Assembly (NCBI RefSeq): GCF_025463825.1
Contig: NZ_JAODBG010000042.1
Span: 1-38,404 of the forward strand
DNA from: Cryobacterium sp.
Lineage (GTDB): Bacteria > Actinomycetota > Actinomycetes > Actinomycetales > Microbacteriaceae
Length of the DNA: 38,404 bases
Reading direction: 5' to 3'
The position numbers and the translations under genes are program-made. Shown in pieces: positions 1 to 38,404 of this stretch (position 1 is its first letter; each line of letters begins with the position of its first letter). The notes under the pieces were generated by a model that was not told the origin of the DNA, did no database searches, and was given only the letters and a program-made list of their open reading frames with translations.

Positions 1-126
1 GGCGAGGGCTTTCTCGTTCTCGATCAGCGGATCGATGACCGCGCTGATCGCCGCCGCGACCGGGTCGACGACACTGTCGTCGGCGTCGTCGGGGGAGTCT
101 TCGGGAGTGGCATTCGAGGTGGCCAT
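1..126 (-). CDS. N-terminus of an unidentified protein (runs off the left edge)
   Basis: The minus strand has an open frame of 42 codons from an ATG at 126 to the window edge. It begins MATSNATPEDSPDDADD, an acidic, low-complexity opening typical of high-GC actinobacterial proteins, and then continues VDPVAAAISAVIDPLIENEK, which looks like the start of an amphipathic helix. It lies downstream of pdxH on the same strand, with 128 bp between them. The piece is too short to assign. A DUF3027-type protein is one guess from the style of the N-terminus, but nothing here tests it. Confidence 0.55.
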   Translation of the reverse strand, partial: MATSNATPEDSPDDADDSVVDPVAAAISAVIDPLIENEKALA

Positions 127-254
127 ACGCCTATGCAACCACCCACCACTGGCACGCCCGATCCCAATGAATCAGCGGTGGAGAACCCACAAAGAACCCA
201 CCTGTGGAGGAGGGGCGATCCCGCCAGAACGGCTCGGTCAAGGCGTCAGAAGAG

Positions 255-782
255 CTACCCGGGCAGATTGTCGTAGCGGTGCCGGATGTGGTGCCTGTCG
301 GCGCTGGCCTGCCAGAATTCGACCTCCGTCGGGCGCAGCGCGTACAGCTGCCAGGCGGGGTTGGCGGCGTCGTCGGCGGCCGGGCGCTCGGCCCAGTCCC
401 TGGCCGACGCCTCCGCCGAGAGCTCCACGACGGAGCCGACGACTCGCACCTGCCGCCCGAGTTCCGACCAGTAGAAATTCAGTGCCGCCCGCGGGTTCTC
501 GGCCAGCTCCCGGCCCTTCCGTGACGTGCGGGCGGTGGCGAACTGCCAACCACCCGCGTCGAGGTCTTTGAGGATCAGCATCCGTGATGACGGCACCCCG
601 CCGCCATCGACCGTGGCGAGGCTGAACGCGTGCGGCTGCCGCACCCCCGCGGCGAGCGCGGCCTCCAGCCAGGCCAGGAACAGCTCAGCGGGATCGGCCG
701 GGGCGGTCGCCGGGTCGAAGCGCGGCAGGTCGTCCGGAAAATCGGGCAGGGCGCGCAGTCGGGTTCGCAGGGATTCGCTCAT
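255..782 (-). CDS. pdxH: Pyridoxamine 5'-phosphate oxidase family protein (PdxH-like)
   Basis: This 175-residue protein resembles FMN-dependent pyridoxine/pyridoxamine 5'-phosphate oxidase, which makes pyridoxal 5'-phosphate in the cytoplasm. Family landmarks are RMLILKDLD, the FMN-phosphate-side segment TSRKGRELAENPRAAL, and FYWSELGRQVRVVGSV. The C-terminal substrate-side segment VEFWQASADRHHIRHRY is present. The chain stops seven residues later, whereas the classical enzyme (about 215 residues in E. coli) goes on to a conserved RLxP-type end. It is therefore short at the C-terminus, either a natural short form or slightly truncated. Its first 98 bp are overlapped in another frame by the end of nagA on the same strand. 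Confidence 0.75.
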   Translation of the reverse strand: MSESLRTRLRALPDFPDDLPRFDPATAPADPAELFLAWLEAALAAGVRQPHAFSLATVDGGGVPSSRMLILKDLDAGGWQFATARTSRKGRELAENPRAALNFYWSELGRQVRVVGSVVELSAEASARDWAERPAADDAANPAWQLYALRPTEVEFWQASADRHHIRHRYDNLPG

Positions 783-1989
783 TCCGCGAGCCTACCCATG
801 CGCCCGCGTGGAGGGTTGCCTGCACGCTCAGGTCGGCGTCGAGCACAACGAGGTCGGCACGGAGGCCCGGGCTGATCCGACCGCGGTCGGCGAGGTCGAG
901 GAGGTCGGCGGGATTCTGGCTCGCGGCCCGCACGGCGAGCGCCAGCGGCACCCCGGCAGTGAGCACGGCGTAACGCACCGCGTGGCTGAGGGTGAGGACG
1001 CTGCCGGCGATGGTGCCGTCGACGAGCCGGGCAGCCCCGTCGGCCACCCGCACGTCGAGGGAGCCGAGCTTGTAGGCGCCGTCCGCCGCACCCGCGGCGG
1101 CCATGGCATCCGTCACGAGGACCGGCCGCGCCGGGCTCTGGCTGATCAGGCGCACGATGCCCGGATGCAGGTGAATCCCGTCGGCGACGACCTCTGCGAA
1201 CACCGTCGGGTCCTCCAGCAGCGCAAGAGCGGCACCCGGTTCGCGGTGGTGCAGCGGTCGCATGGCGTTGAAGACGTGGGTGCCAGCGTTGGCGCCGGCG
1301 GCGATCGCCGCCCGAGTGAGGTCATAGTCGGCGTCGGTGTGGCCGATGGCGGCCACGGCGCCGTGCTCCACGATGCGGGCCACGGCAGCCAGGCCACCCT
1401 CCAGCTCTGGGGCTATTGTCACCATGCGCACGGCGCCGGCACCGGCTCGCATCAGCCGGTCGACGCTGGCCGGGTCGGGCAGTCGCAACAACGGCGCTGC
1501 GTGCGCGCCGCGGTGCTCCGGGCTCAGCCAGGGCCCCTCCAGGTGGATGCCGGCCAGGAGGCCGTCGTGCACCGGCGCGGCCAACTTGCGAACGAGCCGT
1601 TCCATCTCGTCGAGGGGCGCGGTCACCAGGCTGGCCATCAGCGTGGTGGTGCCGTGGGCACGATGCGTCCCAACGATCCGTTCCGCCGCCGCCCGCGGAT
1701 CTGGATCGTTGAAGCTGACTCCGCCTCCGCCGTGATTGTGGGCGTCGACGAAGCCGGGCGCCAGCACGTCGGCCGGGAAGACGACATCCGCCGAGCGGGG
1801 CGGCTGGCCATCGCCGATTGCGACGATCAGTCCGTCCCGCACCTCGACCCAGCCGGGCGAGAGCTCCCGGTCGGGCAGGATCACCGTGCCGGCAACGATC
1901 ATCAGCGCAGTTCCCGTGCCCGGTCCGGCATCCCTCGGTAGCGCCGGTGCGCGCTGCGCGGTGCCGGATGGCGTGATGGGCGGTGTCAT
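685..1989 (-). CDS. nagA: N-acetylglucosamine-6-phosphate deacetylase
   Basis: NagA converts GlcNAc-6-phosphate to glucosamine-6-phosphate plus acetate in the cytoplasm and supplies NagB. Amidohydrolase landmarks are in order: DAHNHGGGG (metal site, about residue 84), HLEGPWLSP (metal Glu), AIGHTDADYD (His), the NAMRPLHHREPG loop (substrate side), VADGIHLHP, and the catalytic Asp in LVTDAMAAAG. The ATG at 1989 has GGAGA seven bases upstream. A second Met at residue 30 directly precedes the conserved MIVAGTVILPD, so the first 29 residues may be an extension. The C-terminus is odd: homology should end near AGAWV, but the frame runs on for about 33 residues into pdxH. A TAG sits in another frame at exactly that point, so a small indel may have removed the normal stop. 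Confidence 0.9.
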   Translation of the reverse strand: MTPPITPSGTAQRAPALPRDAGPGTGTALMIVAGTVILPDRELSPGWVEVRDGLIVAIGDGQPPRSADVVFPADVLAPGFVDAHNHGGGGVSFNDPDPRAAAERIVGTHRAHGTTTLMASLVTAPLDEMERLVRKLAAPVHDGLLAGIHLEGPWLSPEHRGAHAAPLLRLPDPASVDRLMRAGAGAVRMVTIAPELEGGLAAVARIVEHGAVAAIGHTDADYDLTRAAIAAGANAGTHVFNAMRPLHHREPGAALALLEDPTVFAEVVADGIHLHPGIVRLISQSPARPVLVTDAMAAAGAADGAYKLGSLDVRVADGAARLVDGTIAGSVLTLSHAVRYAVLTAGVPLALAVRAASQNPADLLDLADRGRISPGLRADLVVLDADLSVQATLHAGAWVGSRNERIPANPTARPARFSGRPAALRPGDRPGRSR

Positions 1990-2028
1990 GACGGGTCTCC
2001 TGGGTCGTGGACGTGGATGGGAGTGCGG

Positions 2029-2327
2029 TCAGCGGTTCACGGTGAGAAAGGTCTCCCCTGCCGCCAGCTCGAGGTCGGCGACCACGGCGGTGGCCAGGGT
2101 GATGTCCTCGCCATGACGGTCCGGCACGATGACCGGCACGATGGGGTGCACAAGCATTCCGCGCCCATCCGGAGCACCCCGTGGGCGCCGGCCGCCTTCA
2201 GCACGGCCTCGTCGACCAGGGACGCATCCGCCACCTCGGTGCGCAAGCGAGTGATGCACGCCTCGATGTCGACGATGTTGGCCGAGCCACCGAGGCCTGC
2301 CAGGATCTGTTCTGCCTTGCTCGCCGT
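2029..2327 (-). pseudogene. Remnant of GlcNAc/glucose PTS EIIB joined to the end of EIIA
   Basis: The first part reads ASKAEQILAGLGGSANIV, then EACITRLRTEVADASLVDE and LKAAGAHGVLRMG. This is the N-terminal half of a glucose-family EIIB domain, with the phosphorylatable Cys in the motif EACITRLR. The expected start is ACG at 2325-2327 instead of ATG; an AGAGGAGA ribosome site lies correctly six bases upstream, so the start codon appears mutated. After about residue 52 the EIIB sequence stops. In a different frame the C-terminal end of an EIIA (Crr-like) domain follows, IVPVIVPDRHGEDITLA and ELAAGETFLTV, up to a stop at 2029. A deletion has thus fused EIIB to EIIA out of frame. It lies just upstream of nagA on the same strand. 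This is a non-functional relic of the GlcNAc phosphotransferase uptake system. Confidence 0.8.
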
Positions 2328-2418
2328 TGTCTTCTCCTCTGGTACTGCCCGGCACCGCGGCGCCTGGAACGGTCGAGAATCAGCGCCCCTGAGCCGGGAA
2401 CGCTGTGCGGGCCGGGCC

Positions 2419-2448
2419 TTGACAAACGAACCGGTGCACCTTCATTAT
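2419..2448 (+). promoter_or_regulatory. Predicted sigma-70-type promoter of the GntR regulator gene
   Basis: A perfect TTGACA lies at 2419-2424 and CATTAT (4/6 match to TATAAT) at 2443-2448, with an 18-bp spacer. Transcription would start near 2455, immediately before the two dyad sites described next and about 80 bp before the GTG start of the regulator. This is the clearest promoter in the window. Assignment is by motif only. Confidence 0.6.
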
Positions 2449-2455
2449 CGAAGTA

Positions 2456-2471
2456 ATTGGATCGTACCAGT
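2456..2471 (+). promoter_or_regulatory. DasR/NagR-like operator candidate
   Basis: ATTGGATCGTACCAGT resembles the known DasR/YvoA responsive element ACTGGTCTAGACCAGT in both outer arms (11 of 16 positions; the centre is degenerate). It sits at the predicted transcription start of a HutC-family GntR gene in a nag locus, where autoregulation through such sites is usual in this family. Confidence 0.45.
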
Positions 2472-2472
2472 G

Positions 2473-2497
2473 CGGACCACAAAGCGGAAGTGGTCCG
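2473..2497 (+). promoter_or_regulatory. Perfect dyad CGGACCAC-N9-GTGGTCCG
   Basis: The two 8-bp arms are exact inverted copies separated by nine bases, in the 5' leader of the GntR gene and two bases after the DasR-like site. The half sites (GGACCAC / GTGGTCC) share the GGTC core of DasR-type operators but in the opposite order. It may be a second regulator site or an RNA hairpin in the leader. Confidence 0.45.
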
Positions 2498-2535
2498 GTT
2501 GGAACCCAGCAACCGAAGACCAGGAAGGCGGTGCG

Positions 2536-3285
2536 GTGGTGACACGGCTCGAGAACACCCCGGTACTCGCCGGCGGAGCAGTCCCCAAGCACGCCCAGCT
2601 GCGGTCCATCCTGCTCGAACGGGTGGAGACCAGCCTGGCTCCGCACGCCGCGATCCCGCCCGAGCGCAAACTGATGACGAAGTACGGTGTCAGCCGGTCC
2701 ACCGTGCGGGAGGCCATCCGACAGCTCGTGGAGGAGGGGGTGCTCTACCGGATACAGGGGAAAGGCACCTTCGTCGCCGGCGAGCGCGTGCAGAGCGACC
2801 TGCACCTGGCCTCCTTCACCGAGGACATGCGCCGGCGCGGCCTGGTGCCCGCCACCGTCGTGATGGCGTCGACCCTGATCGAGGCCCCGCTTGAAGTGCG
2901 CGCGGCACTGGGGCTGAAGGTCGGCGCGACTGTGCACCAGGTCGACCGGTTGCGACTCGCCGGCGGCATCCCCATGGCCTTCGAACGCGGTTACTACGCG
3001 GCCGCGCTGCTGCCCGGACTCGGCGACCAGGACCTGACCCGTTCGCTCTACGCCACCTTCGCCACGGAGTACGGCCTGCGCATCGACCACGCGGAGCAGA
3101 CCGCCTGGGCCGAGTCCGCGGATGCCGTCCTGGCCGGGCCCCTCGGCATCGACGTGGGAGTTCCCCTCCTGGTGTTCCGCCGCACCTCTTCGGCGGGGTC
3201 CACTCCCGTCGAGTACGTCACCTCCTGGTACCGCGGTGACCGATATCAGATCCACATGATCCTCGACCTCAATCACGATCTGTAG
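2536..3285 (+). CDS. GntR-family (HutC/NagR-type) transcriptional regulator
   Basis: The protein has about 249 residues from GTG at 2536 (a second GTG follows at 2539); AGGAAGG lies seven bases upstream. An N-terminal winged helix-turn-helix (roughly residues 18-85) contains PPERKLMTKYGVSRSTVREA and the wing GKGTFVAG. The C-terminal half is a UTRA effector domain (VHQVDRLRLAGGIPMAFERG and similar). This is the architecture of NagR/DasR/YvoA, which sense GlcNAc-6-P or GlcN-6-P. The position between nagA and nagB fits control of amino-sugar use. Open frame continues upstream without a ribosome site, so the longer reading is rejected. The gene is intact although the transporter pieces on both sides are not. 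Confidence 0.88.
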   Translation: MVTRLENTPVLAGGAVPKHAQLRSILLERVETSLAPHAAIPPERKLMTKYGVSRSTVREAIRQLVEEGVLYRIQGKGTFVAGERVQSDLHLASFTEDMRRRGLVPATVVMASTLIEAPLEVRAALGLKVGATVHQVDRLRLAGGIPMAFERGYYAAALLPGLGDQDLTRSLYATFATEYGLRIDHAEQTAWAESADAVLAGPLGIDVGVPLLVFRRTSSAGSTPVEYVTSWYRGDRYQIHMILDLNHDL

Positions 3286-3292
3286 TTCCCGC

Positions 3293-3309
3293 CAGCGGAT
3301 GCCCCGCTG
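3293..3309 (+). terminator. Small hairpin just after the GntR gene
   Basis: CAGCGG and CCGCTG form a 6-bp stem with a 5-base loop, eight bases after the TAG stop. There is no T-run, so it is at best a weak terminator or a processing hairpin. Confidence 0.25.
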
Positions 3310-3364
3310 ATCACGCCGCACCATCGCCCCCACCGGGCACTTTCGCGCCGAGACCATCGGCAGC

Positions 3365-3378
3365 GTCGGCATGCCGAC
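3365..3378. promoter_or_regulatory. Perfect 14-bp palindrome GTCGGCATGCCGAC
   Basis: This gap-free palindrome lies between the GntR gene and the EIIC relic, about 35 bp before the relic's start. It may be an operator of the former transporter gene. No matching site was noticed elsewhere in the window. Confidence 0.3.
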
Positions 3379-3412
3379 AGAGGGTGCACCCGCACCAGCT
3401 CAGGAGGAATCC

Positions 3413-3643
3413 ATGTCCAGCGCCACCGTAGATGCCGGAACGGGACGAAAGATCCCGGGCCTCGCCCAACTGCAACGCGTCGGTAAACCGCTGCTGCTGA
3501 TCCCGATCGGGCTGGCCTGCGCGGCGATCCACTACTTCCTCGTCCGGTTCGTCATTCGCCGCTGGAACCTGAAGACCCCGGGTCGCGGCGACGACGACGT
3601 CCTGGAGGGCGGCAACCCCGACTCCGCCTCGACCACCTTTTAG
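3413..3643 (+). pseudogene. nagE: Internally deleted GlcNAc PTS EIIC (NagE-type) remnant, 76 codons
   Basis: The frame keeps a strong ribosome site (AGGAGG) and ATG. It starts like an EIIC protein (GLAQLQRVGK, the usual first-helix lead-in) and then jumps at GK directly to the extreme C-terminus of EIIC, LLLIPIGLACAAIHYF followed by IRRWNLKTPGR. That last motif is the hallmark end of GlcNAc/glucose EIIC domains. About 330 central residues, including all the substrate-binding membrane core, are absent, and the join is in frame. With the EIIB/EIIA relic on the other side of the regulator, this shows that GlcNAc phosphotransferase uptake has been lost. A short membrane peptide could still be made. 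Confidence 0.82.
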
Positions 3644-3660
3644 TCCCAACCGTCCCATCC

Positions 3661-3699
3661 GCACCGGTGGTCGGCGACCCAACCTCCGATCACCGGTGC
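3661..3699. promoter_or_regulatory. Inverted repeat GCACCGGTG ... CACCGGTGC upstream of nagB
   Basis: The two 9-bp arms (3661-3669 and 3691-3699) are exact inverted copies, 21 bp apart, in the 102-bp gap between the EIIC relic and nagB. The start of nagB is 46 bp downstream. It could be an operator pair or a leader hairpin. Confidence 0.35.
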
Positions 3700-3745
3700 A
3701 CCGCCACCATCCCAACCGACCCACTCATCGCACCTGGAGCACCCC

Positions 3746-4531
3746 TTGGCTGAAGTAGTCGTCCTCGACACCGAGACCGAAGCCGGCATTCTCGCCGCCG
3801 CATCGATCAGAAGACTGATCAGCCAGAAACCGGATGCCGTGCTCGGCCTGGCTACCGGCTCCACCCCGATGTCTCTCTACAGCGCCCTCGCCGAGTCGCT
3901 GCGAGCCGACCCGCTGGACGTCTCCCGGGTGCGCGGCTTCGCGCTCGACGAGTACGTGGGCCTGCCCGCCGGGCATCCGGAGAGCTACCGCGCCGTGATC
4001 ATCCGCGATGCGGTCGAGCCGCTCGGGCTCACCCCGGGAAACATTCAGGTGCCCAACGGCGGCCTGGCCACCCTGCAGACCGCGGGCAGCGACTACGAAG
4101 CCGCCATCAGCGCCGCCGGCGGGGTCGACGTGCAGATCCTCGGCATCGGCCGCACCGGCCATGTCGGCTTCAACGAACCGGGATCATCGTTCGCCTCGCT
4201 CACCCGGGTGAAGACCCTGACCAGGAAGACCCGCACCGACAACGCCCGGTTCTTCCCCTCCATCGACGATGTGCCCATCCACTGCATCACCCAGGGCCTG
4301 GGTACCATCCGCCGGGCGAAGCACCTGATCCTGTTGGCCTTCGGCGAAGAGAAGGCCGAAGCCATCGCCGGCGCCGTGGAGGGACCGGTGTCCTCGAGCA
4401 GCCCGGGCTCGGTAATCCAGCTGCACCCGCACGTCACCGTGCTCGTCGACGAGGCCGCGGCCTCACGCCTGGCCGACCTCGACTACTACCGCTACGCCTA
4501 CGCGAACAAGCCGGCCTGGCAGGTCGTCTAG
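3746..4531 (+). CDS. nagB: Glucosamine-6-phosphate deaminase
   Basis: NagB turns glucosamine-6-phosphate into fructose-6-phosphate and ammonia. The protein has 261 residues, a normal length, from a TTG start with GGAG six bases upstream. Landmarks are LGLATGSTP (phosphate loop), ALDEYVGL (equivalent of E. coli catalytic Asp72), GIGRTGHVGFNEPG, and CITQGLGTIRRAKHLILLA; it ends YAYANKPAWQ. In the active-site motif E. coli has NDGHIAFNEP, with Asp141, His143 and Glu148. Here the His and Glu are kept but the Asp position is Thr. Gram-positive enzymes already vary at this position, so this may be a lineage variant. The gene is intact and shares the NagA pathway despite the lost PTS. Confidence 0.9.
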   Translation: MAEVVVLDTETEAGILAAASIRRLISQKPDAVLGLATGSTPMSLYSALAESLRADPLDVSRVRGFALDEYVGLPAGHPESYRAVIIRDAVEPLGLTPGNIQVPNGGLATLQTAGSDYEAAISAAGGVDVQILGIGRTGHVGFNEPGSSFASLTRVKTLTRKTRTDNARFFPSIDDVPIHCITQGLGTIRRAKHLILLAFGEEKAEAIAGAVEGPVSSSSPGSVIQLHPHVTVLVDEAAASRLADLDYYRYAYANKPAWQVV

Positions 4532-4570
4532 CACGCACGACGGCCCTTCGCCAGTCGCTACGCTGAACCA

Positions 4571-5320
4571 ATGACCGGCGTTCCCAACCTCATACCCACG
4601 CTGATCGGCGTCGCGGCCCTCGCGGCCATCACCATCGCCGTGCTGTGGGGATCGCGCACCCCACACCCATCCGCACCGGCGCTGGCGATCCTGCGCGGTG
4701 CCGCCCAGCTGGCCGTGATCAGCGTCATCCTCGGTGGCGTGATCACCAGCCCGCTCTGGGTGAGCGTGGCGCTGCTGTTGATGTTCGGCGTCGCGGCCGT
4801 CACCGCCACCCGGCGGCTGCACTGGAGTTGGAACCACTTCGGCCTGGTCGCCGCGGCCATGGGCGCCGGCGTCCTCGTCACCCTGCTCGTGGTCTTCAGC
4901 ACCGGCGCCATCGAGTTCACCCCGCGATACGCGCTGGCCATCGGCGGCATCGTAATCGGCAATGCCATGTCGATCGCCACCCTGGCCGGCCGGCGGCTCA
5001 CCGAATCGGTGAACGATCACTGGGACCAGGTGGAGGGTTGGACGGCCCTCGGCGCCACTCCCCGGCAATCCACCCTCGCGCTGGCCCGAGACGCCGTGTA
5101 TTCCGCGCTGATCCCCGCCACCGACCAGACCAAGACCACTGGTCTGGTCACCCTGCCCGGGGCGTTCGTCGGCGCCATCTTCGGAGGCTCCTCGCCGCTG
5201 GAGGCCGGCCGGTTCCAGGTCGTCGTTCTGGCATCCATCATGGCCGCAGGCGCCGTCACCGCCGTCGTTCTGGTGCGCGCCCTCGCTCCGGTGCGGATGC
5301 GCCCCGCGGCGCTCGGCTAG
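4571..5320 (+). CDS. FetB/YbbM-family (UPF0014) transporter permease
   Basis: The 249-residue integral membrane protein has about seven hydrophobic segments. The family signature lies in the second half: EGWTALGATPRQSTLALARD, ALIPATDQTKTTGLVTLPGAF, and VGAIFGGSSPLEAGRFQ. In E. coli FetB works with the ATPase FetA in iron export and oxidative-stress resistance. No FetA-like ATPase gene lies beside it here, so the partner must be elsewhere or the protein acts differently. It begins 40 bp after nagB and ends 10 bp before azlC, so it may share transcripts with both. Confidence 0.82.
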   Translation: MTGVPNLIPTLIGVAALAAITIAVLWGSRTPHPSAPALAILRGAAQLAVISVILGGVITSPLWVSVALLLMFGVAAVTATRRLHWSWNHFGLVAAAMGAGVLVTLLVVFSTGAIEFTPRYALAIGGIVIGNAMSIATLAGRRLTESVNDHWDQVEGWTALGATPRQSTLALARDAVYSALIPATDQTKTTGLVTLPGAFVGAIFGGSSPLEAGRFQVVVLASIMAAGAVTAVVLVRALAPVRMRPAALG

Positions 5321-5329
5321 GGTCGGCTG

Positions 5330-6058
5330 GTGTCCATATTCCTGCGCCAGTCCCCCGGGGCCAGAGTCGGACTGTCCATCGCCGTCGCGACCGGCCTGTA
5401 TGGGGTGTCCTTCGGGGCGCTCTCCGTCGCCTCGGGGCTGGATGTCTGGCAGACCCAGCTGCTGAGCCTGCTGCTGTTCTCCGGGGGCTCCCAGTTCGCG
5501 TTCATCGGCGTGATCGCCGGTGGCGGCACCCCCGTCGCCGCGGCGAGCGCGGCCGCACTGCTCGGCATCCGCAATGCCGTCTACGGAATGCAGATGAACG
5601 TGCTGCTGCAGCCGCGCGGCTGGCGCCGCCTCGCCGCCGCCCACGTCACCATCGACGAGTCGCTGGCCACCAGCACCGGCCAGACCGATCCGGTCGAGCA
5701 GGAGCGCGGGTTCTGGGTGGCCGGGGTGGGCATTTTCGTGCTCTGGAACCTCTTCACCCTGATCGGCGCGCTGGCCGGCGACGCGCTGGGCGACCCGAAG
5801 CAGTGGGGCCTGGACGGCGCGGCCGTCGCGGCGTTCCTGGCCCTGCTGTGGCCGCGGCTGCGGTCCCGGGAGGCCGGCGCGACCGCCGCCGCGTGCGCGC
5901 TCGCCACCGTGCTCGCGGTGCCGGTCGTCCCGCCCGGCGTGCCGATCCTCGTCGCAGCCGTCGTCGCCGCCCTGATCGGCTGGTTCGGCTACCGCACCGG
6001 GCCCGACGGCGAGGGCCTCGAACCGGATGTCGACCCGTACGGGAAGGCCGGCTCGTGA
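5330..6058 (+). CDS. azlC: AzlC-family branched-chain amino acid exporter, large subunit
   Basis: The 242-residue membrane protein starts at GTG, ten bases after fetB. It carries AzlC landmarks: GVSFGALSVASGLDVWQTQ in the first helical hairpin, LLLFSGGSQFAFIGVI, and LLGIRNAVYGMQMN. AzlC and AzlD (BrnF/BrnE) together export branched-chain amino acids and their analogues. Its stop overlaps the GTG of azlD by 4 bp (GTGA), the usual translational coupling of this pair. The C-terminal tail is hydrophilic (DPYGKAGS). Confidence 0.85.
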   Translation: MSIFLRQSPGARVGLSIAVATGLYGVSFGALSVASGLDVWQTQLLSLLLFSGGSQFAFIGVIAGGGTPVAAASAAALLGIRNAVYGMQMNVLLQPRGWRRLAAAHVTIDESLATSTGQTDPVEQERGFWVAGVGIFVLWNLFTLIGALAGDALGDPKQWGLDGAAVAAFLALLWPRLRSREAGATAAACALATVLAVPVVPPGVPILVAAVVAALIGWFGYRTGPDGEGLEPDVDPYGKAGS

Positions 6059-6366
6059 ACCTGTGGCCGCTCATCGTCTTGGCCTGCCTGGTCGGCTTCC
6101 TGACCAAGCTGCTCGGCTACCTGGTACCGAAGAAGTGGCTGACCAACCCGCGGGTGGCCCGGGTCGCCGGCAGCCTCACCATCGGGCTGCTCGCCTCACT
6201 CACCGTCGCGAACGCCGTCGCGACCGGCCAGGAGGTGGTCGTCGACTCCCGGTTGGGCGCCCTCGTCGCAGCGGCCGTCGCCCTGTGGCTGAAGGCCCCC
6301 TTCCTCGTCGTGGTCATCGTCGGGGCCGCCGCCGCGGCCGGCCTCCGCCTGCTCGGCCTGCCCTAG
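6055..6366 (+). CDS. azlD: AzlD-family branched-chain amino acid exporter, small subunit
   Basis: The 103-residue protein has three to four hydrophobic helices and starts at GTG 6055 inside the stop of azlC. Family features are LIVLACLVGFLTKLLGYLVP near the start and SLTIGLLASLTVANAVATG in the middle. It is the small partner of AzlC. Because no ATG lies at the boundary, this gene is easily missed; the 4-bp overlap and the matching membrane profile support it. Confidence 0.82.
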   Translation: MNLWPLIVLACLVGFLTKLLGYLVPKKWLTNPRVARVAGSLTIGLLASLTVANAVATGQEVVVDSRLGALVAAAVALWLKAPFLVVVIVGAAAAAGLRLLGLP

Positions 6367-6393
6367 AGCCTCGAGCCGGTTTCCGGCGATCCA

Positions 6394-6447
6394 TTGACAC
6401 CCCGGGTAGAGCCATGTCATGCTGGTGATCGTTCAAGCAGGCGTGAA
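6394..6447 (+). promoter_or_regulatory. Promoter and possible operator of the pentose-type operon
   Basis: TTGACA at 6394-6399 is followed after 18 bp by CATGCT (6418-6423), which fits the loose actinobacterial -10 pattern (A at position 2, T at position 6). Just downstream, TTCA-N8-TGAA (6432-6447) is a short inverted repeat near the expected transcription start. It is a candidate site for the SorC-type regulator encoded at the far end of the operon. The arms are only 4 bp, so the operator part is weak. Confidence 0.4.
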
Positions 6448-6474
6448 TAGATATGCAAGGGGAGTGCGGCAACG

Positions 6475-7356
6475 ATGCTGTTAGGAACCGATGTCACCCA
6501 GGTCGAGGCCTGGCGCAAGCTGCAGGAGAAACTGACCGCAGCATCCGTCACCGACCGCAGCGCCCTGCTGCACCGTCGGGCGAACGACACCCGCAGCGAC
6601 GTCGTGCGGATGATCGACCACGCCGGGCAGGGCCACATCGGCGGCGACTTCTCGGTCACCGACATCCTCACCGTGCTGTTCAACGGCGTTCTGCGGATCG
6701 ACCCGAACGATCCGCAGAAGGCCGGACGCGACCGGTTCGTGCTCAGCAAAGGACACTGCGCCGCCGCCCTGTATGCCACCCTGGCCAGCTGCGGCTACTT
6801 CTCCCCCGACGAGCTGCTCACCTTCATGGGCCCGCTCTCCGCGCTCAACGGCCACCCCAACCGCAACAAGGTACCGGGGGTCGAAACCAACACCGGCCCA
6901 CTCGGCCACGGCCTTCCCGTCGCCGTCGGCCAGGCGCTGGCCGCGAAACTCGCCGGCAACGGCGCCCGGGTCTTCGCCGTGATGGGTGACGGCGAGATGC
7001 AGGAGGGCAGCAACTGGGAGGCCCTGATGACCGGCGCCCACTACGGGCTCGACAACCTCACCGCCGTCGTCGACCGCAATCGGCTGCAACAGGGCGCCCG
7101 CACGGAGGACACCTCATCGCTGGACCCGCTGGACGAGAAGCTGCTCGCGTTCGGCTGGGAGCTGCGCATCATCGACGGCCACGACTATGAACAGCTCGCG
7201 GCAGCCTTCAAGCCCTCCAGCACCGGCAAGCCCGTCGCTGTAATCGCCAACACCACCAAGGGCAAGGGTGTGTCGTTCATCGAGGACCGCGTGGAGTGGC
7301 ACCACAAAGTGCCGTCCACGGAACAGGTAGTGCTGGCACTGGAGGAATTGGCATGA
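6475..7356 (+). CDS. Transketolase, N-terminal (thiamine diphosphate-binding) subunit
   Basis: This 293-residue protein is the first half of a split transketolase. It contains the ThDP-binding motif GDGEMQEGSNWEALMTGAHY with its metal-binding GDG, plus RFVLSKGHCAAALYA and NTGPLGHGLPVAVGQALA. Classical one-chain transketolases are about 650 residues; split forms are common in dedicated catabolic operons. GGGGAG lies ten bases before the ATG. The stop overlaps the next start (ATGA). Co-location with an FGGY kinase and an isomerase-like protein suggests that its donor is a phosphorylated ketose such as D-apulose 4-phosphate (AptA-like) rather than a general pentose-phosphate role. The substrate is inference. 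Confidence 0.9.
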   Translation: MLLGTDVTQVEAWRKLQEKLTAASVTDRSALLHRRANDTRSDVVRMIDHAGQGHIGGDFSVTDILTVLFNGVLRIDPNDPQKAGRDRFVLSKGHCAAALYATLASCGYFSPDELLTFMGPLSALNGHPNRNKVPGVETNTGPLGHGLPVAVGQALAAKLAGNGARVFAVMGDGEMQEGSNWEALMTGAHYGLDNLTAVVDRNRLQQGARTEDTSSLDPLDEKLLAFGWELRIIDGHDYEQLAAAFKPSSTGKPVAVIANTTKGKGVSFIEDRVEWHHKVPSTEQVVLALEELA

Positions 7357-8315
7357 GCACCACGACGACGACCCCCGGCCTCTACGACAACCGCACCGCC
7401 TTCGCCGACGAACTGATCCAACTCGCCCGCACCGATGACCGCATCGTGGCCGTCTGCAATGACTCCGTCGGCTCCAGCAACCTGGTCGCCTTCCGCGACG
7501 AGTTCCCCGACCGACTCATCAACGTCGGCATCGCCGAGCAGAACATGGTCGGCGTGGGCGCCGGCCTGGCCAGCGCCGGGTATATCCCCTTCGTCTGCGC
7601 CGCCGGGCCCTTCCTCACCGGCCGTTCCCTCGAGCAGGTCAAGGCCGACGTGGCCTACAGCCAGCACCCGGTTATCCTGTGCGGCATGAGTCCCGGCATG
7701 GCCTACGGAGAACTGGGCCCGACCCACCACTCCGTGGAGGACTTCTCGTGGCTCCGCGCCTTGCCGGGCCTGGACATCGTCGTTCCCGCGGACCGCCTGC
7801 AGACCCGGCAGGCCGTGCAGCAGGCCGTCGCCAGCCCCCGGCCGATGTACATCCGGGTGGGCCGGCACAAGGTACCCGACGTGTCACCGGCCGGCTCCGT
7901 GCTCGAACGCGGTCACTTCCAGACCCTCCGTGAGGGCACCGACGTCACCCTGATCGGCACCGGCACCCTGGTCTCCCGCGCCGTCGAGGCCGCCGAGCTG
8001 CTCGCCGCCGACGGCCTGAGCGTCCGGGTGCTGAACGCCGCCTACATCGCGCCACTGGATGTGGCCTCGATCGTGGCCGCCGCCGAAGAAACCGGCGCGA
8101 TCATCACTGCCGAGGAGGGCAACGTCGCCGGCGGCCTCGGTGCCGCCGTCGCCTCGGTCGTGTCGCAGCTGGGCCGGGATGCCCGGGTGCCGGTGCGCAT
8201 CCTTGGGCTGACCGAGTTCGCGCCAACCGGCAGCACCGACTTCCTGCTCGACCACTTCGGCCTCACCCCCGCCCACCTTGCTGCGGCCGCCCGGGATGCG
8301 AGGACGAATGGCTGA
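7353..8315 (+). CDS. Transketolase, C-terminal subunit
   Basis: The 320-residue partner of the preceding subunit contains the pyrimidine-binding domain (INVGIAEQNMVGVGAGLASA, with the catalytic Glu of GIAEQ) and the C-terminal transketolase domain (TLIGTGTLVSRAVEAAELLA, TAEEGNVAGGLGAAV). The start at 7353 overlaps the stop of subunit A by 4 bp. A longer in-frame start at 7296 lies entirely within subunit A and lacks a ribosome site. The two subunits form one active enzyme, as in the AptA/AptB pair. Its stop overlaps the start of the kinase gene. Confidence 0.9.
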   Translation: MSTTTTTPGLYDNRTAFADELIQLARTDDRIVAVCNDSVGSSNLVAFRDEFPDRLINVGIAEQNMVGVGAGLASAGYIPFVCAAGPFLTGRSLEQVKADVAYSQHPVILCGMSPGMAYGELGPTHHSVEDFSWLRALPGLDIVVPADRLQTRQAVQQAVASPRPMYIRVGRHKVPDVSPAGSVLERGHFQTLREGTDVTLIGTGTLVSRAVEAAELLAADGLSVRVLNAAYIAPLDVASIVAAAEETGAIITAEEGNVAGGLGAAVASVVSQLGRDARVPVRILGLTEFAPTGSTDFLLDHFGLTPAHLAAAARDARTNG

Positions 8316-9813
8316 CGCAGGGCCCGTCGTCGTCGCGATCGACCAGGGCACCAGCTCCACCAAGGTCGTCGTCGTCGACGCGGCCGGCGCGGTCGTGGCG
8401 TCCGGCACGGTACCGATCGGGCAGACCCACCCGCATCCGGGCTGGGTGCAGCAGGATGCCGAGGAGATCTTCGACAGCGTGGTGCGCGGGCTGACCGAGG
8501 CGACGGCCGGTTTCGGCGACCGGATCGCGGCGGTCGGTCTGTCCAGCCAGCGCGAGTCGGCCCTGGTCTGGGACCGGGCCACCGGGGTGGCGCTGGGCCC
8601 GGTGCTCGGCTGGCAGGACCGCCGCACCAGCGCCACCGCCGCCGACCTCACCGCCGCCGGTCACGGTGACCTCGTCCGCGAGGTGACCGGACTGCCGATC
8701 GATCCGATGTTCTCCGCCCTCAAACTCGGTTGGCTGCTCGACCAGGTCGACCCCGATCGCAGTCGCAGCCGCGCGGGTGAGATCTGCGCCGGAACCGTGG
8801 ACTCCTGGTTGCTGTTCCGGCTCACCGGCGAGCACCGCATCGAGGCCGGCAACGCCAGTCGCACCCAACTGCTCAACCTGGCCACCGTCGACTGGGACGA
8901 CCGGCTACTCGCCCTCTTCGGCGTCCCCCGGGCAACGCTGCCCACCGTCGTCGCCTCCTCCGCTCCGAGCACGCCGCTCCTCGGGGTGCCGACTCTGCCG
9001 CCCGCCACCCGGGTGCTCGCGGTGATGTGCGACTCGCACGCCGCCCTCTACGCGCACGGGGTGCGTACCCCCGGCGCCGTCAAGGTCACCTACGGCACCG
9101 GCTCGTCGGTCATGGGCCTGTCCGCGCCCGGTGCCGACGCCGCGACCGCTGGCGGGCTGGTGCGCACCATCGCGTGGCAGACGGATGCCACCGCCTACGC
9201 CTTCGAGGGCAACATCCTCTCCACCGGGGCCACCATGGTCTGGCTCGCCGGGCTGCTCGGCAGCACTCCGGCCGCCCTGTTCGCGCTGGCCGAAGCCGCC
9301 CCCGACGACCACGGGATCGACCTCGTTCCCGCGTTCGCGGGCCTCGGGGCACCGTGGTGGGATGAGAACGCGCACGCCCTGATCATCGGCCTGGGCCTCG
9401 GCAGCCGGCCAAGCGATCTGGCCAGGGCCGCGGTGGAGTCCATCCCGCTGCAGATCGAAGACGTCCTCGCCGCCGTGGACGCCGGTGGCGCGCGGATCGA
9501 CCGGATCCTGGTCGACGGCGGCCCGGCCGGGAACGACTGGCTGATGCAGCTGCAGGCAGATCTCAGTCAGCGCGACGTCGTGCGGCCCGACGTCGCCGCG
9601 CTGTCCGCCCTCGGCGTGGCCCACCTGGCTGGCGCCCAAGCCGGCATCTGGTCCGACGCCGACGTTCTCGCCCTTCCACGCCGAACCTCCACCTTCCGCC
9701 CCCGGCAGGACGCCGACCAGAGCCGCCACCGCCGGCAGCGCTGGCTCGCCGCCGTCGCCGGCGCCCGCGGCCGGCCCGCCCCCTCTGGCCAACCCGCCAC
9801 TCTTGGGTCCTGA
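8308..9813 (+). CDS. FGGY-family carbohydrate kinase
   Basis: This 501-residue protein has the FGGY fold. The N-terminal ATPase loop is VAIDQGTSSTKVVVVD, the catalytic-base region is GWQDRRTS, and the C-terminal domain has VKVTYGTGSSVMGL and RILVDGGPAGNDWLMQ. The glycerol-kinase-like GWVQQDAEEIF segment is also present. The ATG at 8308 sits inside the previous gene's end, with GAGGA just upstream; an upstream in-frame ATG (8278) is deep in that gene and less likely. In this setting the kinase probably phosphorylates the ketose made by the TIM-barrel isomerase encoded downstream. In the D-apiose transketolase route that step is apulose to apulose 4-phosphate. The tail after about residue 470 is low-complexity and Arg/Ala/Pro rich. 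Confidence 0.87.
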   Translation: MADAGPVVVAIDQGTSSTKVVVVDAAGAVVASGTVPIGQTHPHPGWVQQDAEEIFDSVVRGLTEATAGFGDRIAAVGLSSQRESALVWDRATGVALGPVLGWQDRRTSATAADLTAAGHGDLVREVTGLPIDPMFSALKLGWLLDQVDPDRSRSRAGEICAGTVDSWLLFRLTGEHRIEAGNASRTQLLNLATVDWDDRLLALFGVPRATLPTVVASSAPSTPLLGVPTLPPATRVLAVMCDSHAALYAHGVRTPGAVKVTYGTGSSVMGLSAPGADAATAGGLVRTIAWQTDATAYAFEGNILSTGATMVWLAGLLGSTPAALFALAEAAPDDHGIDLVPAFAGLGAPWWDENAHALIIGLGLGSRPSDLARAAVESIPLQIEDVLAAVDAGGARIDRILVDGGPAGNDWLMQLQADLSQRDVVRPDVAALSALGVAHLAGAQAGIWSDADVLALPRRTSTFRPRQDADQSRHRRQRWLAAVAGARGRPAPSGQPATLGS

Positions 9814-9876
9814 CCCGGCACCACCGGCACCACCCGCTCGTCCCGCACCACATCTGCAAAGGAGCAGTACCCCGTC

Positions 9877-10524
9877 ATGGCACGAGAACCACAACGGCCC
9901 CGTCGGGTCAAACCCTGGATGATCGGCACTCTTGCGGTCCTGGTGGTGCTCGTCGCGGCCGCCATGAGCGTCAAGGTCGTGAGTATCGAAGACGCCGAGG
10001 CCGCGGCATCCGGCGGCTTCGACCCGGCCAGCTATGCGGCCGACCGCTTCGAATCCGAGATCGCACCGCAGATCGAGGAGGACGCCATCGACCTGCCGAC
10101 CCTGCTCGGCGACCTGGCCGCCGGCGCCGATGAGGCGGACTTCGGCAACACCTCGGGATCGAGCAGCGCCTACAGCTTCCCGGTGACCTTCACCGGAGTC
10201 GCCGGCACCCCGGCCGGCGCCATCCTGCCCGTCACGGTCGAGGGGGTGCCCGCCGACGTCACGGTGCAGGTCCAGATCGGGCCGGCGCTGAACGGCACGG
10301 CCATCCGCGACGTCACCGGCACCGTGAGCTTCAACGAATTCACCAACCAGCTCGAGTACCAGACCGTGGCCACCGAACTCAACAACCTGGTGCGCACCGA
10401 GGTACTCGGCGACGTCGACCCGGCCGCCCTCGCCGGCAAGACCGTGACCGTGACCGGGGCGTACACCCGGGTCAACCCGGCCCTGGTCTCGGTGGTCCCG
10501 GTGAGCTTCGAGGTGCAGGAGTGA
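9877..10524 (+). CDS. DUF2291 family membrane-anchored protein
   Basis: The 215-residue protein has a basic N-terminus, then a single hydrophobic segment (WMIGTLAVLVVLVAAAMSVKVV, about residues 13-34, an uncleaved anchor or signal), and an extracytoplasmic beta-rich domain. DUF2291 landmarks include FDPASYAADRFESEIAPQI, the central Gly/Ser stretch, IRDVTGTVSFNEFTNQLEYQ, and the closing VSVVPVSFEVQE. The family is typically encoded beside ribose-type ABC importers and has no established function. Here it directly precedes the ATPase gene, with a GTGA overlap. An accessory role in uptake at the cell surface is inferred from position only. Confidence 0.8.
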   Translation: MAREPQRPRRVKPWMIGTLAVLVVLVAAAMSVKVVSIEDAEAAASGGFDPASYAADRFESEIAPQIEEDAIDLPTLLGDLAAGADEADFGNTSGSSSAYSFPVTFTGVAGTPAGAILPVTVEGVPADVTVQVQIGPALNGTAIRDVTGTVSFNEFTNQLEYQTVATELNNLVRTEVLGDVDPAALAGKTVTVTGAYTRVNPALVSVVPVSFEVQE

Positions 10525-12086
10525 CCATCCCCGGCACCCGAGCCCAGCCGTCCACCGATGTGGTGATGCGCGCCATCGGCATCGCCAAGAGCTACGGCGC
10601 CACCCAGGCCCTGAAAGGCGTGGACTTCGAGATCCGCCGCGGCACCGTCACCGTGCTCTTCGGCGAGAACGGTGCCGGCAAGTCCACCCTGATGAAGATC
10701 CTCAGCGGCGTCGAATCGCCCACCTCCGGCCTGCTCGAACTCGACGGCGAGGAAGTGGTGCTGCGCAACACCGTGGACGCCAGCGCACGCGGGATCGCGA
10801 TCATCCACCAGGAACTGAGCCTCTGCGCGAACCTGAGTGTGCGGGACAACATCTTCATGGGCCGGGAACTCGTGCGCGGCGGCATCGTCGTGAACGAACG
10901 CCAGGAGACGGCCGAGACGCTCACCCTGCTGGAGCGGCTGGAAGAGTCCCTGAACCCCAAGACCCTCGTCGCCGACCTGCGCCTCGGCCAACAGCAGGTG
11001 GTGGAGATCGCGCGGGCGCTGGCCGGTGAGGCCAGGGTGCTGATCATGGACGAGCCGACCTCCGCCCTCAGCGGCAGCGAGGTCGAGGTGCTGTTCCGCG
11101 TGATTCACGAACTCACCGCGGCCGGGGTGGCCATCGTGTACATCTCGCACCACCTCGAGGAGGCTCTGGAAATCGCGGACCATGCCGTGGTCTTCCGGGA
11201 CGGCGCCCTCGTTGCCACCGGCGAGCGCGCCGACATCGACCTCGACTGGGTGATCTCCAACATGGTCGGCCGCAGCGCCGACGACCTCTCCCCCGACCTG
11301 CTCACCGAGTTCGGCGACGTCGTGCTGTCGCTTCGCGACATCACCGTCGCCGACCCCACCAACCCCGCCCGGTTGTCGGTGGACGGCTTCAGCCTCGACG
11401 TGCGGGCCGGCGAACTCGTCTGCCTCTACGGGCTGATGGGTGCCGGCCGCACCGAACTGCTCGAGGCGCTGGCCGGCCGGGTACCGGTGCAGAGCGGCAC
11501 GGTGACCCTCAAGGGCCGGCTGATCACCCGGGAGAGCATCGCCCAGCGGATCGACCTGGGGCTCGCCCTCGTGCCGGAGGACCGGCAGCGGGACGGCCTG
11601 GTGCAGACCATGTCGGTCGGTGAGAACGTGTCGCTGGCCGGGTTGCTCTCCTTCGTGAAGGGGCTCTGGATCTCCACGCCGGGCGAGCGCACCGCCGTGC
11701 AGCAGGAGATCTCGGACGTTCGGGTGAAAACCGCCGGTCCCGCCGCCGCGATCACCTCACTCTCCGGCGGCAACCAGCAGAAGGTCGTGATCGGCAAGGT
11801 GCTGCTCACCGCCCCCGAGGTGCTGCTGCTGGACGAACCCACCCGCGGCATCGACGTCGGTGCGAAGGCGGAGATCTTCGCCCTGATGGCCCGCGAGGCC
11901 GAGCGCGGCCTCGGTGTGCTGTTCGCCACCTCCGAGGTGGGCGAGGCGCTCAACGCGGCCAACCGCGTGATCGTGATGTCCAAGGGACGAATCGTGCGGG
12001 AGTTCGACCCCCGCACCGCCACCCGCGAAGAACTGATGATCGCCTCCGGCGAGTCCACCGATGAAGAAACTGGAGCAGGCGCATGA
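10521..12086 (+). CDS. Ribose-type sugar ABC transporter, duplicated ATPase (RbsA-like)
   Basis: The 521-residue protein has two ATP-binding domains, the normal layout for RbsA/MglA/XylG. The first carries Walker A GENGAGKST, the signature-like LRLGQQQVVEIARAL, and Walker B VLIMDEPTSAL. The second has a degenerate Walker A (YGLMGAGRTELLEAL, as usual in this family), signature LSGGNQQKVVIGK, and Walker B VLLLDEPTRGIDVGAK. It starts at GTG overlapping the DUF2291 stop and ends overlapping the permease start, so the three genes are translationally coupled. It powers import of the operon's sugar with the permease and binding protein that follow. Confidence 0.93.
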   Translation: MTIPGTRAQPSTDVVMRAIGIAKSYGATQALKGVDFEIRRGTVTVLFGENGAGKSTLMKILSGVESPTSGLLELDGEEVVLRNTVDASARGIAIIHQELSLCANLSVRDNIFMGRELVRGGIVVNERQETAETLTLLERLEESLNPKTLVADLRLGQQQVVEIARALAGEARVLIMDEPTSALSGSEVEVLFRVIHELTAAGVAIVYISHHLEEALEIADHAVVFRDGALVATGERADIDLDWVISNMVGRSADDLSPDLLTEFGDVVLSLRDITVADPTNPARLSVDGFSLDVRAGELVCLYGLMGAGRTELLEALAGRVPVQSGTVTLKGRLITRESIAQRIDLGLALVPEDRQRDGLVQTMSVGENVSLAGLLSFVKGLWISTPGERTAVQQEISDVRVKTAGPAAAITSLSGGNQQKVVIGKVLLTAPEVLLLDEPTRGIDVGAKAEIFALMAREAERGLGVLFATSEVGEALNAANRVIVMSKGRIVREFDPRTATREELMIASGESTDEETGAGA

Positions 12087-13219
12087 CCGTCACCCAACCC
12101 CGGCCGGCGCCCGCCGGCGACCAGCAGCCGCCCCGCGCACCCCGCCGGTTCAGCATCCGCGGCAACGACGTCGACCTCGGCTCCATCCTGCTCGAAGGCC
12201 GCGCGTTCATCGCCCTGATCGTGCTGATCATCATCTTCTCGGCGCTCAGCGACTCATTCCTGTCGGTGAACAACATGATCACGATGACCAAGCACGTCGC
12301 GTACAACGCGATCCTCGCGATCGGGATGTTGTTCGTCATCCTCAAGGGCGGCATCGACCTGTCGATCGGTTCAACGGTCGGCCTGTCCGGCGTGGTCGCC
12401 GGTGTGCTGCTGCAGGGTTTGCAGCTCAACTCCCTCGACGTAGTGCTCTACCCGCAGGTCTGGGTGGTCGTGCTCTGCTCCCTCACCGTCGGCACCCTGG
12501 TCGGCTTCATCAACGGCACCCTGGTCACCCGGTTCGGCGTCGCCCCATTCATCGCCACCCTGGGCATGTTGTACGTCGCCAGGGGCGCGGCCCTGCTGAT
12601 CTCCAACGGTTCGACCTACCCGAAGCTCGGCGGTGACCCCGAACTCGGCAACACCGGCTTCAACCTCATCGGCGGCGGCCGCATCCTCGGGGTGCCCACC
12701 GCGATCTGGATCATGGTGGTCTTCGCACTGATCGCGGTGTTCGTGCTACGCAAAACCCCGTTCGGCCGCTGGGTGTACGCCACCGGCGGAAACGAACGCG
12801 CCGCAGAGCTGGCCGGCGTGCCGGTGCGGAAGGTGAAACTGCGGGTCTACATGATCAGCGGATTCTGCGCGGCGACGACCGGCCTGATCATCTCCTCCGA
12901 GCTCACCAGCGCCGCCCCGCAACTGGGCGAGACCTTCGAGCTCAACGCGATCGCCGCCTGCGTCATCGGCGGCGCCGCCCTCACCGGCGGCCGTGGCAAT
13001 GTGCGCGGCGTGCTCGTCGGCGCCTTTGTCATCGGCTTCCTCAGCGACGGGCTGGTGATCGTGGGAGTGTCCACCTTCTGGCAGATCACGATCAAGGGCG
13101 CCGTCATCATCCTGGCCGTCATGCTCGACCAGGCACAGCAGCGCATCAAGCGATCCAAGAACGCGGCCCTGGCCGCGGCGAACAAGTCTTCCGGCCCGCC
13201 CGCCTCACCCGCGGCCTGA
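12083..13219 (+). CDS. Ribose-type sugar ABC transporter, permease (RbsC-like)
   Basis: This 378-residue membrane protein belongs to the BPD_transp_2 family. Characteristic stretches are LKGGIDLSIGSTVGLSGVVA near helix 3, GFINGTLVTRFGVAPFIATL, TPFGRWVYATGGNERAAELA (the cytoplasmic ATPase-contact loop), and AIAACVIGGAALTGGRGNVR. N- and C-terminal tails are hydrophilic and Pro/Ala-rich. The start overlaps the ATPase stop (ATGA). The binding-protein gene follows after 67 bp. Confidence 0.92.
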   Translation: MTVTQPRPAPAGDQQPPRAPRRFSIRGNDVDLGSILLEGRAFIALIVLIIIFSALSDSFLSVNNMITMTKHVAYNAILAIGMLFVILKGGIDLSIGSTVGLSGVVAGVLLQGLQLNSLDVVLYPQVWVVVLCSLTVGTLVGFINGTLVTRFGVAPFIATLGMLYVARGAALLISNGSTYPKLGGDPELGNTGFNLIGGGRILGVPTAIWIMVVFALIAVFVLRKTPFGRWVYATGGNERAAELAGVPVRKVKLRVYMISGFCAATTGLIISSELTSAAPQLGETFELNAIAACVIGGAALTGGRGNVRGVLVGAFVIGFLSDGLVIVGVSTFWQITIKGAVIILAVMLDQAQQRIKRSKNAALAAANKSSGPPASPAA

Positions 13220-13262
13220 CCGGATACCGCGCCCCGGCGACGACGCCGGGAACGCACCATGA

Positions 13263-14276
<1,014 letters not shown>

Positions 14277-14283
14277 CCTCCCG

Positions 14284-14316
14284 GCGCCGGCCGCGGCGGA
14301 TGTCCGCGGCCGGCGC
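14284..14316 (+). terminator. Strong GC hairpin after the binding-protein gene
   Basis: A perfect 13-bp inverted repeat (left arm GCGCCGGCCGCGG, right arm 14304-14316) with a 7-base loop starts seven bases after the binding-protein stop. It is followed by TTCTCTCC rather than a true U-tract. In ABC operons such hairpins often protect the binding-protein mRNA or terminate part of the transcripts, and either role fits. Confidence 0.6.
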
Positions 14317-14350
14317 TTCTCTCCACCACCACGACAAGAAAGCAGAGCTC

Positions 14351-15334
14351 ATGCCCCACGAACAGGTCTACGGCGCCGGTATCTGGCACTTCGCCACCTA
14401 TGTCGACCGTTACGCCACCGACGGCTATGGCGAACCGCGCAGCATCCTCGACGCGATCGACCTGGCCGGCAAGGTTCGCGACCTCTCGGTCGTCGACCTC
14501 AACTACCCGTTCTTCGGCGGTGACATCAGCAACGCCCAGGTCGACGAAGCCCTCGAGCGCAACAAGCTCAAGGTCATCGGCATCACTCCGGAAATCTATA
14601 CCCGGCAGTTCATGAAAGGCTCCTTCACCAACCCCGACCCCGGCGTGCGCGAGGTCGCCCACGACCTGATCACGGATGCCGTCGGCGTCGTCCGGCACTT
14701 CGGCGCCGACTACGTCAAGCTCTGGCCCGGCCAGGATGGCTGGGACTATCCCTTCCAGGTGGATCACGGCACACTCTGGAAGGCGTCCCTCGACGGCGTC
14801 GGCCGGCTCGCCAGCGAGAACCCCGACGTGAAATTCGTGATCGAGTACAAGCCCCGCGAACCGCGCGTGCACATGAGCTTCGACTCCATGCCCCGCACCC
14901 TGCTCGGCATCGAGAAGATCGGCCTGCCCAACGTGGGTATCCTGCTCGACTTCGGCCACGCGCTGTTCGGCGGCGAATCCCCCGCCGATTCCGCCCAGCT
15001 CGCCATCGACTACAACCGGTTGTTCGGCATGGACGTGAACGACAACTTCCGCCAGTGGGACGACGACCTGGTCGCCGGCACCGTGCATCCGATCGAACTG
15101 TTCGAGTTCTTCTACACCTTGGAGAAGAACAACTGGCACGGCGTCTGGCAGCTCGACCAGTTCCCGTTCCGGGAGGACAGCGTGGACGCGGCGGACATGG
15201 CCATCGACTTCCTCAAGGCCGTGCAGCGGGGCCTCGGCAAGCTCGACGTGCAGGCCCTGCAGGAGGCCCAGGCGAACCATGACGCGATGGGGGCGCTGCG
15301 GCTCGCGCAACAGGCCCTGTTCACGTCCTACTAA
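14351..15334 (+). CDS. Xylose isomerase-like TIM-barrel sugar isomerase/epimerase
   Basis: The 327-residue protein begins [22 protein letters not shown]-endonuclease-2-type TIM-barrel features are clear: [16 protein letters not shown], the metal Glu in [14 protein letters not shown], the metal Asp/His in [12 protein letters not shown], and a later acidic ligand region near [11 protein letters not shown]. The KLWPGQDG and EYKPREPR motifs resemble rhamnose/tagatose-epimerase-like ketose isomerases. In the known D-apiose transketolase pathway a protein of this superfamily isomerises apiose to apulose, and that is the role I infer. The upstream in-frame Met at 14300 falls inside the hairpin and is rejected. 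The gene ends in tandem in-frame stops (TAATAA). Confidence 0.85.
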
Positions 15335-15347
15335 TAAGCTGGCCGGT

Positions 15348-16331
15348 ATGTCCAGCGAATTGTCGGCGGTGCCGAGCCGGTTGCCCACCGACCGGCTGGG
15401 GCTGCTCACCAAGATCGCCCGGATGTACCACGAACAGGGCCTGCGCCAACCGGAGATCGCGGAACGGTTGAACATCTCCCAGTCGCGGGTGTCCCGGTTC
15501 CTCAAGGAAGCGGTCAACCTCGGCGTGGTGCGCACCATCGTGGTGCCACCACCCGGGGTGCACCCGGATCTGGAAGACCGGGTACGCGACCGGTTCGGCC
15601 TGAGCGACGTTGTCGTCGCCGACCAGCTCGGTGACGACGACAGTGCCATCCTGCGCGCCCTCGGCGGAGCCGGGGCGGCGTACCTGGAAACCTCGCTCAC
15701 CGGCCAGGACCGGGTCGGTATCTCGTCCTGGTCGTCCACCCTGCTCGCCACGGTCGATTCGATGGTGCCCCGCCCCGCGCGGGCGGCGGACTCGGTGGTG
15801 CAGGTCATCGGCGGGGTCGGCAACCCGACCGTTCAAGTGCAGGCCACCCACCTCACCGACCGGCTCGCCCGGATCACCGGGGCCACCCCGCGGTTCGTCG
15901 CCGCGCCCGGCGTCGTGGCCACTGCCGAGCTGCGCGCTGCGTTGTTGCAGGATGAATACATCGGCCAGGTCGCCGCCGAATGGTCCACCCTCACCGTGCT
16001 GCTGGTGGGCATCGGCAGCCTGCAGCCCTCCCCGTTACTGAAGGACTCCGGCAACGTCGTCTCGCAGAGCGAGATGGAACTTCTCCGCACCAGCGGCGCC
16101 GTCGGTGACGTGTGCCTGCGCTTCTTCGACGCGCACGGAGCCCTGGTGGAGTCGTCGCTGAACGACCGGGTGCTCGGCATCAGCGTCGACGACCTGCGCC
16201 GAGTGCCACGCAAGGTGGGCATCGCCGGCGGCGCCCGCAAACACGAGGCCATCCGGGCCGCTGCCACCGGCGGCTGGATCGACGTTCTGATCACCGACGT
16301 CGCCACCGCCGAATACCTCATCACAGCCTGA
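15348..16331 (+). CDS. SorC/DeoR-type sugar-binding transcriptional regulator
   Basis: The 327-residue protein has an N-terminal helix-turn-helix (ARMYHEQGLRQPEIAERLNI and SQSRVSRFLKEA). A SorC-type sugar-binding C-terminal domain follows: DRVGISSWSSTLLATVDSM, VQVIGGVGN, and LLVGIGSLQPSPLL; the late signature GIAGGARKHEAIRAA is also present. These regulators usually bind a phosphorylated sugar produced by the operon. The ATG at 15348 follows the isomerase stop by 13 bp, so the gene is transcribed with the operon it likely controls. Candidate sites are the TTCA-N8-TGAA repeat upstream of the first transketolase gene and the TTGTCAG cluster at 16.8 kb. Confidence 0.88.
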   Translation: MSSELSAVPSRLPTDRLGLLTKIARMYHEQGLRQPEIAERLNISQSRVSRFLKEAVNLGVVRTIVVPPPGVHPDLEDRVRDRFGLSDVVVADQLGDDDSAILRALGGAGAAYLETSLTGQDRVGISSWSSTLLATVDSMVPRPARAADSVVQVIGGVGNPTVQVQATHLTDRLARITGATPRFVAAPGVVATAELRAALLQDEYIGQVAAEWSTLTVLLVGIGSLQPSPLLKDSGNVVSQSEMELLRTSGAVGDVCLRFFDAHGALVESSLNDRVLGISVDDLRRVPRKVGIAGGARKHEAIRAAATGGWIDVLITDVATAEYLITA

Positions 16332-16334
16332 GCG

Positions 16335-16763
16335 TCAGTCGTTGACGACGCCCTTGCGCAGGATGAAGCAGCCGTAGGGCCGCGCGTCCAGGGTGTGCAC
16401 CACGGCGTAGGCGTACTGGGCCCGGTGATAGAAGTCCAGGCGCGGCACGATCCCGAATTCGAGTTCGGGCCAGCCCGCACGGGCGACGGCGAGCACCTGT
16501 GCCTGTGAGGGGCCCAGAATGGCGGGGTCGTCGTCGACCACCATCCGCTCCAGCGGTCGATCCACGTAGCGGTCCAGCGGGAAGACGCTCAGGATGGCGG
16601 CCGCCGCGTCGGTCACGCTCGCGGGTCCCAGCCGCACGACCGGCCGGCCGGAGGCGGCTGCCGGATAGTTGCGGTCGACGAGGAACAGCTCGTCGCCGTG
16701 ACCCATCTCATCCAGCAGCTTGAGCAGCTCCCCGCTGAGCAGGGGATTGATTCCAATCAACAT
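16335..16763 (-). CDS. RbsD/FucU-family sugar mutarotase
   Basis: The 142-residue protein starts [20 protein letters not shown] and then [16 protein letters not shown], the catalytic-His opening of the RbsD/FucU family that interconverts sugar anomers after uptake. The C-terminal signature is [19 protein letters not shown] and [13 protein letters not shown], which is closer to FucU than to E. coli RbsD. The ATG at 16763 is chosen because homology starts there; an upstream extension to 16997 would cover the dehydrogenase promoter. It converges on the SorC-type gene (3 bp between stops) and diverges from the dehydrogenase gene, so it probably belongs to the same regulon. Confidence 0.85.
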
Positions 16764-16772
16764 GCCCCACAG

Positions 16773-16865
16773 CTTGTCAGAGCGCAGAATTCCCGACAAG
16801 AGGTGCCCTGACAGTACGTGGCTGATGGCCCCGGGAACCCCGGCGGAAATGCTTGGATTGTCAGA
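16773..16865. promoter_or_regulatory. Cluster of TTGTCAG-type sites in the rbsD/dehydrogenase divergent promoter region
   Basis: TTGTCAGA occurs twice as a direct repeat (16774-16781 and 16858-16865), CTGACAG once inverted (16808-16814), and CTTGTC/GACAAG forms an inverted pair (16773-16778, 16795-16800). All four lie in the 130-bp gap between two divergent genes. Repeated half sites in such a gap are typical of a regulator that controls both directions; the neighbouring SorC-type protein is the obvious candidate. No footprint or comparison supports this yet. Confidence 0.4.
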
Positions 16866-16893
16866 TTCCGTTTCTGCTACCCCAGGGAGAACC

Positions 16894-17937
16894 ATGCTCA
16901 CCGTCAACGCCTTCGCGGCTCCCTCCGCCACCGCGCCGCTCGTCAAGACCACCATCGAGCGACGGGACCTCGGCCCGAACGATGTGCTGATCGCCATCGC
17001 CTACTCCGGCATCTGCCACTCCGACATCCACACCGTGCGTGGCGAATGGGGCCCGGTGCAGTACCCCCTGGTCGTCGGCCACGAGATCGTGGGGACCGTT
17101 GCCGAGGTCGGCTCGGCCGTGAGCCTGCACCAGGTGGGCGACCGGGTCGGTGTGGGCTGCATGGTCAACTCCTGCCGCGAGTGCGAGAACTGCCTCGCCG
17201 GCGAGGAGCAGTACTGCCTCAAGGGCAACACCGGCACCTACGCCGCGGTCGACCTGGACGGCACCATCACGCAGGGCGGCTATTCGACTCACGTCGTGGT
17301 CGTCGAAGACTTCGTGCTGAAGGTTCCGGAGAGCATCCCGTTCGAGGCCGCAGCTCCCCTGCTCTGCGCCGGCATCACCACCTACTCGCCGCTGGCGCAC
17401 TGGAACGCCGGCCCGGGCAAGAAGGTGGCCGTCGTCGGTATGGGCGGCCTCGGCCACATGGCCGTGAAGATCGCCCACGCCATGGGTGCTGAGGTGACCG
17501 TCCTCTCGCAGAGCCTGAGCAAGCAGGAAGACGGCCTGCGCCTGGGCGCCGACTCCTACTACGCCACGAGCGACCCGGCCACCTTCGACAAGCTGGCCAA
17601 CACGTTCGATCTCATCATCAACTCGGTCAGCGCCCTGATCGACATCAACGCCTATCTGGGGCTACTGCGCCTGGACGGCACCCTCGTGAGCGTCGGCGCC
17701 CCCGCCGAGCCGCTCCCGGTGCAAGTGTTCAGCCTGTTCGGCAACCGCCGCTCATTCGCCGGTTCCGGCATCGGCAGCATCCGCGAGACCCAGGAGATGC
17801 TGGACTTCTGCGCCGAGCACGGCATCGCCCCCGAGACCGAGCTGGTCGCGGCCGACTACATCAACGAAGCCTACGAGCGGGTGCTGGCGTCGGATGTGCG
17901 CTACCGCTTCGTGATCGATGTGGCCACCCTGGCCTGA
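16894..17937 (+). CDS. Zinc-dependent alcohol/aldehyde dehydrogenase (CAD/YahK-type)
   Basis: The 347-residue medium-chain dehydrogenase has [15 protein letters not shown] (catalytic Cys), [14 protein letters not shown] (second zinc ligand region), and the structural-zinc Cys cluster in [17 protein letters not shown]. The Rossmann motif [20 protein letters not shown] is followed by Ser-Gln-Ser, suggesting NADP(H) preference as in CAD/YahK enzymes. AGGGAG is well placed before the ATG. It diverges from the mutarotase and closes the sugar region before a strong terminator. It may reduce or oxidise an aldose or aldehyde related to the operon's substrate, or be a general aldehyde reductase. Confidence 0.88.
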
Positions 17938-17949
17938 GGGTAGAGACCA

Positions 17950-17982
17950 GGCGACCGCGCGGGGTGTCCCCGCGCGGTCGCC
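17950..17982 (+). terminator. Strong hairpin terminator after the dehydrogenase
   Basis: A perfect 15-bp stem (left arm GGCGACCGCGCGGGG) with a 3-base loop TGT lies 12 bp after the stop. The trailing sequence CGTTGTGTT is only partly T-rich, as is common in high-GC actinobacteria. It ends the sugar catabolic region. Confidence 0.75.
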
Positions 17983-17987
17983 CGTTG

Positions 17988-18201
17988 TGTTAGTGTTGCA
18001 CGTTGCGCGTCGATCTTTACCACGATACGACCACTCCGCTGCCCCAATCCACGGCCGGAGTCGCACACCGCTCGATCGGGTCCTACCCGGCCGGACAACA
18101 CTCGACCGGGACTTTCGGTCGATCATTCACGCTGCGAAAAATCCCGGCGCCCGCACAGCTGCGCGCCGCCTTCACACGTCACAACGAAAAGTTCGATTTC
18201 C
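17988..18201 (+). promoter_or_regulatory. Structured leader of the sigma-like gene with extended -10 promoter
   Basis: TGTTAGTGT at 17988-17996 fits an extended -10 element (TGnTAnnnT) and directly abuts the preceding terminator, leaving no room for a good -35. If used, it gives a leader of about 200 nt with no recognised gene. The leader holds two hairpins, CGGGT-CCT-ACCCG (18077-18089) and TCGACCG-N7-CGGTCGA (18102-18122). No clear Shine-Dalgarno precedes the ATG at 18202. Post-transcriptional control is possible. Confidence 0.35.
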
Positions 18202-18411
18202 ATGTTCACTGCCACCCATACCCTCGACCACGCCACGGAAGCCATCGACACCCTGTCGCCTGAGCACCGTCAGGCGATCCACCTCGCGTACTACGCGGGA
18301 TTCAGCAACGCCCAGGTCGCCGACCTGCTCGGCGTGACCCCCGCGGTCGCCGACTCCCGCCTCACCGAGGGGCTCACGCACCTCCGCGAAGCCCTGCGCG
18401 TCGCCGCCTGA
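18202..18411 (+). CDS. Stand-alone sigma-70 region 4-like small protein
   Basis: The 69-residue protein consists of a short N-terminal stretch and one sigma region-4-type helix-turn-helix. The helix-turn-helix runs through LSPEHRQAIHLAYYAGFSNA, then QVADLLGVTPAVADSRLTEG, and LTHLREALRVA. The spacing matches the -35-recognition domain at the end of ECF sigma factors (about residues 120-170 in those). There is no region 2, so it cannot act alone as a normal sigma factor. It could bind DNA, modulate a sigma factor or anti-sigma factor, or be a degenerate ECF tail. It is isolated between a terminator and a convergent hydrolase gene. Confidence 0.7.
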   Translation: MFTATHTLDHATEAIDTLSPEHRQAIHLAYYAGFSNAQVADLLGVTPAVADSRLTEGLTHLREALRVAA

Positions 18412-18433
18412 GCGCTCCAGGCCGCGCGCCCGG

Positions 18434-19345
18434 TCACCACACTGCCCGCACGGCCGTGGCGTAGGCCCGGTAGCCGGCCGCGGTCGGGTGGAACGCTTCG
18501 ATCCCGGTCGAATTGATCCAGGGGTCGGCGCTGCCGATGCCGTGTCCCGCGAACGCCGCGGTGACGTCGACGTAACGGATGTCGATGCCCGACTGGGCGA
18601 GCTGCACCGCCACACCCTCGATGGTGTCGTTCAGCGCGGCAATCGCAGCGTTGAGTTGCACGATGGTCGCGTAGTTCGGGTGCGTCTGCGGCGGAGTCTC
18701 GAACAGGAACGGATAGCCGGTCACCAGGATGGCGGCGCCGGGAATCGTGGAGGCAACGGCCGTGAGAGTGGTGGTCAGCCGCACGGCCAGTTCGCTGGGT
18801 AGCTCCGGCGCCGGCGGTGTCAGGAGGGCGTAGACGCCGGCCAGGCCCGCCTGGCATTCCGGCGACTCGAACGACACGGAGCAGGCCGCGGCGACGGCGG
18901 GACCGTTCAGGTCGTTGGCGCCGATGGTCCCCGTGACCACGTCGACCTTCCTGGTCTTCCTGATCGACGGAATCTGGACGCTCAGCACGTCGGCCGTTGT
19001 CGCCCCGCTGCAGCTGGGGTCGGCGACCAACCTGACGTGTTTCAGGTCGTCCAGAACCTCCGGATAGCTGGAGGCATTCTGCAGGCAGGCGTTCTCGTAC
19101 GGCAGGGCGCCCTGCCCGGCCGCGTACGAGTCGCCCAGGGCGACGTACGTGACGACACGGCTCCGGTTCTGGTCGGACTGGTCGTGGCCGGACTGCGCCT
19201 GACCGGCCTGCGCCTGACCAGACTGTGCAGCGACGCCGACTGGCGCTGCTTGGGCGCTTCCCGCGACGAGGACTCCGGAGAACAGGACGGACATTGCCAA
19301 GGCGATGGCCCCTCGCGCGGCGACGCGGCTGGGTAAGCGAATCAT
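18434..19345 (-). CDS. Secreted SGNH/GDSL-family hydrolase (esterase/lipase)
   Basis: The 303-residue protein has a Sec signal peptide (positively charged start, hydrophobic core, cleavage near AQA around residue 33). A Gln/Gly-rich linker with repeated GQAQ-type units follows. The SGNH blocks are in order: GDSYAAGQG (nucleophile Ser), GATTADVL, TGTIGANDL (block III Asn), and EAFHPTAAGYRAYA (catalytic Asp/His block; here Glu replaces the usual Asp two before the His, while an Asp precedes in VDVTAAF). Cysteines near residues 87 and 112 and two further on suggest disulfides, as in secreted Streptomyces-type lipases. The substrate is unknown. Confidence 0.85.
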   Translation of the reverse strand: MIRLPSRVAARGAIALAMSVLFSGVLVAGSAQAAPVGVAAQSGQAQAGQAQSGHDQSDQNRSRVVTYVALGDSYAAGQGALPYENACLQNASSYPEVLDDLKHVRLVADPSCSGATTADVLSVQIPSIRKTRKVDVVTGTIGANDLNGPAVAAACSVSFESPECQAGLAGVYALLTPPAPELPSELAVRLTTTLTAVASTIPGAAILVTGYPFLFETPPQTHPNYATIVQLNAAIAALNDTIEGVAVQLAQSGIDIRYVDVTAAFAGHGIGSADPWINSTGIEAFHPTAAGYRAYATAVRAVW

Positions 19346-19408
19346 TGCGCCAAAGCACTCCCGAAGGCGCCGGCCGGACAGGGCAGCCGCCTCCGGGCGT
19401 CGGTCAGG

Positions 19409-20083
19409 TCAGGAGCTCGTGGAGATGACCGCACTCATGGTGTGCGTCTCCGCCGGTGCCAGGACGATCGCGTCGCTGTGCACATTGGCGGTCTACACGC
19501 ACAGCATCCCGGTCCACTCCGCGTCACCGAAGTCGGGCATGGCCGCGGCTTTCTCGGTCCAGGGATTCCAGAGCACCCGCGGGACACTCAGGTAGGTGTG
19601 GAACCCCTCCGCGAAGCTCACCGGTCCGGCACCGACGTTCCGCACCCGCAGGGAGAGGCCCAGCCGGGCGCCGACCGTCACCGTGTAGTCGGCCTCGAAG
19701 CGGTGCGGCCAGGCGGAGGACCGGGTCTGTTCGGTGTCGGTGAGACGGAAGACCAGGACGATGTCGTCACCGCACTCGTGTGCCTCGGCCAGCTGCCAGT
19801 CGGCCAGCCGGGCGAAGCCGTGCGCGGGCAGAGTGGGATCCTCTGCGAGCGGCCCGAACCACGGGAAGCAGAGCGGCACCCCGCCGCGCAGGGGCCGGCC
19901 GGCAGCGTATTCGCTGAAGGCGCTCATCCACAACACCGGCGGCTGTCCCGCCGGTGCATAACCGGTGACGTGCGCGCCCTGCAGATAGACCTCGGCCGCG
20001 CCGGCCGCACCGTCGACCCGGACCACGGGCAGGCCGCCCCGCCGGTACCGATCGTGACAGATGCGGGCAGCGCCGGGGCGCAC
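19409..20083 (-). pseudogene. Broken D-hexose-6-phosphate mutarotase (aldose 1-epimerase family)
   Basis: The sequence follows a YeaD-type epimerase: GGLPVVRVDG, VYLQGAHVTGYAP, and RGGVPLCFPWFGPLAEDP with catalytic-side HGFARLADWQL. Three lesions are visible. Its start is fused to the end of the upstream gluconokinase and shifted by one base near 20040 (LPASVTIGTG is in the other frame). About 80 residues are missing between FHTYLSV and VLWNPWTEKAA. The conserved Glu codon after MLCV is TAG (19493-19495); the frame continues normally beyond it as TANVHSDAIVLAPAETHTM to a stop at 19409. It probably served sugar-phosphate use together with manD and gntK. Confidence 0.82.
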
Positions 20084-20573
20084 AGCCGGGCCACCGCTTC
20101 GGTGACGATGTCCAGCACGGGCTGGGCGATGTCGACCGCGAAGCCCGGCTCGTCGTCGTGCAGTTCTTCCAGGGTCGCCAACTGCGGCTGGAGCAGGGCC
20201 GGCGGCATGAAGTGTTCACTGCGACCCTCGAGCCGGTTCCCGAGCACCTTGAGCGAGCCGGAGAGGTGCACGAACTGCACGTTCGGCGGATCGCGTCACG
20301 ATAGACCCGCTTGAGCGCTGAGCAGGCGATGACCAGTCCGGTGCCGGCGGCTCCCGCCTCAGCGAGCGCCGCGCCCACCAGGGCGAGCCACGGCCATCTG
20401 TCGTCATCCGTCAGCGGCACTCCGCCGGCCATCTTGACGATGTTCGCCTGCGGGTGCAGCCCCTCGGCGTCGAGGAACGGGATCTCGAGGGAGGAGGCCA
20501 GGAGGGCGCCGATGGTGCTCTTGCCCGAGCCCGATACGCCCATGACCACGACCTGCGCGGCTGGTGTACTCAC
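20084..20573 (-). pseudogene. gntK: Frameshifted gluconokinase
   Basis: Gluconate kinase makes 6-phosphogluconate. The N-terminal half is intact: VVVMGVSGSGKST (P-loop), FLDAEGLHPQANIVKMAGG, PLTDDDRWPWL, and ACSALKRVYRDAIR. After this the frame shifts near 20284. The rest continues in another frame as VQFVHLSGSLKVLGNRLEGR, SEHFMPPALLQPQLATLEEL and PGFAVDIAQPV, and runs without its own stop into the mutarotase remnant. The GTG start overlaps the manD stop (GTGA), so it was the second gene of a manD operon. A single-base loss explains the break, but the fusion at the 3' end is a separate lesion. Confidence 0.85.
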
Positions 20574-21808
20574 CCGTCGTGCACCGTTCCATCGGCCAGC
20601 CGGTTGTAGGGCAGGTAGGCGGTGGCATACGGGTACTTGCCCGCTTCGTCCACGTTCAGCTCCACTCCGAGACCGGGCTTGTTGCCCGGGTGCAACATGC
20701 CGTTGTTCCAGCTGTAGGACTGCCCGAAGACGGCGTTGGTCTTGTCGCCGTGCTTCATGTACTCCTGGATACCGAAGTTGTGAATCGCCATGCCGAGGTG
20801 CATGGCGGCGGCCATGCCCACCGGGGAGATGTCGGTCGGCCCGTGCATGCCGGACTTGATCTGGTACTGGCCGGCGAACTCGAGGATCTTCTTGAGGTGG
20901 GTGATGCCACCGGTGTGGGTGACGGCGCTGCGGACGTAGTCGATGAGCTGCTCGCGGATGCTCTGCTGGTAGTCCCAGATGGAGTTGAAGATCTCACCGA
21001 TCGCCAGCGGCGTCGTGGTGTGCCGGCGCACCAGGCGCAGCGCCTCCTGGTTCTCGGCCGGTGTGCAGTCTTCGAGCCAGAACAGGTCGTAGGGCTCGAG
21101 CGACTTGCCGAGCGTGGCCGCCTGGATGGGCGTCATCCGGTGGTGGCCGTCGTGCAGCAGCGGCAGCTCGGGGCCGAACTCGTTGCGCACGGCCTCGAAG
21201 ACGGTGGGCACGTGGCGCAGGTAGGACCGGGTGTCCCAGTCTTCGTCGGCGGGCAGCGCGCCGCGCTGGGCGGGCTCGTGGTCGTAGCGCACGCCCTCGT
21301 TGCCGGGCAGGCCCTTGTTGGACGCGATGCCGTAGATGGACTTGAGGCCGGGAACGCCCGTCTGCACGCGGATGGCCTTGAAACCCTGCTCCAGGTGCGA
21401 GTTGACGCTGTCGAACACCTCGGTGAGGGACTTGCCGGATGCGTGGCCGTAGGCGAGCAGGCCGGTGCGCGATGCGCCGCCGAGCAACTGGTAGAGCGGC
21501 ATGCCGGCGGCCTTGGCCTTGATGTCCCAGAGGGCCACGTCCACAGCGGAGATCGCGGCCATGGTGACCGGGCCGCGGCGCCAATAGGCGCTGCGGTACA
21601 GGAACTGCCAGGTGTCCTCGATGTTGTGGGCGTCGCGGCCGAGCAGCAGCGGCACCACGTGCTCGGTGAGGTAGGCCACCACGGACAGCTCGCGGCCGTT
21701 CAGGGTGGCGTCGCCGAGGCCGGTGAGGCCGTCGTCGGTGGTGAGCTTGAGAGTGATGAAGTTGCGGTCGGGGCTGGTGACGATTACTTCAGCCTTGTCG
21801 ATCTTCAC
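20570..21808 (-). CDS. manD: D-mannonate dehydratase, enolase superfamily (ManD/RspA)
   Basis: The 412-residue enzyme is complete, of normal length for ManD, and dehydrates D-mannonate to 2-keto-3-deoxygluconate in hexuronate breakdown. Family motifs are [60 protein letters not shown], the metal/catalytic region [23 protein letters not shown], and AIGEIFNS. The GTG start has AGAAGGAAG upstream. Its operon is damaged on both sides: a symporter stump lies 51 bp upstream, and broken gntK and mutarotase lie downstream. The deletion upstream probably removed the operon promoter, so expression of this intact gene is doubtful. Some members of this family have very low activity. Confidence 0.92.
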
Positions 21809-21859
21809 GAGTGCTTCCTTCTGTTGTAACTGCGGAGTAAGTGGTTGGTTGCGGGCGGG

Positions 21860-22063
21860 TCAGTCGACCGGCGGCGGGGTGTTGCCCGGCCGGTACGCCG
21901 GAAGGACGCTGTCGAGAGCGACGGGTCGATGGGCGGCAGGACGGTTTCGCTCCGGCGCGGCGCGCGGTGATCTCGGCGACGATGATGGCGTGACGCTTGT
22001 CGGTCAGCGGGTAGAAGATCATCACGGCGACCGCGAGCACTGAGGCCACGACCGGGATCAGAA
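21860..22063 (-). pseudogene. C-terminal stump of a GPH/MelB-type sugar:cation symporter
   Basis: Only the last helix and tail survive: IPVVASVLAVAVMIFYPLTD and KRHAIIVAEITARRA, the typical end of glycoside-pentoside-hexuronide symporters. After ARRA the frame shifts; a tail reading VALDSVLPAYRPGNTPPPVD then runs to a TGA at 21860. The N-terminal 11 or so helices are gone. At about 22060 the stump meets, head to head, the stump of a GH3 gene on the other strand. It was the first gene of the manD operon, so it would have carried hexuronate or a related sugar. Confidence 0.75.
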
Positions 22064-22622
22064 GGACACCCAGGGCAACCTGCCGCTCCGCCCGGAGACG
22101 CACCGGCGCATCCGCCTCGACGCAGTGTCGGGGGCGGCCGACTTCACCGGCACCGACCCGAACTCCTACCTGCAGATCGCGAAGGACGAGCTCGAGCAGG
22201 CCGGCTTCGAGGTGCACGTGTTCAAGGACGCTGCCCAACGGAAGGCAGAGGGTGAGGAGCACGTCTACTTCCACACCGTGATGTCGGAGGAGGCCAACGG
22301 CAGCTTCACCGACAAGTACGACGCGGCCATCATGTTCGCAAACGTGGCGGGCTTCGCCCAGGAGGCCAGCGTGCGCATCAAGTGGTCAACCCCGATGGCG
22401 GCGGAGATCCCCTGGTACGTCACGGAGGTTCCCACCGTGTACGTGTCGGTGAACCAGCCCACCCACCTCATCGACGTGCCCACGGTCAAGACCGTGGTTC
22501 ACGCGCACAACCCGAGCCGCGAGGCGATCCACGCCGCGGTGCAGAAGATCATCGGTGCCTCGGAGTTCCAGGGCACCTTCAACGACAATGTCTGGTGCGA
22601 CACCTGGGGCACCCGCCTCTAG
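22061..22622 (+). pseudogene. C-terminal stump of a glycoside hydrolase family 3 enzyme
   Basis: The open frame reads KDTQGNLPLRPETHRRIRLD, SGAADFTGTDPNSYLQIAKD, and later VPTVYVSVNQPTHLIDVPTV, ending FQGTFNDNVWCDTWGTRL. This is the C-terminal domain of NagZ-like/beta-hexosaminidase-type GH3 proteins; the N-terminal TIM barrel with the catalytic Asp is absent. The frame opens only at 22044, just after a TGA. The break coincides with the symporter stump on the opposite strand. A GTG at 22125 could still start a 165-residue non-catalytic peptide. Confidence 0.75.
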
Positions 22623-22672
22623 GCGCCTCTTTCCCACCCCCTCCGCTCCCCCGCACGTCACCATCCGCACGA

Positions 22673-22740
22673 CAACTGTTGCCCGTGCGGACAATTGCGC
22701 CCGGCACACCGGGACCAATTGTCCGCATGGGGACCAGTTG
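22673..22740. repeat. 68-bp nested palindromic repeat, copy A
   Basis: The element starts CAACTGTTGCCC and ends GGACCAGTTG, so its termini are inverted CAACTG/CAGTTG. Inside it GCGGACAATTG (22687-22697) and CAATTGTCCGC (22716-22726) form a perfect 11-bp inverted repeat around the core CCCGGCACACCGG. It lies in the gap between the GH3 stump and the TIM-barrel gene, 29 bp before the latter's start. Two further copies of the same length occur in the window. Confidence 0.85.
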
Positions 22741-22769
22741 CTCCGCACTACTGAAGGAGTACGACCCTC

Positions 22770-23629
22770 ATGGCCACAATCGGCGTTCAAGCAATGATGC
22801 TCAAGGACAACTTCGCCGCGGACGGGGCGTTTGAAACGCTCCGCGCGGTGAGTAAGATCGGCTACCACGCCGTCGAAATCTCGCAAATTCCGATGACCCC
22901 CGCCAACGTCGCGGAGCTGGGTCGGGCGCGCACCGAGCTGGGCATGGACATCGCCTCCCTGTCGGCCTCCCTGACGGTGACCCCGGGCATCCCAGGCGAA
23001 TCCCTCACCACCGACTTCGACAAGATCGTCAACGACGCCAAGCCCCTGGATGCCTCCATGGTGCGCATCGGCATGCTGCCGTTTTCCGCGATGGGCTCCC
23101 TGGATGCCGTGCTCGGATTCTGCGACGCCACCAACGAGATGGCCGCTCGCCTGCAGGGCGAGGGCATCGGGCTGTATTACCACAACCACCACATCGAGTT
23201 CGCGAAGTACGACGGGAAGCTGCTGCTCGACATCATCGCCGAGCGCGCCCGCTCATGGGCGTGGAGATCGACGTGCACTGGGTGCAGCGCGGCGGCCTGG
23301 ACCCCGTCACCACGCTGAAGAAGTACGGCGAGCGGGTGTCGATGGTGCACCTCAAGGACTACCGCATCGGGCAGATCCCGCCCGCCGCGTTCGAGGCGCT
23401 CAACGCCGGCGACCACGCCGGATTCATGACCGCGTTCACGGGCGTGGTGCAGTTCGCCGAGGTCGGCGAGGGCAACCTCGACTTCACGTCGATCATCGCG
23501 GCCAGCGAGGAGATCGGCGCGCGCTACCTGCTCGTCGAGCAGGACGAGCACTACGGCCGGACGCCGCTGGAGTGTCTGCAGACCTCCTACGACAACCTCG
23601 TCGCGCTCGGTTTCACGCACCTCTGTTAA
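22770..23629 (+). pseudogene. Frameshifted sugar phosphate isomerase/epimerase (TIM barrel)
   Basis: The reconstructed protein of about 286 residues is an AP-endonuclease-2-type TIM-barrel isomerase. The first part has IGVQAMMLKDNF, GYHAVEISQIPMTPANVAEL and IGLYYHNHHIEFAKYDGKLL. The second part continues in another frame with MGVEIDVHWVQRGGLDP (metal Asp/His), SMVHLKDYRIGQIPP, and ARYLLVEQDEHYGRTPLECL (metal Glu). The switch is at 23248-23250, a CCC run where one more C would restore ERAPLMGVEID. It could be a true frameshift or a sequencing error. AAGGAG precedes the ATG. The gene is bracketed by two direct copies of the 68-bp repeat, with only 29 and 4 bp of spacing. Confidence 0.82.
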
Positions 23630-23633
23630 CCGG

Positions 23634-23701
23634 CAACTGTTGCCGGTGCGGACAATTGCGCCCGGCACACCGGCAACAGTTGTCCGCTCGGGGAACAGTT
23701 G
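23634..23701. repeat. 68-bp nested palindromic repeat, copy B
   Basis: This is the same length and orientation as copy A, starting 4 bp after the TIM-barrel stop. The arms CAACTGTTGCCGGTG (23634-23648) and CACCGGCAACAGTTG are a perfect 15-bp inverted pair. A second overlapping pair is GCGGACAATTG with CAGTTGTCCGC (one mismatch). It therefore has alternative foldings. It could act as a bidirectional terminator, since the next gene converges on it. Confidence 0.85.
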
Positions 23702-23709
23702 TGGGCGGG

Positions 23710-24572
23710 TTACGGCTCGGGCGGAACCGGGAGGGGGCGCTTCTCGAACACCCACAGGCCGTTCGTGGCCGGGAACCACGGCGGGTCGTGGCTCGTGACG
23801 CTGAGGTGGGCGAGGGCGTCGACGCATCCCCGCTGGGTGACGGCCGCGCTGTGGAGGAGATCGAAGCCCAGCGTGCCGGCGTATTCGCTGTACCCAGCGA
23901 GAGTGAAGAGCTGATACCGCTCCAGGGCCTCCCGCGGGAACGTCTCGATACCCCAGGTGAGCGTGCACAGGAATTCGGCGACGGCGTGCCGGGTCCCGGT
24001 CAGGCTTCGCCCGCGCAGGTGCAGCGCCCGCAGCCGCGGGTGGGGGCTGCGCCGCAGGTAGTCGTGGAACGCCCCGACATCCCCGGTCGACAACCCGTCG
24101 ACCGCCGCCGACTCCAGGGGGCAGTCCGGCATGATGCCGTCGCGGATGATCAGCCGGCCCCGGTCGCACAGGCTCGCCCGGAACCGCGTCAGGGTGAGCG
24201 CCAGCGCGTCGTACCCGAGCAGCACCGGAACCGTCCCCGGGACGTTCCATAGGAGTACACCTCGTGCAGCAGCACGCTCACCACGATGCTGTCGAACGGC
24301 TCGGGGAACAGCTGCGGCACCTGTTCGGCGTAGCCCCGGCGCACCTCCCACAGCACGCCGAGCGCGGCCAGTCTGGTGATGGCGTCCGGCGCGGCGTCCA
24401 GGGCAGATGTGCGGAAACCGGCCGCCGCGATCGCGGCGGTGAGTTCGCCACCACCGGCTCCGACATCCAGCACGCGTGGTCCACGCAGGTGCGGCAGCAC
24501 CATCTGCGCCTTGTCGCCGAGCGCGGAGCCCATCCGTTCGAAATAGCGAGGCTCTCGGGCGATTGTCGGCAT
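23710..24572 (-). pseudogene. Frameshifted class I SAM-dependent methyltransferase
   Basis: The N-terminal part is a Rossmann methyltransferase: PHLRGPRVLDVGAGGGELTA (SAM motif I), SALDAAPDAITRLAALG, and FDSIVVSVLLHEVYSYG. At about 24247 the frame changes. The chain continues VPGTVPVLLGYDALALTLTR, RGRLIIRDGIMPDCPLE and on to ATNGLWVFEKRPLPVPPEP. One extra base at the junction (GGAAC to GGCAAC or similar) would restore SYGNVPG. The reconstructed length is about 288 residues. The substrate is unknown. Apart from this one-base loss the gene looks healthy, so a sequencing error is possible. Confidence 0.75.
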
Positions 24573-24699
24573 GGGTGAGCGTGCTCCTCGCGGGCGGGGA
24601 TGGGGAAGGGCTCCAGATTACCGAGCGAACACTTCCCACTCGGTCACGCCCCGCCCGCAAGGGGTGGCAGGCAGCCGCGGCACCGTCTATGGTCGGCCT

Positions 24700-25941
24700 A
24701 TGTCTGAGCACAACGGATCGGTCAGAAGTGCGGATGCCGATGAACCGACCTCGCACCGCGTGGTGGTGATCGGCGGCGGAAACGCCGGCCTGTCCGTGGC
24801 GGGCCGGCTGCGCCGGTCGGGCGTCGATGACGTGGTCGTGGTGGAACCACGCGAACACCATCTCTACCAGCCGCTCTTCTCCCACGTGGCGGGCGGGACC
24901 GCGCGCGCCGGCATGGCGACCCGGCCGCAAGGCTCCGTGACGCCCCGCGGCGTCCAGTGGATCCAGGACCGCGTCACCGACGTGTTGCCGACATCGAACA
25001 CCGTGCTGCTGGTCTCCGGACGCCGGCTCGCCTACGAGCACCTCGTGGTCTGCCCGGGCATCCAGAAGGACTGGGACAGGGTGCCCGGCCTCCCCGAGGC
25101 GATGGCGTCGCCGTGGGGCGCGTCGAACTACGAATTCGACCTGGCCGCCAAGGCGTCCCGGCTGCTGCGGAACCTGCGGCGCGGCACCGTCGTCTTCACC
25201 CAACCGGCCGGCCCGGCGACCTGCGCCGGCGCCGCGCAGAAGCCGATGTACCTCGCCTGCGACTACTGGCGCGCCACCGGTGTCCTGCCGGACATCCGGG
25301 TGGTTTTGGTCGTCCCCGACCCGACGGTGTTCGGCATGCCGCTGATCGACGAGGAACTGAATCGCAAGATCGCCGAGTACGGGATCGAACTGAGAACCGA
25401 CAGTCACCTGCTCGAGGTGGACGCCGCGAACCGCACGGCCGTCATCGGCCGGGTGGACGGCAGCGATCGGGAGACCCTGCCGTACGACATCCTGCATGCC
25501 GTGCCGCCGCAATCGGCGCCGGACTGGGTGAAGGCGACGGTGTTGCCGGCCGCGGGTGACCCCGGCGGCTTCATCGAGGTCGACCCGGGAACCCTGCGGC
25601 ACGCCCGGTTCCCGAATGTCTGGGCACTCGGGGACGCCGCCGCCACCCGCAACTCCAAGTCCGGTGGCGCCCTGCGCAAGCAAACCCTGGTGCTGGCCAA
25701 GAACCTTCGCCATGCCCTGGAAGGCAAGGAACCTGGGGACACCTACGACAACTATTCGGTGTGCCCGTTCACCGTCTCGAGGTCCACGGTGGTCTTCGCC
25801 GAGTTCGACGACCAGTACCGACCGAAGCCGACGATCCCCTTCTGGCCGACACTGGCGCGAGAGCGCCGGCTGGCCTGGGTCTTCGACCGGCACATCCTGC
25901 CGTGGGTGTACTGGAACCTGATCCTGAAGGGCCGGGCCTAG
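24700..25941 (+). CDS. sqr: Sulfide:quinone oxidoreductase-like flavoprotein (SQOR/type II-like)
   Basis: The 413-residue FAD enzyme starts with a dinucleotide-binding motif, VVVIGGGNAGLSVAGRL. Both redox cysteines of human-type sulfide:quinone oxidoreductase are in place: ATCAGAAQKPMYLACDYWR (first Cys) and SVCPFTVSRSTVVFAEFDD (second Cys). The second FAD motif is FPNVWALGDAAATRNSKSGG, and the tail contains a hydrophobic amphipathic C-terminus (HILPWVYWNLILKG) suited to membrane attachment. It would oxidise sulfide and pass electrons to quinone. The ATG at 24700 is preferred to upstream in-frame starts in Arg-rich noncoding sequence. No persulfide dioxygenase or rhodanese lies next to it. 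Confidence 0.85.
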   Translation: MSEHNGSVRSADADEPTSHRVVVIGGGNAGLSVAGRLRRSGVDDVVVVEPREHHLYQPLFSHVAGGTARAGMATRPQGSVTPRGVQWIQDRVTDVLPTSNTVLLVSGRRLAYEHLVVCPGIQKDWDRVPGLPEAMASPWGASNYEFDLAAKASRLLRNLRRGTVVFTQPAGPATCAGAAQKPMYLACDYWRATGVLPDIRVVLVVPDPTVFGMPLIDEELNRKIAEYGIELRTDSHLLEVDAANRTAVIGRVDGSDRETLPYDILHAVPPQSAPDWVKATVLPAAGDPGGFIEVDPGTLRHARFPNVWALGDAAATRNSKSGGALRKQTLVLAKNLRHALEGKEPGDTYDNYSVCPFTVSRSTVVFAEFDDQYRPKPTIPFWPTLARERRLAWVFDRHILPWVYWNLILKGRA

Positions 25942-25960
25942 TTCCGATTAGCCTCTCCCT

Positions 25961-26377
25961 ATGCAGTGGTGGCAGGTGGCAGGAACCGTCGTCGCAGGAC
26001 TGGTGCTGCTGTGGGGCGCCCTGATCGCCTGCCTGGCGTGGGCGTCGCGCGGGCAGGCGGAAAAACTCACCCTGATCGATGCCCTGCGGCTGGGCCCGGA
26101 TGTGGTGCGCCTCACCCGTCGGCTCGCGACCGACCGGGCGGTGTCCTGGACGGTGCGCGCGTGGCTGGTCGTACTGCTGGTCTATCTGCTCCTGCCGATC
26201 GACCTGGTTCCGGATTTCATCCCGGTGATCGGGTACGCGGATGACGCCCTCGTCGTGGCCCTGGTGCTGCGGTTCGCGACCCGGCGGGCCGGCGCAGCGG
26301 CCATCGAGCGGCATTGGCCGGGCACGCCGCAGGGGCTGCAGGCTCTGCGCACGCTTGCCGGACTCCAGGCCCCCTGA
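25961..26377 (+). CDS. YkvA-family (DUF1232) membrane protein
   Basis: The 138-residue protein has an N-terminal transmembrane helix (about residues 5-27). The DUF1232 core follows: VRAWLVVLLVYLLLPIDLVP, then DFIPVIGYADDALVVALVLR. The LLPIDLVPDFIPVIGYADD motif is the family hallmark. The function is not established; members are small integral or membrane-associated proteins. It starts 19 bp after the sqr stop and may be cotranscribed with it. Confidence 0.85.
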   Translation: MQWWQVAGTVVAGLVLLWGALIACLAWASRGQAEKLTLIDALRLGPDVVRLTRRLATDRAVSWTVRAWLVVLLVYLLLPIDLVPDFIPVIGYADDALVVALVLRFATRRAGAAAIERHWPGTPQGLQALRTLAGLQAP

Positions 26378-26425
26378 CGCGCCCTGACTCCGGCCCGCGC
26401 TTCACTCACCGCACGCCAATGGTAA

Positions 26426-26456
26426 TATGATGCGAACAACCGTTCAGCAGGCGAAC
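26426..26456 (+). promoter_or_regulatory. pca operon promoter with GTTC/GAAC operator candidate
   Basis: TATGAT (26426-26431) is a 5/6 match to a -10 box; TTCACT at 26401-26406 could be a -35 with a 19-bp spacer. Over the expected start lie GAAC-N4-GTTC (26434-26445) and GTTC-N7-GAAC (26442-26456), sharing the central GTTC. IclR-type Pca regulators recognise GTTCGATAATCGCAC-like sites, so this is a reasonable operator for the IclR protein encoded at the end of the operon. Confidence 0.5.
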
Positions 26457-26470
26457 GAATGCGAGGCGTC

Positions 26471-27145
26471 ATGGTTTCCAAGATTTTCGACAGCGTGGAT
26501 GCGGCGCTGGCCGACATTCGCGACGGTGCGACGATCATGATCGGCGGCTTCGGCACGGCCGGGCAGCCGGTCGAACTCATCGACGGGCTCATCCGGCATG
26601 GCGCCAGGGACCTCACCATCGTGAACAACAACGCCGGCAACGGCGAGGTGGGGCTCGCGCTGCTGATCAAGAGCGGCTTCGTGCGGAAGATCATCTGCTC
26701 GTTCCCCCGGCAGACCGACTCGCAGATCTTCGACGAGACCTACCGGGCCGGCAAGATCGAGCTCGAGGTGGTTCCGCAGGGAAACCTCGCCGAACGTATC
26801 CGGGCGGCCGGCGCCGGCATCGGCGGCTTCTTCACCCCCACGGGCTACGGCACCCTGCTGGCCGAGGGCAAGGAGACCCGCACCATCGACGGCCGCGACT
26901 ACGTCTTCGAATCCCCGCTCCGCGCCGACTACGCCCTGATCAAGGCGCACCGCGCCGATCGTCTGGGCAACCTGGTGTACCGCAAGACGGCTCGCAATTT
27001 CGGCCCGGTGATGGCCACGGCCGCCGCGACGACGATCGTGCAGGTGCCGGCAATCGTTGAGTTGGGTCAGCTGGATCCCGAGAACGTCATCACGCCCGGA
27101 ATCTTTGTGAACCGGGTCGTCCTGATCGAGAAGGAGGCAGAGTAG
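26471..27145 (+). CDS. pcaI: 3-oxoadipate CoA-transferase, alpha subunit
   Basis: The 224-residue type I CoA-transferase alpha subunit starts MVSKIFDSVDAALADI (an ATG four codons earlier at 26459 is possible). Motifs are IMIGGFGTAGQPVELIDGL (glycine-rich CoA loop), VRKIICSFPRQTDSQIFDET, VVPQGNLAERIRAAGAGIGG and FFTPTGYGTLLAEGK. The SFPRQTDS segment and overall order fit PcaI rather than succinyl-CoA:acetoacetate transferase. With PcaJ it activates beta-ketoadipate with succinyl-CoA in the last steps of protocatechuate/catechol breakdown. The next gene starts immediately after its stop. Confidence 0.9.
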   Translation: MVSKIFDSVDAALADIRDGATIMIGGFGTAGQPVELIDGLIRHGARDLTIVNNNAGNGEVGLALLIKSGFVRKIICSFPRQTDSQIFDETYRAGKIELEVVPQGNLAERIRAAGAGIGGFFTPTGYGTLLAEGKETRTIDGRDYVFESPLRADYALIKAHRADRLGNLVYRKTARNFGPVMATAAATTIVQVPAIVELGQLDPENVITPGIFVNRVVLIEKEAE

Positions 27146-27808
27146 ATGTCCACCGCAGCACCCCTGAGCCGGGCCGAGATGGCCCAGCGTGTGGCCGCCG
27201 ATATCCCGCCCGGCTCCTACGTCAACCTCGGCATCGGCATCCCCACCAGCGTGTCGAACTACCTCACCGCCGAGCAGGACGTCATCCTGCACACCGAGAA
27301 CGGCCTGCTCGGCATGGGACCTGAGGCCCACGGCGACGAGATCGACGACGACCTCATCAACGCGGGCAAGATCCCCGTCACCGAGGCCATCGGGGCCAGC
27401 TACTTCCACCACGCCGACTCGTTCGGCATGATGCGCGGCGGTCACCTGGACATTGCCGTCCTCGGCGCGTTCCAGGTGTCGATCACCGGCGACCTGGCCA
27501 ACTGGCACACCGGCGAACCCGGCGCCATACCCGCGGTCGGTGGGGCGATGGACCTCGCCGTCGGCGCGAAGAACGTGTTCGTGATGATGGAACTCACCAC
27601 CAAGAAGGGCCAGCCCAAACTCGTCGAGGCACTGACCTACCCCGTCACCGGGCTCGGTTGCGTCACCCGCGTGTACACCGAGGTGGCCGTCTTCGACATC
27701 GACCGCACGACCGGCGTCAGCGTCACCGAACTCTTCGGCCCCACCACGGTGGACGACCTGCGCACCCTCACCAACCTGCCGCTCACCGACGCCACCGGAA
27801 AGGGATGA
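27146..27808 (+). CDS. pcaJ: 3-oxoadipate CoA-transferase, beta subunit
   Basis: The 220-residue beta subunit starts directly at the pcaI stop (TAGATG), with AAGGAGG upstream inside pcaI. The motif YVNLGIGIPTSVSNYL and the catalytic Glu in ILHTENGLLGMGPEAHGDE are typical of this family. SFGMMRGGHLDIAVLGAFQV and GLGCVTRVYTEVAVFDID follow. It forms the active heteromer with PcaI. Length and motifs are complete. Confidence 0.92.
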   Translation: MSTAAPLSRAEMAQRVAADIPPGSYVNLGIGIPTSVSNYLTAEQDVILHTENGLLGMGPEAHGDEIDDDLINAGKIPVTEAIGASYFHHADSFGMMRGGHLDIAVLGAFQVSITGDLANWHTGEPGAIPAVGGAMDLAVGAKNVFVMMELTTKKGQPKLVEALTYPVTGLGCVTRVYTEVAVFDIDRTTGVSVTELFGPTTVDDLRTLTNLPLTDATGKG

Positions 27809-27810
27809 CC

Positions 27811-28995
27811 ATGGCCCCCGCCACGTCCACCTCCAGTTACATCTACGACTTCGTCCGCACCCCCTTCGGCCGCTACGGCAAGACGCTTGCGGGCACCCGC
27901 CCGGATGACCTTGCTGCCCTCGTCGTCGGAGAGATCGCTCGCCGCAACCCCGACCTCGCTGTGGAGTCCATCGATGACATCATCCTCGGCGACGCCAATG
28001 GCTCGGGCGAGGACAACCGAAACGTGGCGCGCATGGCCGCCCTGCTGGCCGGCTTCCCCGCCTCCATTCCCGGCGCCACTGTCAACCGGCTTTGCGGCTC
28101 GGGTATGGAGGCCGTCATACAGGCCAGCCGCGCCATCGAAACCGGCGACGCCCGGATCATGCTCGCCGGCGGCGTCGAATCGATGAGTCGCGCGCCGTGG
28201 GTCCTGCTGAAGCCACAGAAGGGCTTCCCGGCCGGCAACGACACCCTGCACTCGACCACCCTGGGCTGGCGGATGGTCAACTCGGCGATGGACCCGCGCT
28301 GGACCATCCCGCTCGGCGAGACCGCCGAAATCCTCGCCGACCGGTTCGACGTCAGCCGGCAGGAGCAGGACGCGTTCGCCGCGCAGAGCCACCAGCGCGC
28401 GGCGGCGGCCTGGGACGCCGGGACCTTCACCGGGCAGATCGTGCAGGTCCCCGGCGCTGAACTGGCCGCCGACGAGGGCCTGCGCCGCGACACCACCGTG
28501 GACACCCTCGCAGGGCTGGAGCCCGCCTTCCGTCCGGACGGCTCGGTCACCGCAGGTAACTCCAGCCCCCTGACCGACGGCGCCGCGGCGCTCCTTATCG
28601 CCGGGGCGGATGCCGGCCTCGGCGCCCCGCTCGCCCGGATCGTCTCCCGCGGCGTCGCCGCGAACGACCCGAACATCTTCGGGATCGCCCCCGTCGAGGC
28701 AGCGAACATCGCGCTCGCCCGCGCCGGGCTCACCTGGGCGGATGTCGACTTCGTCGAGATCAACGAGGCCTTCGCCTCCCAGGCGATCTCCTGCATCCGG
28801 CTCTGGGACGGACTCGACCCGGATAAGGTCAACGTGGACGGCGGCGCGATCGCGATCGGGCACCCGCTCGGCGCATCCGGTGCCCGGATTCTCGGCCAGC
28901 TCGCTCGCAAGCTCGAGGCAAACGGCGGGGGCATCGCCGTCGCCGCCATCTGCGTCGGCGTGGGCCAGGGGCTGGCAGTGGTGCTCGAACGTTAG
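27811..28995 (+). CDS. pcaF: 3-oxoadipyl-CoA thiolase
   Basis: The 394-residue thiolase cleaves beta-ketoadipyl-CoA to succinyl-CoA and acetyl-CoA. The acylated Cys is in VNRLCGSGMEAVIQASRAI. VDFVEINEAFASQAI, the His in GGAIAIGHPLGASGARI, and the second Cys in AICVGVGQGLAVVLER complete the active site. There are two adjacent ATGs: 27805 overlaps the pcaJ stop, while 27811 has AAAGGG six bases upstream and is preferred. The near-absence of an intergenic gap supports one pcaIJF transcript. Confidence 0.92.
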   Translation: MAPATSTSSYIYDFVRTPFGRYGKTLAGTRPDDLAALVVGEIARRNPDLAVESIDDIILGDANGSGEDNRNVARMAALLAGFPASIPGATVNRLCGSGMEAVIQASRAIETGDARIMLAGGVESMSRAPWVLLKPQKGFPAGNDTLHSTTLGWRMVNSAMDPRWTIPLGETAEILADRFDVSRQEQDAFAAQSHQRAAAAWDAGTFTGQIVQVPGAELAADEGLRRDTTVDTLAGLEPAFRPDGSVTAGNSSPLTDGAAALLIAGADAGLGAPLARIVSRGVAANDPNIFGIAPVEAANIALARAGLTWADVDFVEINEAFASQAISCIRLWDGLDPDKVNVDGGAIAIGHPLGASGARILGQLARKLEANGGGIAVAAICVGVGQGLAVVLER

Positions 28996-29005
28996 GCTTC
29001 TGCAA

Positions 29006-29809
29006 ATGAGCCAGAGAGCAGCGCCGGGAGCACCTGCCACGGAGACCAGCACCGACTTTGTGCAATCCCTGGCCAGGGGCCTCGGGGTCATCACCGCCTT
29101 CTCGGGCGCGCGCCGCGAGATGACGCTGACCGAGGTGGCCGGCCACACCGACCTCACCCGGGCCACCGCCCGGCGATTCCTGCGCACCCTGGAGCAGCTG
29201 GGCTACGTGCGCACCGACGGCAAGCTCTTCTCCCTGACCGCGAAAGTGCTGGAGCTCGGCTACAGCTACCTGTCGAGCCTTGGCCTGCCCGACGTGGTCA
29301 CGCCGCACCTGCGCGAGCTGAGTAGTGAGGTGCAGGAGTCCGCCTCGGCCGCCATCCTCGACGGCAACGACGTCGTCTACGTCGCGCGCTCCGCCGGCCG
29401 GAAGATCATGCAGGTGAACATCACGGTGGGCACTCGGTTCCCCGCCTACGCCACCTCGATGGGCCGCGTACTGCTGGCGGCCCTGCCCGATCCGGAGGCC
29501 GCTGCCGTGCTCGCCGCCAGCTCACCGCGGGCGCTGACCCCGTATACGAAGACCGCCGCCGCCGATCTGCTGGCCGAACTGCACCGGGTGCGGCTGCAGG
29601 GGTATTCGCTCGTGGAGCAGGAGCTCGAGGTGGGGCTGCGCTCACTGGCCGTGCCCGTCCGCACCCCGGATGGCCGGGTGGTGGCGGCCGTCAACGTGTC
29701 CACGAGCGCGGGGACACCCGTGGCGGACACCGTGCAGGCGCTCCTGCCGGCCCTGACGCGCACGGCCCAGCACACCGAAGCCGACCTGGCTCTGGGCATC
29801 CGCATCTAA
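29006..29809 (+). CDS. pcaR: IclR-family regulator (PcaR/PobR-like)
   Basis: The 267-residue protein has an N-terminal winged helix (SLARGLGVITAFSGARREMT, LTEVAGHTDLTRATARRFLR, TLEQLGYVRTDGKLFSLTAK). A C-terminal IclR effector domain follows: VQESASAAILDGNDVVYVAR, GTRFPAYATSMGRVLLAALP, and LEVGLRSLAVPVRTPDGRVV. These features match the PcaR/PobR/PcaU subgroup, which usually responds to beta-ketoadipate or protocatechuate. It starts ten bases after the pcaF stop and probably controls the operon through the GTTC/GAAC site upstream of pcaI. Confidence 0.88.
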   Translation: MSQRAAPGAPATETSTDFVQSLARGLGVITAFSGARREMTLTEVAGHTDLTRATARRFLRTLEQLGYVRTDGKLFSLTAKVLELGYSYLSSLGLPDVVTPHLRELSSEVQESASAAILDGNDVVYVARSAGRKIMQVNITVGTRFPAYATSMGRVLLAALPDPEAAAVLAASSPRALTPYTKTAAADLLAELHRVRLQGYSLVEQELEVGLRSLAVPVRTPDGRVVAAVNVSTSAGTPVADTVQALLPALTRTAQHTEADLALGIRI

Positions 29810-29855
29810 GCCCTCCCACCTGGGCTCACGATCTCGTGCGGCCTAGTCTGGAGCG

Positions 29856-30401
29856 ATGACCAACAACGTTCCTGCCGGGGTTGCCCTGATCACTGGAGTG
29901 GGCCGGCGCCGGTCGATCGGGGCCGGACTTGCCGTGGGTCTGGCCAGCGACGGATGGGACCTCGCACTGAACTACTGGCGGCCATACGACGAGCGACTGG
30001 GCTACGAGCGGAACGCCGATGACCCCGAGTCCATCGCCGAGCAGCTGCCGGATTCCGTGGCCCCCGGCGAGGTGGGCGGCCGGATCGTCGCCCTCACCAG
30101 CGACCTCACGGCGCATAACCTGCCCTACGGCGCGAGCAAGGGGGCGTTGGACCGCATCGTCATTGCCGCGACGGTGGAGCTGGCCGATCGTGGCGTGCGG
30201 GCGAACGTGATCAACCCCGGCCCGGTCGAAACCGGTTGGATGGACGACGACATTCGCGCCTCGGGGATTGCCGCGACACCGGCGGGCCGGCTCGGCACCG
30301 CCGCCGACACTGCGAACCTGGTGCGGTTCCTGTTCTCTGAGCCGGGCTCCTGGATCAACGGGCAACTGCTCTACAGCAACGGCGGCTTCAAGACCAGCTG
30401 A
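29856..30401 (+). pseudogene. Short-chain dehydrogenase with an in-frame internal deletion
   Basis: The 181-codon frame keeps the SDR N-terminus (VALITGVGRRRSIGAGLAVG, the cofactor loop, and ALNYWRPYDERLGYERNADD). It also keeps the C-terminal half (GGRIVALTSD, the YGASKGALDRIV catalytic Tyr/Lys motif, NVINPGPVETGWMDDD, and the FLFSEPGSWINGQLLYSNGG end). Roughly 70 residues between AEQL and GGRIVALTSD are missing, namely beta-3 to alpha-5 with the NAG-type motif. Normal relatives have about 250 residues. The join is in frame, so a product may be made but is unlikely to fold as an SDR. The gene follows the IclR regulator by 46 bp. Confidence 0.7.
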
Positions 30402-30418
30402 GCGACCAGGGGTTCCTC

Positions 30419-30438
30419 CGCTCGAGCGTGTCGAGACC
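30419..30438. repeat. Short REP-like element (CGCTCGAGCGTGTCGAGACC)
   Basis: CTCGA-N5-TCGAG forms a small inverted repeat in the gap between the SDR and the GH43 stump. The reverse complement, GGTCTCGACACGCTCGAGCG, looks like the GGTCTCGACAAGCTCGACC-type dispersed repeats common in Microbacteriaceae intergenic DNA. There is only one copy in the window, so the assignment is from memory of such genomes. Confidence 0.3.
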
Positions 30439-30450
30439 CGGCGAGTCGGT

Positions 30451-31056
30451 TTAGGCAGTGCGGGGGCGGTAAGTGAAGCCGGTGATGGTGCCGCCGCGGG
30501 GACCTGGGGAGACGCCGACCACGCGGCCGGTGAAACCGCCGGCGACCTCGGTGGCGGTGTACCGGCCGTCGATACTGCCCAGCTCGGTGAAGACATCGTT
30601 CCCGACAACCCCGAGCCGGAGGAGGTCCGGGCCGTTCCGGAAACCGGAGACGTCTGCCGGTGGGGTGGTGCGGATGCGCAGCACCACAGCGCCGGCGGAC
30701 CGCTCGGCCGAGCCGAGGGCGATGGGCAGGCCACCGATGGTGGCGCTGGCGTCGATCCGGTCCTGCCCGGCGGCCACCACGACGGTATGGAAGTCGTCCA
30801 TGCGCACCATCAACGCGACGTCGCCCTCGATGACCACGACGTCGGCCTCCCAATGCTCGTCATGGGTGCGAAGCCCGAGCAGGCCGGCCGGCGAACCGAC
30901 CGCCGGTTTGAGCGACAGCCCCTCGTCGGCCCCGATGACGGTGAACGCGGTTGCCGGCCCGCCGGGTGAGATCCACCGGGCGTCGAGCACCGCACCCGCG
31001 AAGTTCTCGGTGAAGCCGGTCGGCGCCACCGGCACGTCGTACCGGTCCTCGGCCAC
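30451..31056 (-). pseudogene. C-terminal stump of a GH43 beta-xylosidase-type enzyme
   Basis: The frame encodes about 200 residues of the concanavalin-like C-terminal domain found after the five-bladed propeller of GH43 beta-xylosidases/arabinofuranosidases: TENFAGAVLDARWISPGG, DDFHTVVVAAGQDRIDA, and VSGFRNGPDLLRLGVVGND. The catalytic propeller is absent and the frame has no proper start (a GTG at 31056 is fortuitous). The truncation point abuts the truncated carboxylesterase on the opposite strand. It points to former use of plant xylo-oligosaccharides. Confidence 0.7.
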
Positions 31057-31604
31057 GACCTCATTCCCGGTGTGCCCCTGGCCAGCGTGGCCGGCGGGAT
31101 GAACGGCTCCGTTGACCTCCTCATCGGCAGCAACGTCGATGAGGCTTCACTCTTTCTCGCCTTCGATCTGCCGGAGGCCGAGCCAGGGGCGCTGGCCGAC
31201 ACCCTGACACGGGAGCTCGAGCGCGATCTCGGCCCGGGCGCATCGGCCGACGCTTTCCTATCTGTTCGCCCGGTCGAGCCCGTCGATGCAGGGCCGGTTC
31301 GGTGCCTGCCACGGCGCCGAACTCCCCTTCGTCTTCGGCACGCTCGACCTCCCTGAGGCCGCCTTCTTCTGCGGCTCCGATGCCCCCCCGCGTCCCTGAG
31401 CGAGCGGATGATGAGCGTGTGGGGGCGTTTCGTGTGGTCCGGCCGACCGGGCGACGGTGCGGACTGGCCCGCCTACGGGCGACCCGCACGCGCGACCCTC
31501 GTTCTGAACGACTCGGCAATGGTCTGGACGACCCACGGTCGGCATCACGCGAGTTCTGGACGGCCGCCACCCCATCCGTCAGCGTTCCAGCAGCACCTCG
31601 GTGA
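31057..31604 (+). pseudogene. C-terminal stump of a type B carboxylesterase with several frameshifts
   Basis: The first frame reads LIPGVPLASVAGGMNG, then VDLLIGSNVDEASLFLAFDL, as in the region around the triad acid of para-nitrobenzyl-esterase-type enzymes. Near 31257 the frame shifts to LFARSSPSMQGRFGACHGAE and LPFVFGTLDLPEA (the His of CHGAELPF is the triad His). It shifts again near 31396 to SERMMSVWGRFVWSGRPGDG, and again near 31520 to DDPRSASREFWTAA. The N-terminal half with the nucleophile Ser is missing. Its tail overlaps the 3' end of the convergent pncC-like gene. Confidence 0.75.
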
Positions 31605-32067
31605 GGTGGGTCAACGCCCGGATGGTCGTGAGATCAACCACCTCGTCGGGCGGCCCGTGGAAGGAGTACGACCTCGTGCGCACCGCACACCGGGAGCTCA
31701 TGCTGATGAATACCGTCCCTGCCGGATGACCCTCTTCCGGCCCGGGGCCCCCGACCCCGGTCACCGAAACGCTGGCGTCCGCTCCCACGGCGTCCAGCAC
31801 TCCCCTGGCCATCTGCTCCGCACACTCTGCGGTGATCACCGGCCCGCGGCTGACTCCCAGAAGCCGGTACTTAGTTTCGTTCCGGTAGGCGACCACCCCG
31901 CCGCAGAACCAGGTCGACGACTCCGGCGCGGCGCCCAGCGCCGCGGCGATCCGTCCGGCCGTGAGCGATTCCGCCACCGCCACCGTCATGCCGTCCGCCA
32001 TCGCGAGCTGCCCGATCCGCCGCGCCAGCTCGGTGATACGGGCGTCCCGATCTTCTGCAAGCACCAT
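31579..32067 (-). CDS. pncC: CinA C-terminal family protein (nicotinamide-nucleotide amidase, PncC-like)
   Basis: The 162-residue stand-alone amidohydrolase domain has MTVAVAESLTAGRIAAALG (nucleophile Ser in ESLTAG), GGVVAYRNETKYRLLGV, and SVSVTGVGGPGPEEGHPAG followed by TVFISM. E. coli PncC, of the same size, deamidates nicotinamide mononucleotide for NAD salvage. The gene is complete and unaffected by the broken esterase it converges on. It faces away from ctaF across a 90-bp gap. Confidence 0.88.
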   Translation of the reverse strand: MVLAEDRDARITELARRIGQLAMADGMTVAVAESLTAGRIAAALGAAPESSTWFCGGVVAYRNETKYRLLGVSRGPVITAECAEQMARGVLDAVGADASVSVTGVGGPGPEEGHPAGTVFISMSSRCAVRTRSYSFHGPPDEVVDLTTIRALTHLTEVLLER

Positions 32068-32157
32068 TGTTTGCCGTCCAATCTCGTGTACTTAATGTAG
32101 CCAGTTCGTAGCACCGGAATCCAGCGACACGTCCACGGCACAAGGAGATCCTCGCGC

Positions 32158-32613
32158 ATGAGAGCCAACGTCATTCTCTTCCGGATCCTCACCGTGTTCT
32201 TCCTTGTCGCAGGAATTGGCTACACGGTATGGAGCCTGATCTTCAACTCACAGCAGCTGGCGACTCAGTCCATCACCGGACCGGGCACGCCCATCGAGTG
32301 GGTGGGAACCGTCGCCTTGGCCCTGTGCGCGGTCCTGTCGGCGTTCATCGCCTTCTATCTTAGCCGCGTGCACCGCGCCCAGGGCGGTGACCTTCCCGAG
32401 GACAGCGTCAACGCCAACATCGATGACGGCGACCCGGAACTGGGGTTTTTCAGCCCGTGGAGCTGGTGGCCCATCATCCTCGCGGCCTCGGCGGCCCTCG
32501 TGTTCCTCGGTCTCGCGGTGGGCTTCTGGGTGTCCATCATCGGGGTCTGCGTTGCCCTGATCGCCCTGGTCGGCTGGACCTACGAGTACTACCGCGGTCT
32601 CTTCGCCCGCTGA
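32158..32613 (+). CDS. ctaF: Cytochrome c oxidase subunit 4, actinobacterial type (CtaF)
   Basis: The 151-residue membrane protein has four hydrophobic segments and an AAGGAG ribosome site ten bases before the ATG. The hallmark region is DDGDPELGFFSPWSWWPIIL and the end is GWTYEYYRGLFAR, as in CtaF of the actinobacterial aa3 oxidase supercomplex. CtaF is normally next to ctaC/ctaD or qcr genes. Here it stands alone between pncC and a broken hydrolase, so it is either a moved gene or a second copy. Confidence 0.85.
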   Translation: MRANVILFRILTVFFLVAGIGYTVWSLIFNSQQLATQSITGPGTPIEWVGTVALALCAVLSAFIAFYLSRVHRAQGGDLPEDSVNANIDDGDPELGFFSPWSWWPIILAASAALVFLGLAVGFWVSIIGVCVALIALVGWTYEYYRGLFAR

Positions 32614-32627
32614 TCAGTCCGTGCGGC

Positions 32628-33328
32628 TCAGGACGTCAACACAGCCGAGAAGAACTTCTCGATGACCAGAAACGATGCAAATGCCGTCGGCCGAGCGCCG
32701 TGGGTGCGGGTGCTCTGCACCTGGGCGTGAGCGGTGGGCTCTGACTCGAGCCGGCCGGAGTCCAGCCGCCGGGTACCTTGTTGAGCCCGGCCGAATTGAG
32801 GAAGCCGTGCCCGAATCCCTCGATGAGGTACAGGGTCACGTCGGCGCCGATGGCGGCCAACGCGTCATAGAGGGCGATGCTCTGAGTGGCGGGCACGAGG
32901 GGGTCGGCCGCGCCGTGCATGATCAGGAACGGCGGCGCCTCGTTGCCGACCTGCCGGGCGGGGCTGGCCTGGATCGCGAGGTCGGTGTGCTCGGCCGGGG
33001 CACCACCCAGCAGGCCAGCGGTCGGCGGGTTGTCCTGGTCGGGTGCGAGCAGGTCGGCCGCGCCGTAACCGTCCATGACGGCCTGCACGCCGGCGCCGAC
33101 CGGGCTCGGCTGCTCGCCGTCGAGCGTGGCGACCGGCCCGAGCAGACCGGCGAGCGCGGCGAGGTGCCCGCCGGCCGAGGAACCCCAGAGGCCGATCGCG
33201 TCGGGCCGGATCCCGTAGTCGGCGGCGGGCCGCACGATGTCAAGGAACAGGCCGGGCGCGAACTCGATGTCGAGCTGGGAGTTCGCGGGCGCGACGGCGG
33301 GCGCCGGTTCTGCTGATTGTTCTGGCAT
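32628..33328 (-). pseudogene. Alpha/beta hydrolase (BD-FAE/lipase type) with internal deletion and 3' frameshift
   Basis: The N-terminus LDIEFAPGLFLDIVRP jumps directly to AADYGIRPDAIGLWGSSAGG (nucleophile Ser in GSSAGG). About 75 residues with the HGGG oxyanion motif are missing, in frame. The triad Asp (MHGAADPLVPATQS) and His (IEGFGHGFLN) are kept. Near 32775 the frame shifts; the true tail continues in the next frame as LDSGRLESEPTAHAQVQSTR and PTAFASFLVIEKFFSAVL to a stop at 32628. Two independent lesions make it non-functional. It was the last gene of the minus-strand operon that runs leftward from 38 kb. Confidence 0.78.
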
Positions 33329-33343
33329 GGATTCCTTTTCGTC

Positions 33344-34863
33344 TCAGGCGGCCGGGGAGGCGGGTCGGGTGATCGAGCGGTAGCGCTCGCGTCGGCGCCG
33401 CAGGCGCTCACCAGCGTCGAGCGCCCGGAGCTCGGGCAGCAGCTGTTCGATGGTGCGCCCGACCCGGCGGCTGAATTCGGCCGGTTCCGCCGCAGCATCC
33501 GGCAATTCCGGCACGATCCAGTCGACGATGCCGGCGTCCTGCAGGGCGACGGCGCCGATCCGCTGTGATTCGGCCATCTCGGCGGCATGGTTGGTGTCGC
33601 CGTGCATGATGGCGCTGGCCCCCTCGGGCGGCAGTGGAGCGAGCCAGGCATGCTGGCGGCGATGGTGAGGTCACTCGGCAGCAGCGCGAGGGCGCCGCCG
33701 CCGGTGCCCTCGCCCAGGAGCACGGCGACGGTGGGCGCGGGATGGGTGACGAGGCTCTCGAGCGTGCGGGCGATCTCGCCGGCGAGGCCGCCTTCCTCCG
33801 CTTCCTTCGAGAGGGCGGCTCCCGGCGTGTCGATGATAGTGACCAGGGGCAGGCCGAGTTCGGCCGACAGCCGCTGGCCGCGCTGGGCCTGGCGGAGGGC
33901 GGCCGGTCCCCAGGGCGTGCCGGAGCGTTGGGCGTGGCGGTCCTGTCCGACCACCACACACGGGATGGCGCCGAACCGGGCGATGGCGAGCAGCAGCCCG
34001 TCGCTGGACTCGCCCTGGCCGGTTCCGCTGAGGTGCACAACATCGGTGGCGGCGTACCGCAGCACGCTGCGCACGCCGGGCCGGCCGCGGTCCCGGCTGC
34101 TGGTGATCGATGCGGCGGCGCTGATCGCGGCGCCCCGATATTGCTCGAGCGGCGCATCCGTGGCCTGGCCGGGCTCTGCTGCGGGATGCGGGGCGAGGAG
34201 GGTGCCGAGGATCCGGGCGATGAACCCCGGCAGTCGGCCGGGCGGGAGGACCCCGTCGATGACGCCGTGCCGGTAGAGGTTCTCGGCGGTCTGCACGCCG
34301 TCGGGAAAGGGTTCGCCGTAGATCGCCGCGTAGACCCGCGGGCCCAGGAAGCCAAGCAGGGCGCCGGGTTCGGCGACGGTGACGTGCCCGAGCGAGCCCC
34401 AGCTCGCCATCACCCCGCCGGTCGTGGGGTGACGCAGGTACACCAGGTACGGCAGGCCGGCCCGTTTGTGCGCGGCCACTGCGGCCGTGATGGCCACCAT
34501 GGCGACGAACGCGGGGGTGCCCTCCTGCATCCGGGTGCCGCCGGAGGCCGGCCCGGCCAGCAGGGGAATGCGTTCCCGAGTGGCGCGTTCGATGGCGGTG
34601 ATGAGCCGGTCGGCCGCGTCGATGCCGATAGAGCCGCCGAGGAAGGCGAAATCGCTGACGATCAGGGCCACCCGGTGGCCGCCGACCCGGCACTCGCCGG
34701 TGATGACCGACTCGTCGGCGTCGCTCTTCGCTCGGGCGCGTTCGAGGTCGGACGTATACGGTTCGGCCCGCGGTCGCGGCGGGATCGGCTCGTCCCAGGA
34801 ACGGAAGCTGCCCTCGTCCCCGACGAGTCCAATGAGCCCAGCGGCCGAGAGCGGTGCGGTCAC
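33344..34863 (-). pseudogene. Fused acyl-CoA carboxyltransferase (AccD-AccA type) with a 3' frameshift
   Basis: The protein of about 505 residues joins a beta-type half (VGGHRVALIVSDFAFLGGSI, LLAGPASGGTRMQEGTPAFV, TTGGVMASWGSLGHVTVAEP) to an alpha-type half (ARFGAIPCVVVGQDRHAQRS, LPLVTIIDTPGAALSKEAEE, LLGEGTGGGALALL). Near 33648 one base is missing, so the correct continuation HAWLAPLPPEGASAIMHGDT, NHAAEMAESQRIGAVALQDA is in another frame, ending at 33344. GAAGGAGG precedes the GTG start, which overlaps the CaiB stop (GTGA). No zinc finger is present. The substrate acyl-CoA is unknown. Apart from the single base the gene is complete, so this lesion alone could be a sequencing error. Confidence 0.82.
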
Positions 34864-35788
34864 GAAGCCTCCTTCGAGTGCCTGGCCGCAATTCTCTCGC
34901 GAATCACCGGGCCGTGCTCGTCGAGCGTCGGCGGCGCGCGGTGGCCGCGGAAGGTGACCTCCTGCTCGGCGTCGCCGGGTTCACCGAAGAAGCGCAGCGG
35001 CGGACCGGGCAGGGTTACCGGGCCGAGACTGGAGTGCTCCACGTCGATGAGCAAGCCCTGCGAAGCCACCTGGTCCCAGGCGTAGACCTCGTCGAGGGTG
35101 CGCACTCTACCGGCCGGGATCCCGGCCGCCGGGTGCCCTGGAAGGCGTGCACGCCGACGAGCGCGGAGAGCAGGGAGGCACGCACGACGCCGCCGCGGCC
35201 GGTGGCTTCGCGTTCGTAGAGGGCGGAGACCACCCCGAACGCGCCGTAGATGCCCGAGAGCAGGTCGCCGATCGGCACGCCCACCCGTTGCGGGTCATCC
35301 GGCCCCGATCCGGTGATGGACGTGATCCCGACCTCGCCCTGGGCGATCTGGTCGTAGCCAGCCCGCCCGCCCTCCGGCCCGTCGTGGCCGAAGCCCGTGA
35401 TCGAGAGGATCACCAGGCGCGGGTTCATCTCCAGCAACCGGTCGTTCGAGTAGCCCAACCGGTCCATCACCCCGGTCCGGAAGTTCTCGATCAGGACGTC
35501 CGCGTCCCGGATCAGGGCGTCGAGCACCACCCGGTCGGCCGGCGCCTTCAGGTCGAGGGCGATGGATTCCTTTCGGTTGCAGGAAAGGAAGTAGGTGGAC
35601 TCAAGGGCGTCGGGGACGCCGACAAACGGCGGCCCCCAGCCGCGGGTGTCATCGCCGGAACCCGGAGTCTCGACCTTGATCACCCGGGCGCCGAGATCGC
35701 CCAGCATCATGCCCGCCTGCGGGCCGGCAAGAGCGCGGCTGAGGTCGAGCACCACAGTGCCCGCCAGCGCGCCATCCGTGCCGCTCAT
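34860..35788 (-). pseudogene. CaiB/BaiF-type (class III) CoA-transferase with internal deletion
   Basis: The N-terminal part is well preserved: VVLDLSRALAGPQAGMMLGD, LGARVIKVETPGSGDDTRGW, the catalytic-Asp region FLSCNRKESIALDLKAPADR, and IENFRTGVMDRLGYS. After VVRASLLSALVGVHAFQGTR (near 35130) about 100 residues are missing and the frame changes. The end resumes as AGIPAGRVRTLDEVYAWDQV and on to LPGPPLRFFGEPGDAEQEV. Usual length is about 390 residues. Its start overlaps the DUF3500 stop by 4 bp (ATGA) and its stop overlaps the carboxyltransferase start, showing tight operon coupling before decay. Confidence 0.8.
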
Positions 35789-36892
35789 GACGCGTCCTCG
35801 CGCAACAGGCCGCCGTAGTCGCCGCCGTTGGGGGTACGCACCCCGGTGTGCACGTGGAACCGGGCCGGGGTGCGGTTGCTGAGGAAGACCCCGCAGTGGT
35901 GGCCGAGTTCGACCAGGATCACCGGGCTCTGGATGCGGACGTAGAACGGCTCGTCCTCGGCCCAGCCGCCGATCCAGGAGAACCAGGTCTCGTCGAAGCG
36001 GGCGGTCACCTCGCGCAGCCGGGCGGCCAGCACCCCGGGCGGCAGGTGGTCGAGAAAGGCCGCGACCAGCTCGGTGGCCCGGTCCTGGTCGGCGGGGCTC
36101 AGTTCTGTCACCCGGATGCCTTCCAGCGGGATCACCCGGTTGTCCTGGAAGCATCCGCCCAGGTGCCGTTCGTCGCCGGGGTGCAGCCGGCCGGCCGGCA
36201 TCGCCGGGTCGACCATGGTCGAGTAGACCTGCGCCTGCTTCTGCTGGGCCGGGGCGAGGGAGGTCATCAGGGTACGGGCCAGATCGATACGGTCGCTGAA
36301 GACGTTGATCGGGCCGACGGGGCTGTCGGGAATCGTGGACGGTTCGGCCCCGAGGAAGACCGGCGAGAGCACCATCCGGTCGCCCTCGGCCATGCAATTC
36401 AGGCCGAGGTAATGCCCGAACAGCTGCCAGCCCCACGGCTGGGTGCCGGACGGGTGCCGTAGAGGGCGATATTCTAGCTGCCCTCGTTCATGACGGCAGG
36501 CAGGCCGATGATGCCCCCGAGGTAGCCGTTGATCCACATCAGGGTGCGCACCCGTTCGTAGCCGACCTCGCTCAGGCTGGCGCGCACGAGCTCGAGCGCC
36601 CGGTCGCGCGGGTGCGGGTCGAGGTCTTCGAGGCGGAGGCCGGTGTCGTGCTGCAGGAACTCGGGGTTGGCCCAGGTGCGCCACTCGTGCGCCCGCAGCG
36701 GGTGATGACGCCGTCGGTGCTGATCCCCCGGTACGGCTCGGGGTATTTGGTGGCCCAGTCGAGAATCATCGGCCCGGCGAACGGGTCGCTCTTCACGACC
36801 TCCGCGTACTCGCGGTAGCTGAGCCCGCGGAAGCCGCTGATGCGCGGGTCGTCTTCGGGGAACAGGTGCTCGCGAAAGTCAGTCGCGACCAT
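35785..36892 (-). pseudogene. DUF3500 family protein with two frameshifts and a nonsense codon
   Basis: The reconstructed protein of about 369 residues follows DUF3500: FREHLFPEDDPRISGFRGLS, LDWATKYPEPYRGISTDGVI, then in other frames LMWINGYLGGIIGLPAVMNE, GTQPWGWQLFGHYLGLNCMA, and GGCFQDNRVIPLEGI. Lesions are a lost G in a G-run near 36700, a TAG at 36474-36476 where relatives have Tyr (NEGS-Y-NIALYG), and a lost G in the run at 36452-36454. Both frameshifts lie in G-runs and may be sequencing artefacts; the nonsense codon does not fit that explanation. The biochemical role of DUF3500 is not established. Confidence 0.75.
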
Positions 36893-37352
36893 GGGCGGTT
36901 ACCTCCTCCCGCGGGTGCGCTGCGGCCGCGACCGGGCGGTGCCCGGCGGCGACGGCGATGGCTCCGGCGACCACGGCCGGGTCCTCTCCTCGCCAGGCTA
37001 CGTGCTGGTCGGGTCGCACGAGCACCGCGGACGCCTGCCAGGCCACCTCGGGATGCGCGGCGAAGTCGAGGGTCAGCACCCTCACCGGGATTCCGGAGCC
37101 CGCCTCCGCGGCGGCCGCAGCGCGGGCGAACGCGTCGGCGGCGCGCGCCGCGGCATCGACGAGGAGCGTGAACCAGGGCCCGAGCGCGTCATAGAGCGAG
37201 TCGGCACCGAGCCAGGTATGCGGCAGCAGGCTGCCCGGGCGGGTCGCCGCGAGATAGCGGATCGGATCCTCCGGTTGGGCGGGAGAGCCGTCGTCGATGA
37301 CGATTGGCGAGTCGGGGTACTGGTAGCCGAGCACCAGGCCCAGCGAATTGAA
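36879..37352 (-). pseudogene. C-terminal stump of an FAD-dependent aromatic monooxygenase
   Basis: Only about 155 residues remain: FNSLGLVLGYQYPDSPIVID, PIRYLAATRPGSLLPHTWLG, SLYDALGPWFTLLVD, and LVRPDQHVAWRGEDP near the end. This is the C-terminal domain of MhpA/TfdB-type hydroxylases, including the terminal LVRPDQHVAWR motif. The FAD-binding and substrate domains (about 370 residues) are missing. Immediately upstream in frame lies a TAA at 37353-37355, inside the junction with the FAH-family remnant. Its stop overlaps the DUF3500 start by 14 bp. Confidence 0.75.
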
Positions 37353-37999
37353 TTAGCTGCGCTTCACCTCGAGGTTGAACGCTATGGCGGGCTGAACCTC
37401 GGTGCCGTTCACCCGGGTGATCACCTGCAACCCGTCGCGCAGGTCGCCGACCTCGTCGCGGCTGACGAGGGGCCCATGGGACCGGAGAAGTCGCCGTTCT
37501 TGCCGAGGGTTCACTGCGCGGTGAGCTTCTGGGCGCGCCGTGCGGTGAGGTCGTTGAACGTGGAGTAGCCGAAGACGGCGGCCTCGGCGGTGTCGGCATC
37601 CGCTGACTCGATGCGACGGCCGACGACGGCGGCCACCTCGCCCTCCCAGTCCAGGCCGGCTTCACCGGCGGGCACCGGGGCGGCCACTCCGCCCACGCTC
37701 AGCGAGGCGGTCCAGCGGCCGAAGAGGGTGGGGTACTCGGGGACGGCGAAGGACCCTTCGGCGGCGTGCGCCCGGTAGTTCAGGCCGACGCAGATCACGC
37801 GGGCCGCCGGCTGGATGAGGGGGACTTCGCGCACCTCGCTGCGCAGCACCCGGGCGCCGGAGGTCGATGTCGCGCGCTCCTGCCAGCCGAACGGGTCGGC
37901 CCAGAACTCCTCGAGGGTGGCGAGCGGGGTCACGTACTCCCCGTCCAGCAGGCCGATCCTGCTCTGGTAATCGTCATCGGCGATGCCCATGAATTTCAT
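37353..37999 (-). pseudogene. Fumarylacetoacetate hydrolase-family protein, nonsense and truncation
   Basis: The gene begins at ATG 37999 (AGAGGA upstream) with MKFMGIADDDYQSRIGLLDG. FAH motifs follow: PAARVICVGLNYRAHAAEG, YPTLFGRWTASLSVGG, and AGLDWEGEVAAVVGRRI with the metal-binding Glu residues. At 37511-37513 the conserved Trp after KLTAQ is TGA. The frame continues TLGKNGDFSGPMG, then loses a base near 37472 and goes on LVSRDEVGDLRDGLQVITRV before leaving homology at PAIAFNLEVKRS and a TAA. The last 80 or so residues are gone. Such enzymes hydrolyse or decarboxylate ring-cleavage products, fitting the adjacent aromatic monooxygenase stump. Confidence 0.8.
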
Positions 38000-38183
38000 G
38001 TCGCGTCCTCTTCTGGTGTCTGTTCCGCGGCGTTGCGGTGCCGGCGAGGCCCGGGTTGGTGCTGAGTCATCCGGGCCGACTGACAACATTCAAAGTGATC
38101 GACGGGCCCCGCCGCACGAACCTGGATTCCATTGGTTGGGAGAATCGCCGCCCGACTGCCCGGCAGGCACGCGCACCCGCGAG

Positions 38184-38251
38184 CAACTGTTACCGCTGCG
38201 GACAAGTGGTCCCGGCACACCGGACGCAGAAGTCCGATTCGGTGACAGTTG
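38184..38251. repeat. 68-bp nested palindromic repeat, copy C
   Basis: It has the same length and orientation as copies A and B, with termini CAACTGTTACCG and GGTGACAGTTG and the shared core CCCGGCACACCGG (38212-38224). It is more diverged: GCGGACAAGTG replaces GCGGACAATTG and the inner right arm is degraded (AGAAGTCCGA). It lies between the FAH-family remnant and the last gene, in a 319-bp intergenic region that otherwise shows no gene. Confidence 0.75.
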
Positions 38252-38318
38252 CGATATTGCCCTGTGGATAAGGTGACGTTTCCTCACATATAGCCCTGAT
38301 TCGTGGGAGAATGTGGGT

Positions 38319-38404
38319 ATGGACGAAGATCTGGCAGGTGGTTCCACAGCAGCGACGGGAGGCCCTCCCGCCGCACCGCCCCCGGCCGACTGGAACACCA
38401 GCCT
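38319..38404 (+). CDS. N-terminus of an unidentified protein (runs off the right edge)
   Basis: An ATG at 38319 opens a frame reading MDEDLAGGSTAATGGPP and onward to the edge, an acidic then Ala/Pro-rich start. GGGAGA lies ten bases upstream. A competing ATG at 38311 in another frame gives an Arg-rich product and sits too close to that site. The style recalls the start of DUF222/HNH endonuclease-like proteins that are frequent in Microbacteriaceae, but 28 residues cannot show it. Confidence 0.4.
   Translation, partial: MDEDLAGGSTAATGGPPAAPPPADWNTS

Follow-up and report, generated by a model that had tools for sequence, protein, structure and literature searches.

Which sugar does this operon serve, and which of the genes beside it belong to the same system? 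The window, by which we mean the whole 38,404-nucleotide stretch of Cryobacterium sp. DNA analysed here (source assembly 3.53 Mb, 96.23% complete), carries a complete operon of nine same-strand genes at 6475-16331 (+), all frames open, in the order split transketolase, FGGY kinase, DUF2291, RbsA, RbsC, RbsB, TIM-barrel isomerase and SorC; gene starts were picked by homology and frame. All the genes that an earlier note on this DNA had named are there with open frames, and its description of an operon joined by 4-bp overlaps holds at three of the eight junctions (tktA/tktB, DUF2291/rbsA and rbsA/rbsC) and fails at the rest, where tktB and the kinase gene overlap by 8 bp and four gaps measure 63, 67, 23 and 13 bp. 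A promoter and terminator consensus scan of positions 6300-6500 found none. The note had inferred that the operon runs the pathway of a close analogue or, as its main reading, the D-apiose transketolase pathway, which, as Carter and co-workers are said to have described it in 2018, consists of ApsI, an apulose kinase and AptA/AptB. We put the probability that the operon serves D-apiose import and catabolism of the transketolase type at about 87%. The assignment stands because of the orthology of the isomerase, the match with an E. coli apiose cluster that has the same gene content minus the isomerase, the linkage of the module in 64 of 80 loci (the best 80 of 329 isomerase relatives) and the apiosidase-like neighbours of related loci; a binding protein close to an oiaX-linked relative and an empty site in related genomes give further support.

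The TIM-barrel isomerase (14300-15334, +) is taken as ApsI by orthology, and its conversion of apiose to apulose is predicted on that basis. Among solved chains it comes closest to 3ktc_A (457.5 bits), with the runner-up at 61.3 bits; the letters of 3KTC match P0121 of Pectobacterium atrosepticum SCRI1043, which bears the UniRef name 'D-apiose isomerase', at 100% identity, and P0121 and the window protein share 61.5% identity over 327 columns, with the signature motifs kept. In a quick tree (99 rows thinned to 46, SH-aLRT support only, with long-branch warnings), the named ApsI groups with Pantoea, Klebsiella and some actinobacterial rows (SH-aLRT 97), and the window protein falls in a clade sister to it (SH-aLRT 99), together with Rhizobiales, Devosia, Sphingomonas, Pelagibacteraceae and other actinobacterial rows; Streptomyces-type rows fall outside both ApsI clades. 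Across 44 isomerase rows, from three sets that bracket the window, 107 positions are invariant, counted without L098 (a long branch) and the Duffyella outgroup. In the literature searched, the term 'apiose isomerase' was met in PMC13001218 alone.

The FGGY kinase (8308-9813, +; PF00370/PF02782, scanned over 8278-9813) is probably an apulose kinase. It scores 418.9 bits against the GlpK model TIGR01311, below the NCBIfam cut-off of 590.35, and its DSHAA motif recurs in all seven of the other module kinases that it was compared with, E. coli AplK included; the glycerol kinase of the genome itself (L111) reads DQQAA there. L111, which is incomplete, is the one glycerol kinase in this comparison, because the motif search missed four of the genome's FGGY kinases (L114-L117) and L113 is cut. 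Some of the seven kinases belong to loci that lack ApsI, and the motif is therefore not apiose-specific. The split transketolase consists of an AptA-type N-terminal subunit (tktA, 6475-7356, +; PF00456, 140.4 bits) and an AptB-type C-terminal subunit (tktB, 7353-8315, +; PF02779 and PF02780, scanned over 7296-8315). The best solved relative of the N-terminal subunit is 6yak, a split-chain transketolase, and the two-subunit enzyme is separate from the full-length transketolase of the genome, present as a single copy (L118). Its halves are nearer to Rhizobium and Agrobacterium pairs in loci without ApsI (55-57% identity) than to E. coli AptA and AptB (46% and 38%), and the pair is therefore not diagnostic by itself; a tree of transketolases (85 pairs thinned to 36) sets the E. 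coli pair apart.

The importer comprises an ATPase (rbsA, 10521-12086, +, with a GTG start), 46-47% identical to proteins of the E. coli and R. etli apiose loci, a permease (rbsC, 12083-13219, +; PF02653, 156 bits), 52-56% identical to those of the same loci, and a binding protein (rbsB, 13287-14276, +), which is predicted to bind D-apiose; its pocket is also nearly that of ribose-binding proteins and does not tell uptake of the two sugars apart. Among solved structures, the binding protein comes nearest to R. etli RHE_PF00037, encoded next to oiaX of the apiose/apionate route; its identity to R. etli RHE_RS26605 beside oiaX is 60%. The title of structure 4ry0 speaks of a ribose transporter protein; structure 5IBQ is reported to contain apiose. 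DUF2291 (9877-10524, +) had been counted in the earlier note as an extension of the route. It is no such extension, because all 36 of its matches adjoin an RbsA gene (36 matches at 35 places; the count of 93 loci likewise has some places twice), and it occurs in the E. coli cluster and the R. etli locus as well: importer operons of this sort usually include it. The search missed the distant proteins of E. coli, Rahnella, Sodalis and Caballeronia, which the records annotate beside importer genes. By sequence, its match to a solved structure is weak (2f4i, E 0.17); its structural model has an N-terminal helix and an OB fold, with TM0957 of Thermotoga as the best match, and the protein is probably an extracytoplasmic partner of the importer. 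Neither 'DUF2291' nor 'TM0952' was found in the literature searched, in which TM0958 is named. The last gene of the operon encodes a SorC-family regulator (15348-16331, +; PF04198, 202 bits, scanned over 15279-16331), and the E. coli apiose cluster also has a SorC gene.

How could these parts work together? D-apiose would be imported by RbsA, RbsB and RbsC together with their extracytoplasmic partner DUF2291, and a FucU-type enzyme may accelerate the interconversion of the sugar's ring forms. ApsI would turn apiose into apulose and the FGGY kinase would turn apulose into apulose 4-phosphate; the two-part transketolase would then pass a two-carbon unit to glyceraldehyde 3-phosphate, yielding dihydroxyacetone phosphate and xylulose 5-phosphate. 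SorC would switch the operon, probably by sensing a sugar phosphate of the pathway. Carter and co-workers are reportedly the source of the apulose, apulose 4-phosphate and transketolase reactions. What we observed is the gene content, homology, conserved motifs, linkage and empty site; each reaction, the ligand and the SorC effector of this scheme are inferred or taken from the known pathway.

The pathway itself is already known from other bacteria, to which the actinobacterial operon adds a case. Judged by sequence, it belongs to the apiose transketolase pathway, with its ApsI-family isomerase and two-subunit transketolase, and like that pathway it has an FGGY kinase and an RbsABC-type importer; it differs in its actinobacterial host and in the FucU-type mutarotase on the island. 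According to PMC13001218, carriers of the E. coli SE15 cluster ECSF_RS02670-02715 grow on apiose, and the cluster shares SorC, FGGY kinase, RbsB, DUF2291, RbsA, RbsC and a split transketolase with the window but has two SDR oxidoreductases where the window has ApsI. Identity between the two binding proteins is 39.5%, beside the transketolase values given above. The closest importer is that of the apiose/apionate locus of R. etli CFN 42 p42f (RbsB 60%, RbsC 56% and RbsA 47% identical; DUF2291 35% over part of its length), and the window's binding protein is close to RHE_PF00037, as expected of an apiose importer of that type; the R. etli locus follows an oxidative route by oiaX, and ApsI, transketolase and FGGY kinase are absent from the listed features of that stretch. 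A plasmid of Streptomyces sp. NBC_00184 (L085) has the isomerase, both transketolase halves, the FGGY kinase and a SorC-like gene in a row (60%, 70%/64%, 50% and 50% identical to the window's, respectively), with no importer gene listed beside the module and with pectinesterase, GH28 and GH95 genes around it.

The 'island' of the earlier note has a clear counterpart in relatives: in three same-genus genomes that lack the isomerase (G424, G399 and G417), the matches to window positions 6366 and 16886 lie only 107 bp apart, so that 6367-16885, 10,519 bp in length, is extra in the window. On this comparison, the operon is a gain, brought in on an island of 10.5 kb. The best repeat match between the island ends is 15 bp (E 0.066) and was not counted. 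The isomerase occurs in two of the 37 same-genus genomes searched and in 9 of 394 genomes of the class, the source genome included in both counts. In the second same-genus carrier, G416, the operon occupies the same site, but fucU lies beyond the dehydrogenase gene; fucU is therefore kept with the operon, yet not at one fixed spot. The gene set is beyond chance, because dN/dS against the G416 copy is 0.07-0.31 over the ten island genes and three more actinobacterial genomes (L106, L107 and L108) hold the full set of nine operon genes together. The empty site also delimits the genes that belong to the apiose operon. The zinc alcohol dehydrogenase (16894-17937, +; PF08240/PF00107), taken in the earlier note for an extension of the route, is a resident neighbour outside the system, because the empty site in the three genomes without the isomerase borders it; carried by 28 of 59 other relatives at E <= 1e-120, it is ruled out as a pathway member.

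The FucU-type mutarotase (16335-16763, -; PF05025, RbsD_FucU, 103.4 bits, scanned over 16335-16997) is a different case. The earlier note had placed it as a divergent gene extending the route: it is divergent from the dehydrogenase gene but convergent with sorC (3 bp apart), and it does travel with the island in both same-genus carriers. The enzyme may act on apiose and so extend the route. As a strict marker of apiose loci, fucU is ruled out: it lies near apsI in 3 of 83 loci (L004, L066 and L074; the best 80 of 329 relatives plus L084-L086), and also in L103, and a FucU match also occurs in six same-genus genomes that lack the isomerase; in one of these (G414) it sits beside another TIM-barrel isomerase and an FGGY kinase. 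A joint proposal would make the FucU protein a D-apiose mutarotase, a specificity new to its family, and would make DUF2291, with its OB fold, a constant extracytoplasmic subunit of CUT2 importers of the apiose/ribose type, its translation tied to that of RbsA; this proposal is tentative, and we lean against it rather than for it.

Gene neighbourhoods elsewhere carry the argument from homology to context. In the 64 loci mentioned above, tktA, tktB and the FGGY kinase gene accompany the isomerase gene; ten of the 80 have none of these three genes, some of them on short contigs, and L026, L029, L033, L036 and L044 are free of the module though their contigs are not short. Three pairs of entries (L051/L088, L009/L104 and L015/L105) each denote a single place, which was counted once in the 80- and 83-locus figures. 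Of the 83 loci, 13 have apiosidase-like genes (PF13204) no farther than about 10 kb from apsI, ten of one cluster (L028, 66.7 bits) and five of another (L006, 340.5 bits; L009, 338 bits), two loci having both; Pfam was run on L028, L006 and L009 alone, and the other genes were assigned by similarity to these. As background, PF13204 exceeds its cut-off in 2 of the 98 genomes from the class to which the window belongs, a figure for that class and not for alphaproteobacteria. No PF13204 apiosidase was found in the window's own genome, in an assembly about 96% complete. In a Rhizobium locus, tpiA adjoins the kinase gene, which fits regeneration of the acceptor.

Could the isomerase clade instead have shifted its substrate, so that the operon serves mainly a close analogue of D-apiose, another branched or rare pentose or a derivative? 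A long branch and 14 fixed differences divide the window's clade from the named-ApsI clade, positions 28, 101 and 214 among these directly adjoin an invariant motif position, and the kinase and transketolase are also found in loci where dehydrogenases replace ApsI. However, all 14 lie off the invariant motif positions, the isomerases of the bracketing sets (named ApsI and Streptomyces-type) have unchanged kinase and transketolase partners in those of their loci that were seen, and apiosidase-like genes occur in loci of the window's own clade; we regard such a shift as improbable. An operon for uptake and catabolism of ribose, or of a plain pentose, is less probable again. An rbs-type ribose operon has a ribokinase and a ribose pyranase with its importer; among the ten genes here, no PfkB-type ribokinase was found, and the mutarotase scores 19.4 bits as a ribose pyranase (cut-off 93) and 79.3 bits as an L-fucose mutarotase (NF011949, cut-off 141), in each case below the cut-off. 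The isomerase, moreover, is of the ApsI family, and xylose and rhamnose isomerase models are far weaker on it. What speaks for ribose is the RbsABC-type importer itself, whose binding protein has a Thermotoga ribose-binding protein as its second-best solved relative and keeps nine of the ten pocket residues of ribose-binding proteins tabled in PMC2630998, and the best match of DUF2291, TM0957, which comes from the same organism.

Least likely of all is a silent or decaying insertion, an idea that the rarity of the operon in the genus might suggest (2 of 37): the frames are open throughout, the dN/dS values against the second copy are those given above, and the region upstream of tktA is similar in the window and in the G416 copy, as judged by eye. 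We therefore return to D-apiose, a branched plant cell-wall sugar. With this operon, Actinomycetota would have the apiose transketolase route too, as a self-contained unit, and DUF2291, tied to RbsA in every match seen, gains a handle. In the literature searched, 'apulose' was not found, a methionine-salvage review was the only match for an apiose operon in Actinobacteria, and apiose use in SAR11/Pelagibacteraceae was not found; an ApsI-type isomerase with kinase and transketolase is present in Pelagibacteraceae and in other alphaproteobacterial single-cell genomes.

The TIM-barrel isomerase of the predicted D-apiose operon (ApsI; window 14300-15334, plus strand) occurs together with the kinase and both transketolase halves in single-cell genomes or MAGs of Pelagibacteraceae and other Alphaproteobacteria (L047, L054, L059, L061, L063, L065, L066, L069, L071, L074, L075, L076 and L081), with isomerase identities of about 73-77%; that these carriers are ocean cells is read from their names. 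A Pantoea plasmid isomerase (L084:11977-12969) is 66% identical to that of the window, and neither kinase nor transketolase is among the features listed near it. Related loci also exist without ApsI. Rahnella and Sodalis plasmids have, where ApsI would be expected, an L-fucose-isomerase-like gene (L090:13809-15227; L091:13806-15224), a possible alternative apiose isomerase; the kinase and split transketolase are there, as are SorC, DUF2291 and the importer. In Rhizobium/Agrobacterium plasmids (L099, L101 and L102), SDR dehydrogenases accompany the kinase, split transketolase, SorC and importer, again without ApsI; these gene sets are perhaps for a reduced sugar, for example apiitol.

Nucleoside-hydrolase-like genes, assigned by similarity (and by PF01156 in the three scanned), lie near apsI in 10 loci (L003:5635-6579; L005, L007, L008, L018, L020, L025, L042, L046 and L048). 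A further such gene near apsI, in L086 (13029-14483), is of Sde182 type (PF07632). Given that apiose is found as a furanoside, all these genes could represent a further kind of apiosidase; a DxD-type motif is kept in only some of them.

Upstream of tktA, window 6367-6480 resembles the second operon copy in the same genus (L103), for example in ATCCATTGACAC and GCGTGAATAGATATGCAA, and this stretch is a likely promoter and operator; a consensus promoter scan of window 6300-6500 found no promoter. Beyond the dehydrogenase, window 18434-24753, which includes an aldose-epimerase-like gene and a mandelate-racemase-type gene, is probably a further insertion, because the compared loci L123-L125 have no nucleotide match there, beside window 18411, and matches resume farther on (at window 24754 in L124 and L125, at 29879 in L123). 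A tRNA-Arg (tct) gene (window 28171-28256, minus strand) lies in the same region as paired CoA-transferase genes (window 26459-27808).
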